A stretch of DNA of 64,000 bases, from NCBI GenBank assembly GCA_035192965.1, contig CP136571.1, forward strand, positions 3,738,501 through 3,802,500. The letters are read 5' to 3'. Below, one piece after another: positions 1 through 64,000 of the stretch (positions within the stretch are counted from its first letter, which is position 1; every line of letters starts with the position of its first letter). The position numbers and the translations under genes were made by a program. The notes below the pieces were generated by a model, which saw nothing but the letters and a program-made list of their open reading frames with translations, was not told where the DNA came from and did not search any database. The DNA is from Fuscovulum sp. (GTDB lineage: Bacteria; Pseudomonadota; Alphaproteobacteria; Rhodobacterales; Rhodobacteraceae).

Positions 1-1180
1 GGCGCATGCCTTCGGGGCTGTCATGAAACCACCAGGCTGGGCCAAGCTTAAGGGCCGGATAAACGCCCGCCAGCGGGGCCAGCTCGCGGGCATAGGCCGT
101 CTCATCCAGCGTGAAAAGGATGATCGTCAGGCCCGGTTCCATCCCCATCGCATTCAGAAGCGGCCTCAGCGCGGCGACATAATCGGTGCGACCGGGAATA
201 TCGAAACCCTTGTCCCGGCCGAATTGCCGAAGAATTCCAGCATGGTGGTTACGGCGGCTGCCAGGATGAAGCTGAAGGACAAGACCATCGTCCAGGCTCA
301 TCCTCGCCATTTCGGTAAGCATCTGGCCGCGAAAGGCATCGACGTCATCGGAATAGGCCTGACCGGTCAGGATACGGGAAAAAAGGGCCGAAGCGTCTTG
401 CACGGAAAGATCTTCGGTGCGGGCCGTGGCATGGCCATGATCGCTGGCCGTGGCCCCCATGGATTTGAAGAACGCGCGACGCTTGCGATGGGCAGTCAGG
501 TAGCCCTGCCAGCTTTGCGTGTCTTCGCCCGTGATCTCACCCAACCGCGCGATGTTGGCGGCGAAACCCGGGAAATCCGGGTCGACAACGGCATCGGGGC
601 GATAGGTGGGAACCACCCGGCCCGTCCAACCCGAGTCGCAGATGGTCTGGTGATGCGACAGGTCGTCCAACGCGGAATCGGTGGTGGCGATGACTTCGAT
701 ATTGAAACGCTGGAACAAGGCACGGGGCCGGAAGGCCGGGGTTTGCAGCGCCTCGGCAATCCTGTCGTAGTAAGCGTCGGCCGTCGCAGCGGACAGGCGC
801 TGGTCGAAACCGAAGATGGTCTCGAACGCATGGTCCAGCCACATCCGCGACGGCGTCCCCCGGAACAAGTGATAGTTCGCCGCAAACAGGTGCCAGATCT
901 TCCGGCCATCGGTTTCCGTCGGGCCGCCATCGGCGCGGGGAACCCCCAACGCCTCAAGCTGAACACCCTGCGAGGCAAGCATCCGAAAGACATAATGATC
1001 AGGCGTCACGAACAGTTGGGCCGGATCGGGAAAGGCCGCATCCGTCGCATACCACGCCGGGTCGGTATGGCCATGTGGGCTGACGATCGGCAGACCCCGA
1101 ACCTCGGCATACAGCGCGCGAGCGATGTCGCGTGACGCAGGGTCAGTCGGAAAAAGACGATCAGGATGAAGCAGGCCCAC
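1..1180 (-). CDS. uxaC: Uronate isomerase (glucuronate isomerase), 3' end cut by window
   Basis: Converts D-glucuronate to fructuronate (and galacturonate to tagaturonate), the first cytoplasmic step of hexuronate catabolism. The minus-strand frame is open from a GTG at 1180 to the window edge (393 codons; the family is about 470, so the C-terminus is missing). The N-terminus reads MGLLHPDRLFPTDPASRD, followed by a metal-binding HGHTDP motif near residue 37. The last readable residues are WWFHDSPEGMR, a conserved UxaC block. I chose GTG 1180 because GGGAGG lies 6 nt upstream; an in-frame GTG at 1186 would abut that site. It is divergent from a GntR regulator and kdgK, which supports a uronate operon. 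Confidence 0.93.
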   Translation of the reverse strand, partial: MGLLHPDRLFPTDPASRDIARALYAEVRGLPIVSPHGHTDPAWYATDAAFPDPAQLFVTPDHYVFRMLASQGVQLEALGVPRADGGPTETDGRKIWHLFAANYHLFRGTPSRMWLDHAFETIFGFDQRLSAATADAYYDRIAEALQTPAFRPRALFQRFNIEVIATTDSALDDLSHHQTICDSGWTGRVVPTYRPDAVVDPDFPGFAANIARLGEITGEDTQSWQGYLTAHRKRRAFFKSMGATASDHGHATARTEDLSVQDASALFSRILTGQAYSDDVDAFRGQMLTEMARMSLDDGLVLQLHPGSRRNHHAGILRQFGRDKGFDIPGRTDYVAALRPLLNAMGMEPGLTIILFTLDETAYARELAPLAGVYPALKLGPAWWFHDSPEGMR

Positions 1181-1233
1181 TGTCACCCTCCCCGGTGCAG
1201 AAGCTTTGGTTGCCCGTCACCTTGGGGAATCAA

Positions 1234-1250
1234 ATTATACTAGTCAACTA
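1234..1250 (-). promoter_or_regulatory. Candidate uxaC -10 box and adjoining GntR operator
   Basis: On the minus strand a perfect TATAAT lies at 1239-1234. Directly upstream at 1241-1250 is the near-palindrome TAGTCAACTA (TAGT-NN-ACTA), the half-site geometry expected for FCD-type GntR repressors. A bound repressor would sit between the -35 and -10 of uxaC. I see no good -35 hexamer at 16-18 nt, so the promoter may need activation or be weak. Inferred. Confidence 0.4.
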
Positions 1251-1314
1251 ATATTCCAGTTGCCGCCCGAACAATCCGCGTCTAGCTTGGCGACATTGAA
1301 ATGGGAGTTAAGGA

Positions 1315-2013
1315 ATGGCGAGCAACGGGGCGCTAAGTGTTCTGGAACCGATCCAGCGGCCGTCCATCGCAGATTCCGTCTTTGACGAACTGCATCGCCA
1401 GATTCTTCGGCTGGAACTCCCGCCCGGCACCAAGCTTTCAGAATTCGACGTCGCCCGCGCCCTTGGCGTGTCGCGCCAGCCGGTCCGCGATGCCTTCTAC
1501 AGGTTGTCAAAGCTGGGCTTCCTGACCATCCGCCCACAGCGCGCAACCGTCGTCTCGGCCATCTCGGAACGGGCTGTGATGCAGGCCCGCTTTATCCGCA
1601 TGGCAATCGAGGCCGAAACGGCGCGCGTCGCCTGCCGGACGCTGACCGAAGCTGATCTTGCGGCCATCGAAGCGATCATCGACCAGCAGGCCGAGGCCGT
1701 CGCCGCGCACGACCCATCCAGGTTTCACGATCTGGACGATCAGTTCCACCGCGAAATCTGCGAACGTTCGGGTACCGGCTTTGTCTGGGAAACGGCGCGC
1801 GAGATGAAGTCGCATATGGATCGGGTGCGCTTCCTATCCTTGTCCTTCGCACTGGAATACGCCTTTGCGGAACACAAGGATATTCTGGCGGCGATCCGGT
1901 CACGCGACGAAGAACGCTCCGCCGAAATGGTGCGGATCCACCTGTCCCGCATCCTGCACCAGATTGTCCGCATCCGCGCCGAGAATGCCGCCTATTTCGC
2001 GGATGAAGGATAA
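1315..2013 (+). CDS. GntR-family regulator, FCD (FadR) subfamily
   Basis: A 232-residue transcriptional regulator. Residues about 15-80 form the GntR winged helix (QILRLELPPGTKLSEFDVAR, then VSRQPVRDAFYRL). Residues about 90-220 form an all-helical FCD effector domain with the usual metal/ligand histidines (DQFHREIC near 143 and HLSRILH near 208). The stop TAA is immediately followed by the ATG of kdgK, so the two genes are translationally coupled. Being divergent from uxaC, it is probably the uronate- or ketodeoxygluconate-responsive repressor of both arms, a role like UxuR/ExuR. The effector is inferred from context only. Confidence 0.85.
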   Translation: MASNGALSVLEPIQRPSIADSVFDELHRQILRLELPPGTKLSEFDVARALGVSRQPVRDAFYRLSKLGFLTIRPQRATVVSAISERAVMQARFIRMAIEAETARVACRTLTEADLAAIEAIIDQQAEAVAAHDPSRFHDLDDQFHREICERSGTGFVWETAREMKSHMDRVRFLSLSFALEYAFAEHKDILAAIRSRDEERSAEMVRIHLSRILHQIVRIRAENAAYFADEG

Positions 2014-2916
2014 ATGCGCGTCGTCTCCATCGGTGAATGTATGGTCGAGTTTGCTCCCGCCGACAGCGGACTTTTTGCCATGGGGTTCGCAGGCGATACG
2101 TTCAACACGGCGTGGTATCTGCGCCGCCTTTTGCCAGTGACCTCGACGGTATCCTATCTTTCCGCCGTCGGCACAGATGCCGTGTCAGATCGCATGGTCG
2201 GCTTCATGGCGGCAGAAGGCATCGACGTCGAATTTGTCCAGCGAAAGCCGGAACGCAGCGTGGGTCTGTACCTGATCCAGTTGACCAATGGCGAACGAAG
2301 CTTTGCCTACTGGCGCGCAACCTCTGCGGCTCGCCTTCTGGCCGATGATCCGGCCAAGGTGGACGCGGCATTGGTCGGGGCGGATCTGATCTACCTCTCC
2401 GGCATCACACTCGCCATCCTTTCCACCGAGGCAAGATCGCGGCTGACTGCGTCGCTCATTGATGCAAAGGCGCGGGGCAGCAGGATTGCCTTCGATCCCA
2501 ATATCCGGCCTGCCCTGTGGCCGGATGCGCAAACCATGCGTGACGCCATCACCGACCTCTCAGCCCATGCCGACATCGTGCTGCCGTCCCACGACGACGA
2601 AGCCCGCCATTTCGCCGATCCCGATCCGCTCGCCACGGCCAAAAGATATGCCGCGAATGGCGCGCCCCTTGTCATAGTCAAGGATGGCCCGCGACCGGTG
2701 GTTACATGGGATGCCGGCAGGCCCACCACATATCAGGTGCCGGTCCCGAACACGCCGGTGCTCGACACAACCGCCGCCGGAGACAGTTTCAACGCAGGCT
2801 TTCTTGCCAGCTATCTGACAGGGGCCAGCTTGCCCAAGGCAGTAGAAGCCGGAATGTCCCTTGCCGCCCAAGTGATCGCGGGAAAGGGCGCGCTGGTCCC
2901 ACCCTCGGCGCCGTAA
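2014..2916 (+). CDS. kdgK: 2-dehydro-3-deoxygluconokinase (PfkB family)
   Basis: Phosphorylates 2-keto-3-deoxygluconate to KDPG, feeding the Entner-Doudoroff aldolase. At 300 residues it has the full ribokinase/PfkB length. The N-terminus MRVVSIGECMVEFAP is typical of KdgK. The C-terminal PfkB signature DTTAAGDSFNAGF near residue 250 carries the catalytic Asp and the anion-hole glycine. Its ATG directly abuts the gntR stop codon. With uxaC it supplies steps one and four of the isomerase route; uxuB/uxaB, uxuA and eda are not visible and may lie left of the window. Kinase specificity is inferred from the neighbours and the N-terminal similarity. Confidence 0.88.
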   Translation: MRVVSIGECMVEFAPADSGLFAMGFAGDTFNTAWYLRRLLPVTSTVSYLSAVGTDAVSDRMVGFMAAEGIDVEFVQRKPERSVGLYLIQLTNGERSFAYWRATSAARLLADDPAKVDAALVGADLIYLSGITLAILSTEARSRLTASLIDAKARGSRIAFDPNIRPALWPDAQTMRDAITDLSAHADIVLPSHDDEARHFADPDPLATAKRYAANGAPLVIVKDGPRPVVTWDAGRPTTYQVPVPNTPVLDTTAAGDSFNAGFLASYLTGASLPKAVEAGMSLAAQVIAGKGALVPPSAP

Positions 2917-3213
2917 GGAACTTTGCGGCAGTTGGCAGTCGCGGACAATTTCCCTCAAAGCAGGAACGCACGTTCCGGTGGCTGACCACGGCGGCTGGTT
3001 GGTGCGGGCCAAAGTCAGATGCCCCAGCGCTCGAAACCAACCGCCGCGCGGTAAAGCCGCGACCGCTTCCATGGATGAACCATCTCGGATGCACGCCACG
3101 TTCTCAACGTCAGGTGCTGACCTCCATCCCGAAGCAGACGCAGGAGGACCGGCAGCGCGTTGCCCTGTCATGCGCCATCCGAAACACGGCCCTTACTCAA
3201 TCCGTCCCGGTGC
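2917..3213. other. Gene-free stretch between kdgK and the cox cluster
   Basis: About 300 bases lie between two converging transcription units. No frame here has credible codon usage or a recognisable domain on either strand, and I found no hairpin followed by a T-run. Composition is less skewed than in the flanking genes. It could be eroded coding sequence, but nothing identifiable remains. Confidence 0.5.
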
Positions 3214-3342
3214 TCAGCAGCAGGGCAGCTTGACCTGCGCCATGACCGCTACCTGTGCGGGCGTCAGAGGCGGGAACAGCCGCGCCAGCAAGCCCGGCTT
3301 TGCATCCGGCATGGGCAAGGACTGTGTCACCGGATCAGCCAT
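3214..3342 (-). CDS. 42-residue ORF at the end of the cox operon, C-terminal Cys-Cys
   Basis: Small ORF whose ATG (3342) overlaps the coxF stop by 8 bp, matching the tight coupling of the rest of the operon. The product begins MADPVTQSLPMPDAKPG, continues with an amphipathic stretch (LLARLFPPLTPAQVAVMAQ) and ends VKLPCC. No signal peptide or membrane segment is evident. The terminal vicinal cysteines could bind metal or sulfur, which would suit an operon that builds a Mo-Cu centre, but that is speculation. It resembles no family I can name. The overlap and operon position are the support for it being translated. Confidence 0.5.
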   Translation of the reverse strand: MADPVTQSLPMPDAKPGLLARLFPPLTPAQVAVMAQVKLPCC

Positions 3343-4162
3343 CCACCGCCTCCCGCCCGCCCGCACGGCGCAGCGCGGTGATCTCCGCCAGGATCGACAG
3401 CGCAATCTCCTCAGGCGTGATCGCGTGGATGTCCAACCCGGCCGGGGCCTTCACCCGCGCCAGATCCTCGGCCCCCATCCCATCCGCCGCCAGCCGCGCC
3501 GCCAGTGTCGCGAATTTTCGGCGCGACCCGACAAAGGCCACATAGGCCGCGCCACTGGCCAACGCCGCCCGCAGCCCCGCCTCATCGCCCTTGCCCTGCG
3601 TGGCCACCACCACGAACCGTTGGCCAGCCCCGCCTGCCTCCAACGCGAACCCGTCCTGCACCACCTCTGCCGTGCCCTCGGTCAGCCCCGGCGCAGCCAG
3701 CGTCCGGTGCAGATCGAACCGCCCCGCCAGATCGCACAGCGCCATCGCCACCGGCCCCGCGCCGAACACCACCAGCCGGGGCTGCGGCAAGACCGGCTCT
3801 ACGAACACATCCATCGACCCCTTGGAGGGGCAGCCATTGCGCGCAAACCGCACCCCGTGCCGTTCCTCACCCGGTGCCACCCCCTCTGCCGCCAGCAATT
3901 CCTCGGGACGAAGCGAGATGAACTGCGGCCGCCCCTCGGCAATCGCCGCCGCCCCCGCCTTGCCCACCGCCGACCGGGCGCAGCCGCCCCCGATCCAGCC
4001 CTCGGCAATGCTGCCATCGGGCAGGATGATCGCCTTCGCCCCCGGTTTTGCACTGGTGGCATCCACCGTGCGCACCACTGTGGCAATCGCAAAGGGCGCC
4101 CCCTGCGCGCGCAGGGTGGACAGTGTGGCCTCAAATCGGCTCTCGAAACGGGCGGGCATCAT
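3335..4162 (-). CDS. coxF: XdhC/CoxI-family cofactor maturation protein
   Basis: A 275-residue XdhC/CoxI-family protein, the class that binds and sulfurates or delivers molybdenum cofactor to hydroxylases of the xanthine dehydrogenase family. The N-terminal XdhC segment has GSIAEGWIGGGCARSAV (residues about 50-66), including its conserved Cys. A Rossmann domain starts near residue 130 with LVVFGAGPVAMALCDLAGRF. The start ATG overlaps the coxE stop by 4 bp. Its position after coxE matches coxF in the Oligotropha cox cluster, where the CoxF product is needed for CuMo site maturation. Assignment as coxF rather than coxI rests on gene order. Confidence 0.82.
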   Translation of the reverse strand: MMPARFESRFEATLSTLRAQGAPFAIATVVRTVDATSAKPGAKAIILPDGSIAEGWIGGGCARSAVGKAGAAAIAEGRPQFISLRPEELLAAEGVAPGEERHGVRFARNGCPSKGSMDVFVEPVLPQPRLVVFGAGPVAMALCDLAGRFDLHRTLAAPGLTEGTAEVVQDGFALEAGGAGQRFVVVATQGKGDEAGLRAALASGAAYVAFVGSRRKFATLAARLAADGMGAEDLARVKAPAGLDIHAITPEEIALSILAEITALRRAGGREAVDG

Positions 4163-5334
4163 AGGCGGGCAAGCTCCCTTTCCAGCGCGGCAAGATCATC
4201 CAAGGTGGCGGCAGGGGCGAACAGGTCCAGCCAGGGCAGCGCCGCCGCCATCCCAGCCGCCACCGGCGCGTAATCGCGCCAGCCCTTCAGCGGGTTCAGC
4301 CACAGGATACGGCACCCCCGGCGCGACAGTCGCTCCATCGCGGCACCAATCTGGCCGGACGGGGCCGAGTCGTACCCATCCGACAGGATCATCACCACGC
4401 TGCGCCCGTTGACGAACCGCCGCGCATAGGTGGCCGCGAATTGCTCCAGCGCCGCCCCTATCTTACTGCCACCGCCAAAGCCATCGGCCAGCAGCGTGAT
4501 CCGGTTCAGCGCGCGAAACGGGTCCTCATCCCGCAAGGCCTCGGTCACGCGGACAAGGCGGGTGTGGAACAGATAGGCATCCGCCTGCCCATCCGCCCGC
4601 ATCAGCCCCGCCAGAAAGGCCAGAAAGGGCCGCGCATAAACGCTCATCGATCCCGATACATCCACCAGTGCCGCAATCCGCACCGGCCGCTCCGGCCGCC
4701 GCTTCCGCGCCAGACGCAAAGGCTCGCCCCCGGTCGCCAGCGACGCGCGGATCGTGCGCCGCAGATCAATCCGCGCGCCCCGCCGCGCCACCTTGGCCCG
4801 CCGCGACCGCCGGTCGCGCAGCGCCCGCCCCAACCGATGCGCGACAACCTCAGCCGCACGAATATCCTCGGGCGACACCACCTCGCGCAAATCCTTCTTC
4901 ATCACGTTGCGGATCGTTGTCGCCACCAGCCGCCCTGCGCCCCCGGCCTCGCTCTCGCCGCCCGTGCCGCTGTCGGGCGCATCGGCCTTACCGCTGCCGG
5001 TGCCGTTCTCGCCCTCGGCCCCGCGTGCCGCGCGGGCATGGGCTGGCACCGCCGATGGCACCACCTTGCTGCGCACCCGCCCACCATTGCGCCAATAGCT
5101 GTCGAACACCGCATCGAACCGCGCCCAATCCTCGGCACAGCCACAGGCCACAGCCTTCAGCGCGCGCCTGACCGATCCCTCATCCGCGGGCGTCACCGCC
5201 AGCGCTGCCAACGCCACCTCCGCCTCGGCGATCCCCAGCCGGAACCCATTCGCGCGCAGATGCGCCATGAACCCCGCCACCCGCGCCACCGGCCCCGGAT
5301 CGCGCGCCGCAAAACGGGTCACTGCCCCCCTCAT
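4159..5334 (-). CDS. coxE: CoxE, von Willebrand factor A domain protein
   Basis: A 391-residue CoxE-family protein that works with the AAA+ ATPase CoxD in post-translational insertion of the copper/sulfur part of the CO dehydrogenase active site. The VWA domain occupies the C-terminal half. Its MIDAS motif DVSGSMS lies near residue 228, after a basic linker rich in Arg (RDRRSRRAKVARRGAR). A Gly/Ser/Glu-rich low-complexity segment near residues 120-145 separates the N-terminal helical region. Start and stop overlap coxD and coxF by 4 bp each (ATGA), indicating translational coupling. Confidence 0.9.
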   Translation of the reverse strand: MRGAVTRFAARDPGPVARVAGFMAHLRANGFRLGIAEAEVALAALAVTPADEGSVRRALKAVACGCAEDWARFDAVFDSYWRNGGRVRSKVVPSAVPAHARAARGAEGENGTGSGKADAPDSGTGGESEAGGAGRLVATTIRNVMKKDLREVVSPEDIRAAEVVAHRLGRALRDRRSRRAKVARRGARIDLRRTIRASLATGGEPLRLARKRRPERPVRIAALVDVSGSMSVYARPFLAFLAGLMRADGQADAYLFHTRLVRVTEALRDEDPFRALNRITLLADGFGGGSKIGAALEQFAATYARRFVNGRSVVMILSDGYDSAPSGQIGAAMERLSRRGCRILWLNPLKGWRDYAPVAAGMAAALPWLDLFAPAATLDDLAALERELARL

Positions 5335-6209
5335 GCCGCCTTCCCCGCCAGCCGCTGCGCCACCTCGGTTGTCACAGCCGCCCGGTCCCCCTGCGTTTTC
5401 AACAACGTCGCCAAAGCCGCCTGTAACACCGCCGGATCACCGGTCAGGTCCGCCACCCCCAACCCCGCCAAGGCAGCCGCGAAATCCAGCATCTCGGCAA
5501 CGCCGGGTTTCTTCTCCAACTCTTCTTTCCGCAGCGATTGGACAAACCCCACGATCTGCGCGCCCAGCGCCGCGCCCACATCCGGCAACCGCGCCTGCAG
5601 GATCGCCAGTTCCGTCACTGCATCGGGATAATCCACATGCGCGTACAGACACCGCCGCCGCAGCGCATCCGACAGGTCACGCGTTCCATTCGCCGTCAGA
5701 ATGACCATAGGCCGCGTCACCGCGCGGATCGTTCCCATCTCGGGGATGGTGATCTGGAAATCCGACAGCACCTCCAGCAGATAGGCCTCGAACTCCTCAT
5801 CCGCGCGGTCAATCTCATCAATCAGCAGCACCGGTGCGACAGGCTGCCGGATGGCGGCCAACAAAGGCCGCTCCAACAGATAATCCTCGGAAAACAGCCG
5901 CGCTTCCACGGCGCTTCCCGTCTCTCCCCCTTCGGCCAGCGCCCGGATCGCCAGCAATTGCCGCTGATAATTCCACTCATAAATGGCCTGCGCCGCGTCC
6001 AGCCCTTCATAGCATTGCAACCGGATCAACGCGCAGCCCTTCCACGCCGCCAAGGCACGCGCCACCTCGGTCTTGCCCACCCCCGCCGCACCCTCCAGCA
6101 GCAGGGGCCGCCCCAACACCAGCGACAGATGCAGCGCCATCGCCAGATCTGCTGCTGCGACATAGCCCTGCGCAGCAAGGCCGGATTGCACGGTGGCGGC
6201 AGTGGTCAT
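5331..6209 (-). CDS. coxD: CoxD, MoxR-type AAA+ ATPase
   Basis: A 292-residue MoxR-family AAA+ ATPase. Walker A is GAAGVGKTEVARA (residues about 39-51) and Walker B is VLLIDEIDRADE (near residue 127). Sensor 1 lies in VILTANGTRDLSDALRRR. In carboxydotrophs CoxD is required for maturation of the Mo-Cu cluster after apo-CODH assembly, using ATP and partnering CoxE. It lies 68 nt downstream of coxL, separated by a GC-rich hairpin, and overlaps coxE by 4 bp. Confidence 0.92.
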   Translation of the reverse strand: MTTAATVQSGLAAQGYVAAADLAMALHLSLVLGRPLLLEGAAGVGKTEVARALAAWKGCALIRLQCYEGLDAAQAIYEWNYQRQLLAIRALAEGGETGSAVEARLFSEDYLLERPLLAAIRQPVAPVLLIDEIDRADEEFEAYLLEVLSDFQITIPEMGTIRAVTRPMVILTANGTRDLSDALRRRCLYAHVDYPDAVTELAILQARLPDVGAALGAQIVGFVQSLRKEELEKKPGVAEMLDFAAALAGLGVADLTGDPAVLQAALATLLKTQGDRAAVTTEVAQRLAGKAA

Positions 6210-6247
6210 CAGGAAAAATCCCGCCCGTCAAAGGGGAAAGGGGGGTC

Positions 6248-6270
6248 AGGGGGGGTCCGTTGCCCCCCCT
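6248..6270. repeat. GC-rich hairpin between coxL and coxD
   Basis: Perfect 8-bp arms AGGGGGGG (6248-6255) and CCCCCCCT (6263-6270) around a 7-nt loop. No T-run follows on the minus strand, so it is unlikely to be a full terminator. It could mark an mRNA processing or stability boundary that allows more coxMSL than coxDEF product, which is inference. Confidence 0.6.
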
Positions 6271-6277
6271 GCCATCA

Positions 6278-8698
6278 TCAGCCATGCAGGCCCAGATCAC
6301 GGGCGATGGTCCAGATCCGCCAGTGATCATGCGGCATGTGCGATTGCTTCAGGCCAAAGGGCCGGAACGCATCATGCACCGCGTTTGAAAAGGCCGGCAC
6401 CGACCCCACGTTCGGGCTCTCACCCACCCCTTTCGCCCCGATGGGGTGATGGGGCGACGGCGTTTCGGTGTGGTCGGTCGTGTAATGTGGCGTCTCCCAT
6501 GCGGTGGGCAGGAAGAAATCCATCAACGTCCCGGTCTTGACGTTGCCGATCTCATCATAGGCGATCTCCTGCCCCATCGCGATGGCATAGCCTTCTGTCG
6601 CCCCGCCATGCACCTGCCCCTCGATAACCATCGGGTTGATCCGGGTGCCGCAATCGTCCAGCGCATAGAACTGCCGCACCTCATGCTCGCCCGTGTCGAC
6701 GTCAATCTCCATCACGGCGATATAGGCCCCGAAAGGATAGGTCATGTTCGGCGGGTCATAGTAGGACACCGCTTCCAGCCCCGGCTCGATGCCCGGAATG
6801 GCCTGATTATAGGCGGCATAGGCCAGCTCCTTCATGGTCTTGAACCGCTCCGGTGCGCCTTTCACCTGAAACCGGTCCACATCCCACTCCAGATCGCCCT
6901 CATGCACCTCCAGCAACCACGCCGCGATCATCTGCGCCTTGGCCCGGATCTTGCGCCCACACAGCGCGGTCGCCGCCCCTGCAACGGGCGTCGACCGGCT
7001 GCCATAGGTGCCAAGGCCATAGGGGGCCGTATCGGTATCGCCCTCCTCCACCGTGATGCTGTCCGCGCTCAACCCGATCTCGCTGGCAATGATCTGGGCA
7101 AAGGTCGTGGCATGCCCCTGCCCCTGCGAAATCGTCCCCAGCCGCGCGATGGCAGAACCCGTCGGATGAATTCGGATTTCGCAACTGTCGAACATCCCCA
7201 TGCCAAGGATGTCGCAGTTCTTCACCGGCCCCGCCCCCACGATTTCCGTGAAATGCGTCAGCCCGATCCCGATCAACTTGCGCGTCTTTCCCGCCTTGAA
7301 ATCCGCCAGCCGCTGCGCCTGCTCGGCCCGCAACCCCTTGTAATCCACCGCCTCCAGCGCCTTGTCCCAGGCGGTGTGATAATCGCCCGAGTCATATTCC
7401 CAGCCCAGCGCCGACTGATAGGGGAACTGATCCTTGCGGATGAAGTTGATCCGCCGCAATTCGGCGGCATCCATGTTCAACTCAATCGCCAGAACCTCGA
7501 TCATCCGTTCGATGAAATAGGCGGCCTCCGTCACCCGGAAGGAACAGCGATAGGCAACCCCACCGGGGGCCTTGTTGGTATAGACGCCATCCACGCCGAC
7601 ATAGGCCACCGGAATGTCATAGCTGCCCGTGCAGATGCTGAAGAACCCGGCCGGAAACTTCGTCGGGTCCGCACAGGCATCGAACGCCCCGTGATCGGCC
7701 GTTACATGGCAATGCAACGCGGTGATCTTGCCCTCTTTCGTGGCACTGATCCGCCCTTTCATCCAATAGTCACGCGCGAATGCCGTGGCCATCAGGTTGT
7801 CCATCCGGTCTTCGACCCACTTCACCGGCTTGCCCGTGACGATAGAGGCGACGATGGCACAGACATAGCCGGGGTAAACCCCCACCTTGTTGCCGAACCC
7901 GCCGCCAATATCGGGGGAAACCACACGAATATTGTGCTCCTCGATCCCCGACAAAAGCGAGGCAACGGTCCGAACCACATGCGGCGCTTGGAACGTGCCC
8001 CAGACGGTCAGCTTGCCGTTCACCTTGTCCATGCTGGCCACGCAGCCGCAGGTTTCCAGCGGGCAGGGATGCGTGCGGTGGTAATAGACCATCTCTTCGG
8101 CCACCACTTCAGACGCCTCAAGCGCCTGATCGGTTGCCTCCTTGTCGCCCACCTCCCACAGGAAGATGTGGTTGTGGTGCTTGCGCGGCCCATGCGCGCC
8201 CGACGTTTGCCCTGCCAGATCCTCGCGCAGCACCGCAGCACCAGGTTCCAGCGCCTTGAACGGGTCCACGATCACCGGCAGTTCTTCGTAATCCACTTCC
8301 ACCAGTTCGATGGCATCGGCGGCGATATAGCGGTCGGTCGCCACCACAAAGGCCACTTCCTGCCCTTGGAACAACACCTTGCCATCGGCCAGCACCATCT
8401 GCTTGTCACCCGCCAGCGTCGGCATCCAATGCAGGTTCAGCGGCGCAAGGTCCGCCGCCGTCAGCACCGCCACCACACCGGGCAACGCCCGCGCCGCATC
8501 AGCATTGATGGATTTCACCCGCGCATGGGCATAGGGGCTGCGGACGAAATCCCCAAACAGCATCCCTGCCATCTTGATGTCGTCGACATAGTTCCCCTTG
8601 CCTTGGGTAAAGCGCACATCCTCTACCCGCTTGCGGCTGGAACCCAGACCCTTGAGATTGGCGATCCGTTCTTCGCGGTTTGGCGTCAGGTCGTTCAT
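6278..8698 (-). CDS. coxL: Aerobic CO dehydrogenase large (molybdenum) subunit, form I
   Basis: Catalytic subunit of Mo-Cu CO dehydrogenase, oxidising CO with water to CO2 and passing electrons through CoxS and CoxM to the respiratory chain. At 806 residues it matches the family length of about 809. The diagnostic form I active-site loop AYRCSFR is at residues 382-388, with the copper-ligating Cys at 385; form II homologues have AYRGAGR instead. A conserved GAKGVGES block near the C-terminus carries the catalytic Glu. The true start is ATG 8698, overlapping the coxS stop by 4 bp; the same frame is open further upstream inside coxS, but the protein family begins at [12 protein letters not shown]. 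Confidence 0.96.
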
Positions 8699-9186
8699 TC
8701 CGCGGCCTCCTTCGCATTCATCTCGGACGCGGCAGCCAGAATGGCCTTCACGATGTTCTGGTATCCGGTGCAACGGCACAGGTTTCCGGCAATGCCAAAC
8801 CGCACCTCTTCTTCGGTCGGGTTCGGGTTCTCGATCAGCAACCGATGCGCGCGGGTGATCATCCCCGGCGTGCAATAGCCGCATTGCAGCCCGTGATGCT
8901 CGCGGAAGGTCCGCTGCAACACATGCAACCCGTCAGGATTGCCCAAGCCTTCGATGGTGGTGATCTCGGCACCCTCGGCCTGTGCCACGAACACCGTGCA
9001 GGCTTTCACAGACTTGCCGTTCATATCCACCGTGCAGGCGCCGCAATGGCTGGTCTCGCAGCCGATATGCGGCCCGGTGATCCCCAGGCGTTCCCGCAGC
9101 GTATGGATCAGCAATTCGCGCGGCTCGGCCAGAATGTCATGCACCTCACCGTTCACGGTCAGGCTGACTTGCATCTTCTTTCCCAT
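8695..9186 (-). CDS. coxS: CO dehydrogenase small iron-sulfur subunit
   Basis: A 163-residue subunit with two [2Fe-2S] clusters linking the Mo site to FAD. The N-terminal plant-ferredoxin-like domain has [10 protein letters not shown] (about residues 43-52) plus a later Cys. The C-terminal helical domain has CGYCTPGM and CRCTGY, the remaining four ligands. I chose ATG 9186 ([15 protein letters not shown]) because a GGGGGGAG ribosome-binding site precedes it; an upstream in-frame start would overlap coxM. It is followed by coxL with an ATGA overlap and lies 13 nt after coxM. Confidence 0.95.
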
Positions 9187-9199
9187 GCTCTCTCCCCCC

Positions 9200-10054
9200 T
9201 CAGGCGCGCGACCAGGCACGCGCAATCGCACGGCCCAAAATCACGCCAGCCACATGTTTCTTGAACGCGATCGGGCCGCGATTGTCCTGCTGCGGGTCGA
9301 TATCCCTCAGCATCGCCGCCACCGCCGCCAGCACCGCTTCCGGGCCGCAATCGCTGCCCACCAGTGCCTCCGCCGCATCGGCAGACCAGATCGGCGTGTC
9401 CGACAGATTGGTCATCGCGATGGAGGCACTGGCCACCTTGCCGCCTGCCTTGGTCAACAGAACCGCCGCCGCCGCCGTGGCATAATCCCCGATTTTGCGC
9501 TTCTGCTTTTCATAGGCATAACCCGCGCCCGTCGCGGCAAAGCGGATGCTGGTCAGGATCTCGTCATCCGCGCGCTCGGTCGCGTAAAGCCCGTGAAAGA
9601 ACTCCCGCGCCGCCACCTCGCGGCTGCCCCCCGGACCCACCAGCGTGAACTGCGCGTCCAAACACTGCATCAGACCCGGCATGTCATTGCCCGGATCGCC
9701 ATTGGCGACGTTGCCGCCCACCGTGCCCACATAACGCACTTGCGGATCGGCGATCTGCAATGCCGCTTCGCGCAGGATGGGTGCGGCCTTCGCCAGCCCG
9801 TCATGGCTGATCAACTCGGCCTGCGTCACCATCGCGCCGATGGTCACCTGCCCGCCCGCCACCGTGATCCCTTTCAACTCGGCCACCGATTGCAGATCGA
9901 CCAGATGGCCGATCGACGCCATCCGCAGCTTCATCATCGGGATCAGGCTATGCCCGCCCGCGATGACCCGCGCCTCATCGCCATGCTCCGTCAAAATCCC
10001 GATGGCCGACGCAAGGTCGCCCGGCCGGTGATACTCAAAGGCCGATGGTATCAT
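9200..10054 (-). CDS. coxM: CO dehydrogenase medium FAD-binding subunit
   Basis: A 284-residue FAD-binding subunit that takes electrons from the CoxS clusters. It carries the two flavoprotein motifs of the family: [11 protein letters not shown] (about residues 32-42) and the [16 protein letters not shown] stretch (near residues 108-123). The C-terminal CODH domain follows. The start is ATG 10054 ([11 protein letters not shown]), with GGAGG 6 nt upstream; the frame is open further but without similarity. It is the first gene of the structural set in the order M-S-L. Confidence 0.95.
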
Positions 10055-10190
10055 GTGTTCCTCCCGCTCTGCGTCCGTCCCGCGCAGTTGGCAAAAGGCT
10101 ATGGCGATCCGGCCAAGGGTTGAGCGGCGACAAACGAATGCGGCGCTCTTTTGCACGAAATGCGAAATGCCAGCATGAATTGCGACAGCG
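10055..10190 (-). promoter_or_regulatory. Leader/promoter region between coxC and coxM
   Basis: 136 bp upstream of coxM. Reading the minus strand, the A/T-richer part contains the directly repeated core CATTTCGCATTTCGTGC at about 10174-10158. Direct repeats ahead of a target gene are the arrangement LytTR-domain regulators use, and the neighbouring coxC encodes such a domain. I cannot define a convincing -35/-10 pair. The regulatory role is inference. Confidence 0.3.
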
Positions 10191-11339
10191 CTACAGACCC
10201 AACGCCTCGCGCAACTCCGCCAGCCGCGCCCGGCTGACCGGAATGCGCAACCCCTCGGCCCCTTCCACGCTGCATTGCCCGGAATCCTTCAGCCGCTCGA
10301 ACTTCACCACATGCGCGGGGTTCAGCAGATAGCTGCGATGCACCCGCATGAATCCCACCGGTGCCAGCCGCTCCTCCGCCTCGGAAATCGACCAGGGGCA
10401 GAACAGCGCATCCGCCCCTTTCTGCATCACAGTGTAATGCCCTTCGGCCCGCACCGCCGAAATCGCGGCAGGGTCCAGAAAATAGGTCCGCCCTTCCTTT
10501 TCATGCGGCACGCGCAGCGCCACCGGCTCTGCCCGCACCACGGGGGCGGCAGCCGGCAGGGCAACCTCCACCGGGGGAGGCGCCTGCGGCCTCTGGGCCA
10601 CAGCCACCGCCGCGCCCTGATCGGCCTCCTCTGCCGAAGGCGCAAAGGTGATCCCCGTCAGCAGGAACGCGGCTGAGATGACGAACGCCGCCAATGTCAC
10701 CAGAATGGCCAACATCTCGTTGCTCAGCGCCGGGCCAACCGCCCCCGCTTCGCCATCGGGCAGAAAGCCCGTCCCCGCCATGGCGATGAAATGCACCATC
10801 ACCACGGCCAAGCCGAACCCCACCGTTCCCAGCACGATGTTGCGCCGCCCGCGTTCGGAATAGGCCACCCGCACCGCCATCACCGACAGCGCCACCGATG
10901 CCACCAGCGCCCCGCCCACGCCCAAGGGCGTATAGACCGGGCGGCACAGCTCCATCCCCGACATGCCGATGTAATGCATCAGCGAAATGCCAAAGCCGAT
11001 GATCACCCCCGCCAGCGCCAGACTGCGCCGGGTCCGGGGCCGAAAATGCAGGATCAGCAGCGCCAGCCCCGTCATCAGGATCGCCACCAGCGCCGACACC
11101 AGCGTCGTCAACGCGTCATAGGTGTACAGGATCGGCAGTTGCAGCCCCAGCATGGCCACGAAATGCATCGACCAGATGCCCCCGCCCAGCGCGACCGATG
11201 CCATCGACACCGCCACCTTGCGCTGCGCCACCGTCCGGCGCGACACGCCCCGCGTCAGCGACAGGCCCGTAAACCCCGCCATCAAGGCGATGGCAAAGGC
11301 CGCGACCACAAGCCGCCAGTCATGGCTGAACTCCAGCAC
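10191..11339 (-). CDS. coxC: CoxC, MHYT membrane sensor with LytTR DNA-binding domain
   Basis: A 382-residue predicted CO-responsive regulator. About seven membrane helices occupy residues 1-220 and include repeated MHYT motifs (MHFVAM, MHYIGM, MVHFIAM) proposed to bind copper or diatomic gas. A Pro/Ala-rich linker (about 235-275) leads to a C-terminal LytTR domain (about 285-380, FLDPAAISAVRAEGHYTVM and GFMRVHRSYLLNP). CoxC and CoxH of Oligotropha have this same architecture. The start is GTG 11339 with GGGGAGG about 6 nt upstream. It lies directly before coxM on the same strand. Confidence 0.87.
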   Translation of the reverse strand: MLEFSHDWRLVVAAFAIALMAGFTGLSLTRGVSRRTVAQRKVAVSMASVALGGGIWSMHFVAMLGLQLPILYTYDALTTLVSALVAILMTGLALLILHFRPRTRRSLALAGVIIGFGISLMHYIGMSGMELCRPVYTPLGVGGALVASVALSVMAVRVAYSERGRRNIVLGTVGFGLAVVMVHFIAMAGTGFLPDGEAGAVGPALSNEMLAILVTLAAFVISAAFLLTGITFAPSAEEADQGAAVAVAQRPQAPPPVEVALPAAAPVVRAEPVALRVPHEKEGRTYFLDPAAISAVRAEGHYTVMQKGADALFCPWSISEAEERLAPVGFMRVHRSYLLNPAHVVKFERLKDSGQCSVEGAEGLRIPVSRARLAELREALGL

Positions 11340-11466
11340 CGAAAGCCTCCCCGCTTACGGACCGTGCATCAACTTACGCTCTGCCACCCGCAATCGATAG
11401 CCCGCGGCGCAGATCGGGCCGATGCCCCGACACTCATATAGCGTGATTGTGTCGCTTTGCCTGCGC

Positions 11467-12940
11467 TCAGGCAATGGTTGCGCTGCCGATATGGCCCGCC
11501 GCCCGCAAGGCCAGCGCTGCCACCGTCAGCGACGGGTTCACCGCCGCCGATGTCGGCAGCACCGACGCATCGACGATGAACAGATTGTCCAGATCATGCG
11601 CCCGCAGGTTGGCATCCACCACCGATGCCGCCGGATCATCCCCCATTCGCGCCGTGCCGCATTGATGGCTTGGCTTCGATTTCGGAAACCCCCGCGACAG
11701 CACGATGGGCCACCCCGCCCGCCGCATCGCCCGCTTCAACCGCCCCACCAGCAGATCATGCGCTTCCGTGTTGGTCCGCCGCCAATCCAGCACCACGCCG
11801 CCATCCCGCCACATCACACGCGAATTCGGATCGGGCAGATCCTCCGACATCGCCATGATATGGATCGAATGATCCGCCACATGCCGCGCCAGCCACAAAG
11901 GCAGCCCCGCCTCGCCCGCCAGAATCGGCCCGGTGATCCGACCCAGCATCTGTATATTCCCCAGCGGCTCCCCCCCCGGCCCGCCGGTCAGATACCAGTC
12001 ATTGATCTGGATGGTCTTCTCGTAAACCGACCGGTTCCGCCGCAACGGGTTCCACGCCACCATCCCCGTCAGGTTGTGGTTCATGAAATTCCGCCCCACC
12101 TGATCGGACGCATTGGCCAACCCGCGCGGATGCCAGCAGCAACGCCGCCGACATCACCGCCCCGGCACAGAGGCACACCACCGGCGCGCTCATCACCTCG
12201 CGCTGCCCGTCCCGCTCCACCTCCACCCCGGTCACCCGCCGCCCCTCGGCCAGCAGCCGCACCACCCGCGTGCCGGTCACCAACTCCACATTCGGAAACC
12301 GCAGCGCCTCGGCCAGACCACAGCTTTCTGCGTCCGACTTGGCCCCCGTCGTATCGGGAAACGCGTCCCAAGTCGTCGGCGCGCGTTTCAGCCAGGCGTC
12401 GATATCCACCCCCAAGGGCAGCGCCGATACATGCAGGCCCTGCGCCCCGAACGCCGCCCGCAGCGCCGCGATATCCGGCTCGTCCGGCACCGGGGCAAAG
12501 GGATAGGGCACAGATCGCGGCGGCTCAGTCGGGTCGCCCGCCGCATCGCCGCGCACCCGATACAACTGCTCAGCGCGGGAATAGAACGGCTCCAGCACAT
12601 CGTATCCAATCGGCCAGCCCGGCGTCACACCGCCTATGTGCTGCAAGGGTGCGAAATCCGCCTCGCGATAGCGCAGCAGCACCGCGCCATAGAATTTCGT
12701 ATTCCCGCCCACACAGGCATAATTGCCCGGATTGAACGCCCGCCCCTCGGCATCGCGCCACGTCTCTTTCGGCTTGAAATGCCCGCGCTGAAAGATCGCC
12801 GCCGGGTCGCGCGCTTCTGGCCCGTCCACCAGCCGCTCGCCGCGTTCCAGAATGACGATCCGCCGCCCGCTGGGTGCCAACCCCGCCGCCAGCGTGGCCC
12901 CACCCATGCCGGAGCCAATGATCAGGATGTCAGGCTGCAT
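11467..12940 (-). pseudogene. GMC-family FAD-dependent oxidoreductase, frameshifted
   Basis: Two overlapping frames together encode one GMC oxidoreductase. The N-terminal part (from ATG 12940) has the FAD motif IIGSGMGGATLA. The C-terminal part, in a different frame, has CGTARMGDDPAASVVDANLR and NLFIVDASVLPTSAAVNPSL. The frames switch near 12133: one reads SAALLL and the other HPRGLANASDQVGRNF. In the family these blocks are normally joined by about six residues (RSANDR-like), so about 17 nt appear to be missing, not a single base. Either the gene is broken or the assembly has a small deletion. The stop shared with the 3' frame is at 11467. The bestrophin-like gene lies 9 nt upstream. Confidence 0.8.
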
Positions 12941-12949
12941 CGCGTCTCC

Positions 12950-13840
12950 TCAACTCAGATAATGATCCACCGGCGCCAGCGGCGGCGGGGCCTCGCGCCC
13001 CAGATGCGGCGCAAGGCTGATCTCCGCCGCACGGCAAATCGCATCCATGGCGATCCCGTTCGGGCTGGGCGCAAAAGGATGGCTCAACTCCTCAGTCACT
13101 TCAGCCAGCCCAAGAAACATGTACCCCACCACCGCCACGAACAAAGGCGTGGCCCATCCCGTCGTCCCCGTCAGGGCAAAGGGCAGAAGCAGGCAATACA
13201 GGTAGCTCGTCCGATAGATCAGCAGCGAATAGACAAAGGGCAGCGGGCTGTTGGCAATCCGCTCACACCCCGCCTGTTGCTGCGCAATCCCCCCCATCCG
13301 CGCCGTCAGGCTGCGCGCCCCGAACCCGTCGATCCCGCCCGCCCGATGCGCCCCGACAATCATCGCCGTCACCCGGTCCAGCGCCGCACAGGGCGGATGC
13401 GGCGCACCGGCCAGATCGCTCACCCCATCACGCGCCGCCTCGGCCACCGGCAGCCCGCGCAGGTTCACCCGATGGGCATGGATGAAATCCAGCGCGCCCT
13501 CCAGCATCGCGCGCCGCAGCGCGGGGTCAGGCACGAACACCTCCACCTCCCGCGCCAGACTGCGCAGATCAGCCAGTAGCCCGCCCCACAGCTTGCGCGC
13601 CTCCCACCAGCGGTCATAGGCGGCGTTGTTGCGAAACCCCAGAAACAGCGACAACCCGATCCCGAACACGGCGAAGGCCGACGCATCCAGACGCGGCACC
13701 ACCCCGGTCACCCGGTCCAGCGCCACCACACCCGCCGCCACCCCGGCCAGCAGCACCACCGGCAGCGCGATGCGCGGCACGATCGACCCGCGCAGCGCGG
13801 TCAGCAGATCCCAGATATCCGGCCTGTCCCTGACGATCAT
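12950..13840 (-). CDS. Bestrophin-like (UPF0187/YneE family) membrane channel protein
   Basis: A 296-residue inner-membrane protein of the bacterial bestrophin family, anion or cation channels related to eukaryotic bestrophins. The N-terminus MIVRDRPDIWDLLTALRGSI is characteristic, followed by two membrane helices (about 25-85) and the conserved block FRNNAAYDRWWEARKLWG. C-terminal helices (LPFVYSLLIYRTSYLYCLLL) and the EVTEELSHPF motif complete the family pattern. I chose ATG 13840 because upstream residues in the frame are low-complexity and not conserved. It is followed at 9 nt by the disrupted GMC gene. Confidence 0.85.
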   Translation of the reverse strand: MIVRDRPDIWDLLTALRGSIVPRIALPVVLLAGVAAGVVALDRVTGVVPRLDASAFAVFGIGLSLFLGFRNNAAYDRWWEARKLWGGLLADLRSLAREVEVFVPDPALRRAMLEGALDFIHAHRVNLRGLPVAEAARDGVSDLAGAPHPPCAALDRVTAMIVGAHRAGGIDGFGARSLTARMGGIAQQQAGCERIANSPLPFVYSLLIYRTSYLYCLLLPFALTGTTGWATPLFVAVVGYMFLGLAEVTEELSHPFAPSPNGIAMDAICRAAEISLAPHLGREAPPPLAPVDHYLS

Positions 13841-14001
13841 CCCGCACCCCGCCTTGCCCGATCCACCCACAGGATCCCGGCCCGCCAGTGCTGCACCACC
13901 CCGCCCCGCTTGTCCAGTTGACCGGGGCCGCAACCACCGCCCGCGCATGTGACATCGTGCCGTTACAAGAACTTCACTCGCCTTTCACAGATACTTCCTA
14001 T

Positions 14002-14011
14002 ATTCGGGAAT
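14002..14011 (+). promoter_or_regulatory. Candidate ArsR operator
   Basis: Inverted repeat ATTC-GG-GAAT directly in front of the ArsR-ArsC start, the place and A/T-rich palindromic form expected for ArsR-family autoregulation. It ends two bases before the first possible ATG (14013), which favours translation starting at the second ATG (14022). The lower-GC stretch 13966-14012 probably holds the operon promoter. Confidence 0.4.
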
Positions 14012-14012
14012 T

Positions 14013-14864
14013 ATGGAAAAGATGAACGCCGCCCATGCCTTCGCCACTCTCGGCCACCCGGACCGGCTGGCCGTGTTCCGCCTGCTCAATCGCTTTGCCC
14101 CACAGGGCGTGCGGCCCACGGAAATCGCCGCCGCGCTGAACCTGAAGCCCAACACCCTGTCGCATCATCTGGCCGACCTCACCGCATCCGGCCTTGTCAC
14201 CGTCACGCGTGACGGCCGCTCGCTTTTCTATGCCGTCAACCTCGACGTCACCGAAGGCCTGATCGGCTACCTCGCGCTCGATATCGGCCGCGCGCGACCA
14301 GACCTGCTTGCCCCCCTTATGGACTCCGCAAAGGAACCCGCCATGCGCGACACCGATTTTGACGTCCTCTTCATCTGCTCCGGCAACTCCGCCCGCTCCA
14401 TCTTTGCCGAGGCGCTGCTGCGCGATCTGGGGCAGGGCAAGTTTCAATCCTTCTCCGCAGGCACCCGCCCGAACAGCGCACTCAACCCCCTCGCGCTCGA
14501 TGTTCTCACCCGGAACGGGCATGATGTTTCCGGCCTGCGCTCCAAACATATCTCGGAATTCCAGCAGCCCGACTCCATCACGATGGATTTCGTCTTCACC
14601 GTCTGCGACGCCGCCGCAGCCGAGGAATGCCCCCCCTGGCCCGGCCAGCCCATCACCGGCCATTGGGGCCTGCCCGACCCGGTCAAGGCAACCGGCACCG
14701 ATGCCGAACGCGCGCTGGTCTTCGCCCAGACCTACGCCGCCCTGCGCCGCCGCATCACGGCCTTTGTCGCCTTGCCCTTCGAAACACTCAACCGCATGTC
14801 CCTTCAGTCGCACGTAGACCAGATCGGTCTCGCCCCCGACACCACTGCCGCCACGAAAGGCTGA
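14013..14864 (+). CDS. ArsR repressor fused to LMW-phosphatase-type arsenate reductase
   Basis: A 283-residue fusion. Residues about 1-100 are an ArsR winged helix ([13 protein letters not shown], then [21 protein letters not shown]). Residues about 112-265 are a thioredoxin-type ArsC/LMW phosphatase with the P-loop CSGNSARS and the redox pair in [11 protein letters not shown]. It would repress the operon and reduce arsenate to arsenite. No cysteine is present in the ArsR half, so the classic ELCVCDL arsenite sensor is absent. The start is ATG 14013 or 14022. The gap gene follows 5 nt after the stop. Confidence 0.9.
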
Positions 14865-14869
14865 TCCTC

Positions 14870-15877
14870 ATGCCCCGCATCGCGCTCAACGGCCTTGGCC
14901 GGATCGGCAAACTCGTCCTGCGCAACCTGATCGACATGGGCGCAGGCGGCGACATCGTCCTTCTGAACGATCCCGCAGGCGATGCCGAACAGCACGCCCT
15001 GCTGATGGAATTCGACAGCGTCCATGGCCGCTGGCAAACCCCCGTAACCCATGCACCGGACACACTGGTGCTGAAAGGCCAACCCATCCGCCTGACGCAT
15101 GAAAAAACGCTCGACGCCCTGCCCCTCGCCGCCATGGGGATCGATCTGGTCGTCGATGCGACGGGTGTCTTCAAGACTGCCGCCAAGATCGCGCCCTACC
15201 ACAGCGCCGGGGTGAAAAAGGTCATCGTCTCCGCCCCGGTCAAGGATGGTGGCGCGCTGAACCTCGTCTACGGGGTCAACCATCACCTCTATGACGGCAC
15301 CCAGTCCCTCATCACTGCCGCCTCCTGCACCACCAACTGCCTCGCCCCGGTGGTCAAGGTCATCCATGAATCCCTCGGTATCCGTCACGGCTCCATCACC
15401 ACGATCCACGATGTCACCAACACCCAAACCATCGTCGACCGCCCGGCCAAGGACATGCGCCGCGCCCGCTCGGCCCTGCTGAACCTGATCCCCACAACCA
15501 CCGGATCGGCCACCGCCATCACGCTCATCTACCCCGAACTCAAAGGCCGCTTGAACGGCCACGCCGTGCGCGTGCCGCTCTTGAACGCCTCCCTCACCGA
15601 TTGCGTGTTCGAGGTGGAGCGTCCAACCACCACAGAAGAGGTCAACACCCTGTTCAAAGCCGCCGCCGAAGGCCCGCTCAAGGGCATCCTCGGCTATGAA
15701 CCCCGCGCGCTGGTGTCATCGGATTTCACCAACGACCCCCGCTCATCCATCATCGACGCGCAATCGACGATGGTGATCAACGGCACGCAGGTGAAGATCT
15801 ACGCCTGGTATGACAACGAATGGGGCTATGCCTGCCGTCTGGCCGATATCACCCGCATGGTGGCGGCCTCGCTGTGA
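14870..15877 (+). CDS. gap: ArsJ-associated glyceraldehyde-3-phosphate dehydrogenase
   Basis: A 335-residue GAPDH with the Rossmann start [17 protein letters not shown] and the catalytic SCTTNC (Cys near residue 154). In operons with ArsJ, this enzyme uses arsenate in place of phosphate to make 1-arseno-3-phosphoglycerate, which ArsJ exports (established for the Pseudomonas gapdh-arsJ pair). The start is ATG 14870, the first in frame after the fusion gene's stop. The stop overlaps the arsJ GTG by 4 bp. The genome very likely has another glycolytic copy; this one is assigned to arsenate resistance by context. Confidence 0.92.
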
Positions 15878-17130
15878 CCAGCCTCAACCCGATGCGCGCC
15901 TATATCGCCGTCACGGCGGCCTATTGGGCCTTCATGCTGTCCGATGGCGCGCTGCGGATGCTGGTGCTGCTGCATTTCAACGCGCTCGGTTTCTCGCCCA
16001 TCCAACTGGCTTGGCTATTCCTCCTGTATGAACTTGCCGGCATCATCACCAACCTCGCCGCAGGCTGGCTCGCCACCCGCTTCGGCCTTGCCGCCACGCT
16101 TTACGCGGGCCTCGCGCTTCAGGTCGCTGCCCTGCTCACCCTGTCACAGCTTGATCCCGCATGGGCCATCGCCGCCTCCGTGGCCTTCGTCATGGCCGTT
16201 CAGGGCGTGTCGGGGGTGGCGAAAGACCTTGCCAAGATGTCCTCCAAATCCGCCGTCAAACTTCTGGCCCCCGCTGAGGATGGCGGCCTGTTCCGCTGGG
16301 TGGCCCTGCTCACCGGGTCAAAGAACGCGGTCAAGGGCGCGGGCTTCTTCCTCGGCGCGGCGCTACTGGCGCTGGCTGGGTTTCAGGCCGCGCTCTGGGC
16401 AATGGCCGCTGTGCTGACCACCATCCTGATCGCTGTCCTTCTGTTCCTGCCCAAAGGCCTGCCGGGGCGCATGAAATCGGCCGAAAGCTGGGGCGGCTGG
16501 CGCTCACCCGATCCCCGCATCAACCGTCTGTCGCTGGCCCGCCTGTTCCTGTTCGGCGCGCGCGATGTGTGGTTCGTCGTGGGGATCCCGGTCTATTTTC
16601 AGGCCGTCCTGTCCGACGGAACGCCCGACAGCCGCCGCGCCGCCTTTTTCCTGATCGGGGGCTTTCTTGCGCTGTGGATCATCGCCTACGGCGCGGTGCA
16701 GGCCATGGCCCCCCGCATCCTTGGCGGCAAGGGCCAACCGTTGCAGGCCACCACGCAAAGGGCCGCGCTCTGGTCTGGCCTCCTCGTCCCCATCCCCTTT
16801 GCGCTGGCCGCGCTGGCGCTTTGGGCTGGCGATCCCGCACCATGGCTGACCGCCACGCTGATTGTCGGACTCCTCGCCTTCGGCTTTGTCTTTGCGGTGA
16901 ATTCCTCGGTCCATTCCTACCTGATCCTCGCCTTCGGACAGGCCGACCGCATCACGCGCGATGTGGGCTTCTATTACATGGCCAATGCCGCAGGCCGCCT
17001 GATCGGCACCCTTCTGTCAGGTCTCAGCTACCAATGGGGCGGCCTGCCCGCCTGCCTCGCCACCGCAGGCACAATGGCGCTGCTGGCTTGGCTCGCGACG
17101 CGCGCCCTGCCCGCTCAGGCCTCACCCTGA
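15874..17130 (+). CDS. arsJ: ArsJ, 1-arseno-3-phosphoglycerate exporter (MFS)
   Basis: A 418-residue major facilitator protein with about 12 membrane helices. The N-terminal block [19 protein letters not shown] and the loop [18 protein letters not shown] are ArsJ hallmarks. It expels the unstable arseno-sugar phosphate made by the upstream GAPDH, giving arsenate resistance without ArsB or Acr3. I chose GTG 15874 for its 4-bp GTGA overlap with gap; ATG 15892 is a possible alternative. Confidence 0.93.
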
Positions 17131-17168
17131 TCCCGTCCCCCGCCCTGGGAACTCCAATTCCCGATCAT

Positions 17169-17197
17169 TTCAATCCGGTATTTACATTTCCTATCTT
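17169..17197 (+). promoter_or_regulatory. Weak candidate promoter of the imelysin operon
   Basis: A/T-rich patch in the 206-bp region upstream of the first imelysin gene: TTCAAT (17169-17174), a 17-nt spacer, then TATCTT (17192-17197). Matches to consensus are modest. I looked for Irr, RirA and Fur-type palindromes here and found none that is clear. Confidence 0.25.
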
Positions 17198-17336
17198 TTT
17201 TGTCAGGAAGACCCCAGCCAGCCCGAAGGGCAAGCCGATCCGGTCACCCGTGGCCGATCCTGCCCCTTCCACTGGCCCCTGCGCTGATCCCGCCATCCGG
17301 CACCGTGCATAGGCCCCGCCCGAACCCGGAGTCCCC

Positions 17337-18593
17337 ATGCGCCGCGCCACCGCTGCCCTGCTTCTGTGCACCGCACTCACCACACCCGCCTTCGCCGCCG
17401 ATCCTGCCGACGTTGTCGCCACCTATGCCGACATCGCCGCCGCAGCCTATGGCGACAGCCTGACCACCGCGCAGGCCCTGCAATCCGCCGTCGCCACCCT
17501 CATCGCCACACCTTCGGAATCCGGCCTCACCGCCGCCCGAAGCGCTTGGCTCGCCGCACGCGTCCCCTATCAACAGACCGAGGTGTTCCGCTTCGGCAAC
17601 CCTATCGTCGATGATTGGGAAGGCAAGGTGAACGCCTGGCCGCTCGACGAAGGGCTGATCGACTATGTCGCCACCGGTTACGGGCTGAACGAGGAAAATA
17701 CCCTCTCGCAACTCAACATCATCGCCACGCCGAAATTCACCCTCTCCGGGTCTGACATCGACGCCACCACCATCACCCCGGCCCTGATCGCCGACACCCT
17801 GCACGAGGCGGACGGGATCGAGGCCAACGTCGCCTCTGGCTATCATGCCATCGAGTTTCTGCTCTGGGGGCAAGATCTGAACGGCACCGAACCCGGCGCG
17901 GGCAACCGCCCCTACACCGATTTCCTGCAAGGCGAAGGCTGCACCGGCGGCAACTGCGACCGCCGCGCCGCCTATCTTGCCGCCGCAACCGATCTGCTGG
18001 TGTCCGATCTGGAATACATGGCCGCCGCCTGGGCTCCGGGTGGTGACGGCCGCGCAACTGTGACCGCCGATCCGCAAGCCGGGCTTCTGGCCATGCTCAC
18101 CGGCATGGGCAGCCTGTCCTATGGCGAACAGGCGGGTGAGCGGATGAAACTCGGCCTGATGCTGAACGATCCCGAAGAAGAACATGACTGCTTCTCCGAC
18201 AACACCCACAACAGCCACTTCTACGATGGCCTCGGCATCCGCAACGTATACCTCGGCAGCTATACACGCGTAGATGGCAGCATCGTCTCCGGCCCCGCGC
18301 TGGCGGATCTGGTCGCCGCAGTTGACCCCGTCGTCGACGCGCGCCTGCAGACGGAACTCAACGCCTCCATCGACGCGCTTCAGGCCATCAAGTCCGCCGC
18401 CGAAGGGGGCCTCGCCTATGACCAGATGCTTGCCCCCGGCAATACCGAGGGCGAGGCGCTGATCACCGCCGCCATCGATGCGCTGGTCACGCAAACCGCC
18501 TCAATCGACCGCGCGGTCACCGCCCTTGGCCTGTCGCAGATCAGCTTCGAAGGCTCCGACAGCCTCGATAATCCCGGCGCCGTCTTCCAGTAA
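17337..18593 (+). CDS. Imelysin-family (M75/IrpA-like) periplasmic protein
   Basis: A 418-residue secreted protein with a Sec signal peptide (MRRATAALLLCTALTTPAFA, cleavage after AFA). Two helical imelysin repeats follow. The conserved GxHxxE metal site reads GYHAIEFLLWGQD near residue 164. A Cys-containing region (GEGCTGGNCDRR) and the HDCFSDNTHNSHFYDGLG block match the IrpA subgroup of iron-regulated imelysins. It is the first gene of a four-gene periplasmic cluster and probably binds ferric iron or presents it for uptake. No peptidase activity should be assumed despite the M75 name. Confidence 0.9.
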   Translation: MRRATAALLLCTALTTPAFAADPADVVATYADIAAAAYGDSLTTAQALQSAVATLIATPSESGLTAARSAWLAARVPYQQTEVFRFGNPIVDDWEGKVNAWPLDEGLIDYVATGYGLNEENTLSQLNIIATPKFTLSGSDIDATTITPALIADTLHEADGIEANVASGYHAIEFLLWGQDLNGTEPGAGNRPYTDFLQGEGCTGGNCDRRAAYLAAATDLLVSDLEYMAAAWAPGGDGRATVTADPQAGLLAMLTGMGSLSYGEQAGERMKLGLMLNDPEEEHDCFSDNTHNSHFYDGLGIRNVYLGSYTRVDGSIVSGPALADLVAAVDPVVDARLQTELNASIDALQAIKSAAEGGLAYDQMLAPGNTEGEALITAAIDALVTQTASIDRAVTALGLSQISFEGSDSLDNPGAVFQ

Positions 18594-18670
18594 CGCCAAC
18601 CCGGCGCGCGGCCCCATCGCGGCTGCGCGCCCATCCCCTGCCCACGCCCACAGGGCGAAAGACCCCAGTC

Positions 18671-20173
18671 ATGCTCCGCCCCTTCCTGCTCGCCCTGCTG
18701 ATCTCTGGCCCCGCTTTGGCACTGGACGATCCGCACCTCTCCACCCTCCCCCGCACCGCAGCCGAATCCGCCCGCATCAAGGCGATCCTCGCCCCACCCA
18801 CCGATTTCACCGAAGCCGAACCGTTTGAGGCGCTCTCTGCCGGGGCCGCCACCGTTCGTGCCCGCACCACCACGGATGCTTTCAGCCAATCCTCGGCCAA
18901 TATGCCCTTCGATCATGAAATGCGCTTCAAGCTGGGCAATGCGCTGTTTCGCAAGACATGGGTCGCGTCCCCCGCCTCCACCCTCGCCTCCGATGGCCTC
19001 GGCCCGCTCTACAACGCCCGCGCCTGTCAGGATTGCCACCTCAAGGATGGCCGCGGCCACACGCCCGAAGGCCCCGGTGACAGCCGCGTCTCCCTGTTCC
19101 TGCGTCTGTCTGTCCCTGCCAAGACAGGCCCCGCCGATATAGAAGAATGGCTCGCCACCGCACCAGACCCCACCTATGGCGGCCAGTTGCAGGATTTCGC
19201 CGCCCCCGGCCAAGCCGCCGAAGGGCGGATGGACATCACCTATACCGACCTGCCCGTCCCCCTCGCCGATGGCACCGTCATCACCCTGCGCCAGCCCAGC
19301 TATGCCCTCGCCGATCCCGCCTACGGCCCACCCGACCCCGGCCTGATGCTCTCCCCCCGCGTCGCGCCACAGATGATCGGCCTTGGCCTGCTCGAGGCGA
19401 TCCCCGCCGCCGGTATCCTCGCCCTTGCCGATCCTGATGATGCCAATGGCGATGGCATCTCGGGCCGCCCGCAGATCGTGCCCTCCACCGAATACGCCAC
19501 CCCCATGCTCGGCCGCTTCGGCCTCAAGGCCGGCGCTCCCACCGTGCGTGACCAATCCTCCGCCGCCTTTGCGGGCGACATGGGCCTGTCCACACCCCTC
19601 CACCCCGATCCCTGGGGCGATTGCACCCCGGCCCAAGGCGAATGTCGCGCCGCCCGCCACGGGCAGGAACCCGGCATCCGCGACGGGCTGGAGGTCGAGG
19701 CCGAAAGCCTCGACCTCGTCACCTTCTATGCCCGCAACCTTGGCGTCCCGGAACGCCGCCGCGTGGATGATCCGCAAGTCCTGCGCGGCAAGGCGCTGTT
19801 CCACACGCTCACCTGCGCCGCCTGCCATACCCCCAAACACGTCACCCACCGCCTGACCGATCAGCCCGAGCAAAGTTTTCAGCTGATCTGGCCCTATACC
19901 GATCTCCTGCTCCACGACATGGGCGAAGCCCTCGCCGACAACCGCCCCGAAGGCCGCGCCTCGGGGCGCGAGTGGAAAACCCCGCCGCTTTGGGGCATCG
20001 GCCTGACCGAACAGGTCAGCGGCCACACCCAATTCCTGCACGATGGCCGCGCCCGCACCCTGCTCGAGGCGATCCTCTGGCACGGGGGCGAGGCGCAGGC
20101 CGCCCGCGATGCCACCATCGCCCTGCCCGCCGATGACCGCGATGCCCTCATCGCCTTTCTGGAAAGCCTCTGA
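18671..20173 (+). CDS. Di-heme oxidoreductase (DHOR, putative peroxidase-like c-type cytochrome)
   Basis: A 500-residue periplasmic protein with a signal peptide (LLALLISGPALA) and two c-type heme sites, CQDCH near residue 119 and CAACH near residue 382. Length and motif spacing fit the di-haem oxidoreductase family commonly found between two imelysins. It may oxidise or reduce iron bound by the neighbours, which is inference. Its stop overlaps the next ATG (TGATG). Confidence 0.88.
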   Translation: MLRPFLLALLISGPALALDDPHLSTLPRTAAESARIKAILAPPTDFTEAEPFEALSAGAATVRARTTTDAFSQSSANMPFDHEMRFKLGNALFRKTWVASPASTLASDGLGPLYNARACQDCHLKDGRGHTPEGPGDSRVSLFLRLSVPAKTGPADIEEWLATAPDPTYGGQLQDFAAPGQAAEGRMDITYTDLPVPLADGTVITLRQPSYALADPAYGPPDPGLMLSPRVAPQMIGLGLLEAIPAAGILALADPDDANGDGISGRPQIVPSTEYATPMLGRFGLKAGAPTVRDQSSAAFAGDMGLSTPLHPDPWGDCTPAQGECRAARHGQEPGIRDGLEVEAESLDLVTFYARNLGVPERRRVDDPQVLRGKALFHTLTCAACHTPKHVTHRLTDQPEQSFQLIWPYTDLLLHDMGEALADNRPEGRASGREWKTPPLWGIGLTEQVSGHTQFLHDGRARTLLEAILWHGGEAQAARDATIALPADDRDALIAFLESL

Positions 20174-21159
20174 TGCCCCGCACATGCTTCGGCCTCACCT
20201 TCACGCTGGCCCTGATCCTCTCGCCGCTCAGCGCGCGCGCCGATGTGGCCGAGGTGGTCCAGCACCATATCTTGCCCGGCTACACGGCACTGGCCAGCGC
20301 CGCCGCCACGCTGGACGCAACCGCCCAACAGGATTGCACCCCCGCCACCCTGACCCCCGCCTTCCACACCACCTTTGACGCCTGGATGGCTGTCCAGCAC
20401 CTCCATCTCGGCCCGGTCGAGGAAGAGGGGCGCGGTCTTGCCACCGCCTTCTGGCCCGATCCCAAAGGTCGCGGCCTCGCCGCGCAAAGCGCCATCCTTG
20501 CCAACGACCCTGCCACCCTCACCCCCGACAACTTCGCCGATCAATCCATCGCCGCACGCGGCCTGATGGCGCTGGAACGCCTCCTCTATCCTGACGCCTC
20601 GCTGCAAGGCGACACGTGCGCCCTGATCCGCCTGACCACCGCCGATCTGGCCCGCACCACCGCCGATATCGCAACCCTGTGGCAACAGGGCTTTGCCACC
20701 AGCCTCACCAGCGCAGGCCAACCCGGAAACACCCGCTTTCTGTCGCAGGCCGAGGCGCGTCAGGCCTTGCTCACCCAACTCACCACGGGCCTCGAACACC
20801 TCGCCGACCAACGCATCGCCCGCCCCATGGGCAGCTTCGACAAACCCCGCCCCGATCTGGCCGAGGCCCGCGCCTCCGGCCGCAGCCTGCGCAACATCAC
20901 CCTGTCGCTGCACGCCCTGCGCGACCTTTCGGCCACCCTGTCGCCCGACACGACAGCCCCCCTCGCCGCCATCGACACTGCGCTTGCAAAGGCCGCAGCG
21001 CTGGATGACCCCATCCTCGCCGGGACCGCCGATCCCGCCGCGCGCCTGCGGATCGAAATCCTTCAGCACTCCATCCGCGCGGCCCGTGACTCGGTGGTGG
21101 CAGCCCTTCCCCCCGCCCTCGGCGTGGGCATCGGATTCAATGCGCTGGACGGGGATTGA
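20173..21159 (+). CDS. Second imelysin-family periplasmic protein, divergent metal site
   Basis: A 328-residue secreted protein (signal peptide ending SPLSARA). The helical imelysin fold is recognisable by position, by HILPGYTALASAA at the N-terminus and by the C-terminal IGFNALDGD. Where IrpA-type proteins have GxHxxE, this one reads RGLMALERLLYPD, so the His is absent and only the Glu remains. It may be a structural or receptor partner of the first imelysin. Translation is coupled to the preceding di-heme gene (TGATG). Confidence 0.82.
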   Translation: MPRTCFGLTFTLALILSPLSARADVAEVVQHHILPGYTALASAAATLDATAQQDCTPATLTPAFHTTFDAWMAVQHLHLGPVEEEGRGLATAFWPDPKGRGLAAQSAILANDPATLTPDNFADQSIAARGLMALERLLYPDASLQGDTCALIRLTTADLARTTADIATLWQQGFATSLTSAGQPGNTRFLSQAEARQALLTQLTTGLEHLADQRIARPMGSFDKPRPDLAEARASGRSLRNITLSLHALRDLSATLSPDTTAPLAAIDTALAKAAALDDPILAGTADPAARLRIEILQHSIRAARDSVVAALPPALGVGIGFNALDGD

Positions 21160-21161
21160 CC

Positions 21162-22235
21162 ATGACCTCCCGCCGTTCCGTCCTCGCAGGCCTCGCCGCA
21201 CTTTGCCTGCCCGCGCCAAGCTGGGCCGATGTGGGCAATCCCCGCTTCCTCGCCGCCGCAAAACAAGGAGATGGCTACTTCCTCCACGGCCTCACCGCCA
21301 AAGGGGAAAGCCTGTTCTCGCTTCCGCTGCCTGCGCGCGGCCATGCCGCCACCGCCCATCCCCACCGCCCCCTCGCCGTGGCCTTCGCCCGCCGCCCCGG
21401 CGTGTTTGCTCTGGTGATCGACTGCCGCGATGGCCGCCTGCTGCACCGCCTCACCCCGCCCGATGGCCGCCAATTCAACGGCCACGGCACATTTTCCGCC
21501 GATGGCACGATCCTTTATACGTCAGAAGTCATCGCCGAAACCTCGCAGGGGCGCATCGGCCTTTGGGACACGAACCGCTTCACCCGCATCGGAGAATGGA
21601 CTTCGGGCGGGATTGGCCCGCATGACATGAAACGTCTTCCCGACGGCCGCCTCGTCATCGCCAATGGCGGCATCGTCACCGATCCGCGCGACCGGACCAA
21701 GCTGAACATCCCCGACATGCGCCCGAACCTGACCCTGCTCGACACCCATGGCAAACCGCTGGACGTGGCCGAACTGGACCCCACGCTGAACTGCAACTCC
21801 ATCCGCCACCTTGCCCTGACGCAAACGGGCAGCATCGCCTTCGCCATGCAATGGGAAGGCGACACGACAGAGGCTGTCCCCCTCCTCGGCCTCTGGACCC
21901 CCGGCGCAACCCCCACCCTTTGCGCCGTACCGGAACCCGAATCCCTGCGGATGCAGGGCTATGCCGGATCCATCGCCGTGGCGGAGAGCGGCCACATCGC
22001 CATCACCTCACCGCGCGGCGGGTTGGTGCAGGTTTTCGCCGCCGATGGCCGCTTCCTCGCCAGCCAAACGCGCCAGGATGTCTGCGGCATTGCCGCCCTG
22101 CCCGGCGGCGGCTTTCTGGCCAGCGACGGGATGGGCGCGCTCCTGCGCCTGACGGTCAAGGGCGACACCATCCAGACCACCGCCCTGCACAGCCATCCCC
22201 TTGCCTGGGACAACCACCTCGTCACCCTGACCTGA
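21162..22235 (+). CDS. DUF1513 periplasmic protein, Tat-type signal
   Basis: A 357-residue protein with a twin-arginine-like leader (TSRRSVLAGLAALCLPAPSWA), suggesting export folded with a cofactor. The remainder looks like a beta-propeller, with repeated short strand motifs (GTILYTSEV, GRIGLWD, GHIAITSPRGG) and conserved NGHGTFS and GPHDMKRLPDGRLVIANGG. DUF1513 proteins regularly end imelysin-DHOR clusters, and their biochemical role is not known to me. I chose ATG 21162, 2 nt after the preceding stop, over the overlapping TTG 21156. Confidence 0.88.
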   Translation: MTSRRSVLAGLAALCLPAPSWADVGNPRFLAAAKQGDGYFLHGLTAKGESLFSLPLPARGHAATAHPHRPLAVAFARRPGVFALVIDCRDGRLLHRLTPPDGRQFNGHGTFSADGTILYTSEVIAETSQGRIGLWDTNRFTRIGEWTSGGIGPHDMKRLPDGRLVIANGGIVTDPRDRTKLNIPDMRPNLTLLDTHGKPLDVAELDPTLNCNSIRHLALTQTGSIAFAMQWEGDTTEAVPLLGLWTPGATPTLCAVPEPESLRMQGYAGSIAVAESGHIAITSPRGGLVQVFAADGRFLASQTRQDVCGIAALPGGGFLASDGMGALLRLTVKGDTIQTTALHSHPLAWDNHLVTLT

Positions 22236-22305
22236 TCCGCTTCGGTCAGGCCGCGCTGCCCCCGCCGCATCGCCAAACCGGAAAGCGCGGTCTGCTGCAT
22301 CACCC

Positions 22306-22365
22306 CCGGGAGGGCTGTCTGCCCTCCCGGACCCACCCGAGGGTATTTGGGCCAAGATGAAGCCG
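22306..22365. repeat. Dispersed-repeat-like element: GC hairpin plus conserved tail
   Basis: Perfect 10-bp arms CCGGGAGGGC (22306-22315) and GCCCTCCCGG (22321-22330) around TGTCT. A tail containing CCCGAGGGTATTTGGGCCAA runs to about 22360. From memory, near-identical hairpin-plus-GGTATTTGGGCCAAGATGAAG elements recur between genes in many Rhodobacteraceae genomes. Only one copy is seen in this window. It lies between DUF1513 and acuI. Confidence 0.55.
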
Positions 22366-22448
22366 CATCGAACAGAAAGCGCCCCTGCCCTTGCGCGCCC
22401 CGCGCTTTCGGTTTCTTCTTTGGCGATCCCAAGACAAAGGCTTTCCCG

Positions 22449-23441
22449 ATGTTCGACGCCCTCCTGATCGACAAAACCGACGCCGGCCAGACCGCCCGCA
22501 TCGCCACCCTGTCGCCCGACCAATTGCCGCCCGGCGATGTGACCGTGGCCGTTGAATGGTCCACGCTGAACTACAAGGATGCGCTGGCCATCACCGGCGC
22601 CTCGCCCGTGGTGCGCAGCTTTCCCATGGTGCCGGGGATCGACCTTGCGGGAACGGTATCTGCCAGCGATCACCCCGATTTCCGGACAGGCGACAAAGTC
22701 GTGCTGAACGGCTGGGGCGTGGGTGAAAAACACTGGGGCGGGCTGGCCGGTCAGGCCCGGCTGAGCGGCGACTGGCTGATCCCCCTGCCTGCGGGCATTT
22801 CCCCCCGCGCCGCCATGGCCATCGGCACCGCAGGCTATACCGCCATGCTTTGCGTCATGGCGCTGGACCGTCACGGCATCACGCCCGCATCGGGTGAGAT
22901 TGTCGTCACCGGCGCCGCCGGCGGCGTGGGCAGCATCGCCACCGCCCTGCTGGCCAAGCGCGGCTACACTGTCGCCGCCGTCACCGGCCGCGCGGCCGAG
23001 GCCGACTATCTGCGCTCCCTCGGTGCCGCCAGCATCGTCGATCGGGCCGAATTGTCCGCCCCCGGCAAACCCCTTGCCCGCGAACGCTGGGCGGGTGCTG
23101 TGGATGTGGCAGGCGGCGTGGTTCTGGCCAATGTCCTTGCCGCCATGCGCTATCGCGGCGTGGTCGCCGCCTGCGGCCTTGCCGCCGGGATGGACTTGCC
23201 CACCACCGTGGCCCCCTTCATCCTGCGCGGCGTCACCCTTGCGGGCATCGACAGCGTGATGTGCCCCAAACCCGACCGCATCAAGGCCTGGGCGCATCTG
23301 GCGCAAGAGCTTGACCTGACGCTTCTGGAAAGCATGACCACCGAGATCGCCCTCGCCGATGTGATCGACACCGCCCCCCGCTTTCTGCAAGGGCAGGTGC
23401 GCGGGCGGATCGTCGTTCCCGTGGGCCCCGCAAAAGCCTGA
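22449..23441 (+). CDS. acuI: Acrylyl-CoA reductase AcuI (MDR superfamily)
   Basis: A 330-residue zinc-independent medium-chain reductase of the YhdH/AcuI type. It reduces acryloyl-CoA to propionyl-CoA with NADPH, detoxifying acrylate from DMSP or 3-hydroxypropionate metabolism. N-terminal motifs are [16 protein letters not shown] and PGIDLAGTV. The nucleotide-binding Rossmann loop is [12 protein letters not shown] (about residues 152-163), and the C-terminal [15 protein letters not shown] is typical. The start is ATG 22449; upstream in-frame sequence belongs to the repeat element. It converges with the minus-strand exonuclease gene, only 6 nt apart. Confidence 0.9.
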
Positions 23442-23447
23442 CCGCGC

Positions 23448-25544
23448 TCAGGCGTTCAGATCCTGCAGCAGACGGCCATGTTTGCGCACCTCGGTCAGCA
23501 CCTCGTCAAAGGTGCCGATCTTGCGCCCGCGCAGCATGGTCAGCATCTTGAGGAATGCATCCGCCGTCGCCACCGCATCGCCCAGCGCGGTGTGGCGCGC
23601 CTCCTCGGATATGGTGATGCCCAGCCGATGCGTCAGCGCATCAAGTGAATGTTCCTCATGCTGGCTGAACACCACCGCTGACAGCAGAACCGTATCCAGA
23701 ATGGGCATGTCGAACCGCTTGCCGATGGCAGGCTCGGCCCGGCGTAAAAATGCCATGTCGAAAGGCGCATTATGCGCCACCAGCACTGCCCCTTCGGCAA
23801 AACGGTGGAACCGTGCCAAGGCCTCGGTCACCTTCGGCGCGTCGGCCACCATGGCATCGGATATGCCATGCACGGCAGTTGATGCCGCCGGGATCGTTCG
23901 CCCCGGATGAACCAGCGTGTTGAACACCTCGCCCTCCACCCGCCGCCCGTTCACGATCCGCACAGCGGCGATCTGCACCACCTCATCGCCCTGCTGCGGC
24001 ATCAGCCCGGTGGTTTCCGTGTCGAACACCACATAGGTCAGTTGATCCAACCGGCTGTTCAGCACAGCCCCGCGCCGTTCCTGCCCCAGCAGATCGAAAT
24101 CATAGGTCACCCGCCGCGCCACCGGCTCGGGCCGCTTCACCGACCGCCGCGCCTGCAGGATCGGCAGGCACAGCGCCTCTAGCCCGCCTTCCATCACTTC
24201 GGGCCAGATATCCGTGGCATGTTCCGCCAAAAAGCTGCGCCCCGTCGCCTCGGGCAAACTTGCGTCCAGCGGCAGGTCCAGAACCCGCTCCAGCGCGGCC
24301 ATGGTCAGCGGTGCGCCTTTCCAGACGATGCGCAGCGATGCCCCGCCAAATTCCTCATCCAGCCGCAGCGTCAGCCGCGTCACCCCCGCCATCCGCGCAA
24401 TCTCGTGGCACAACACCCCGGTGAACCCCACCAACTCATAGGCATTGCAGCCGATCATCAGCGCCGATGGCGCAATCTCGACCGTCAGCCCTGCGCCCTC
24501 GACCCGCGCCTTGATGCTGTCCAGCACATCCTCGCCCCGCAGCATCGTATAGGGCAGCGTTTCAGGCCGCCGCTCCTGATTGGCGCGCGCAATCTCCTGC
24601 ACCATGGCCACGAGGGCCACCACTTCCGCATCCAGCGCCGCCACCAGCGCTGCATCGCCCCCCTCGCTCGCCGCTTCGCGGATCGTGGCGATCCCCGCCA
24701 CCGACCGGCTGATCCGCTCCAACGCCTCGGCGATGAACGCCTCACGCCGCGCCGACACGGCGAAATCCTGCGTCACATCGCGCAGGGTCAGCACATAGCC
24801 CGGCGCATCGCCCTCGCCTGCCAACAGACGCATCCGCCCTGCCAGCAGCGCCCGCCCCTGCACCGGCGTGCAGATCAGGTCTGATGCCGCATCCGCCGCG
24901 CCCGTCTCCACCAGCCGCTGATAGGCATCCTGCAACGGCCCCTCGCGCAGATAGCCGAACACGCTGCGCGCCAGCCCTGGCTGATGGGCAAGGTCCAACC
25001 CGCCTGCCCCCCCGCCTGCCCCCAAGAACTCGGCCGCCTGACTGTTATAGAAGACAAGCTGATGATCGCCCGCGCAGATCATCACCCCCACCGGCACATC
25101 CGACAGCAGCCGCTCCAGCCGCGCCTTTTCCGCCGTCAGCCGCGCCGTCTCGCGCCCGATCGCCTCGGCCAGCGCGCTGCGCGTCTCGGCCAGCCGGTCC
25201 GATGCCGCCCCCGCAGCCGGGGCCAGATCACCCAGATAGCGCGCCACCTCCATCTCCAGCGGGCGGTCCACATCCGAATGCGCCCGCGCCCGCAGCGCCC
25301 CTGCCAACAGGTCGATGGGCCGCGCCACGTTCTTGTCAAAAAGGAACCAGACCCAGGCGATCAGGCCCAGACTGCCGAACCCCGCCACCGTGGCAATCTG
25401 CACCAACCCGTTCGACTGTTCCGCCAGTTCCGGGAACCGCGTCAGCGCCAGCCAGACCCCCGCCCCGATCGCCAAAAGAGACCCCACAGCCAGCAGCGCA
25501 AAAAACAGCAGAATGCGCAGCCGCAGGCTCGCCCGGGCGATCAC
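23448..25544 (-). CDS. Membrane PAS/kinase-like sensor fused to a DEDDh 3'-5' exonuclease
   Basis: A 698-residue multidomain protein. Two N-terminal membrane helices (about 8-35 and 48-68) are followed by a HAMP-like helix and a PAS domain (about 145-265, VPVGVMICAGDHQLVFYNSQ). A long helical/ATPase-like region (about 270-480) has no clear phospho-acceptor His. The C-terminal RNase T/DnaQ-like exonuclease (about 505-675) has the full catalytic set: VFDTETTG, HNAPFD and HTALGDA. It is last in an operon after a response regulator (ATGA overlap). The family is known next to DUF294/SSS genes, but substrate and signal are not known to me. Confidence 0.85.
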   Translation of the reverse strand: MIARASLRLRILLFFALLAVGSLLAIGAGVWLALTRFPELAEQSNGLVQIATVAGFGSLGLIAWVWFLFDKNVARPIDLLAGALRARAHSDVDRPLEMEVARYLGDLAPAAGAASDRLAETRSALAEAIGRETARLTAEKARLERLLSDVPVGVMICAGDHQLVFYNSQAAEFLGAGGGAGGLDLAHQPGLARSVFGYLREGPLQDAYQRLVETGAADAASDLICTPVQGRALLAGRMRLLAGEGDAPGYVLTLRDVTQDFAVSARREAFIAEALERISRSVAGIATIREAASEGGDAALVAALDAEVVALVAMVQEIARANQERRPETLPYTMLRGEDVLDSIKARVEGAGLTVEIAPSALMIGCNAYELVGFTGVLCHEIARMAGVTRLTLRLDEEFGGASLRIVWKGAPLTMAALERVLDLPLDASLPEATGRSFLAEHATDIWPEVMEGGLEALCLPILQARRSVKRPEPVARRVTYDFDLLGQERRGAVLNSRLDQLTYVVFDTETTGLMPQQGDEVVQIAAVRIVNGRRVEGEVFNTLVHPGRTIPAASTAVHGISDAMVADAPKVTEALARFHRFAEGAVLVAHNAPFDMAFLRRAEPAIGKRFDMPILDTVLLSAVVFSQHEEHSLDALTHRLGITISEEARHTALGDAVATADAFLKMLTMLRGRKIGTFDEVLTEVRKHGRLLQDLNA

Positions 25545-25936
25545 ATCGGCGCCCCCCCATCCACGATCCGCCGTATCTCGCCCCGCAACGTGCCCAAATC
25601 GAACGGTTTGGTCACAAAACCATCCGCCCCCAGCGCCATCGCCTTGCGCTTTTCCAACGCCGACCCGCGCGCCGTCATCATCACCACCTTCACGTCATGC
25701 AGCGACGGATCCAGCCGGATCTCCTGACAGATCTCATAGCCCGATACAGACGGCAGCATGATATCCAGCAACACCACCTCCGGGTGACGACTGCGGATGA
25801 AAGGCAGCGCCTCCGCCCCGTCAGCCACCCGCGCGTGGCCATAGCCTTCGCGCTTCACCACATATTCCAGCGCGATGGCGATGTTGTCCTCATCTTCCAC
25901 GATCAGGACAAGCGGTTCTCTCTTCCTGTCTGTCAT
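25541..25936 (-). CDS. Single-domain response regulator
   Basis: A 131-residue CheY-like receiver without an output domain. Acidic pocket LVLIVEDEDN, phospho-acceptor Asp in VVLLDIMLPSVSG (near residue 57), switch Thr in MMTARG and conserved Lys in VTKPFD are all present. The start ATG 25936 overlaps the upstream gene by 4 bp, and its stop overlaps the exonuclease-sensor start by 4 bp. It is probably regulated by that sensor and acts by protein contact. Confidence 0.9.
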   Translation of the reverse strand: MTDRKREPLVLIVEDEDNIAIALEYVVKREGYGHARVADGAEALPFIRSRHPEVVLLDIMLPSVSGYEICQEIRLDPSLHDVKVVMMTARGSALEKRKAMALGADGFVTKPFDLGTLRGEIRRIVDGGAPM

Positions 25937-26460
25937 CCACCTGCCCTCCGGCACGCCACCATCCCCGTCTGGTCTTCCGGCAGCAAGGGCACCCATTCGC
26001 CCCCTTCCAGCACGCCAGCATCCGTGATCTTCATTTCGGTCGTCATCCGCACTGACCGTTGGCCCGCGCAATCCACCGCCACCGTCCACTGCTCCACCCC
26101 GCGCCAGCGGGCAAAGCCATAGGCATTGGCAAGGATCAGGTCCGCATTGCCCGGATGCGCCAGCATCTGCCGCGTATCCAGCGCCACGAACCGCGTCACC
26201 AGGGGCACCGCCATCGTCCAGGGCCGCAGCGCCTGCGGCCGATCATCCGCCCAGACCACCGCCACACCCTCGGGCAGGCCCGCCGACAGACGCCCATACC
26301 AGCTATACTCGCTCCAGGCCGTATAGCTGATCAGCCCCAGCGCCGCCGCCGCAGGCATGATCCAGGCCGGCAGCCGGTTGCGCGACAGCCTGCGCAGGAT
26401 CATCGCGATCCCCGCACAGGCAATGGCTGCGACAATCGCTGCGATCAGTTCAAGACCCAT
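25933..26460 (-). CDS. Hypothetical membrane-anchored protein
   Basis: A 175-residue protein with an N-terminal helix (LELIAAIVAAIACAGIAMIL), a second hydrophobic segment (AWIMPAAAALGLISYTAWS) and a soluble C-terminal domain (residues about 55-175) with two late cysteines. I recognise no domain. It is coupled to the response regulator by an ATGA overlap and starts 12 nt after the DUF294 gene, so it belongs to the same operon. Confidence 0.75.
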   Translation of the reverse strand: MGLELIAAIVAAIACAGIAMILRRLSRNRLPAWIMPAAAALGLISYTAWSEYSWYGRLSAGLPEGVAVVWADDRPQALRPWTMAVPLVTRFVALDTRQMLAHPGNADLILANAYGFARWRGVEQWTVAVDCAGQRSVRMTTEMKITDAGVLEGGEWVPLLPEDQTGMVACRRAGG

Positions 26461-26472
26461 AACCTGCCTACC

Positions 26473-28296
26473 TCAACTTCTGGCGCCGCGGGATTGTCCC
26501 ACGGCAGATTGCATTGTCCGTACAACGACAAAGGCGTCGCGCAAATGAGACCGTTCGAAATCCGACATTTCCGAAAGCGACAGGAAATTGTCCGGCTTCT
26601 CTCCCCCGCGCACCTGCCGCGCCTGATGCTCCAGCCTCGTCCGCGCGATCAGGTCATACGCCTCGATCAGATCCCGCGCACCCGATGCCGAAATCACCCC
26701 CGCCGCCTCGGCCGCTTCCAGCCGCGCGCGCGTATTGGCCGGGGCCAGCCGCCCGATCAGCGCATAGACCCGCGCCAGATCGGCCACCGGCACCACGCCC
26801 TGATGCTTCATGTCGATATGGTTCTTGTGCTCGCCCGACCGGATGGTCGCAAACCCCCGCAACAGCCCCAAAGGCGGCGCATGTTTCAGCGAATTCTGGA
26901 TCATATGCGCCACGAAGATCGAGTTCTTCGCCGCCAGCGCCAATGTCTCATCCTGCAAGGCACGGTAGAGCGCGGGCTCCCCCCCGATGGGCCGCAGATC
27001 GAACATCACCGATGCCAGCATCTGCGCCGTCGGATCGGGCCGCGCCACCCATCCCGCGAAATATTCCCGCCACACCCGCACCGGCTGGCACCAGCGCGGA
27101 TTGGTCGCCATCATGTCACCGGGGCAATAGACATACCCACAGGCATCCAGCCCGTCAGACACGAACTTCGCCAAAGCGGTGAACCAGGGTATGTCCGCCT
27201 CTGTCACCTCATCCGACAGAATCATGCAATTGTCCTGATCCGACACCCCGGTCTGCTCTTGCCGCCCCTGCGATCCGCAAGCCAGCCACAGATAGGGCAC
27301 CGGTGCCGGGCCAAGGCTTTGCTCGCCCAGCCACAACAACCGCCGCGTCACCGTATCGGCAATATCGGTGATCAGCCGCGTCACCACCTCATGCGCGTTA
27401 TGCGCCCCCACCAACTGCGCCAGCAGCCGCGGGATCCGCGCCGTCACCGCCGCCAGCTGCGCCACATCCGTGGCCATCGCCGCATCGCGCACGAACTGCG
27501 CCGATGACACCGCCTGAAACCGCGTCAGATCGGTCTGCGTCACCATCCCCACCAGCGCGCCATTCTCGACCACCGGCAGATGTCCGATGCGCCGCTCCAG
27601 CATGATATGCAGCACATCCGACCCCAGCGCCGAAGGCGGCAGCGTCACCGGATCGCGCGTCATCACCGCACCCACCGCCGTCTCGGGTGACATCCCCTCG
27701 GCCAGCACCTTGTTGGTGAAATCCCGCACCGTGACCAGCCCGGCAAAGCGCCCCTCCTCGGTCACCCCAAGGCTGGAGACACGGTTATCCCGCATCACCT
27801 CTGCCGCCGCCCGGATCGAAAGCGTGGCCGGCACCGTGAACGGCTCATGCGCCATCAGGCTGGCCACCTTCTGCGCCGTCAGATCGGCCTCGCGATGCTC
27901 CGCCCCGCGCCCACGCTGAAAGAACCGCTCAAAGGATGGGAACTCCGCGATCATCCGCCGGAACTCCGCCACCGGCAGCATCAGCAGCACGCTGTCCTGC
28001 GTCGCCCGCGCCGTCGTCACCGCCAGCCCGCTGCGCATCAACCCGCGCTCACCGAAACTGTTGCGCGGTCCCAGCAGCGACACGATCCCGCCCGACGGCT
28101 CCAGCACCTCTACCGCGCCGCGCTTTACCAGAAACAGGCCCCGCAGCGGCTCGCCCGCATGATAGACCTCTTCGCCCGCGGCATATTCCCTGCGGCTGAA
28201 GGAACCGGCGACACGCGCCAGTTCGTCCTGCGGCAGGCCATCATAAGGATGCACCGTCTCCAGAAAGGCGATGATGGTCGTCAGCCCCTCATCCAT
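26473..28296 (-). CDS. cNMP-binding / CBS-pair / DUF294 nucleotidyltransferase-like protein
   Basis: A 607-residue cytoplasmic signalling protein. A cyclic-nucleotide-binding domain (about 15-130, YAAGEEVYHAGEPLRGLFLV) precedes two CBS motifs (about 150-270, DNRVSSLGVTEEG and RIGHLPVVENG). DUF294 follows (about 295-440, ACGSQGRQEQTGVSDQDNC, with the GSxGRxExxxxSDxD nucleotidyltransferase signature). DUF294-C ends the protein. It resembles GlnD-like nucleotidyltransferases and may modify or gate the acetate symporter next door. It starts 34 nt after the actP terminator hairpin. Confidence 0.9.
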   Translation of the reverse strand: MDEGLTTIIAFLETVHPYDGLPQDELARVAGSFSRREYAAGEEVYHAGEPLRGLFLVKRGAVEVLEPSGGIVSLLGPRNSFGERGLMRSGLAVTTARATQDSVLLMLPVAEFRRMIAEFPSFERFFQRGRGAEHREADLTAQKVASLMAHEPFTVPATLSIRAAAEVMRDNRVSSLGVTEEGRFAGLVTVRDFTNKVLAEGMSPETAVGAVMTRDPVTLPPSALGSDVLHIMLERRIGHLPVVENGALVGMVTQTDLTRFQAVSSAQFVRDAAMATDVAQLAAVTARIPRLLAQLVGAHNAHEVVTRLITDIADTVTRRLLWLGEQSLGPAPVPYLWLACGSQGRQEQTGVSDQDNCMILSDEVTEADIPWFTALAKFVSDGLDACGYVYCPGDMMATNPRWCQPVRVWREYFAGWVARPDPTAQMLASVMFDLRPIGGEPALYRALQDETLALAAKNSIFVAHMIQNSLKHAPPLGLLRGFATIRSGEHKNHIDMKHQGVVPVADLARVYALIGRLAPANTRARLEAAEAAGVISASGARDLIEAYDLIARTRLEHQARQVRGGEKPDNFLSLSEMSDFERSHLRDAFVVVRTMQSAVGQSRGARS

Positions 28297-28330
28297 CGCA
28301 AATCCCCGGCCAATCCCTGATCAAAAAGGG

Positions 28331-28361
28331 GAAAGCCCCGGCGGCACGCGCCGGGGCTTTC
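28331..28361 (-). terminator. Intrinsic terminator after the acetate symporter gene
   Basis: Perfect 12-bp stem GAAAGCCCCGGC / GCCGGGGCTTTC (28331-28342 with 28350-28361) and a 7-nt loop. On the minus strand it is followed by CCCCTTTTTG. It starts 8 nt past the actP stop codon. The T-run is interrupted by four C's, so termination may be partial, letting some transcripts reach the DUF294 operon. Confidence 0.75.
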
Positions 28362-28369
28362 GATCTTGC

Positions 28370-30322
28370 TTAGTGGGCCTGCGCCGCACCGGCACCTTTC
28401 GGCACGCGGATCGACTGGATCAGGTCCTGCACGTCCTGCGGCGGGGCTTTGGTCATCGAAGACACGACATAAGCCACCACAAAGTTCAGCAGGGCGCCGA
28501 TCGGACCAAAGGCCGCGGGCGAGATGCCCAGCCAATGAGCGTCCGGCGTGTTCGGGAACATGTTCGTGCCGGGGATGAAGAACCAGCCCAGGTAGAGGAA
28601 GATGTAGACCGCGGTCGAAATCAGACCGACCAGCATGCCGAGGATTGCACCTTCCTTGGTCACTTTGGTGGAGAAGATCCCCATCATCAGCACCGGGAAG
28701 ATCGTCGCAGCCGCCAGACCGAAGGCCAGAGCCACCACCTGCGCGGCAAAGCCGGGCGGGTCCAGACCAAGCCAGGTCGCCAGCACGATGGCAAAGGCCA
28801 TCGAAATCCGCGCGGCCAGAAGCTCGCCCTTTTCGCTGATCTTCGGGTTCAAGGCACCCTTGATCAGGTCGTGGCTGATTGCCGACGAAATCGCCAGCAG
28901 CAGACCTGCTGCCGTCGACAGCGCGGCGGCAAGACCACCGGCAGCAACAAGCGCGATCACCCAGCCCGGAAGCTTTGCAATTTCCGGATTGGCCAGAACC
29001 ATGATGTCGTTGTTCACCGTGGTCAGTTCGTTGCCGACGAGGCCCTGTGCGGCCAGCGTCTGCCCGTTTAGGCCGTTGGCCGGATCGGCAAGCGCAGCGT
29101 CGAGTGCCGTCTTGGCTTCAGCGACCTTGGCTTCCAGTGCAGCCTTGTCGGCATCTGCCGGAGCGTCAGCCAACGCCTTGCTCGCATCGGCCATTGCCTT
29201 GTTGGCCGCCGCGAGTGCCGGCTTTTCGTTGAAGTACTGGATCAGCCCGTCGCCGTTCTTGTCCGAGAACGCCAGCAGACCGGTCTTTTCCCAGTTACGA
29301 ATCCAGGCCAGTTCCGGGTTGCTGTCGATTTCAGCAATTGAAAGCGCCGGAGCACTGAACGTGTCGCCTGCAATCGCACCCGGCCAGAAGGTCGTGGTGA
29401 TGTTCAGACGCGCCATCGAACCCACAGCCGGAGCCACGGTGTAAAGCAGCGCGATGAACACCAGTGCCCAACCCGCAGACAGACGCGCATCCGACACTTT
29501 CGGCACGGTGAAGAAGCGGATGATGACGTGCGGCAGACCTGCCGTACCGATCATCAGCGACAGCGTGACAAGGAACATGTTGAACATGTTCGGCGTGTCG
29601 GCGGTATAGGCCGCAAAGCCCAGATCCGTCACCACCTGATCAAGCTTGGTCAGGAAGGCAACATCGCCACCGGTCGGCGCGTAGCCACCGATCAGGCCAA
29701 GCTGCGGCAGGAAGTTGCCCGTCAGTTGCAGCGAGATGAACAGCGCCGGGATCGTATAGGCGATGATCAGCACGACATACTGCGCCACCTGCGTATAGGT
29801 GATGCCCTTCATGCCGCCGAACACTGCATAGGCGAACACAACGGCCGAACCGATCAGCAGGCCCTGCGTCGTGGTCACTTCCAGGAAGCGCGCAAAGGTC
29901 ACGCCCACGCCCACCATCTGCCCGATAACATAGGTGATCGAGATCACCAGAAGGCAGACCACGGCCACCATGCGGGCCGAGGTGGAATAGAAGCGATCAC
30001 CCACGAATTCCGGCACAGTGAACTTGCCGAACTTGCGCAGGTAAGGCGCCAGAAGCAGTGCCAGAAGCACATAGCCGCCGGTCCAGCCCATCAGGAAGAC
30101 CGAGTTGCCGTAGCCCCCGAAGGCGATCAGACCCGCCATCGAGATGAACGAAGCCGCCGACATCCAGTCAGCCGCCGTCGCCATGCCGTTGACCACCGGG
30201 CCAACGCCTTGGCCCGCTGCATAGAATTCCGCCGTCGAACCGGCGCGTGCCCAGAAGGCGATCCCGAAATACAGCGCGAAAGACGCACCGATGACGAGAA
30301 GGTTAAGGGTAAACTGATCCAT
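28370..30322 (-). CDS. actP: Sodium:solute (acetate) symporter, VC_2705/ActP type, with soluble insertion
   Basis: A 650-residue SSS-family transporter with about 13 membrane helices; the family is usually about 550-590 residues. Typical motifs are AADWMSAASFISMAGLIAF and GTAGLPHVIIRFF. Between two helices lies an extra segment at about residues 345-430. It contains DKNGDGLIQYFNE, resembling an EF-hand loop, and a long Ala/Lys/Asp-rich helix (ALAAANKAMADASKALADAP and onward). With DUF4212 8 nt upstream and acs at the head of the cluster, acetate or another short monocarboxylate is the likely substrate. ActP as a symbol is provisional. Confidence 0.88.
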   Translation of the reverse strand: MDQFTLNLLVIGASFALYFGIAFWARAGSTAEFYAAGQGVGPVVNGMATAADWMSAASFISMAGLIAFGGYGNSVFLMGWTGGYVLLALLLAPYLRKFGKFTVPEFVGDRFYSTSARMVAVVCLLVISITYVIGQMVGVGVTFARFLEVTTTQGLLIGSAVVFAYAVFGGMKGITYTQVAQYVVLIIAYTIPALFISLQLTGNFLPQLGLIGGYAPTGGDVAFLTKLDQVVTDLGFAAYTADTPNMFNMFLVTLSLMIGTAGLPHVIIRFFTVPKVSDARLSAGWALVFIALLYTVAPAVGSMARLNITTTFWPGAIAGDTFSAPALSIAEIDSNPELAWIRNWEKTGLLAFSDKNGDGLIQYFNEKPALAAANKAMADASKALADAPADADKAALEAKVAEAKTALDAALADPANGLNGQTLAAQGLVGNELTTVNNDIMVLANPEIAKLPGWVIALVAAGGLAAALSTAAGLLLAISSAISHDLIKGALNPKISEKGELLAARISMAFAIVLATWLGLDPPGFAAQVVALAFGLAAATIFPVLMMGIFSTKVTKEGAILGMLVGLISTAVYIFLYLGWFFIPGTNMFPNTPDAHWLGISPAAFGPIGALLNFVVAYVVSSMTKAPPQDVQDLIQSIRVPKGAGAAQAH

Positions 30323-30330
30323 TTTCCCGC

Positions 30331-30588
30331 TTACTCCTCAACGCCATGTTCTTTGTCGAGCTTGTTCATCTTTGCCGCATAGGCAAAAATCAGCACGAGA
30401 AAGACGTAAATTGCCCCGTTCTGCGCCATCCAGAATCCAAGATCGGCACCGCCGACACTGATCCCCGAAAGCGCAGGACGAAGAATGATGCCCATCCCGA
30501 AGGAACACACGAACCAGATCACCATCGAAATCACGATGACCCGGATGTTCGCGGCCCAATAGGCGTTGGACGATGTCTTGTCCGCCAT
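30331..30588 (-). CDS. DUF4212 small subunit of the SSS symporter
   Basis: An 85-residue protein with two membrane helices (about residues 14-36 and 52-74). The NAYWAANIRVI and SFGMGIIL blocks are typical of DUF4212, which always precedes VC_2705-type SSS transporters. It is presumed to be an accessory subunit. The start is ATG 30588 with AGGGAG about 9 nt upstream. The stop lies 8 nt before the transporter ATG. Confidence 0.92.
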   Translation of the reverse strand: MADKTSSNAYWAANIRVIVISMVIWFVCSFGMGIILRPALSGISVGGADLGFWMAQNGAIYVFLVLIFAYAAKMNKLDKEHGVEE

Positions 30589-30660
30589 GAGTGCTACTCC
30601 CTGTAGGTTTCTTGTCTCCACCTCCGCACCCCCCTTTTGCAGGGATGCGGCCTCCCCTCG

Positions 30661-31329
30661 TTACGCCGATACCCGTGTCACGATGGCCGAAAGCGCCGCA
30701 CGGATCGCCGCGATGGAACCCATCGCATCGACCCGTTGCAGCACGCCCTGCCCCTCGTAATGGGCGATCAACGGTGCCGTCTGGGCGTGATAGGCTTGCA
30801 GCCGTTCCCGCACCGTTTCGGCATTGTCGTCAGCCCGGCGCTTGAACGCCGTGCCGCCGCATTTGTCACAAGCACCCGCCACCGCAGGCCGCTTGAATTC
30901 GTCATGATAGCCTTCGCCGCAGGCCGCGCAGGTGAACCGCCCCGCGACCCGGCCGACCATGGCCTCGTCATCCACCTCAAGGCTGACCGCTGCCGTCACC
31001 TTCTGGCCTGCCGCTTCCAGCAACCCATCCAGCGCCGCCGCCTGCCCCGCCGTGCGCGGAAACCCGTCCAGTATGATGCCCTTGGCCACATCGGGCGCCG
31101 CCATGCGGTCCTTCAGCACCGCCAGCACGATGTCATCGGAAACCAGTTGCCCCGCTTCCATCACCGCCTTCGCCTGACGCCCAGCCTCCGTGCCCGCCGC
31201 CACCGCCGCGCGCAACAGATCGCCCGTGGACAACTGGACCAGACCAAAGTCCTCTTCCAGCATCCGCGCCTGTGTGCCCTTGCCGGCCCCCGGAGGGCCC
31301 AGCAAGATCAGCACAGCAGGTTTGGTCAT
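30661..31329 (-). CDS. adk: Adenylate kinase with Cys4 LID, in the acetate operon
   Basis: A 222-residue adenylate kinase. The P-loop is GPPGAGKGTQ (about residues 10-19), the AMP-binding segment is STGDLLRAAV, and LDGFPRT is present. The LID carries four cysteines (CAACGEGYH, then CDKCGG), implying a bound zinc or iron ion as in Paracoccus Adk. The start is ATG 31329, 17 nt after the acs stop. It would convert the AMP released by Acs back to ADP. In relatives adk normally sits in the secY ribosomal operon, so this may be a second copy. Confidence 0.92.
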   Translation of the reverse strand: MTKPAVLILLGPPGAGKGTQARMLEEDFGLVQLSTGDLLRAAVAAGTEAGRQAKAVMEAGQLVSDDIVLAVLKDRMAAPDVAKGIILDGFPRTAGQAAALDGLLEAAGQKVTAAVSLEVDDEAMVGRVAGRFTCAACGEGYHDEFKRPAVAGACDKCGGTAFKRRADDNAETVRERLQAYHAQTAPLIAHYEGQGVLQRVDAMGSIAAIRAALSAIVTRVSA

Positions 31330-31346
31330 CACCTCGGACACCGCCC

Positions 31347-33311
<1,965 letters not shown>

Positions 33312-33670
33312 GGATTTTCCTCCGTCTTCGCCCTGTTGCGCCAGGTCTCCCCCCCGGAGGCCATCGCATCACGCAACCGCGATAATAGTTGAGTTCTAGT
33401 TAATTACCAACAAGTCATTGAAGTCCATAGCATTTTCTGTAAATTCATTGACGAAAGAAGAAGCAATTAGTCAACTATTTTACAAATCGCCAACTAACCC
33501 CCCGTTTCGCCATGCGATTTTCGCGCCTGTCCGGCGGGGTGACCGCCCAGCCTGCCCCCAGCGCGCACCTGCGGCAAAAAATCCCGCCCCCAGTCGCGCA
33601 GGTTCCGCCGCTGCTACGCGCTCGCCGGTCGGCCCCACAATCGCCGGGTGATTCCCGCTCGAAACCGGCC
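33312..33670. promoter_or_regulatory. Regulatory region upstream of acs, A/T-rich
   Basis: This 359-bp region contains an A/T-rich block (33380-33490) that stands out in this genome. On the minus strand TTGGTA (33410-33405), a 17-nt spacer and TATTAT (33387-33382) form a good promoter for acs. Further upstream is TAGTCAACTA (33468-33477), identical to the decamer in front of uxaC, and TAGTTGA occurs again at 33386-33392. 33500-33670 is ordinary GC-rich DNA with no gene I can support. Confidence 0.6.
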
Positions 33671-34297
33671 CTAGACCACCCGCGCGATCCGTGCGGCCAG
33701 CCGCAATCCGTGCGTTGCATCCATCGCAATGGCAGGCAGCACCGGATCATATCCCGCCCGGATCAGCGCCGCGATCTCGGGCCGCAGCATCACCGCCCCG
33801 CCAGCTCCGGCCGCCAGCGGTGACATATCGCCAAAGGCCCGGTCCGACCACAGAAGGATCATCTGCACCGCCTGGCTCAGCGCCAGCGTTTCGGCCGACA
33901 CTGCCTCAAGATGCGCGTCCATCCGCACGAACACGAACACCGCCCGGATCGCCCCCTCCAGATCAAAGCGGAAGATGCGATACTGGTTCGCCCCCGCCTC
34001 TTCCAGCCGCGCGCACAGCGCCGCCAACCCCGGCACCAGCCGGTCCAAGTTTGGCACCTCAGGCAATTCCGCCCAGTCGCGAAAGAAGAAGATCATCAGG
34101 TTTGCACCCAGTTCCGGGTCCGTCTCGGCCATCTTGTGGCCCGCCAGTGCCACCACGGCTTCCACGGCACCCTTCACCACCGCCAGCGTCGCATCTTCGA
34201 CACCGAACACCACCGGCACAATGGGCCGCCCCCAGCGCGCAAACAGGTACGTCCCGTCCGCGCGGGTGAACAACGCCTGAACCTGATCCGGGGTCAT
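33671..34297 (-). CDS. Conserved-looking hypothetical protein
   Basis: A 208-residue cytoplasmic protein without signal or membrane helices. The N-terminal half looks alpha/beta (YLFARWGRPIVPVVFGVEDATLAVVKGAVEAV). It has a hydrophobic LMIFFFRDWAELPEVPNLDRL segment near residue 70 and FRFDLEGAIRAVFVFVRM near 115. I recognise no family. I chose ATG 34297 because upstream in-frame sequence runs through a hairpin array. It lies downstream of ruvB on the same strand. Confidence 0.75.
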   Translation of the reverse strand: MTPDQVQALFTRADGTYLFARWGRPIVPVVFGVEDATLAVVKGAVEAVVALAGHKMAETDPELGANLMIFFFRDWAELPEVPNLDRLVPGLAALCARLEEAGANQYRIFRFDLEGAIRAVFVFVRMDAHLEAVSAETLALSQAVQMILLWSDRAFGDMSPLAAGAGGAVMLRPEIAALIRAGYDPVLPAIAMDATHGLRLAARIARVV

Positions 34298-34336
34298 CCT
34301 ACACTCCCTCGCCGCCCGTCCCATCATTCCGCCCGG

Positions 34337-34441
34337 GCCCCAAAAGTTTTCCTGAAAACTTTTGGGGCTCCACAGCCGAAAAATTTCGATCCGAAATTTT
34401 CCGGCCCCCGCGGGCAAAAATTTTCCTGAAAATTTTTGCCC
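34337..34441. repeat. Array of three short-loop hairpins (after ruvB)
   Basis: Three consecutive hairpins. First: GCCCCAAAAGTTTT with its complement (34337-34350 / 34355-34368) around CCTG. Second: 34376-34388 / 34392-34404, 13 bp with one mismatch, loop ATC. Third: 34412-34424 / 34429-34441, 13 bp, loop CCTG again. Inner stems are A/T only, while bases outside are GC. The array begins 3 nt after the ruvB stop (minus strand). A terminator role is possible, but no T-run follows. Confidence 0.8.
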
Positions 34442-34444
34442 CGC

Positions 34445-35473
34445 TCAAGCCTCGAACAGATCGCTCTGCCCCGGTGCCCGCGGCGCCTCCAACCCCAGAT
34501 GCCGCCAGGCCTTTGTCGCCAGCATCCGTCCGCGCGGCGTGCGCTGGATCAGGCCCTGTTGCAACAGGTAGGGCTCGATCACTTCCTCGATGGCATCGCG
34601 CGCCTCCGACAGGGCCGCGGCGATGGTTTCCACCCCCACCGGCCCGCCGCCATAATTCTCGGCCAGCAGCAGCAGATACCGCCGGTCCGCCCCGTCTAGG
34701 CCCAGATGATCCACGCCCAGCCGCGTCAGCGCCCGGTCGGCAATCGCCTTGGTCAGACAGCCATCCCCCTCGACCAGCACGAAATCCACCACCCGCCTGA
34801 GCAGCCGCCCCGCCACGCGGGGCGTCCCCCGCGCGCGCCGCGCAATCTCGCGCGTGCCCTGCGCCTCGGCCGGCACGCCCAGCAGCCGCGCGCCCCGCGC
34901 CACGATCAGATCCAGCTCATCCTCGGTATAGAACTGCAACCGCGTCGGTATCCCGAACCGATCGCGCAGCGGAGTCGTCAAAAGCCCCAGCCGCGTCGTC
35001 GCCCCCACCAGCGTAAAGGGCTGCAATTCAATCCGCACCGTCCGCGCCGCTGGCCCCTCGCCGATCACCAGATCCAGCGCGAAATCCTCCATCGCAGGAT
35101 AGAGCACCTCCTCCACCACAGGCGACAGTCGGTGAATCTCGTCGATGAACAGCACATCGCGCGGTTCCAGATTGGTCAGGATCGCCGCCAGATCGCCGGG
35201 CTTGGCCAGAACCGGGCCGGATGTCATGCGAAACCCCACGCCCAATTCCCGCGCCATGATCTGCGCCAGCGTGGTTTTCCCCAATCCGGGCGGCCCATGG
35301 AACAGCGTATGGTCCATCGCCTCCCCCCGCATCCGGGCGCTTTCGATAAAGACGCGCAGATTGGCCCGCGCCTCCGCCTGCCCCACGAATTCCTCAAGCG
35401 CCTGCGGGCGCAAGGCGCGGTCGGTATCTTCGGGCAGCCGCTCGGGGCGCAAGGTCGGGTCCGGGTCCATCAT
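34445..35473 (-). CDS. ruvB: Holliday junction ATP-dependent helicase RuvB
   Basis: A 342-residue AAA+ branch-migration motor that pumps DNA through RuvA-bound Holliday junctions. It begins [16 protein letters not shown] and has Walker [10 protein letters not shown], Walker [10 protein letters not shown] and sensor 1 GATTRLG. The C-terminal winged helix ends [19 protein letters not shown]. The two tandem ATGs (35473, 35470) are equivalent choices. It is 48 nt downstream of htpX, which separates it from ruvCA. Confidence 0.95.
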
Positions 35474-35521
35474 GGCGGGAACATTCACAGAACGCCGCCG
35501 ATTTGGCAAGAAGCGCCAAAC

Positions 35522-36406
35522 CTATTCCCAAGGCCCCCGCGCCGCCACCCCCACCTTGCCCCAGCGCTTGCCCTCGCCCGCCAACGCCTCCAGCGCCGCA
35601 ACGCGATTGGCAGTCGCGGGATGGGTGGAAAACAGCGCGTCATGCGCATGGGCATGCAGCGGATTGATGATGAACATATGCGCCACCGCCGGGTTCCGCT
35701 CGGCCGCGTCATTGTCGATGCCCTTGGCAAAGGCGTCGATCTTCTTCAAAGCCGAGGCCAGCCACAGCGGATTGCCGCAGATCGCCGCCCCCACCTTGTC
35801 GGCCTCATATTCGCGCGACCGAGAGATTGCCATCTGCACCAACCCCGCCGCCATCGGGGCCAGCAGCATCAGCGCGATGGTCCCGATCATCCCGCCGGGC
35901 CGGTCGCGCGACCCGAAGAACAACGCGAAATTGGCCAGCATCCCGATCGCCCCGGCAAATGTCGCCGTCACCGTCATGATCAGCGTGTCGCGGTTCTGGA
36001 TATGCGCCAGTTCATGCGCCATCACCGCCGCCACCTCCTCGGCCGTCAACCGCCGCAGCAATCCCGTCGTCGCCGCCACCGCCGCATTTTCCGGGTTCCG
36101 CCCGGTGGCAAAGGCATTGGGCTGATCCGTCTCGATCACATAGACTCGTGGCCGCGGCATCCCCGCCCCATCGGCCAGCCGATGCACCATCCCCACGAAA
36201 TCCGGCGCCGTCTGCGCTGTCACCTCGCGCGCGCCGGTCATGCGCAACACGGCCTTGTCGGCATTCCAATAGCCGATCAGGTTCATCCCCGCCGCCACCA
36301 CCAACGCAAGCACCGCCCCGCTGGCGCCACCCAGCATGGCCCCGATCCCCATGAACAGCGCCGTCAGCGCCGCCATCAGAACAAATGTCTTGGCATATCC
36401 GGTCAT
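35522..36406 (-). CDS. htpX: HtpX membrane zinc metalloprotease (M48)
   Basis: A 294-residue inner-membrane protease for quality control of membrane proteins. Two N-terminal membrane helices (about 8-30 and 33-50) are followed by the zinc motif [10 protein letters not shown] (near residue 131) and two further hydrophobic helices. The downstream ligand Glu is in [11 protein letters not shown]. It sits between ruvA and ruvB on the same strand, 67 and 48 nt from them. Confidence 0.94.
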
Positions 36407-36473
36407 CGTCAGACCCTCCGTTTCCCCAAAGATGGGACATCCGGCCGACCGCGCAAGACCCGTCCAGGAACCT

Positions 36474-37154
36474 CTACTTCGGCGCGAGCAGCTTCAGCGC
36501 CGCCCGGATCAGCGCCCCGGTATTGGCCTCCGGCAGTTCCGCCGCCGCGGTCGCCACGGCCTGCGCCGCATCGCCGGGGCCATAGCCAAGGTTCGACAAC
36601 GCCGACAGCGCATCCGCGCTGGCCGTGGCTCGCGCCTGCGCCGCCCCGTCCACCTTTGCCACCCGCTTCGGCGCGGGCGTCATCGGCTCGATCACCGCAT
36701 CCGCATCATCCGCCACCGCCGATACCGACAGGTTCCCCCCCATCGCCATCAACCCCGGCGCTTTCGATTTCAGCTCAAGGATCACCCGCTGCGCCAGCTT
36801 TGGCCCCACACCAGGTGCCGCCTGAACCGCCCGCGCATCGCCCAGCGAAATCGCCCGCGCCACGCCCTCGGCCCCCAAGGCACCAAGGATGGCCATGGCG
36901 GCCTTCGCCCCCACCCCCTGCACCGTCATCAGCAACTTGTGCCATTCTTTCTCCAGCATGGTCGGGAACCCGAACAGCTGCAAAAGATCCTCCCGCACCA
37001 GCAGGTCGGTATACAGCGATACCGCCTCGCCCACCCCCGGCAGGCTGGCCATCGTGCGCTCGTTCACATGCACGATATACCCCACGCCCCGCACATCGAT
37101 CAGCACTTGATCGCCGCCGCGCCAATCCACCCGTCCCGAAATCTTGCCGATCAT
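36474..37154 (-). CDS. ruvA: Holliday junction DNA helicase subunit RuvA
   Basis: A 226-residue RuvA that binds Holliday junctions as a tetramer and loads RuvB. An N-terminal OB domain (MIGKISGRV) leads to two helix-hairpin-helix segments ([20 protein letters not shown] and [19 protein letters not shown]). A flexible linker precedes the small C-terminal domain III ([13 protein letters not shown]) that contacts RuvB. The start ATG 37154 overlaps the ruvC stop by 4 bp. Confidence 0.96.
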
Positions 37155-37669
37155 CCCGCCGCCCTCTTCAGCGCCGCCTGCATCCGCCCGGCGCTCTGGC
37201 TGTGATGGGCATGGCAGATCGCCACCGCCAGCGCGTCCGCCGCATCCGGCCCGGCAATCTTCACCCCCGGCAGATGCAGCTTCACCATATGGTCCACCTG
37301 CACCTTGGCAGCATGGCCCACGCCCACCACCGTCTTCTTCACCGCATTGGGCGCATATTCCCCGACGCTCAGCCCGAACTGCGCCGGCACCAGCAGCGCG
37401 ATCCCCCGCGCCTGCCCCAGCTTCAGCGTCGCCACCGCGTCCTTGTTCACGAATGTATGCTCCACCGCCGCCGTATCCGGCTGCCACTGGCGCAGCACCT
37501 CGGTCAGCTGGGAATGCAGCGACAGCAATCGCTGCGCCAGATCACCCTCACCCTCGCCGGGGGCGGAATGGCAGATGCCATTGGCGACATGGGTCAGGCG
37601 TGACCCCGCCACGTCGATCACCCCCCAGCCCAGGTTGCGAAGGCCGGGATCAATCCCCAGAACACGCAT
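37151..37669 (-). CDS. ruvC: Holliday junction resolvase RuvC
   Basis: A 172-residue Holliday junction endonuclease. The first catalytic Asp is in [15 protein letters not shown], the Glu in [10 protein letters not shown], and the C-terminal acidic pair in [16 protein letters not shown]. It leads the ruvC-ruvA pair and is divergent from the DUF1127 region to its right. Confidence 0.96.
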
Positions 37670-37741
37670 GCCCGCCCCTTTTCTTCTTGCTTAGCCCAGA
37701 ACTAGCACGAAACGGGAACATCCGGCAAATGGCTTTTCTGC

Positions 37742-37770
37742 TTGCAGCCTTTGTAAAGGTTTTGTTATGC
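37742..37770 (+). promoter_or_regulatory. Candidate promoter of a small RNA
   Basis: TTGCAG (37742-37747), a 17-nt spacer, then TTATGC (37765-37770); an 18-nt spacer gives TATGCA. Transcription would start near 37777, in the gap between ruvC and the DUF1127 gene. By consensus match alone it is moderate; the downstream terminator adds support. Confidence 0.4.
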
Positions 37771-37776
37771 AGATGC

Positions 37777-37863
37777 AGAACGCGACGCTGCCCCCGTCGA
37801 AACCGACAGAAGCGCAGACCGCATTTCAAAACCCAAACAATAACGGGCCCTTCGGGCCCTTTT
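37777..37863 (+). ncRNA. Candidate small RNA upstream of the DUF1127 gene
   Basis: About 87 nt between a plausible promoter and an intrinsic terminator, GGGCCC-TTC-GGGCCC then TTTT (37845-37863). The 5' part forms a small hairpin, CGACG / CGTCG (37783-37787 with 37795-37799), whose loop is CTGCCCC. In Rhodobacter, DUF1127 genes adjoin CcsR sRNAs with C-rich anti-Shine-Dalgarno loops. The parallel is suggestive, but here the RNA precedes the gene and lacks the CCUCCUCCC motif. A short in-frame ORF overlaps it, but I do not believe that ORF is coding. Confidence 0.4.
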
Positions 37864-37988
37864 CGTCATGCAGCCATTGCAAGGGTGCTTTGCAAGCGCA
37901 GCACTGGCTTTGCACATGCAGCACGATTATATGGCTCTCAAGAAGCGCGAATGCTTCTACCATGAGCAGTTTGTAAAGGATAATTCCC

Positions 37989-38192
37989 ATGGCCGCCTTC
38001 GAGACGACCCGTCCGGCGCCGTTCGGCGCCATTTCGATCTTCCGCACCGTTCAGTTCATCAGCAATGCCTTCATTGCGTTCTCGAACTGGAACGATGCCC
38101 GCGTCACGCGCAACACCCTCGCCAAGCTTTCCGATCGTGAGCTTGATGATATCGGTCTGTGCCGTGGCGATATCGAAATGCTCGGTCGCTGA
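37989..38192 (+). CDS. DUF1127 small basic protein
   Basis: A 67-residue protein. The C-terminal DUF1127 motif is LSDRELDDIGLCRGDIEML, after a helix with NWNDARVTRNTLAKL. Members such as CcaF1 in Rhodobacter are small RNA-binding or stress-adaptation proteins co-processed with sRNAs. The start is ATG 37989 with an AAAGGA site 8 nt upstream. A strong terminator follows 26 nt after the stop. Confidence 0.88.
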   Translation: MAAFETTRPAPFGAISIFRTVQFISNAFIAFSNWNDARVTRNTLAKLSDRELDDIGLCRGDIEMLGR

Positions 38193-38217
38193 TCCTTCAG
38201 CCACCGAACGACCTGCC

Positions 38218-38259
38218 AGAGCCGTCGTCCGTGGGGGACCGACGGCTCTTTGCTTTTTC
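38218..38259 (+). terminator. Intrinsic terminator of the DUF1127 gene
   Basis: 10-bp stem AGAGCCGTCG / CGACGGCTCT (38218-38227 with 38240-38249) followed by TTGCTTTTT. The loop can extend pairing with TCC/GGA. Confidence 0.85.
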
Positions 38260-38366
38260 CAGCCCTCGCGTGATGCGCCTTCTGCCGAAACGACGTCACA
38301 GCAAACGCCAAAAAGCAGGTGCCGCCAGGGCGACCTGCTCCAAGTCCAAACCGGACTCCCTCAGCC

Positions 38367-38720
38367 TCAGATCTTGCTGCGCTCCACCACCAGCGCAATG
38401 CCGTCCGACACCAGCCGCGTGATCGGTTCAGACCGCATCAGGAACCCCTGAACCGCGTCGAAACCGCCCCGCGCTTCGATCTCAGCCACGCGCCGGTCGA
38501 ATGACGCCTCGCCCATATGGTAATGGATCGCGCCCTTCATCCCGAAGCAGGCACAGAACAGGAAAACACCGACGCGAAAGATCGGCCGCCGCCGCACAGG
38601 CAAACGCCGATAAAAGGACCGCCCAAGTGTATCGGGCGCCTCAAAGCCGTATCCCATCGCATGGGCCTGCTCGATGCGGCCCACGCGGGTATAGAAGTCT
38701 TCCAAATTAGGGTCAGACAT
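38367..38720 (-). CDS. Hypothetical single-span membrane protein
   Basis: A 117-residue protein beginning MSDPNLEDFYTRVGRIEQAH. It has one hydrophobic segment at about residues 52-72 (IFRVGVFLFCACFGMKGAIH), preceded by a basic patch (RRLPVRRRP), and a soluble C-terminal tail (VAEIEARGGFDAVQ). I know no family name. The start is ATG 38720; the gene is monocistronic by spacing. Confidence 0.72.
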   Translation of the reverse strand: MSDPNLEDFYTRVGRIEQAHAMGYGFEAPDTLGRSFYRRLPVRRRPIFRVGVFLFCACFGMKGAIHYHMGEASFDRRVAEIEARGGFDAVQGFLMRSEPITRLVSDGIALVVERSKI

Positions 38721-38838
38721 GGCTTGCACCTGCATCTCGACCCCCACCGTCTTAATCAGTATCTTCAGATCATGGCAAAATTACGGCGAAACGGCCCCTT
38801 TGCCGCTTTTCTGCCGCAACTTTTAATACAACTTTGGT

Positions 38839-39717
38839 TTATGAGCGCCGCAAAACCAGCGTCGACCACTCGCCGATGTCTTCGCGCGCCTCCAGCGCGA
38901 ATCCCGCCGCGACATAGGCCGCCGTCACCGCTTCGGCCTGCACCACCAGCAACCCCGACAGGATCGCCAGCCCGTCCTTGGCCACATGCACGGCCATGTC
39001 CGGGGCCAGTTCGATCAGCGGCCCCTTCAGGATATTGGCGAAGACCAGCTCGAACGGCCCCGCCTCTTCCAGCCGCGCATGTCCGAACCCCGTCGCCTCA
39101 AGGCATTCCAACCGGCCATCCAGCCCGTTGATCGCCACATTGGCCAGCGCCACATCCACCGCCACTGCGTCGATGTCGGACGCAATCACCACCGCATCCG
39201 GCAACACCGCCGCCGCCGCCATCGCCAGCACCGCCGTGCCACAGCCGATATCGGCCACAGTCGCGGGCCGGAACCCGGCCTCATACAGCCGATCAAACGC
39301 CCGCAAGCAGCCCAGCGTCGTGCCGTGATGCCCGGTCCCAAACGCCACCGTCGCCTCGATCTGTAACGCCACCCGCCCTTCGGGCACCTTGTCGGCATCA
39401 TGGCTGCCGAACACGAAGAACCGCCCCGCCTCAACCGGGCTCAACTCCCGGCGCACCTTGGCGACCCAGTCGATCTCGGGGAGTTCCGAAATGGCAAAAG
39501 GCTTCGCCCCAAAGGCCAGCGCAATCACCTCCAGCATCACCATGTCCGGCGCTTCCAGGAAATAGGCCCCCACCTCCCACAGCCCGGAATCATCCTCGAT
39601 CTCGAACACGCCTACGCCCGTGGGTTCCGGCTCCATCCGCTCGATGGCATTGGCCAGCGCCACGGCGGCGTCCTCGCCCTCCAGCGTCGTCAGGGCGGAA
39701 TAGGTCGGCATGGTCAT
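38839..39717 (-). CDS. prmA: Ribosomal protein L11 methyltransferase
   Basis: A 292-residue PrmA that trimethylates ribosomal protein L11 using SAM. The N-terminal substrate-recognition domain is followed by the PrmA block TVAFGTGHHGTT (near residue 135), the SAM motif I VADIGCGTAVLAMAA and the catalytic-loop motif VFANILKGPL. A second in-frame ATG two codons in is an alternative start. Confidence 0.93.
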   Translation of the reverse strand: MTMPTYSALTTLEGEDAAVALANAIERMEPEPTGVGVFEIEDDSGLWEVGAYFLEAPDMVMLEVIALAFGAKPFAISELPEIDWVAKVRRELSPVEAGRFFVFGSHDADKVPEGRVALQIEATVAFGTGHHGTTLGCLRAFDRLYEAGFRPATVADIGCGTAVLAMAAAAVLPDAVVIASDIDAVAVDVALANVAINGLDGRLECLEATGFGHARLEEAGPFELVFANILKGPLIELAPDMAVHVAKDGLAILSGLLVVQAEAVTAAYVAAGFALEAREDIGEWSTLVLRRS

Positions 39718-39759
39718 TCTCCCGATGGGTCAGCCCCAGAAAACTCAGCCCCGTAAACC

Positions 39760-40623
39760 CTAAACCGCCGCAGGGCGCAACCGCATCAGCAGATAGCGGT
39801 TGCTGCGCCGGAACGCCTCACCCGTCCGCTCGTCGCCGGTCAGCCGCCGCATCAGCGTAGCCCGCCGCCGTTCGCCCATGACCCGGCCCAGCACCCCCAC
39901 GGCCAGCCCGCGCAGCCATGGCCGCTTGGCCCGCAATTCGCGGTCCATCCCGGCCACGCCCACGCCCAGCACGTTGAAAAACGCCTGCTCCACATCGATG
40001 GACGGTGCCACCTGATCGGTGACATCCTCCTGCGCCTCGATCACCAGGCCCTCACGCTCGGCAGCCTCAAGGAACCGCTCCACCACATGCCCACCGCCCA
40101 CTGTGCGATGCGGGTTCTTCACCCATTCGCCATCCACCAGCCGGAAACAGTCGCCAATCACGATCGCCCCGCCCGGCGCCAACAGCGCCTTCGCCTTCGG
40201 CAGACTGTCATACAGCCGGATATACTGAAAACTCTCGGAAAACAGACACAGGTCGAACGGCCCCGTCACCTGCGCCTGTTCGAACATTGCCTCATGCACC
40301 ACCGCCTCGGGCGCATTCACCCGGCACCGCGCCGCCAGAAAGGCCGACGGCACCACGATCTCCACCCGATGCCCCAGCGCGATCAGCCGCTTCGCCGTCT
40401 CGCCCGCGCCACCGCCGATATCCAGAATCCGCAGCTTTCCCGGCGGAAACAGCGCCAGCAACCGCTGGCTATAGGCCTCCTGCGCCGCGCCCAGATTGGC
40501 CGCCACCGGCTCCAACCCGCCCCACAGCCCGTAATGCAGATGCTCCTTGCCCGTCAGCCACCGGGCAAGCGCGCAGCCTGCCTCCAGCCCGACGGTGCGC
40601 GTGTCGATGCGCCCCGAACCCAT
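39760..40623 (-). CDS. Class I SAM-dependent methyltransferase
   Basis: A 287-residue methyltransferase with motif [16 protein letters not shown] (about residues 66-80), an acidic second motif and a post-[15 protein letters not shown] loop. The N-terminal extension ([23 protein letters not shown]) resembles small-molecule methyltransferases related to UbiE and the cyclopropane synthase group, but the substrate cannot be told. It starts 37 nt after msrA and may share its transcript. Confidence 0.78.
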
Positions 40624-40660
40624 GCCTGTGAAACCCCTCCCGAAAAGCGCTGCCGCTTCT

Positions 40661-41311
40661 TCAGGCGGTCAGTCCGATGGGACAAGTTACCCCGGTGCCC
40701 CCGATGCCGCAATAACCGTCGGGGTTCTTTGCCAGATACTGCTGGTGATAATCCTCGGCATAATAAAACACCGGCACCGGAATGATCTCGGTCGTGATCG
40801 CCCCATACCCCGCCGCCGTCAGCCGCGCCTGATAGGCCGCCTTCGTCTCGCGCGCCGCCTGTGCCTGCGCGTCGGAATAGCAATAGATCCCGCTGCGATA
40901 GGTGGACCCCACATCATTGCCTTGCCGCATCCCCTGCGTCGGGTCATGCCCTTCCCAGAACAGTTGCAGCAATTCGGCATAGCTCACGATGGCGGGGTCA
41001 AAGATCACCCGCACCACCTCGTTATGCCCGGTCAACTGGGTACAGGTCTCCTTATAGGTCGGGTTCGGCGTAATGCCCCCGGCATAACCCACCATGGTCA
41101 GCCACACGCCCTCAACCTGCCAGAACTTCCGCTCCACGCCCCAGAAACAGCCCATCCCGAACATAGCCTCTTCCATGCCCGCAGGCACGGGCGATTTCAG
41201 CGGAATGCCCGAAAGGAAATGCGTCTCTGCCGTCGGCAGCGGCTCAGGCCGCCCCGGCAGGGCGCGGTCCGGCGTCACCATCTCGGTCTTGCGGCGATCA
41301 AGGAAAAACAT
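40661..41311 (-). CDS. msrA: Peptide methionine-(S)-sulfoxide reductase MsrA
   Basis: A 216-residue MsrA repairing S-sulfoxide methionine. The active-site motif GMGCFWGVE (Cys near residue 53) is followed by [11 protein letters not shown] and the conserved [14 protein letters not shown]. An N-terminal extension of about 40 residues ([20 protein letters not shown]) is usual for this subgroup. Resolving cysteines may lie near the C-terminus ([13 protein letters not shown]). It lies downstream of a hairpin array and the MFS gene. Confidence 0.93.
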
Positions 41312-41354
41312 CTGCGGCCTCCAATCCTGTGCCTGATATATAGGGTCGCACCCC

Positions 41355-41398
41355 CAAATTTCTTGGAAGAAATTTGCAAAAATCTTCCAAGATTTTTG
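41355..41398. repeat. Pair of hairpins with mutually complementary centres
   Basis: First hairpin: CAAATTTCT with its complement (41355-41363 / 41368-41376) around TGGA. Second: CAAAAATCT with its complement (41377-41385 / 41390-41398) around TCCA. The centres TCTTGGAAGA (41361-41370) and TCTTCCAAGA (41383-41392) are perfect reverse complements. The pair lies between an MFS gene and msrA (both minus strand). No T-run makes it an ordinary terminator. Confidence 0.8.
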
Positions 41399-41403
41399 GC
41401 ACC

Positions 41404-42645
41404 CTACTCCGCGGGTGCCGTTCGCGGCCCCGCCGCGCCGAACACCGTCTCATATCCCGGCAGCGGATGGCGCGGGATCAGCAGCACCAGCCCCAACGCC
41501 ACCAGCGCCATTCCCGCCCCCAGCACGAACACATAGTCCGGCGATTTCGCCCACATATAGCCCAGCGCCGCCGGCAGAAACACCGCCGCGATATGGTTGA
41601 TGGTAAAGGCCACCGCCGCCGAGGGCGCGATATCCTGCGGATCGGCGATCTTCTGGAAATAGGTCTTCAGCGCGAAGGACAGCGCAAAGAACATCTGGTC
41701 CAGAATATACAGCCCCCCCGCGATCACCAGCCCCCAGCCAAACCAGTACAGCCCGCCATAGGCCAGAAACACCAGCGTCAGCCCGACATATTCAAACGCC
41801 ATCACATTGCGCTCGCCGAACTTGCCCAGCGCACGGCCCATCACCGGGGCCGCCACCATCTGAAGCACATAGTTCACCAAAAGGAGCATCGTCATCTCCG
41901 AGACTTTCATCCCGAACCGCTCCACCATCATGAACCCGGCAAAGACCACGAAAATCTGCCGCCGCGCGCCCGCCATGAATTGCAGCGCATAGAACAGCCA
42001 GTATCGTTTCCGCAGCACCATGTGTTTGTGCTGCACATGCGGCCCCTCGAACTGCGGATAGGCGAAATAGCAAAACACCGCGATCCCAGCCGTGATCCCG
42101 CCCGACACCAGATAGACCGTGTCATAGCTCAGTTGCAGCCTGTCCCACAGCAGCACGATGGCCCCATAAGCCAAAAGCGATGCCCCCGATCCGACCCCCA
42201 CCAAAAGGCCCAGAACCTGCGGCGCGCGCTTCTTGTCGATCCATTGCAATTGCAGCGACTGGTTGACCGTCTCGTAATAGTGAAACCCGATCGAAGACAG
42301 CAGCGTCACCAAAAGCATCCCACCGAACGACGGGAACCACGCCGTCACCGCCGTCGCCACCCCCAGCAGGCCCAGCGACACCACGCCCAGCACCTGTTCG
42401 CGCATAAGCAGGATCAGAAAGATCACCCCGATGGCCAGCAGCCCCGGTATCTCGCGCACCGTGTGCAGCCAGCCGATCTCCACCCCGGAGAACTGCGCCG
42501 CCTCGATGACGAAATTGTTGAGCAGCGCCGACCAGGTGGCAAAGGCGATGGGCATCGCAAAAACCATCAGGAACAACAGGCTCTCCGGCCGCCGCCAAAC
42601 CGGCAACCGCTGCGCATCGGCCAAGGTCATGATCTGCATTCCCAT
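41404..42645 (-). CDS. Major facilitator superfamily transporter
   Basis: A 413-residue MFS protein with about 12 membrane helices (the first begins about residue 22, [21 protein letters not shown]). A central cytoplasmic loop ([21 protein letters not shown]) separates the two halves. The substrate is not evident from motifs. Transcription runs towards the hairpin pair and msrA. The start is ATG 42645, with further in-frame ATGs at codons 3 and 6. Confidence 0.82.
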
Positions 42646-42854
42646 AATCCGGCCTTACGCCCATGCCCGGCAGGGCAACAGGGAAAACTTGTGACGGGTA
42701 CATTCCAACGAACCCCCATCGGTGCGGGTCAAACGGGGTTGGCAAGGTAAACGCCGGCTTCCCCCACCGCCCGCTGCGTATGCACACCTGTCTGCACCGC
42801 CATCTGCACCATCAGCGGCACAGCGAAAACGCGCCCATTCCGCCGCGCTGCGCG

Positions 42855-43298
42855 CTATGGCAGGTTCGGCTCCGCCTCGTCATCCACCGTCAACCGGTCA
42901 GGTACTGCCGCTTCCGCCCCTGCGCCATGCGCCCCGGCGTCCCCGCCGACAGGCGGCACAACCACGGGCGGCAACGGCTCGGTCACCACCGGGGCGACCA
43001 CCGCGGTATTGGTAATTTCCACTGGTATTTCAGGGGCTTCCTCGATCATCACATCGCGCAGCACCTTGCCGTTGCGCGTGTTCAGGATCACCTCGCGCGT
43101 GCCCTCCGGCCCCGTCGCCGTGATCCGCAACCGCCCCAGCAGCGTGGTCCCGGTGTCCACCACCACGAACCCCTCGCTCTGCAACTCTGCGATCACATCA
43201 TCCTTGGTCAGGGCCTGCGCCCCGGCCACAACCGGCACCACCCCCAGCACCACCGCCAAAGCCAAGAATTCAAAGGCTTTCTTGCCCATTGTCACCAT
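42855..43298 (-). CDS. Secreted PepSY-like domain protein (paralogue A)
   Basis: A 147-residue protein with a signal sequence (FEFLALAVVLGVVPVVAGAQA). A PepSY-like domain of about 55 residues follows (LTKDDVIAELQSEGF, LLGRLRITATGPEGTREVI, NGKVLRDV). The C-terminal tail is Pro/Val-rich, then acidic. The protein at 57053-57451 has the same domain layout with a different tail. PepSY-like domains are usually periplasmic inhibitors or sensors. The start is ATG 43298, with ATG 43289 as alternative. Confidence 0.75.
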   Translation of the reverse strand: MVTMGKKAFEFLALAVVLGVVPVVAGAQALTKDDVIAELQSEGFVVVDTGTTLLGRLRITATGPEGTREVILNTRNGKVLRDVMIEEAPEIPVEITNTAVVAPVVTEPLPPVVVPPVGGDAGAHGAGAEAAVPDRLTVDDEAEPNLP

Positions 43299-43474
43299 CC
43301 GCTTACCCCCGCCCCACGCACCCCACGGCCCGCGCGACGTCTTCACATGTCTTAAAGCGTTACAGCAGACAGTTTTGTCCAACTTGTGGCGATATCTTGG
43401 GGGATCGGTGTTTGGGGGAAATCCGCCCATGGCGCGGTACAGGTTAACGGCAGGTTAATCCCGCCGAGCCCGCC

Positions 43475-45667
43475 TTACAGGAAACTCTGCGGATCAATGT
43501 CGATGGCCAGCCGCAGATTTGCGGGAGGCTTCAACTGCGCCACCCATTCCGCCAGCGCCGCCTGCAAGGCCACACCCTTTTCCGCCTTCACCAGCAACCG
43601 CACCCGATGCCGCCCGCGCACCCGCGCAATCGGCGCGGGCGCAGGGCCGAACACCTGCGCCCCAACCCGCCGCAAAGGCCCATCCCGCCGCGCAAGTTCC
43701 CCTGCAAAATCAAACACCTGCGCTACGTCCGGGCTGGACAGGATCACCCCCGCCATGCGCCCATAGGGCGGCACCCCCGCCGCCCGCCGCTCGGCCGCTT
43801 CGGCCTTCCAGAAGGCCTCTTCATCGCCACCCAGAATGGCGCGGATCACCGGATGCTCGGGCTGATGCGTCTGCAAAAGCGCCACGCCCTTCATCCCCTC
43901 CATCCGCCCCGCGCGCCCCGCCACCTGCCGCATCAGTTGAAACGTTCGCTCCGCCGCCCGCAGGTCCGACCCCTGCAAACCAAGGTCGGCATCAATCACC
44001 CCCACCAAGGTGAGTAACGGAAAGTTGTGCCCCTTCGCCACGATCTGCGTGCCGATGATGATATCCGCCGCCCCCGCCGCGATCTCTTCGATCTGCGCCT
44101 TCAAGGCCCGCGCCGATCCGAACAGGTCCGATGACAACACCGCCACCCGCGCATCGGGGAACCGCGCCGCCACCTCTTCCGCCAGCCGTTCCACCCCCGG
44201 CCCCACGGCGGCCATGCGCCCCTCAACCCCGCAGGCCGGGCAGGCCACGGGAACCGGCTTCGTCGCCCCGCATTGATGGCAGACCAGCCGCTTCTGAAAC
44301 CGGTGCTCTACCATCCGCGCGTCGCACTGGTCACACCCGACCTGATGCCCGCAAGCCCGGCACAGCGTCACCGGCGCATAGCCCCGCCGGTTCAGGAACA
44401 GCAGCGACTGCTCCCCCTTCGCCGTCCGCGCGGCCACCTCAGCCGCCAGCCGCTCGCCGATCCAGCGATCCGCCGCCAGCTTTTCGCCGCGCATGTCTAC
44501 CGCCCGCACATCCGGCATCTCCGCCGCCCCGAACCGCGCGCTCAGATCCAGCCGCCCATACTTCCCCGCCTCGACATTGGCCCATGTCTCCAGCGACGGC
44601 GTCGCACTGGCCAACACCACCGGGCAGCCCACAATCGCCGCCCGCAGCACCGCCATGTCGCGCGCATTGTACAGAACGCCCTCCTCCTGCTTGTAGGAGG
44701 TGTCATGTTCCTCATCCACCACGATCAGGCCAAGCCGTTGAAACGGCAGGAAAAGCGCCGACCGCGCACCCACAACGAAGGACGCGCCGCCCTGCGCCAC
44801 CATCTTCCACACCCGCCGCCGTTCCGTCTGCGTCACGCCCGAATGCCATTCTGCAGGCCGCGCGCCAAACCGCGCCTCCACCCGCTTCAGGAACTCTGCC
44901 GTCAGCGCAATCTCGGGCAACAGCACCAACGCCTGCCGCCCCGCGCGCAGGCACTCCGCCACCGCCTCCAGATAAACCTCGGTCTTGCCCGACCCCGTCA
45001 CCCCCTTCAGCAGCGTCGTGGCATATTCCCCCGCCGCCACCGACGCGACGAGTGCATCCGCCGCCGCCACCTGATCGCCCTGCAGATCCGGCCCGCCCTT
45101 GGGGTCCAGCAGTGGGAATGGCAGATCGCGCGGCGCCTCCTCCTCGATCACCACCCCCAGCTTCACCAGCCCCTTCACGACAGACGCGCCACAGCCCGCC
45201 TCTTCCACCAATTCGCCAATCGTCATCGGCGCACCAGCAAAGCTGCGCAGCACCTCCACCACCCGGTGCCGCGCATCGGTCAGGCTGTTCGGTACCGCGC
45301 CGCCCAGCCGATACACCCGCCGCGTCGCCGCCCCCTCCATCAACCCCGGCGACCGCGTCGCAAGGCGCAGCATCTGCGGCAGCGGCGTCAGCGTGTAATC
45401 CGCGGCCCGTGTCAGAAACTGTCGCAATTCCAACCGCATCGGTGGCGCATCCAGCACCCGCCCCACAGGGCGCACCTTGGCAATATCCCAATCGCCCCGC
45501 CCCTTGCCCCAGACCACGCCCAGCACCCGGCGCGGCCCCAGCGGCACCTCGACGAAATCCCCGTCGCCGCAGCCCCCCTCCGGCGCGCGGTAATCCAGCA
45601 CGCGCCCCAAAGGCTCGGTCGTCAGAACACCGACAAGGTCGCCCGCCTGATAGGTCCGGTCATACAA
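43475..45667 (-). CDS. priA: Primosomal protein N' (replication restart helicase)
   Basis: A 730-residue 3'-5' superfamily 2 helicase that reloads the replisome at stalled forks. After the N-terminal 3'-binding domain come Walker [15 protein letters not shown] (near residue 215), DEEH in [12 protein letters not shown] and the two zinc clusters ([13 protein letters not shown], then CHQCG and CPACG). The start appears to be TTG 45667, since an in-frame TGA lies two codons upstream. It is divergent from tal. Confidence 0.94.
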
Positions 45668-45780
45668 ATGTCACCGCCCTCATACATTTCTATCCGACAT
45701 GCCCGATCCGGCACTTTCGCCTGCCCGCCCTTTGGGGTAAACCCGCCCCCAAACCCCCGCAACCCATAAGGACCGCGCCG

Positions 45781-46434
45781 ATGAAATTCTTTGTGGACAC
45801 CGCCGATGTCGAAGCGATCGCCGAGCTTAATGATCTGGGCATGGTCGATGGTGTCACCACCAACCCCTCGCTGATCCTGAAATCCGGCCGCGACATCATC
45901 GAGGTTACCCGCGAAATCTGTTCCATCGTCTCCGGTCCCGTCTCGGCCGAAGTGGTGGCGCTGAAAGCCGAAGACATGATCGCCGAAGGCCGCAAACTGG
46001 CCGAGATCGCGCCGAATATCGCGGTCAAGGTGCCGCTCACCTGGGATGGTCTGAAAACCTGCAAGGTGCTGTCGGGCGAAGGCAAGATGGTCAACGTCAC
46101 GCTCTGCTTCTCGGCCAATCAGGCCCTGCTGGCCGCCAAGGCAGGCGCGACCTTCATCTCGCCCTTCATCGGGCGTCTGGATGACATCAACCTTGATGGT
46201 CTGGAACTGATCGGCGACATCCGCCAGATCTATCACAATTACGGGTTCGAAACCCAGATCCTCGCCGCCTCCATCCGCACCGCCAACCACGTCACCCAAT
46301 GCGCCCTGATCGGCGCCGACGTGATGACCGCGCCTCCCTCGGTGATCAAGGCCATGGCGTCCCACGTCCTCACCGACAAGGGGCTGGATCAGTTCATGAA
46401 GGACTGGGCAAAAACGGGGCAGAAGATCCTCTGA
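45781..46434 (+). CDS. tal: Transaldolase (small, FSA/TalC type)
   Basis: A 217-residue transaldolase of the compact TalC group, pentose-phosphate pathway. [16 protein letters not shown] opens the barrel, [10 protein letters not shown] follows, and the Schiff-base Lys is in [11 protein letters not shown] (near residue 83). [16 protein letters not shown] precedes the C-terminal [10 protein letters not shown]. An AAGGA ribosome-binding site lies about 8 nt upstream. It is divergent from priA. Confidence 0.94.
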
Positions 46435-46444
46435 AAACCTGCTA

Positions 46445-46493
46445 CACTGCCCGGCAAATCACCAAGAACAACCAACAAGATTACCGGGCAGTG
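46445..46493 (+). promoter_or_regulatory. Long-loop inverted repeat immediately before the DUF484 gene
   Basis: Perfect 10-bp arms CACTGCCCGG (46445-46454) and CCGGGCAGTG (46484-46493) flank 29 A/C-rich bases. The right arm ends 6 nt before the ATG at 46500, where a ribosome-binding site should be, and no Shine-Dalgarno is seen outside it. This could be an operator or an mRNA structure limiting DUF484-xerC translation; it also follows tal by 10 nt. Confidence 0.6.
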
Positions 46494-46499
46494 ACACCA

Positions 46500-47195
46500 A
46501 TGATCGAACCTGATTTGCGCGACCGGCTCCTGTCAGAGCCGGAATTGTTGCTGGAAGACCGCGAAGTGATGAACGCGCTCATCGCCGCGAATGAACGCGC
46601 GATGGGATCGAACATCGTCGATCTGCGCGGCATCGCGATGGAACGGCTCGAGGCGCGGCTTGACCGGTTGGAAGACACCCACCGCTCTGTTATCGCCGCC
46701 GCCTACGAAAACCTCGCCGGCACCAATCAGGTGCACCGCGCCATCCTCCAGATGCTCGACCCGCTCAGCTTTGAGGAATTCCTGAAAACCCTCGCCACCG
46801 ATGTCGCAGGCACCCTGCGCGTGGAATGCGTGCGGCTGGTGCTGGAATCGGTCCAGCCCGAAGACAGCCCCGCCCTTCTGCGCAAACTGGGCGATGTGCT
46901 CTTCGTGGCCGAACCCGGTTTCGTGACCGACTACCTTGCCGGGGGCCGCAACGTCCCCCTGCGCCCGGTCGTGCTGCGTCAGGTCCAACCCGATAACGAC
47001 GCCCTCTATGGCGAACGCGCCGGCTGGATCCGGTCCGAGGCGCTGATGCGTCTCGATTTCGGCGCAGGCCGCTTGCCGGGGATGCTGGTCTTCGGTGCCG
47101 AAGACCCGCATCAGTTCAAACCCACCCACGGCACCGACCTTCTGGCCTTCTTCGCCGGGGTCTTTGAACGGACCATGCGCCGCTGGCTGTCATGA
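46500..47195 (+). CDS. DUF484 protein
   Basis: A 231-residue GAF-like DUF484 protein. The N-terminus reads LRDRLLSEPELLLEDREVM, and a helical coiled segment (AMERLEARLDRLEDTH, about 45-60) leads to a GAF-like domain (about 85-230). DUF484 genes typically precede xerC, as here with a 4-bp ATGA overlap. Function is unknown; a role with chromosome dimer resolution is inferred only from the linkage. ATG 46500 is preceded by an inverted repeat. Confidence 0.88.
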   Translation: MIEPDLRDRLLSEPELLLEDREVMNALIAANERAMGSNIVDLRGIAMERLEARLDRLEDTHRSVIAAAYENLAGTNQVHRAILQMLDPLSFEEFLKTLATDVAGTLRVECVRLVLESVQPEDSPALLRKLGDVLFVAEPGFVTDYLAGGRNVPLRPVVLRQVQPDNDALYGERAGWIRSEALMRLDFGAGRLPGMLVFGAEDPHQFKPTHGTDLLAFFAGVFERTMRRWLS

Positions 47196-48115
47196 CGGCC
47201 CTCATCTCCCCGCAACAGCGCGATGCGCTGGACCGCTGGCTCACCCATCTGCGCGCGCTGGATGGGGCGGCCGCCAACACCATCACCGCCTATGGCCGCG
47301 ATGTGGCGGGATATCTCAGCTTCCTCGCCACCCATCGTGGCGGGGCCGAGGGCACGGCGGCGCTGACCACCCTCGCCATTCAGGACATCCGCGCCTGGAT
47401 GGCGCATGAACGCGGGCGCGGCCTGTCGGCCCGCTCGCTCGCCCGCGCGCTGTCAGCCGTCAAGGGCTTCACCGCCTGGCTGGCGGATCGAGACGGCACG
47501 GATGCCACCGCGATCCTCACCACCCGCGGCCCGAAGTTCCGCCGCAAACTCCCCCGCCCACTATCCGAGGACGGCGCCCGCGCCATGCTCGATACCGTTG
47601 GCGATCAGGCGCGCGAAGACTGGATTGCCGCCCGCGATACCGCCGTGGTCACCCTCCTCTACGGCTGTGGCTTGCGGATATCCGAAGCGCTCGGCCTCAC
47701 CGGGGCCGACCATCCGCTGCCCGATGTGCTGCGCATCACCGGCAAGGGCGACAAGACCCGCCTCGTCCCCGTCCTGCCCACCGCCCGCGCCGCCGTCGCC
47801 CAATACGCCCGCCTCTGCCCCTATGACCTGTCCCGCAACGCCCCCCTGTTTCGCGGCGCGCGCGGCGGCCCGCTCAACCCCCGGCTCATCGCGCTGGTGA
47901 TGGAAAAGACCCGCCTCCAGCTTGGCCTTCCTGCGACAGCCACCCCCCACGCCCTGCGGCACAGCTTTGCCACGCATCTGCTCTCCGCAGGTGGCGATCT
48001 GCGCGCGATACAGGAACTGCTCGGTCACGCATCTCTGTCCACAACGCAGGCATATACCGCCGTGGATGCCGCCAGATTGATGGAAGTCTACGAAAAGGCG
48101 CATCCCCGCGCCTGA
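47192..48115 (+). CDS. xerC: Tyrosine recombinase XerC
   Basis: A 307-residue site-specific recombinase that, with XerD, resolves chromosome dimers at dif. All catalytic residues are visible: Arg in CGLRISEAL (near 155), Lys in GKGDKTR, His and Arg in HALRHSFATH, His in LGHASLSTTQAYT and the nucleophile Tyr in the same block. The N-terminal SAM-like domain is complete. XerC, not XerD, is favoured by the DUF484 neighbour. No att site or cargo suggests an integrase. Confidence 0.92.
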   Translation: MTALISPQQRDALDRWLTHLRALDGAAANTITAYGRDVAGYLSFLATHRGGAEGTAALTTLAIQDIRAWMAHERGRGLSARSLARALSAVKGFTAWLADRDGTDATAILTTRGPKFRRKLPRPLSEDGARAMLDTVGDQAREDWIAARDTAVVTLLYGCGLRISEALGLTGADHPLPDVLRITGKGDKTRLVPVLPTARAAVAQYARLCPYDLSRNAPLFRGARGGPLNPRLIALVMEKTRLQLGLPATATPHALRHSFATHLLSAGGDLRAIQELLGHASLSTTQAYTAVDAARLMEVYEKAHPRA

Positions 48116-48157
48116 CAGGAATTGCACCAAATCCGATTTCGGGGCAAACCAAGCATC

Positions 48158-48865
48158 ATGGATATTCGTTTCAAGGCGCTTGGCGTTCACCTCCTCACCG
48201 CGACAGGTGCCGTCCTGTCCATGTTCGCCATGCTCGCCGCCGTGCAAGAACAGTGGAGCTTGATGTTCCTCTGGCTCGTCGTGGCCCTTCTGGTCGACGG
48301 CATCGACGGCCCCCTCGCCCGCCGCTATGACGTCACCAAGAACTGGCCCACCTATGACGGTGTCCTGATGGACCTGATCGTCGACTACCTCACCTACGTC
48401 TTCATCCCCGCCTATGCCCTGTTCAAATCCGGCCTTCTTCAGGGCTGGACGGGCTGGTTCGCCATCATCGCCATTGTCTACGGCTCGGTCGTCTATTTCG
48501 CCGACACGCGGATGAAGACAAAGGACAAATCCTTTGCCGGCTTCCCGGCCTGCTGGAACATGGTGATCCTTGTCCTTTTCGCCCTGCACCCGATCTGGTG
48601 GATCAGCCTGATCGTGGTCGTCGCGCTGACTGTGGGGATGTTCACCAACCTGAAATTCGTCCACCCCGTCCGCACCGCCCGCTGGCGCTATGTCACGCTG
48701 CCGATGGCACTGGGCTGGGTGTTCTTCGCGGGCTGGGCGGCCTGGGTCGATTTCAACCCGCAAAGCTGGGCGCATTGGGGGCTGGTCATCACCTCGCTTT
48801 ACCTGACCTTTGCAGGGATCGCGCAGCAGATCATCCCCGATCGCAGCATCGACCGCGTCTCCTGA
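48158..48865 (+). CDS. pcs: Phosphatidylcholine synthase
   Basis: A 235-residue integral membrane enzyme with about 8 helices. It makes phosphatidylcholine in one step from CDP-diacylglycerol and choline, a trait of alphaproteobacteria. The CDP-alcohol phosphotransferase motif spans DGIDGPLARRYDV to DLIVDYLTYV (about residues 46-80). KFVHPVRTARWR near residue 165 is typical of Pcs. The start is ATG 48158. Confidence 0.92.
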   Translation: MDIRFKALGVHLLTATGAVLSMFAMLAAVQEQWSLMFLWLVVALLVDGIDGPLARRYDVTKNWPTYDGVLMDLIVDYLTYVFIPAYALFKSGLLQGWTGWFAIIAIVYGSVVYFADTRMKTKDKSFAGFPACWNMVILVLFALHPIWWISLIVVVALTVGMFTNLKFVHPVRTARWRYVTLPMALGWVFFAGWAAWVDFNPQSWAHWGLVITSLYLTFAGIAQQIIPDRSIDRVS

Positions 48866-48875
48866 CACGGCCCCG

Positions 48876-49712
48876 CTACAGCCGCGTCAACACCACCCCC
48901 AGCACGATCACGACAGAAGCAATCGCCTTCTCCGTCCCCATCTTCTCGCCAAACACCAGCCAGCCGATCAGCACCGCAAACAGGATCGACGTCTCCCGCA
49001 GCGCGGCCACCACCGCCAGCGGAGCCACCGTCATCGCCCAGACAGACACCGCATAAGCCCCATAAGACGCGGCCGACGCAAACGTCGCCAACCCCCAGGC
49101 CTTGCGGTCCCGCGGGATCACATCCACGCCCTTCCACAACAGCATCCCCGTCGTGAAGATCAGCCCATCCGCCACGAAGACCCACGCCACATAGGCCACC
49201 GCATCGCCCGACACCCGCGCGCCCAGCCCGTCGATCATCGTATAGGTCGCCGTCGCGCAGGCCGACCCCAGCGCAAAGGGCAACAGCCGCCGATCTTCGG
49301 CTTGCGTGAACACCCCCCGCGCCATCAGCAGGATGCCAAGGCCCAGCACCGCAATGCCCAGATATTCCTTGCCGGAAATGGCATCGGCCAGCGTGAACGC
49401 CCCCACCAGCGCCACCACCATCGGCGCGGCCCCCCGCGCAATCGGGTAAACCCGGCTCAGATCGCCACGCTCATAGGCAAACACCAGAAACGACTTATAG
49501 CAAAAATGCGTGCAGCCCGACGCCAGCACCCACCACCACACCTCAGGGTTGGGCCAGGGGCAGAACAGCGCGATCGTCAACCCGATGGGAATTTCGGCAA
49601 TCGACAGGATCACCATCCCGCCCGCCTTGGACGTCCCCACCTTGATCAGCGCATTCCACAGCGCATGCAGGAATGCCGCAGCCAGAACCGCCAGAAAGAC
49701 GCCAAAGGTCAC
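48876..49712 (-). CDS. EamA/DMT-superfamily transporter
   Basis: A 278-residue protein with ten predicted helices in two EamA repeats (residues about 5-135 and 145-278). AAAFLHALWNALIKVG opens the first and LRETSILFAVLIGWLVFGE closes the second. The family exports metabolites or amino acids; no substrate is evident. The start is GTG 49712. It is convergent with pcs, 10 nt apart. Confidence 0.85.
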   Translation of the reverse strand: MTFGVFLAVLAAAFLHALWNALIKVGTSKAGGMVILSIAEIPIGLTIALFCPWPNPEVWWWVLASGCTHFCYKSFLVFAYERGDLSRVYPIARGAAPMVVALVGAFTLADAISGKEYLGIAVLGLGILLMARGVFTQAEDRRLLPFALGSACATATYTMIDGLGARVSGDAVAYVAWVFVADGLIFTTGMLLWKGVDVIPRDRKAWGLATFASAASYGAYAVSVWAMTVAPLAVVAALRETSILFAVLIGWLVFGEKMGTEKAIASVVIVLGVVLTRL

Positions 49713-49831
49713 CGGGCACCTGTCATATAACCGTTACAAAACGGCTAATCCCCCCGCTGCCCAAGGGCAAGCTGCATCGCAGCCTTTCCCGCCTCTGGCC
49801 TTACTTCGCGAACGATCTGGCCGTAAACAGC

Positions 49832-50068
49832 CTAGCGCAACCCCAACCGGATCGGCCCCCGTGCCGTGACCGGATCAACCGGCACGCCCTTCTGCGTGAC
49901 CACCACATCCGGATGCCCCGCCGCCACCCGCCGCACCTCGGGCATCAAGGGCCGCCAATCCGGCGACAGCGCCTTGGCCGCGTCAGAGGGGCAGAAGGTC
50001 TTCCCCCTGCCCCGCCGCAACGCAAGGTCCGTCAGGACCGCCGCGATCCCCTCATCCGAGGGCTTCAT
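49832..50068 (-). CDS. DUF3253 small protein
   Basis: A 78-residue protein covering one DUF3253 domain, a small winged-helix-like fold. Key blocks are GKTFCPSDAAKAL, DWRPLMPEVRRVAA and VVTQKGVPVDPVTARGPIRL. The start ATG 50068 lies 17 nt inside the ileS 3' end, implying coupled translation. Function is unknown. Confidence 0.85.
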   Translation of the reverse strand: MKPSDEGIAAVLTDLALRRGRGKTFCPSDAAKALSPDWRPLMPEVRRVAAGHPDVVVTQKGVPVDPVTARGPIRLGLR

Positions 50069-52970
50069 CACAGCGCGCGCAGACCCCGGCATGGGAATGC
50101 GTGCCCACATCGGGCAGCACTTTCCAGCAGCGTTCGCACTTCTCGCCGCCCGCTTCCCGGAACACCACAGCCACGCCCGCCACATCAGCCAGCGTAAAGG
50201 CCCCTTCGGGTGCCGCCCCGGTGGAAACGCTGATGCTGGAGGTGATGCACAGATCGGCGAAATCCACGCCTTCCAGCATCCGTGCCGTCTCGGCATCGAC
50301 ATGAACCACCGGGTCCGCCTCCAGCGATGCACCAATCACCTTGGCCGTCCGCTGCACCTCCAGCGCGCCCGTCACCACCCGGCGCACCGCGCGGATCCGG
50401 TCCCATTTCGCCGCCAGCGCCGGGTTCAGCCACGCAGCCGGCGTTTCGGGAATGTCATGCAGATGGACCGAATCCCCCTCGCCGGGGAAACGCGACAGCC
50501 AGACATCTTCCATCGTGAACACGAGGATCGGCGCAAGCCATGTCGTCAGCCTATGGAACAGCGCATCCAGCACCGTCCGCGCCGCCCGCCGCCGCAAGCT
50601 GCCGGGTGCATCACAATACAGGCTGTCCTTGCGGATATCGAAATACACCGCTGACAGGTCCGTCGTCGCAAAGGTGAACAGCTTCTGGAACACGCCCTGG
50701 AAATCGTATCGCCCATAGCCCGCGCGCACTTCGGCATCCAACTCTGCCAACCGGTGCAGCACCCACTGTTCCAGCTCCGGCATCTCGTCAACAGACACCC
50801 GCTCGGCTTCCGTGAACCCCGCCAGATTGCCCAGCAGGAACCGCAGCGTGTTGCGCAACCGGCGATAGCTGTCGGCCACCCCTTTCAGGATTTCCTTCCC
50901 GATCCGCAGGTCGATCGTGTAATCCGACTGCGCCACCCACAGCCGCAGGATATCGGCGCCGTATTCGTCGATCACCTCTTGCGGGGCCACGGTATTGCCC
51001 AACGACTTGGACATCTTCATGCCCTTCTCGTCCAGCGTGAAGCCATGCGTCAGCACACCCCGGTAAGGCGCGCGGCCCTTGGTCCCACAGGCCTGCAACA
51101 TGCTGGAATGGAACCACCCGCGATGCTGGTCGGTGCCTTCCAGATACAGGTCGGCAATCCCGTCAGCCGCCCCATCTGCCCGGTCGCGCAGCACAAAAGC
51201 ATGGGTGGACCCGCTATCGAACCACACATCCAGCACGTCAAAGACCTGGGTGTAATCCTCGGGGTTCACGAGGCCCGAAAGCACCCGCTCCTTGAACCCG
51301 TTCACATACCAGACATCCGCCCCCTCGGCCTCGAACGCCGCCTTGATGCGCGCGTTCACCTCGGCATTCCGCAGCAGGTAATCGGCATCCGTGGGCTTGG
51401 CCCCCTTCTTCACGAAGCAGGTCAGCGGCACACCCCATGCCCGCTGGCGCGACAGCACCCAATCCGGCCGCGCTTCGATCATTGAATGCAGACGGTTGCG
51501 CCCGGTCACCGGCGTCCATTCCACCAACTGGTTGATCGAATTCAGCGCCCGCTTGCGGATCGTGTCGCCATAGGTGGACATGCCATCCTCAAGCGTCCGG
51601 TCAATCGCCACAAACCATTGCGGTGTGTTGCGATAGATCAGCGGCGCCTTGGACCGCCACGAATGCGGATAGGAATGCTTCAGCTTGCCCTTGGCAAACA
51701 GCGCACCACTATAGGCCAACTGCTTGATAACGCTCACATTCGCCGGGCCTTCCTTGCCCTCGGCCGTCAGGATCGCCTGCCCCCCGAACAGCGGCAGATC
51801 GGCGCGATAGCTGCCATCGGGCTCGACGTTATAGGTCATCGGCAGGCCGAACTTCAGGCCCATCTGATAGTCGTCATCCCCGTGCGACGGCGCAGTATGC
51901 ACAAACCCCGTGCCCGCATCATCGGTCACATGGTCCCCCGGCAGCATCGGCACGTCGAAATCCCACTCGGCCAATCCACCCTCAACGCCCCGGAACGGAT
52001 GCGCGCAAACCATCGTGGCAAGGTCAGCCGCCGCCACATCGCACAGCCGCCGCACAAACTCCGGCCCCGCCAGCTTGGCCTGCGTGAATACCGCCTCGGC
52101 CAGCTTGTCGGCCACAATCAACCGCTGCCCGATGGTCGCCGTGCTGTCGGCAGGCCGCCCGATGATCTCATACAGGCCATAGCCGATTTCCGGCCCGAAA
52201 CTGATCGCCCGGTTCTGCGGGATGGTCCAAGGCGTCGTGGTCCAGATCACCACATCCGTCCGCGTCTTGGTGAACATCGCGTCCCCCGCCGCCACAACCG
52301 GAAACCGAACCCAGATCGTGTGGCTGGTGTGATCGTGATACTCCACCTCCGCCTCGGCCAGCGCGGTTTTCTCCACCGGCGACCACATCACGGGCTTTGA
52401 CCCCTGATAGAGCGACCCGTTCATCACGAATTTCATGAACTCGTCCGCGATCACCGCTTCCGCATGATAATCCATCGTCAGGTAAGGATCGGCCCAGTTG
52501 CCCGTGATCCCCAGCCGCTTGAACTCTTCGCGCTGAACGTCGATCCAGCCCTCGGCAAAGCGGCGGCATTCCTGACGGAAGGCCACCACGTCCACGTCAT
52601 CCTTGTTCAACCCCTTGGCGCGGTACTGCTCTTCGATCTTCCATTCGATGGGCAGGCCGTGGCAATCCCAGCCCGGCACATAGCGCGCGTCACGCCCCAT
52701 CATCTGCTGGCTGCGCACCACCATATCCTTCAGCACCTTGTTCAGCGCGTGGCCGATATGCAGATGCCCGTTGGCGTAAGGAGGGCCATCATGCAGCACA
52801 AACGGCACCCGCCCCTGCTTTTCCCGCAGCCGGTCATAGATCCCGATCCGCGCCCAACGCTCCAGCCATTCCGGCTCGCGCTGCGGCAACCCCGCGCGCA
52901 TGGGAAAGTCGGTCTCGGGCAGGAAAACGGTGGAACGATAGTCGGGCGTATTCGTCGTGTCGGCGCACAT
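50052..52970 (-). CDS. ileS: Isoleucyl-tRNA synthetase
   Basis: A 972-residue class I synthetase. The HIGH motif is in ANGHLHIGHALNKV (near residue 72) and KMSKS is in KGMKMSKSLGNT (near 656). The CP1 editing domain lies between them, and the C-terminal zinc finger (CERCWKVLPDVG, then CARCDEAL) marks the type lacking mupirocin resistance. The start is ATG 52970. A leader with a possible Ile-containing peptide lies upstream. Confidence 0.97.
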   Translation of the reverse strand: MCADTTNTPDYRSTVFLPETDFPMRAGLPQREPEWLERWARIGIYDRLREKQGRVPFVLHDGPPYANGHLHIGHALNKVLKDMVVRSQQMMGRDARYVPGWDCHGLPIEWKIEEQYRAKGLNKDDVDVVAFRQECRRFAEGWIDVQREEFKRLGITGNWADPYLTMDYHAEAVIADEFMKFVMNGSLYQGSKPVMWSPVEKTALAEAEVEYHDHTSHTIWVRFPVVAAGDAMFTKTRTDVVIWTTTPWTIPQNRAISFGPEIGYGLYEIIGRPADSTATIGQRLIVADKLAEAVFTQAKLAGPEFVRRLCDVAAADLATMVCAHPFRGVEGGLAEWDFDVPMLPGDHVTDDAGTGFVHTAPSHGDDDYQMGLKFGLPMTYNVEPDGSYRADLPLFGGQAILTAEGKEGPANVSVIKQLAYSGALFAKGKLKHSYPHSWRSKAPLIYRNTPQWFVAIDRTLEDGMSTYGDTIRKRALNSINQLVEWTPVTGRNRLHSMIEARPDWVLSRQRAWGVPLTCFVKKGAKPTDADYLLRNAEVNARIKAAFEAEGADVWYVNGFKERVLSGLVNPEDYTQVFDVLDVWFDSGSTHAFVLRDRADGAADGIADLYLEGTDQHRGWFHSSMLQACGTKGRAPYRGVLTHGFTLDEKGMKMSKSLGNTVAPQEVIDEYGADILRLWVAQSDYTIDLRIGKEILKGVADSYRRLRNTLRFLLGNLAGFTEAERVSVDEMPELEQWVLHRLAELDAEVRAGYGRYDFQGVFQKLFTFATTDLSAVYFDIRKDSLYCDAPGSLRRRAARTVLDALFHRLTTWLAPILVFTMEDVWLSRFPGEGDSVHLHDIPETPAAWLNPALAAKWDRIRAVRRVVTGALEVQRTAKVIGASLEADPVVHVDAETARMLEGVDFADLCITSSISVSTGAAPEGAFTLADVAGVAVVFREAGGEKCERCWKVLPDVGTHSHAGVCARCDEALG

Positions 52971-53055
52971 GGGCGTCTGTCCTTGCGATCATCGGGGCAG
53001 GGTCGCGGCACCGGTCACAGTGCCGCAGGCGACAGGCAGGTCTCCCGGCGGCTTA

Positions 53056-53106
53056 TCAGCGCGCCGGGCTACTAATTCGGGCATCTATCGCGAACATCTG
53101 CATCAT
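53056..53106 (-). CDS. Possible ileS leader peptide
   Basis: A 16-codon ORF, MMQMFAIDARISSPAR, closed by tandem stops TGA TAA. It has two Ile codons, one the rare ATA. It would begin at or next to the predicted transcription start (leaderless). A 7-bp hairpin CCCGGCG / CGCCGGG (53062-53068 with 53044-53050) spans its stop codons. This could be a transcription or translation attenuator responding to charged tRNA-Ile. No terminator with a T-run is seen before ileS. Speculative. Confidence 0.3.
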   Translation of the reverse strand: MMQMFAIDARISSPAR

Positions 53107-53129
53107 GGCGCGCGTTATAGACGCGCGCC
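53107..53129 (-). promoter_or_regulatory. Palindrome around the candidate ileS -10 box
   Basis: Perfect 9-bp arms GGCGCGCGT and ACGCGCGCC flank a TATA core, so the minus strand shows TATAAC (53119-53114) as a -10. CTGGAC at an 18-nt spacing is a passable -35. The symmetric GC arms could be a protein-binding site or a cruciform. The alternative is a terminator for the DUF2339 gene, but no T-run follows. Confidence 0.4.
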
Positions 53130-53152
53130 GCCCAAGGGTCCAGTGCGCCGCG

Positions 53153-55876
53153 TCAGTTCGCCGCCCGTGTTGCCGCCCAGCGGTTCAGCCAGGCCAGCCC
53201 CGCCAGCGACAGCCCCAGCGCCAGGAAGGAAAACACCCGCATCAGCCCTGACAGCCCCGCCGCATCGACCAGAAACACCTTCGCCACCGTCAACCCGATC
53301 AGCCCCAGCGCCACCCGCCGCAACCCGACCGACCGCCGCGCGATGGCCTGCCACAGCAGCACCGCCCCCACGATCAGCAGCGCGATGGTATAGGAATACA
53401 GCTCAGGCTGGCTCGTCCCCGGCACCGACAGGTCATCCCCCCGCCAGAACCGCCGGATCTCCAGCCCGGCATACAGCGCCACCAGCGCCGCCCCCACGCC
53501 ATCCATCGCCCGCTGCAACACCAACGGCAGATGCGCCAGCCAGCGCCGCGCCATCAGGATCACCCCACCCGCCAGCCCATAGGCCGCGAATAGGCTGTCC
53601 AGAAGCAGCGGCCCGCGCACGGTATCCCCCGCGATCAGCGGGTTCAGCCCCGTCACGGCGACCAGCATCGCCAGCCCCCAGATCACCCCCGCCACGCCCG
53701 CAAGGACATAGCGCAACAGCTCCAGCCGCCCGCCCAGTTTCACCCGGTAAAGCTGCACCAGCGCCATCATCAGCCATGGCAGCGCCAGCAACGCCGCCGA
53801 CCAATGCGCCTCCGGCGGTGCCACACCCGGCGCCCCGGTCATCCAGCGCAGGATCAGCACATCCGCCAGCAACACCAGCGCCAGCGCAATCCCGCTTTCC
53901 GCAAAGGCCCGCGCCGCATCCCGCCCCTCGCGCGGCAACAGCCACAACGCCGCCCCCAACCCGATGATCGGCCCGACATAGGCCGCCACCGCCGCCATCA
54001 ACGGCGCGTCAAAAGCCCAGATCAACCCCGGATCAACCGCCATGCGCCAACCCAGCAGGATCGCGCCCGCCTGCACCGCAAGCGCCATCTCCGGCAGCCG
54101 CAACCGCCGGTCCAGCCCCGCCGCCACCGCCACCAACACCGCCAGACCAAGCGACAGCGCCGCATGCGACAGGATCAGGAACAGCGCCAAAGCGATCAAC
54201 GCCAGCGCCGACAGCGTGAAATGCGCCGCCCGCCGCAACGTGCCCCCGTCAGCCCGCGCAAACTGCACTGCCAGCGCCACCATCAGCGCGGCCAGCGCCA
54301 TCACCTGCAACGCCCAAGGATAGGCCCCGATCACCGCCGACACCGGCCATGTCAGTTCCAGCATCAACGCCGTCATGGGCGCTGCCAGCGCCGCCGCAAT
54401 CGACAGGATCACCGGATGCGCCGCCCCCCGCTGCGCCCGGAACGCCAGCGCACAGGACACCCCCGCCGCCAGCACCAGCAACCACGTCACTGTCCATGGG
54501 GCCGCCGTCTCTGGCGCGCGCAAGGCCAACGCCGCATCCTCAAAGCTGCGGAACAGATCGCCCCACTGCTCGGGCGAAAAGGCCACCAGCGCCACGAACC
54601 CCGCCGCAGGCACCAATGGCAGGTCATGCAACCCGCGCGCCTCGCCCGTCCACAGCGCCAGCCCAATCGCCAAAGCCGCCAGCAGGACAAAGGGCAGCAA
54701 CCCCCATCCCGGCGCAGGGATCAGCAGCACCATCGCCACCACCGCCGCCACCACCGCAGCCCAGCCCAGCATCACCGGAAAAACCGGCCGCCCCCCGCCC
54801 TTCTGGATCAGCGACACGGACAGAACCGTCGGCCCCGCATGATCCGGGAACAACCGCAGCGCCGGAACACCCACGGCCAGAACCGCCAGCACTGTCACCG
54901 CGATCTGGAACGCCGCCACCGTGCCGCCACCCGCCATCAGCAGGATTCCCGCCAGCAGCGCCAACCCGACCGACAGCCCGGAAACCCAGGCCCAGCGCCG
55001 CATCGCATCCACCGCCAGCCCGACTGCCGCCACCAGCAGGAAATAGCCCTGCAACCAGTCCACGCTGTCGGCATTGCCGCCCACGACAAAAGGCGACAGT
55101 GTCGCCCCCACCAGCCCCAGCGCCGCCAGCAGCGGCCCGTGGAACCAGCCCAGCAGGATCGCCCCCCCCGCCGTCGCCACCAGCGCGGCAAAGGTCACCT
55201 CCGGCCCGATCAGCCCATACATCTGCCGCGCGGCCAGCACGGCGGCAAAGACCGAAACCAGACCCGCCCCGGAAAACACTGATGGCAAATAGGCGGTGGA
55301 AGACTCTTCCCCATCACCAAACCGCCGCCGCACCCGCTCTCCGGCATAGATCAGCGCCAGACCGAACCCGATCCCCGCAAGCACCCGCAACGCGGGCGGC
55401 AGGAATCCCCGCTCCATCCCGTATTGCACCAGAAACACCCCGGCCAAGGCCAGCGACACACCGGAAACCGCATAAACCCAGTTCTCGCCCAGCCACGCCA
55501 CGAACCGTTCGGCCAGCCCCTTCCTGCGCGGCCCCGTCGGCATCACGGGCGGCACCACTGGCGGCACCACTGGCACGGCCTCGCTCGGCAAAGGCGCGTC
55601 AACGGCATCCGCCACAACGGCGTCCGGCACTGTCACCTCAGGCAAAACCGCCTCGGCCCGCACCGCAGGCAGCACACCCGTCTCTGCCACCGCCTCCTTG
55701 CGCGTCCACGGTGACGGCGTCCCCGCCTCCACCGCAACCAGCCGCGCCTCGGCCCGCGCCAACCGCTCGGCCATCGCGTCCATGTCGCGCGTCATCCCCG
55801 ACACGCGCACCCAAAGCACAATCACCCCGACCGGGATCGCAAGAACCGCCAACAGGCCCAGAATGACAATTTCCAA
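53153..55876 (-). CDS. DUF2339 polytopic membrane protein
   Basis: A 907-residue protein. The N-terminal helix (IVILGLLAVLAIPVGVIVLWV) is followed by a coiled-coil segment (DMDAMAERLARAEARLVAVE) and a Pro/Val-rich acidic linker to about residue 115. Some 25 further membrane helices then run to the end. The block FVAWLGENWVYAVSGVSLAL is conserved in DUF2339. Function is unknown; a cell-envelope role is plausible. The extended Ala/Gly/Leu composition explains the long false frames opposite it. Confidence 0.88.
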   Translation of the reverse strand: MEIVILGLLAVLAIPVGVIVLWVRVSGMTRDMDAMAERLARAEARLVAVEAGTPSPWTRKEAVAETGVLPAVRAEAVLPEVTVPDAVVADAVDAPLPSEAVPVVPPVVPPVMPTGPRRKGLAERFVAWLGENWVYAVSGVSLALAGVFLVQYGMERGFLPPALRVLAGIGFGLALIYAGERVRRRFGDGEESSTAYLPSVFSGAGLVSVFAAVLAARQMYGLIGPEVTFAALVATAGGAILLGWFHGPLLAALGLVGATLSPFVVGGNADSVDWLQGYFLLVAAVGLAVDAMRRWAWVSGLSVGLALLAGILLMAGGGTVAAFQIAVTVLAVLAVGVPALRLFPDHAGPTVLSVSLIQKGGGRPVFPVMLGWAAVVAAVVAMVLLIPAPGWGLLPFVLLAALAIGLALWTGEARGLHDLPLVPAAGFVALVAFSPEQWGDLFRSFEDAALALRAPETAAPWTVTWLLVLAAGVSCALAFRAQRGAAHPVILSIAAALAAPMTALMLELTWPVSAVIGAYPWALQVMALAALMVALAVQFARADGGTLRRAAHFTLSALALIALALFLILSHAALSLGLAVLVAVAAGLDRRLRLPEMALAVQAGAILLGWRMAVDPGLIWAFDAPLMAAVAAYVGPIIGLGAALWLLPREGRDAARAFAESGIALALVLLADVLILRWMTGAPGVAPPEAHWSAALLALPWLMMALVQLYRVKLGGRLELLRYVLAGVAGVIWGLAMLVAVTGLNPLIAGDTVRGPLLLDSLFAAYGLAGGVILMARRWLAHLPLVLQRAMDGVGAALVALYAGLEIRRFWRGDDLSVPGTSQPELYSYTIALLIVGAVLLWQAIARRSVGLRRVALGLIGLTVAKVFLVDAAGLSGLMRVFSFLALGLSLAGLAWLNRWAATRAAN

Positions 55877-56017
55877 ATCACAATCCTCAGCAATACGCCC
55901 GGAACTGCCCCGGTTAATGCGCGAACCTTACCCGACTGCGCGCGCCCTGCAAATCGCCGCACTCGACATCGCCCGCCCATGCGTTAGCTTTGTCACGACA
56001 CGCGAAAGGGCAGCCCG

Positions 56018-56398
56018 ATGAAAGAAGCCTCGATCAACGTTCTGGGCCAACCGCTGGAAACCTGCTCCACCGCGCCTGTCACGGGTTTCTTCCGCAACGG
56101 CTGCTGCGACACCGGGCCGATGGACACGGGCCAGCACACCGTCTGCGCCGAAATGACCCGGGAATTCCTCGCCCTGTCGAAATACCTCGGCAATGACCTG
56201 TCCACCCCACGCCCCGAATACGGCTTTGCGGGCCTAAAACCCGGTGATCACTGGTGCCTCTGCGCTGCCCGCTTCTATCAGGCTCATGAGGAAGGCGCGG
56301 CCCCCAAGGTGCGCCTCGCGGCCACCCATATCCGCGCGCTCGATATCGTGCCGCTGTCGATCCTGAAGGAATATGCCGTCGATCTGCCCACGGGTTGA
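56018..56398 (+). CDS. DUF2237 protein
   Basis: A 126-residue cytoplasmic protein of DUF2237. Signature blocks are NVLGQPLETCS, TGFFRNGCCDTGP, HTVCAEMTREFL and GLKPGDHWCLCAARFYQA. Several conserved Cys/His residues suggest metal binding, but no function is established to my knowledge. It is divergent from DUF2339 and convergent with the LuxR gene. Confidence 0.9.
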   Translation: MKEASINVLGQPLETCSTAPVTGFFRNGCCDTGPMDTGQHTVCAEMTREFLALSKYLGNDLSTPRPEYGFAGLKPGDHWCLCAARFYQAHEEGAAPKVRLAATHIRALDIVPLSILKEYAVDLPTG

Positions 56399-56419
56399 CC
56401 CACTGGCAAACCCTGTGCG

Positions 56420-56935
56420 CTAAGCGGCCGCTCTGGGCCGGATCTGTTCGGTCACATCGTCCCGCATCAGATCATCAATGAACAGCGACAGCAGCTGTGG
56501 CCGCCCGCTCACCCCCGCCTTGCGATAGATCGCATTGGTCTGCGCCTTGACCGTGCCTTCGGACGTTGTCCGCAGCATCGCAATCTCGGCGGTCGACATG
56601 CCCTTGATAGCAAACAGCGCCACATCCCGTTCCGCCGGGGTCAGCGCCCATTCGCCAAACCGCTCTTCCAGCAGGTCCATGAACGCTCCCGACGCGCGGC
56701 GCAGCCGTTCCCGCGCATCGTTGCGTTCCCGCAGCACATTGCGCAACAAAACCGCCCCCAGCACCACGCCCATGAACAGGCCCAGCGCCGCCGCCACTTC
56801 CATGATCTCGCGCAGTTCCCACGGCAAGGGGGGCGTATAGATCCCCAACAGCGAGGTCGCGATATCGGAAATGAAGAAGACGGCGCACAGCGCCTGAATC
56901 AGCAGAACCCCGGCGATGACCCATTTCTTCGTCAC
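56420..56935 (-). CDS. Membrane-anchored LuxR-type transcriptional regulator
   Basis: A 171-residue protein with two N-terminal membrane helices (about residues 4-30 and 46-68), a short coiled linker (RNDARERLRRASGAFMDLLE) and a C-terminal LuxR helix-turn-helix (about 97-155, LTPAERDVALFAIKGMSTAEIAMLRTTSEGTVKAQTNAIYRKAG). It has no receiver domain, so it must sense within the membrane or the periplasmic loop. The start is GTG 56935. It is downstream of a PepSY-like secreted protein on the same strand. Confidence 0.85.
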   Translation of the reverse strand: MTKKWVIAGVLLIQALCAVFFISDIATSLLGIYTPPLPWELREIMEVAAALGLFMGVVLGAVLLRNVLRERNDARERLRRASGAFMDLLEERFGEWALTPAERDVALFAIKGMSTAEIAMLRTTSEGTVKAQTNAIYRKAGVSGRPQLLSLFIDDLMRDDVTEQIRPRAAA

Positions 56936-57052
56936 GCCTTGTCCCGCCCCTCATCTGGCAGATTGCGACCCGTCATCGTGCGATTCGCCGCCACTCCGGC
57001 CATCGGCATTGCCGCCACGGTTCTGGTCAGAGCTGAATTGATCGCGGCCGTC

Positions 57053-57451
57053 TCAGCCGTCATCGCCTTCGTCGTCACCGCCTTCATCCCCGCCACCCTG
57101 ATCGCCACCCGATCCAGAGCTTGACGATGCCGATCCGCCACCGTCGCGATTGGCCGAAGACATCACGCTCGACCCGTTGCCGTTGCCGCCCCCCACAGCC
57201 TCGCCGCCCTCGGCCAGCCACAGATCGCGCAGCACCTCGCCGTTGTTCGGATTGATGACGATCTCGCGCTGCCCGTCGCCGTTTTCTGCAACGATCCGCA
57301 TCCGGCCCAGCCAGGTGCGTTCGGTGGAAATGCTGCGGTACCCTTCGGCCTCAAGCTGCTCCACGATCGTGCGCGCATAGACATCCGCCATCACCGGCGT
57401 TGTCCCCATCGCGCCGGCAACCAGCGCCCCCATGACTTTCCGTGCCATCAT
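57053..57451 (-). CDS. Secreted PepSY-like domain protein (paralogue B), possibly truncated
   Basis: A 132-residue protein with a signal sequence (VMGALVAGAMGTTPVMA). Its PepSY-like domain (YARTIVEQLEAEGY, WLGRMRIVAENGDGQREIVI, NGEVLRDL) parallels the 42855-43298 protein. The tail is Gly/Ser/Asp-rich. After the TGA at 57053-57055 the same frame stays open to 56951 and encodes a similar Asp/Gly/Ser-rich sequence, suggesting a nonsense change at a former CGA. The start is ATG 57451, with GAGGGGG about 5 nt upstream. It lies upstream of the LuxR gene. Confidence 0.8.
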   Translation of the reverse strand: MMARKVMGALVAGAMGTTPVMADVYARTIVEQLEAEGYRSISTERTWLGRMRIVAENGDGQREIVINPNNGEVLRDLWLAEGGEAVGGGNGNGSSVMSSANRDGGGSASSSSGSGGDQGGGDEGGDDEGDDG

Positions 57452-57604
57452 CTGCACCCCCTCTAGGGCAAGCCGCATTCCTCAAGCCGTTAAGATATCT
57501 TTCAACATCCGGAACCCAGCATGGCCGCGTTGCGACATTTTCATGGCATCGCCTATGGCCCGAATGCGCAGTCACCCCGCCACCTCGGCAAGGCCGAAAA
57601 GCAA

Positions 57605-57636
57605 AACGCCCCCGCTGCCGATGCAACGGGGGCGTT
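57605..57636 (-). terminator. Intrinsic terminator of trpB
   Basis: 10-bp perfect stem AACGCCCCCG / CGGGGGCGTT (57605-57614 with 57627-57636). On the minus strand it is followed by TTGCTTTT. It begins about 40 nt after the trpB stop. Confidence 0.9.
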
Positions 57637-57677
57637 CAAGCCCTTGCAGGATCAGGCCAAAAGACCTGCGGCCTGGG

Positions 57678-58910
57678 TCAAACCTTCATGTCCACGCCCA
57701 GATGCTTGGCCACGGTGAAGATGTCCTTGTCGCCCCGCCCGCACATGTTCATCACGATGATATGCTCGCGCGGCAGCGTCGGCGCGATCTTCATCACATG
57801 GGCCAGCGCATGGCTCGGCTCCAGCGCCGGGATGATTCCCTCCAGCTTGCAGGAAAGCTGAAACGCCTCCAGCGCCTCGGCATCCGTGATGCTCACATAT
57901 TCCGCCCGGCCAATATCGTGCAGCCAGGCATGTTCCGGCCCGATGCCCGGATAATCCAGCCCCGCGCTGATGCTGAACCCTTCCAGGATCTGCCCGTCAT
58001 CGTCCTGCAACAGATAGGTCCGGTTGCCATGCAGCACGCCCGGCCGCCCCCCGGTCAGCGATGCGCAATGCTGCATGCGGTCATCCACACCCTTGCCGCC
58101 GGCTTCCACCCCGATGATCCGCACCGACGGGTCATCCAGGAACGGATAGAACAGCCCCATCGCGTTGGACCCGCCCCCGATGGCCGCGATCACCGTATCC
58201 GGCAACCGCCCCTCGCCCTCTTGCTCGGCCATCTGCCAGCGCACTTCCTTGCCGATGATGCTCTGGAAATCCCGCACCATCGCCGGGTACGGATGCGGCC
58301 CCGCCACCGTGCCGATGCAATAGAACGTGTCGCGCACATTGGTCACCCAGTCGCGCAACGCATCGTTCATCGCATCCTTCAGCGTCCCCCGGCCCGAGGT
58401 GACGGGAATCACCTCCGCCCCCAACAGCTTCATGCGGAACACGTTGGGTGCCTGCCGCTCCACGTCATGCGCGCCCATATAGACCACGCATTGCAGCCCG
58501 AACTTCGCGCAGACCGTGGCCGTCGCCACCCCATGCTGCCCCGCCCCGGTTTCCGCGATGATCCGCGTCTTGCCCATGCGCCGCGCCAGAATGATCTGCC
58601 CCAGCACATTGTTGATCTTATGCGCGCCGGTATGGTTCAGCTCGTCGCGCTTCATATAGATCTTGGCACCACCCAGATGCTCGGTCAGCCGCTCGGCATA
58701 GTACAGCGGCGACGGGCGGCCCACGTAATGCTTCCACAGATAATCCATCTCGGCCCAGAAAGTCGGGTCGGTCTTGGCATGCTCATAGCGCTCTTCCAGT
58801 TCCAGGATCAGCGGCATCAGCGTCTCGGACACGAACCGCCCGCCGAAAATGCCAAACCGCCCGGCCTCATCCGGCCCGGTCATGAAACTGTTGATCCCGT
58901 CCTCGGCCAT
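57678..58910 (-). CDS. trpB: Tryptophan synthase beta chain
   Basis: A 410-residue PLP enzyme condensing indole and serine. PLP Lys lies in [14 protein letters not shown] (near residue 99), the phosphate loop is GGGSNAMG, and the start is [21 protein letters not shown] chose ATG 58910, with AGGGGG 7 nt upstream; the frame stays open upstream through a hairpin array but without conserved sequence. It is normally directly after trpF; here a divergent gene intervenes, so trpB needs its own promoter. Confidence 0.96.
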
Positions 58911-58980
58911 GGGCCACCCCCTTTGCTTGCCCCCCCGATGTAGCGCCCTTGGCGGCCACAGGAAAGCCCGCACGAAAAAC

Positions 58981-59096
58981 GGAGTTTGACGCAAACGCCG
59001 CGCCGAAATCTGACGCAGATTTCGCAGCCCCCGGCCCAGCGGTCCTGAACCGGAATTTGCGTCAAATTCCGCCGCGATTTCTGCATCAGAAATCGC
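58981..59096. repeat. Array of four hairpins between trpB and the DUF4394 gene
   Basis: Four hairpins with 3-nt loops. First: 58981-58988 / 58992-58999, one mismatch, loop ACG. Second: CGAAATCTG arms at 59004-59012 / 59016-59024, loop ACG. Third: CGGAATTTG arms at 59051-59059 / 59063-59071, loop CGT. Fourth: GCGATTTCTG arms at 59074-59083 / 59087-59096, loop CAT. The centres of the first and third (TTTGACGCAAA, TTTGCGTCAAA) are reverse complements. The array lies in the divergent upstream region of both genes. Confidence 0.8.
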
Positions 59097-59137
59097 CCGC
59101 CCGGACAAACCATCTGACGCTTTCGTGATCGCCCCGG

Positions 59138-59164
59138 TGAAACCTCCCGGGAATCGCTTCGTAA
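59138..59164 (+). promoter_or_regulatory. Possible ECF-type promoter of the DUF4394 gene
   Basis: TGAAACC (59138-59144), 15 nt, then CGTAA (59160-59164): the form of an extracytoplasmic-function sigma promoter (GAAAC-like -35 and CGT-containing -10). The start codon is 39 nt downstream. No classical -35/-10 pair is visible. Which sigma factor would use it is unknown. Confidence 0.3.
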
Positions 59165-59202
59165 CTTCCCATGCAAACGCAAGTGACAACAGGAGACGAT
59201 CC

Positions 59203-59985
59203 ATGAAGACCTTCACAACCGCCCTCACCCTCAGCCTCGTCGGCATGGCGGGCGTCGCACATGCAGACACCGCCCTCGGCCTGACGGGCGACCGCACGCT
59301 GATGATGATTGACACCGCCACCGGCGCCGTGACCGGCAGCGTCGAAGCCCAAGGCGTCACCCGCCTGCACGGCATCGATTACCGCCCCGGCACCGGCAAG
59401 GTGATCGGCGTGACCGAAACGCAGGCCATTGTCGAAATCGACCCCGCCACCGGTGCGACCACCGAAATCGCCAAGATGAACACGATGCTCACCATCGCTG
59501 ACGGTGCAGCCGTCATCGTTGACGTGAACCCCGCCGCCGACCGTCTGCGCTTCATGTCCGGCACCACCAACCACCGTGTGGACATGGCAACCGGCGAAGT
59601 CACCGTCGATGGCGCGCTGAACTTCGACCCGGCCGACGCCAACGCCGCCGCAACCCCGATGGTCGTCGCGGTCGCCTATACCAACAGCTACGGCAAGCCG
59701 GAAAAGACCGCGATGTATGACATCGACGCCGGCCTGAACGCGCTGCTGCAACAGACCGCCCCGAATGATGGCGTCCTCGCCACCATCGGTTCGCTGGGTG
59801 TCACGCTGGAAGGCCCGGTCGCGATGGATGTCGCCACCACCGCCGACGGCACCAACACGGCTTACGTCGCCGCTCTGGGGGGGTTGCACATGCTTGACCT
59901 CGCCACCGGTGCAGTGTCCGGCACCATCGCCATCACCGGCACCGATCAACCGGTCCGCGACCTGACGATCCTGCCCGCGATGTAA
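59203..59985 (+). CDS. DUF4394 secreted protein
   Basis: A 260-residue exported protein with a Sec signal ([18 protein letters not shown]). The mature part is one DUF4394 domain, beta-propeller-like, with repeated [15 protein letters not shown]-type strands, [19 protein letters not shown] and a C-terminal VRDLTILPA. Start ATG 59203 has AGGAGA about 6 nt upstream. It is opposite in strand to trpF and trpB, splitting them. Composition is less GC-biased than the trp genes. Function is unknown; a stress-induced envelope role is plausible. Confidence 0.87.
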
Positions 59986-60039
59986 GCTGACGGCGCTGAT
60001 CCGGGTCCGCTCCCGCCCCGGATCAGCCAACCTTTCAGT

Positions 60040-60678
60040 CTACCCAGCCGCCCGGACAAAGGCCGCAATCTTCGCGGCATCCTTTTGTCCGGGCGCGCTT
60101 TCCACCCCCGACGACACATCCACCTGCCGCGCATTGGTCAGCCGCACCGCTTCGGCCACATTCTCGGCCGTCAGCCCCCCGGCCAGCATCCACGGCCGCA
60201 GCCACCGCCGCTGCGCCACCAGCCGCCAGTCGAAGGACAGCCCGTTCCCCCCCGGCAACGCCGCCCCCTTGGGCGGCTTGGCATCAATCAGGATCTGATC
60301 CGCCACCGTGCTGTAATCGAACAGCGCCGCCAGATCGCCCTCATCCGCCACGCCCACCGCCTTCATCACCGGCAGCCCGTACCGCGCGCGCACCTCGGCC
60401 ACCCGCTCCGGGCTTTCGTGCCCATGCAATTGCAGCATATCCAGCGCGACGCCCTCCACGATGGCATCCAGCGCCGCATCCTCGGCATCCACCACCAGCG
60501 CCACCTTGGCCAGCCCCGGCGGCACCGCCAGCGCCAGCACGGCGGCCTGTTCCACCGTCAGATGGCGCGGCGATTTCGGGAAAAACACGAACCCCGCATA
60601 GGCCGCTCCGGCAGCCGCCACGGCGGCAACATCCTGCACGGTCCGCAGACCGCAGATCTTCACCCGCACCTCGCCCAT
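60040..60678 (-). CDS. trpF: Phosphoribosylanthranilate isomerase
   Basis: A 212-residue TIM-barrel enzyme of tryptophan synthesis. The catalytic Cys is in VKICGLRT at the N-terminus, and the general-acid Asp is in [11 protein letters not shown] (near residue 130). Phosphate loops are [11 protein letters not shown] and [12 protein letters not shown]. It starts 2 nt after the lapA stop, so the two genes are coupled. Confidence 0.95.
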
Positions 60679-60680
60679 GG

Positions 60681-61043
60681 TCAGCCGGCTTTCCGCGGCT
60701 TGTCGATCAGCGACAGGATCTCATCCTTCGGCACGCTCGACGAATCGCGCATCACTTCCATCTCGCGTTCCAGCCGTGCCAATTCCTTGCCGCGCACGCT
60801 CGCCGTCTTGCGATACTTGTGCTCGCGCAGCCATTCCCAGGTGAACCCGATCAGCACACCCATCACCACCCCGCCCAGAATGACCAGGAACAGCGGCAAT
60901 TCCATCTGCCAGGTCACGCCGAACAGCGCCCCCATATCTTCGGGCAGGAACCGCACCGGCACCACCGTGCGATTGGCCAGCGCCACCGTCAGCAACAGCA
61001 GCAGCATGGCAACGATGATCAGATAGCGGAAATAGCGCAACAT
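60681..61043 (-). CDS. lapA: LapA-domain membrane protein
   Basis: A 120-residue inner-membrane protein with two helices (about 7-24 and 48-70), the LapA/DUF1049 pattern with [11 protein letters not shown] between them, and a basic, helical cytoplasmic tail ([20 protein letters not shown]). LapA proteins are linked to lipopolysaccharide assembly control. Its place between ihfB and trpF is the usual alphaproteobacterial order. Confidence 0.88.
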
Positions 61044-61116
61044 CCGTGCCTCCCGATGGGTAGGCCCAGACTATCGCGCCCCCGCTCCCGGCGCGCAAGG
61101 CATCAGACAGGAAATC

Positions 61117-61401
61117 TCAGCTCTTGCCGTTCAGCCGGTCGCGCAACAGCTTGCCGGTCTTGAAGAAGGGAACCTTCTTGTCATCGACCTTCACCGCTTC
61201 GCCGGTGCGCGGATTGCGGCCCACGCGCGCATCGCGCGCCTTCACCGAAAACGCGCCAAAGCCGCGCAGCTCCACGCGGTCCCCCTTGGCCAACGCCTCG
61301 ATGATTTCCTCAAAGACCGTATTCACGATCCGCTCCACATGCCGCTGCGTGAGGTGCGGGTTTTCATCCGCGATCTTCTGGATCAGTTCCGAACGGATCA
61401 T
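61117..61401 (-). CDS. ihfB: Integration host factor subunit beta
   Basis: A 94-residue HU/IHF-family DNA-bending protein. The N-terminus is [20 protein letters not shown], and the beta-arm has [21 protein letters not shown] with the intercalating Pro at the tip. It heterodimerises with IhfA. The position next to rpsA and the sequence identify the beta subunit. It has its own promoter and lies beyond the rpsA terminator. Confidence 0.94.
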
Positions 61402-61457
61402 CCAAGTCCCCCCTGTGGTTCACCGTTGGCCGGTCGCCACGCTGTTGTTTGGATTGG

Positions 61458-61485
61458 ACTATAGGCAAAAAAACCAACTGCACAA
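61458..61485 (-). promoter_or_regulatory. Candidate ihfB promoter
   Basis: Minus strand: TTGTGC (61485-61480), a 16-nt spacer containing a T-run, then TATAGT (61463-61458). Transcription would start about 50 nt before the ihfB ATG. It lies just past the rpsA terminator, consistent with separate transcription. Confidence 0.55.
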
Positions 61486-61571
61486 CGAAAACGAAAAACC
61501 GCACGTCAAAGCACAGGCCCCCGCGGCAGCCCTGCACCCCTGTTTTTCGCCCCCGCCCCCGCCACAAAGCA

Positions 61572-61597
61572 AAAGGCCCCGCAAACGCGGGGCCTTT
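61572..61597 (-). terminator. Intrinsic terminator of rpsA
   Basis: 11-bp stem AAAGGCCCCGC / GCGGGGCCTTT (61572-61582 with 61587-61597), 4-nt loop. On the minus strand it is followed by TTTTGCTTTG. It begins 23 nt after the rpsA stop. Confidence 0.9.
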
Positions 61598-61620
61598 CCT
61601 AGAAATTCAAGCAGATAGGA

Positions 61621-63300
61621 TCAGTTGCCGCCCTTCAGAGCCGCGCCAAGGATATCCCCCAGCGAAGCACCCGAATCGGACGAACCGTACTGTTCCACGG
61701 CTTCTTTCTCTTCGGCGATCTCGCGCGCCTTGATCGACAGGCCCAGACGACGGGTCTTCGGATCAATGTTGGTCACGCGCACGTCGACGGAATCACCCAC
61801 CTGGAAACGCTCGGGGCGCTGATCGGCCCGGTCGCGCGACAGGTCGGAACGGCGGATGAACGACTTGGCGCCGTTGTATTCCACCTCGACGCCGCCCTCT
61901 TCGATCGCCGTCACAACGACGGTGACGATGGACCCACGCTTCACGCCATCGACTGCATCGGTGAAGTTGTCTTCACCCAGCGCCTTGACCGAAAGCGAGA
62001 TACGCTCCTTCTCGACATCCACCTCGGTGACCGATGCCTTGACGGTGTCGCCCTTGCGATAGTTCGCAATGGCATCCTCGCCACGCTGGTCCCAGGACAG
62101 GTCCGAAAGGTGGACCATGCCGTCGATATCGTTGTCGAGGCCGACGAACAGACCGAATTCGGTGATGTTCTTGACTTCGCCCTCGATGACCGACCCAACC
62201 GGATGGGTTTCGGCGAACACTTCCCACGGGTTGCGCATGGTCTGCTTCAGACCCAGCGACACGCGGCGCTTGGCGCTGTCGATTTCCAGCACCATGACAT
62301 CCACTTCCTGCGAGGTGGACACGATCTTGCCGGGATGCACGTTCTTCTTGGTCCAGGACATTTCCGACACGTGGACCAGACCCTCGACACCGGCTTCCAG
62401 CTCCACGAAGGCGCCGTAATCGGTGATGTTGGTCACGCGGCCCTTGTGGACCGAACCCAGCGGATAGGCACGCTCAACAGCATCCCACGGATCGGCCTGC
62501 AGCTGCTTCATGCCCAGGCTGATACGATGGGTTTCCTTGTTGATCTTGATGACCTGCACCTTGATCGTCTCGCCGATGGCAAGGATTTCCGACGGGTGGT
62601 TCACACGGCGCCATGCCATGTCGGTCACGTGCAGCAGGCCGTCCACGCCGCCCAGGTCGACGAAGGCACCGTATTCGGTGATGTTCTTCACGACGCCGTC
62701 GATGGTCTGGCCTTCGGTCAGGTTGCCGATAACCTCGGCGCGCTGCTCGGCACGCGATTCCTCAAGGATCGCACGGCGCGAGACAACGATGTTGCCACGG
62801 CGACGGTCCATTTTCAGAATCTGGAACGGCTGCTTCATGCCCATCAGCGGGCCAGCATCACGCACCGGACGGACGTCAACCTGCGAACCCGGCAGGAACG
62901 CAACAGCGCCGCCCAGATCGACAGTGAAGCCGCCTTTGACACGACCGAAGATCGCGCCTTCGACGCGGGTCTCCGAAGCATAGGCCTTTTCAAGACGGTC
63001 CCACGCCTCTTCGCGGCGGGCCTTCTCACGGCTGATCTGCGCTTCGCCGCGGGCATTTTCCACGCGGTCCAGATAGACCTCAACCTCGTCGCCCACATTG
63101 ATGTTGGGCTGTTCACCGGGGTTGGCAAATTCCTTCAGATCGATGCGGCCTTCCATCTTGTAGCCGACATCGATGATGGCCTGGCCCGCCTCGATGGCGA
63201 TGACCTTGCCTTTGACAACCGTTCCCTCTTCGGGGGTGTCAATCTCGAAGCTCTCCTTCAGGAGGGCTTCAAATTCTTCCATAGCGTTTTTCGCGCACAT
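61621..63300 (-). CDS. rpsA: Ribosomal protein S1
   Basis: A 559-residue 30S protein that binds mRNA leaders. Six S1 domains follow a short N-terminal ribosome-binding segment (MEEFEALLKESFEIDTPEEG). Domain boundaries are marked by GTVVKGKVIAIEAGQ, GQTIDGVVKNITEYGAF, GSVHKGRVTNITDYGAF and GSVIEGEVKNITEFGLF. I chose ATG 63300; ATG 63282 is an alternative. A cmk gene often precedes rpsA in relatives, but here upstream DNA is non-coding. Confidence 0.96.
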   Translation of the reverse strand: MCAKNAMEEFEALLKESFEIDTPEEGTVVKGKVIAIEAGQAIIDVGYKMEGRIDLKEFANPGEQPNINVGDEVEVYLDRVENARGEAQISREKARREEAWDRLEKAYASETRVEGAIFGRVKGGFTVDLGGAVAFLPGSQVDVRPVRDAGPLMGMKQPFQILKMDRRRGNIVVSRRAILEESRAEQRAEVIGNLTEGQTIDGVVKNITEYGAFVDLGGVDGLLHVTDMAWRRVNHPSEILAIGETIKVQVIKINKETHRISLGMKQLQADPWDAVERAYPLGSVHKGRVTNITDYGAFVELEAGVEGLVHVSEMSWTKKNVHPGKIVSTSQEVDVMVLEIDSAKRRVSLGLKQTMRNPWEVFAETHPVGSVIEGEVKNITEFGLFVGLDNDIDGMVHLSDLSWDQRGEDAIANYRKGDTVKASVTEVDVEKERISLSVKALGEDNFTDAVDGVKRGSIVTVVVTAIEEGGVEVEYNGAKSFIRRSDLSRDRADQRPERFQVGDSVDVRVTNIDPKTRRLGLSIKAREIAEEKEAVEQYGSSDSGASLGDILGAALKGGN

Positions 63301-63433
63301 ATGCAGTTCGTCCTTTATCATGGTTTTCTGGCCATGCGGTTGGCTCCGCCGGTCTTTGTGGCATCCCGTCCGCAAATACCGGCCCGCCCCGGAAAACCGG
63401 CAACAGGCGCGACTCTGCCTCTCGGATGGGGGG

Positions 63434-63462
63434 CCTATAGTCGCTTGAGGTCAGGAAAACAA
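63434..63462 (-). promoter_or_regulatory. Candidate rpsA promoter
   Basis: Minus strand: TTGTTT (63462-63457), a 17-nt spacer and TATAGG (63439-63434), giving a leader of about 130 nt before rpsA. A long leader fits known autoregulation of S1 genes, though I identify no specific structure. Confidence 0.5.
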
Positions 63463-63752
63463 GCGTCAAGCGCCCGCCTCACCCCGCCCGGCGCCACCTC
63501 GCCGCCCGCTGTCCCGGGCCTGCCCCCCACCAACCGCATCCCCGGCCCACGGTCCAGCCTCCCGTCGCCCCCGCACCATCCGGCCCGCGCCCCCGCCACG
63601 CAGCGCCGCCCTGCGAAGCAAGCCACAGGATCAAACCGGCCGCGCTAACGAAAACAGGGCCTTGGTCGTATTAACAAAAACGCAGGCTCTGGGCTGGCAT
63701 CCTGTGCAGCGATCCCAAGGACGGGATTCGCAATCCGTAGGGGAGGTTGATC
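63463..63752. other. Gene-free, strongly C-skewed stretch
   Basis: 290 bp between the divergent rpsA and DUF6614-like genes. 63470-63610 is about half C on the plus strand with few G's, and contains no supportable gene. 63650-63700 is A/T-richer (GTATTAACAAAAACG) and may hold the promoter of the rightward gene, though no clear -35/-10 pair is visible. Confidence 0.5.
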
Positions 63753-64000
63753 GTGAACGTTTACCATTGCTTGATCGAGCTGAAATCAGGGGCGCGCGCG
63801 CTGTCCTTTGCCCATTCTGTTGAACTTTGGCTTGACCATCTGACCAAGCTTGAACTGGTCTCCGGCTGGCGCCTCATGCGCCGCAAATTCGGCCTTGCCT
63901 CCGGCCGCCACACCGATTTCGTGCTGGAGATCGAAATCAAGGGCATGGCCGCCCTCGACGACGCCTTCACCGCGCTGGCCGACGCCGACGATCACGCCGT
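63753..64000 (+). CDS. DUF6614-like protein, 3' end cut by window
   Basis: 82 codons are visible from GTG 63753, which has GGGAGG 6 nt upstream. The product begins MNVYHCLIELKSGARALSFA and contains SGWRLMRRKFGLASGRHTDF near residue 38, then FVLEIEIKGMAALDDAF. It resembles a small conserved Rhodobacteraceae family with a ferredoxin-like alpha/beta pattern (DUF6614, from memory). Function is unknown. It is divergent from rpsA. Confidence 0.75.
   Translation, partial: MNVYHCLIELKSGARALSFAHSVELWLDHLTKLELVSGWRLMRRKFGLASGRHTDFVLEIEIKGMAALDDAFTALADADDHA

Follow-up and report, generated by a model that had tools for sequence, protein, structure and literature searches.

We propose that, in Fuscovulum sp., two-component signalling gates a membrane-anchored 3'-5' exonuclease: a kinase would act through a lone receiver and a pseudokinase on a nuclease partnered by a DUF294 protein; this is the reading towards which we lean. 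It builds on the gene content of one cluster, on the nuclease and receiver residues, on a degenerate histidine kinase, on a receiver found only beside fusions with a full DHp-like segment, and on linkage of a kinase to the pair elsewhere.

The window, the whole stretch of DNA analysed here, comprises 64,000 nt of the forward strand (GCA_035192965.1, CP136571.1, 3,738,501-3,802,500). The four ORFs described in the initial annotation (exonuclease fusion, receiver, small membrane protein and DUF294 protein) were recovered where it had placed them, all on the minus strand. They are the last four of an eight-gene cluster into which we also count the first four of the following order: acs, adk, DUF4212, symporter, cNMP-CBS-DUF294 protein, small membrane protein, receiver and fusion. 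The features are:

23448..25544, minus strand: membrane-PAS-pseudo-histidine-kinase-DEDDh exonuclease fusion, 698 aa, GTG start, conserved in relatives
24765..25124, minus strand: PAS-like region of the fusion, residues 141-260 (weak Pfam PAS_8 match, AlphaFold model)
24555..24764, minus strand: DHp-like segment, residues 261-330 (profile alignment to 4i5s, fold matches); Glu276 replaces the H-box His
24120..24554, minus strand: CA-like (degenerate HATPase) region, residues 331-475 (profile, AlphaFold model, fold matches)
23541..24038, minus strand: predicted DEDDh 3'-5' exonuclease domain, residues 503-668 (PF00929; D508, E510, D596, H651, D656)
25541..25936, minus strand: lone receiver protein (PF00072, 1e-25), phospho-Asp and Lys present
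25933..26460, minus strand: small membrane protein, no Pfam family over cut-off, conserved in the cluster
26473..28296, minus strand: protein with cNMP-binding, two CBS, DUF294 nucleotidyltransferase-like and DUF294_C domains (Pfam), GSQGR.EQ....SDQD-type motif
28370..30322, minus strand: sodium/solute symporter, VC_2705 family (TIGR03648, 791.9 bits)
30331..30588, minus strand: symporter small subunit, DUF4212 (family match)
30661..31350, minus strand: adenylate kinase, adk (family match), one of two in the genome
31347..33311, minus strand: acetyl-CoA synthetase, acs (TIGR02188, 1020.8 bits)

Since 4-base overlaps occur at both junctions (ATGA at 25936-25933 between the small membrane protein and the receiver, GTGA at 25544-25541 between the receiver and the fusion), the translational coupling of these three genes suggested in the initial annotation appears plausible. 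Its expectation of neighbourhood co-occurrence was borne out in that the genes co-occur widely, with 70 of 71 family loci placing the fusion in a DUF294 cluster, but they do not form a strict four-gene unit, as the receiver adjoins only part of the family and is missing beside 42 of the 71 fusion genes.

The fusion protein and its DUF294 partner

Profile and model evidence indicates that the kinase-like region of the fusion is a degenerate histidine kinase. Pfam returned neither HisKA nor HATPase_c in the fusion at E values up to 1, and HATPase_c in one of eight relatives was under the cut-off (E=0.15). A profile of 26 relatives picked out PDB entries of complete PAS-DHp-CA kinases (4i5s, E=1.1e-12; 3a0r, 1.3e-11), and the fold of the region matched WalK (1e-16), VicK (9e-13), ThkA (1.5e-11) and DivL (4q20, 1.2e-8). 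The fusion has the PAS-DHp-CA profile and fold of histidine kinases and lacks their phosphoacceptor His and ATP-binding G1 and G2 boxes. When the H-box site was judged by alignment to HELRTP of VicK (profile match to 4i5s), His occupied the phosphoacceptor position in none of 86 full DHp-like segments, 73 of which carry an acidic residue there (Asp in 37, Glu in 36). In the profile alignment to 4i5s the G1-box Asp is replaced by Trp and the G2 region is unaligned, and when 145 fusions were searched for the H-box and G2-box patterns, the single match was GSGIGL at offset 353 of L119, ahead of the expected G2 position. Because the profile of the relatives matches complete PAS-DHp-CA kinases, the earlier description of a kinase-like region without an obvious phospho-His was right. 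The PAS_8 match is weak (3.1e-4, just under the cut-off), the PAS-like region is kept in both long and short forms of the fusion, and its membrane helices were assigned by eye.

The nuclease part matches RNase_T (PF00929) at residues 505-664 with E=1.3e-38, scoring 133.5 bits where the family cut-off is 24. The view that this DEDDh nuclease is fully equipped is upheld by its relatives, as 142 of 145 proteins have all five catalytic residues. In the other three (L102, L140 and L204) the reading frame is split or breaks off ahead of the final three of these residues, and every complete nuclease domain retains its full catalytic set. To judge from these residues, the nuclease looks intact, and both its 3'-5' exonuclease activity and its substrate are predictions.

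The DUF294 protein contains DUF294 (6e-46), DUF294_C (3.8e-45), CBS (8e-28, in two stretches) and cNMP_binding (2.6e-17) domains. Its GSxGRxE...SDxD-type motif, which we take to resemble the motifs of GlnD/GlnE, is kept in 146 of 160 DUF294 proteins. Moreover, DUF294_C has been grouped with the C-terminal domains of GlnD/GlnE (PMC3710099). In 24 of 28 hand-picked loci outside the family, DUF294 is followed by a stand-alone DEDDh exonuclease; these enzymes form a long separate branch, the tree gives no support for common descent with the fused nucleases, and DUF294 is paired with two separate DEDDh branches. The small membrane protein has two long helices at its N terminus, which look hydrophobic by eye, and a beta domain with two Cys residues that are invariant in 25 sequences. 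Its fold had no significant match in the PDB (best E 0.1, none at or below 0.001) despite a confident model (pLDDT 95.5).

The DUF294 motif, the grouping of DUF294_C and the pairing with two DEDDh branches would also suit a different scheme, in which DUF294 and DEDDh proteins, instead of working on nucleic acids, write and erase a nucleotide mark on a protein such as the symporter or Acs, and the receiver and pseudokinase gate its removal. We consider this unlikely, though not far-fetched. To our knowledge, no DEDDh enzyme takes nucleotides off proteins. In Pseudomonas putida, deletion of the exonuclease gene pp_0353 delays growth on pyruvate, whereas a mutant of pp_0354, which encodes the CBS (DUF294) protein, grows normally on it (PMC9927547); because only the exonuclease mutant shows the pyruvate phenotype, a simple pair of writer and eraser fits poorly. 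Strains without pp_0353 or pp_0354 grew normally on 20 mM acetate (PMC9927547); we count this and the normal pyruvate growth of the pp_0354 mutant against the chain proposed here, and the pyruvate delay of the pp_0353 mutant in its favour.

The lone receiver and the candidate kinase

The window receiver matches Response_reg (PF00072) at 1e-25, and the receivers of the family retain the phospho-Asp and the Lys in 29 of 29 cases each. In the two receivers scanned (132 aa in the window, 121 aa in L104), only PF00072 exceeded the cut-off and no DNA-binding domain was found; the remaining receivers were called output-less by ORF length. Across the whole set, 68 of 84 proteins with a full DHp-like segment have a receiver gene next to them, versus 0 of the 58 that lack such a segment. 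Within the family, it lies beside 29 of 30 full-DHp fusions, 0 of 4 fusions with a shortened DHp but CA kept, and 0 of 37 fusions in which both are gone. Sixteen full-DHp proteins were scored as lacking an adjacent receiver, although the filter overlooked one at L144 and L193.

The Fisher p value for this link, 4e-19, ignores relatedness and overstates its significance. Corrected for relatedness, the whole set yielded 5 starred pairs, about 4 of them concordant and 0 discordant (median p 0.125), and the family tree yielded 3 pairs (median p 0.25); the trees were quick ones, and that of the family has long branches at L103 and L104 and two outgroup rows that do not fall on one side. The corrected association is all in one direction, yet the supported independent pairs are too few for significance. 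This natural variation points to docking of the receiver on the DHp-like segment.

Alternatively, the receiver may serve another partner, as a phosphate sink or with a distant target, the pseudokinase being a mere linker and the linkage incidental. The 42 family fusion genes and the 16 full-DHp proteins without an adjoining receiver would be expected if this were so, as would a second lone receiver next to the kinase homologue of the window genome. We regard this as improbable: no protein without a full DHp segment has the receiver beside it, it is missing too from the four family members with shortened DHp and CA kept, and in 20 of 68 receiver-bearing loci the receiver ORF runs exactly 4 bases into that of the fusion.

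A candidate source of phosphate is found outside the family, where a CbrA/CrbS-like histidine kinase lies within 500 bases in 21 of 25 receiver-bearing loci and in 2 of 21 loci scored receiver-less; those two, L144 and L193, are the loci whose receiver the filter overlooked. HisKA and HATPase_c were present in all 8 linked kinases scanned, and H-box and G2-box patterns in all 21. The linked kinases are mostly about 900-1000 aa long. SSF was matched in one of the eight (L172, 3.4e-06), and the other seven are homologues of L172; the domain joining SLC5/SSF to the kinase in CbrA/CrbS-type proteins is presumably the one labelled STAC. Loci with kinase, receiver and fusion together bear alpha-, beta- and gammaproteobacterial names, with one each labelled Acidobacteriota and Caldilineaceae, and one locus labelled Nitrospirota has receiver and fusion with no kinase in the stretch covered. 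Ectothiorhodospira shaposhnikovii (L153) has all three genes, and Rhodobacter capsulatus (L136) has the long form of the fusion together with a receiver.

Within the window's family, the kinase was rejected as a member of the cluster, being found in only 1 of 43 receiver-bearing loci. The window genome has a kinase homologue about 1 Mb from the cluster, beside its own lone receiver. We count both this near absence of linkage and the homologue's own receiver against the chain. Unlinked homologues occur in 29 of 29 receiver-bearing and 38 of 42 receiver-less family genomes; being about equally common in the latter, they were ruled out as receiver-specific. In the window organism, the kinase would act in trans, with the distant homologue as a candidate donor.

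Acetyl phosphate might instead charge the receiver directly, reporting acetate flux without a kinase. The cluster is one of acetate activation with no kinase in it, and the window genome has an acetate-kinase-family gene. However, such genes occur in 25 of 29 receiver-bearing and 34 of 42 other family genomes (p=0.75), and other lineages supply a neighbouring kinase. Given this lack of association, acetyl phosphate was rejected as the specific phosphodonor, and we hold the idea to be very unlikely. That the fusion is the decaying relic of an old hybrid sensor shedding its kinase parts, with no signalling left, is hardly credible: the whole pseudokinase (DHp and CA) is gone in 37 of 71 family members and partly gone in some, but 73 of the 86 full segments carry an acidic residue at the His position, the H-box Arg is kept in 28 of 30 family members, the full form with an adjoining receiver recurs under several phylum names, and catalytic residues are never lost from complete nuclease domains.

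A putative route from carbon sensing to nucleic-acid trimming

Docking, phosphotransfer, nuclease activity, substrate and physiological role, all of which we infer, would fit the favoured chain as follows. A transporter-type histidine kinase of the CbrA/CrbS kind would sense or carry a small carboxylate and phosphorylate the lone receiver, which would then dock on the DHp-like helices of the PAS-pseudokinase-exonuclease. The pseudokinase would no longer act as a kinase while still reading the receiver, and the resulting conformational change, together with the input sensed by PAS, would activate or silence the DEDDh nuclease. With its nucleotide-sensing cNMP and CBS domains, the DUF294 nucleotidyltransferase-like protein is probably a counter-enzyme or co-regulator acting on the same 3' ends, and acetate or pyruvate assimilation could in this way be tuned after transcription. 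The signalling chain ending in a nuclease that was first suggested for these genes is supported in a refined form: the kinase-like part is a degenerate histidine kinase, its DHp tracks the receiver, and a real kinase adjoins the pair elsewhere.

For the most part, bacterial two-component systems act on transcription, on second messengers or on motility. These results suggest that the trimming of nucleic acids may be under the direct control of nutrient sensing. More tentatively, this may be a widespread form of two-component system, in which a transporter-kinase controls a nuclease without a transcription factor, DUF294 opposes the nuclease, and carbon sensing sets RNA tailing and trimming; we see this as possible, with more doubt than belief. 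If the chain is correct, an exonuclease in cis would connect nutrient sensing directly to the turnover of RNA or nucleotides, receiver-reading pseudokinases would gain a second clear role after DivL, and there would be a testable reason for the presence of DUF294 and exonucleases beside acetate genes in many Proteobacteria. The mechanism linking them was only speculated on in the available text of the P. putida study (PMC9927547).

In the open-access literature searched, no paper brought together DUF294, acetate and an exonuclease, and among the papers listed no description of a receiver-pseudokinase-exonuclease chain was found by title and abstract start, each of which is weak evidence of absence. 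The same literature held no paper combining four of the terms PAS domain, DEDDh, exonuclease domain, histidine kinase and acetate, and nothing on Ruegeria acetate RB-TnSeq. Nuclease, nucleotidyltransferase and synteny terms were absent from the available text of PMC9100948 and PMC5436829.

Comparison with known systems

DivL acts on the kinase CckA. Like the fusion, DivL of Caulobacter joins PAS domains to a DHp-CA fold without a phospho-His and has a single-domain receiver, DivK, as its likely input (PMC4211667). A non-His residue at the phosphoacceptor site of a PAS-DHp-CA protein is found in both. However, DivL retains the other kinase boxes (PMC4211667), whereas profile alignment indicates that those of the fusion are degenerate; in addition, the usual replacement of His in the fusion is acidic rather than Tyr, and the output, a nuclease, is part of the same polypeptide.

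The P. putida genes pp_0354/pp_0353 form an operon under MxtR/ErdR (CrbS/CrbR), and their homologues adjoin actP in P. aeruginosa (PMC9927547). They resemble the present genes in that a CBS-domain protein is followed by an RNase_T-family exonuclease, tied to acetate and pyruvate use, and differ in that the available text mentions no sensor, pseudokinase or receiver part (PMC9927547). The sampled stand-alone DEDDh enzymes beside DUF294 form a distinct branch, pp_0353 itself lying outside the sample.

CbrA, CrbS and RpuS are symporter-domain histidine kinases (PMC5715377, PMC9100948, PMC13022988), to which the linked kinase is alike in HisKA and HATPase_c. CrbR activates acs transcription (PMC5715377), and RpuS/R regulates mctP expression (PMC9100948). 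In contrast, the partner here is a receiver without an output domain, beside a nuclease, and the window and L104 receivers lack the DNA-binding part of CrbR. Finally, the DEDDh exonucleases PolC (2p1j) and DnaQ belong to the same sequence family as the fusion nuclease and share all five catalytic residues, but the fusion nuclease is linked to a membrane sensor and a pseudokinase and not to a polymerase.

The acs cluster and its conservation in the family

The initial annotation singled out four genes, encoding the fusion, a lone receiver, a small membrane protein and a cNMP-CBS-CBS-DUF294 protein. All four are real and correctly placed, and they form the end of an eight-gene cluster on the minus strand: acs, adk, DUF4212, a VC_2705-family symporter, cNMP-CBS-CBS-DUF294, the small membrane protein, the receiver and the fusion. 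The small membrane protein and receiver genes overlap at ATGA and the receiver and fusion genes at GTGA, and spacing together with conservation suggests that the eight genes constitute one operon.

Features of the cluster (window coordinates)
23448-25544, minus strand: fusion, 698 aa, membrane-PAS-kinase-like-DEDDh exonuclease
25541-25936, minus strand: lone receiver
25933-26460, minus strand: small membrane protein; confident model of two helices and a beta domain, with two invariant Cys
28370-30322, minus strand: symporter, VC_2705 family
30661-31350, minus strand: adenylate kinase, the second of two in the genome

Membrane helices were assigned by eye. The adenylate kinase may recycle AMP from Acs. 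The confident model of the small membrane protein had no significant PDB match, and its gene is kept in the cluster with or without the receiver. Judged by eye, an Ala/Lys/Asp-rich insert of ~55 residues interrupts the symporter's SSF region at about residues 365-420; the greater length, about 640-680 aa, is common to several relatives, most others being near 595 aa. Elsewhere in the window (17337-22235, plus strand), imelysin, di-haem oxidoreductase, imelysin and DUF1513 genes lie consecutively.

A DUF294 protein was found in 71 of the 149 genomes searched from the window's family (E up to 1e-40). This family is probably Rhodobacteraceae, to which its named near relatives Gemmobacter, Rhodobacter and Frigidibacter belong. 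At 70 of these 71 loci the fusion gene lies inside the cluster; the remaining stretch (L084) stops at a contig end, with a fusion gene on another contig. The symporter is present at 70/71 (L045 begins at a contig end) and acs at 56/71, some copies being cut short, with absences checked in part.

A kinase-like region joined to a predicted nuclease

Pfam detected a weak PAS and the nuclease in the fusion. A profile built from 26 relatives over residues 137-480 matched complete PAS-DHp-CA kinases (4i5s, CovS/VicK, E=1.1e-12; 3a0r, ThkA, 1.3e-11). The AlphaFold model (pLDDT 83, pTM 0.50) yielded Foldseek matches to WalK, VicK, ThkA, HK853 and DivL, with global TM-scores by query length of 0.27-0.39; since these are low, the profile is the stronger evidence for kinase likeness. 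In the profile alignment, the His of VicK HELRTP falls on an Asp/Glu column of the fusions, Trp stands in place of the G1 Asp, and the alignment does not cover the G2 region.

We classed 145 fusion proteins, drawn from the family, 80 named loci (the best 80 of 542 relatives, hence an uneven sample) and one fused form from L119. The DHp-like segment, counted as full when 56 or more residues aligned with positions 262-330, was full in 86 proteins of this set; none has His at the phosphoacceptor position, which is Asp in 37, Glu in 36, Ala in four, Arg in two and seven others once each. The remainder of the H-box is retained in some (TRELRAP in L149, TMELRGA in L153). The predicted nuclease residues D508, E510, D596, H651 and D656 are complete in 142 of the same 145 proteins; two exceptions are split over frames (L102, L140) and one stops with its stretch (L204).

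Co-occurrence of the receiver with the DHp-like segment

With one genome (L104) added for its long fusion, the family has 71 fusion proteins in two forms, long (~700 aa) and short (~470 aa), the latter lacking almost exactly the DHp-CA region. The receiver gene accompanies 29 of 30 full DHp segments, the exception being divergent (L103), and none of the 37 fusions missing both parts. It is also absent from all four with a shortened DHp-like segment and a retained CA-like region (L083, L087, L097, L098), natural intermediates of use in mapping the proposed docking site.

In the wider set, which includes the best 80 of 542 relatives, a receiver was scored as a same-strand ORF of <400 aa located no more than 800 bases upstream. 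Three loci with too little upstream sequence (L182, L196, L203) were left out, and one family protein classed as partial among the 71 became none on realignment. Among the remaining 142 fusions, 84 have a full DHp segment, and 68 of these are accompanied by the receiver gene, versus 0 of the 58 others; two of the 16 misses (L144, L193) do contain a receiver domain, excluded by the filter. At 20 of the 68 loci the fusion ORF shares exactly 4 bases with the receiver ORF. Among the matches listed, isolates with the pair include Rhodobacter capsulatus, Ectothiorhodospira, Tepidicella, Hydrogenophaga, Azoarcus, Ramlibacter and Marinobacterium, and metagenome bins are labelled Acidobacteriota, Nitrospirota, Caldilineaceae and Magnetococcales, labels that can be wrong.

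Corrected for relatedness, the association was not significant on either tree, its direction being uniform. The DUF294 tree requires at least five changes for DHp and six for the receiver, and gave three well-supported independent pairs (mean 2.8 concordant, 0 discordant, median p 0.25). The exonuclease-domain tree gave five (mean 4.0 concordant, 0 discordant, median p 0.125), or 11 with unsupported branches included.

Family and other loci were separated by search labels and, for named loci, by taxon label, with L141 (Rhizobiales) placed with the family for gene order. In this sample, including the best 80 of 542 relatives, a homologue of one histidine kinase occurs at 21 of 25 receiver-bearing out-of-family loci; it was not found within the stretches examined at L156, L158, L169 and L208. 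All 21 have H-box and G2-box patterns and lie <500 bases from the fusion gene, in the order kinase-receiver-fusion or receiver-fusion-kinase; one is short (L188), one split over two frames (L175) and two begin at the edge of their stretch (L177, L198). An overlap of exactly 4 bases joins the kinase ORF to the receiver ORF at six of the 21 and at L104. The kinase also occurs at two of 21 loci scored as receiver-less, namely L144 and L193, which in fact have receivers.

HisKA and HATPase_c were found in 8/8 linked kinases scanned and SSF in one. Full-length members share 52-74% identity with one of two query members (45% for the kinase part of L188), and ~35% with the N-terminal ~650 residues of three ~1150-aa proteins adjoining stand-alone exonucleases (L121, L123, L132), the two scanned (L121, L132) having PAS, HisKA, HATPase_c and receiver domains. 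These domains and identities point to a CbrA/CrbS-like kinase, to which we presume the STAC label applies. Within the family it is linked at one of 43 receiver-bearing loci (L104), and a homologue matches in 133 of 149 genomes, mostly unlinked (a count including the linked copy of one genome, G023). The window's own genome has an unlinked homologue, 43% identical to the L104 kinase:

L217 (stretch at ~2.77 Mb), 5257-7944 and 8210-8611: CbrA/CrbS-like histidine kinase and its own 133-aa lone receiver

This receiver is 38% identical to that of the cluster. An ScfRs-type regulator lies upstream of the pair.

Stand-alone relatives and a proposed signalling chain

DUF294 matches occurred in 98 out-of-family genomes, of which we picked 28, mostly better-scoring; 26 of the 28 lie outside the class by search labels. 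DUF294 is followed by a stand-alone DEDDh exonuclease, mostly of ~230 aa, at 24. The fused form, accompanied by a receiver, occurs at L119, and no exonuclease follows DUF294 at L105, L120 and L130. On the tree, the stand-alone enzymes sit apart on a long branch, so it does not establish common descent of the pairing. In P. putida, pp_0354/pp_0353 form an operon whose promoter region is bound by ErdR. On pyruvate a delay is seen in the exonuclease mutant and none in the mutant of the CBS protein, both mutants are unaffected on 20 mM acetate, and mRNA degradation is the authors' speculation (PMC9927547).

The arrangement is no artefact and is out of the ordinary, and it suggests a specific, testable chain. 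The pseudokinase part would sense the phosphorylated receiver, the nuclease would be the attached output and PAS a second input; in the short forms receiver control would have been given up, leaving PAS alone. The DUF294 protein, whose motif is present in 146 of 160 proteins, would have the least certain role in this mechanism. The best account, by analogy, is that the fusion follows the logic of DivK/DivL, where kinase domains are repurposed to sense a phosphorylated receiver (PMC4211667). Receiver-reading kinase domains would be common to both, whereas the output attached in the fusion would be a nuclease.
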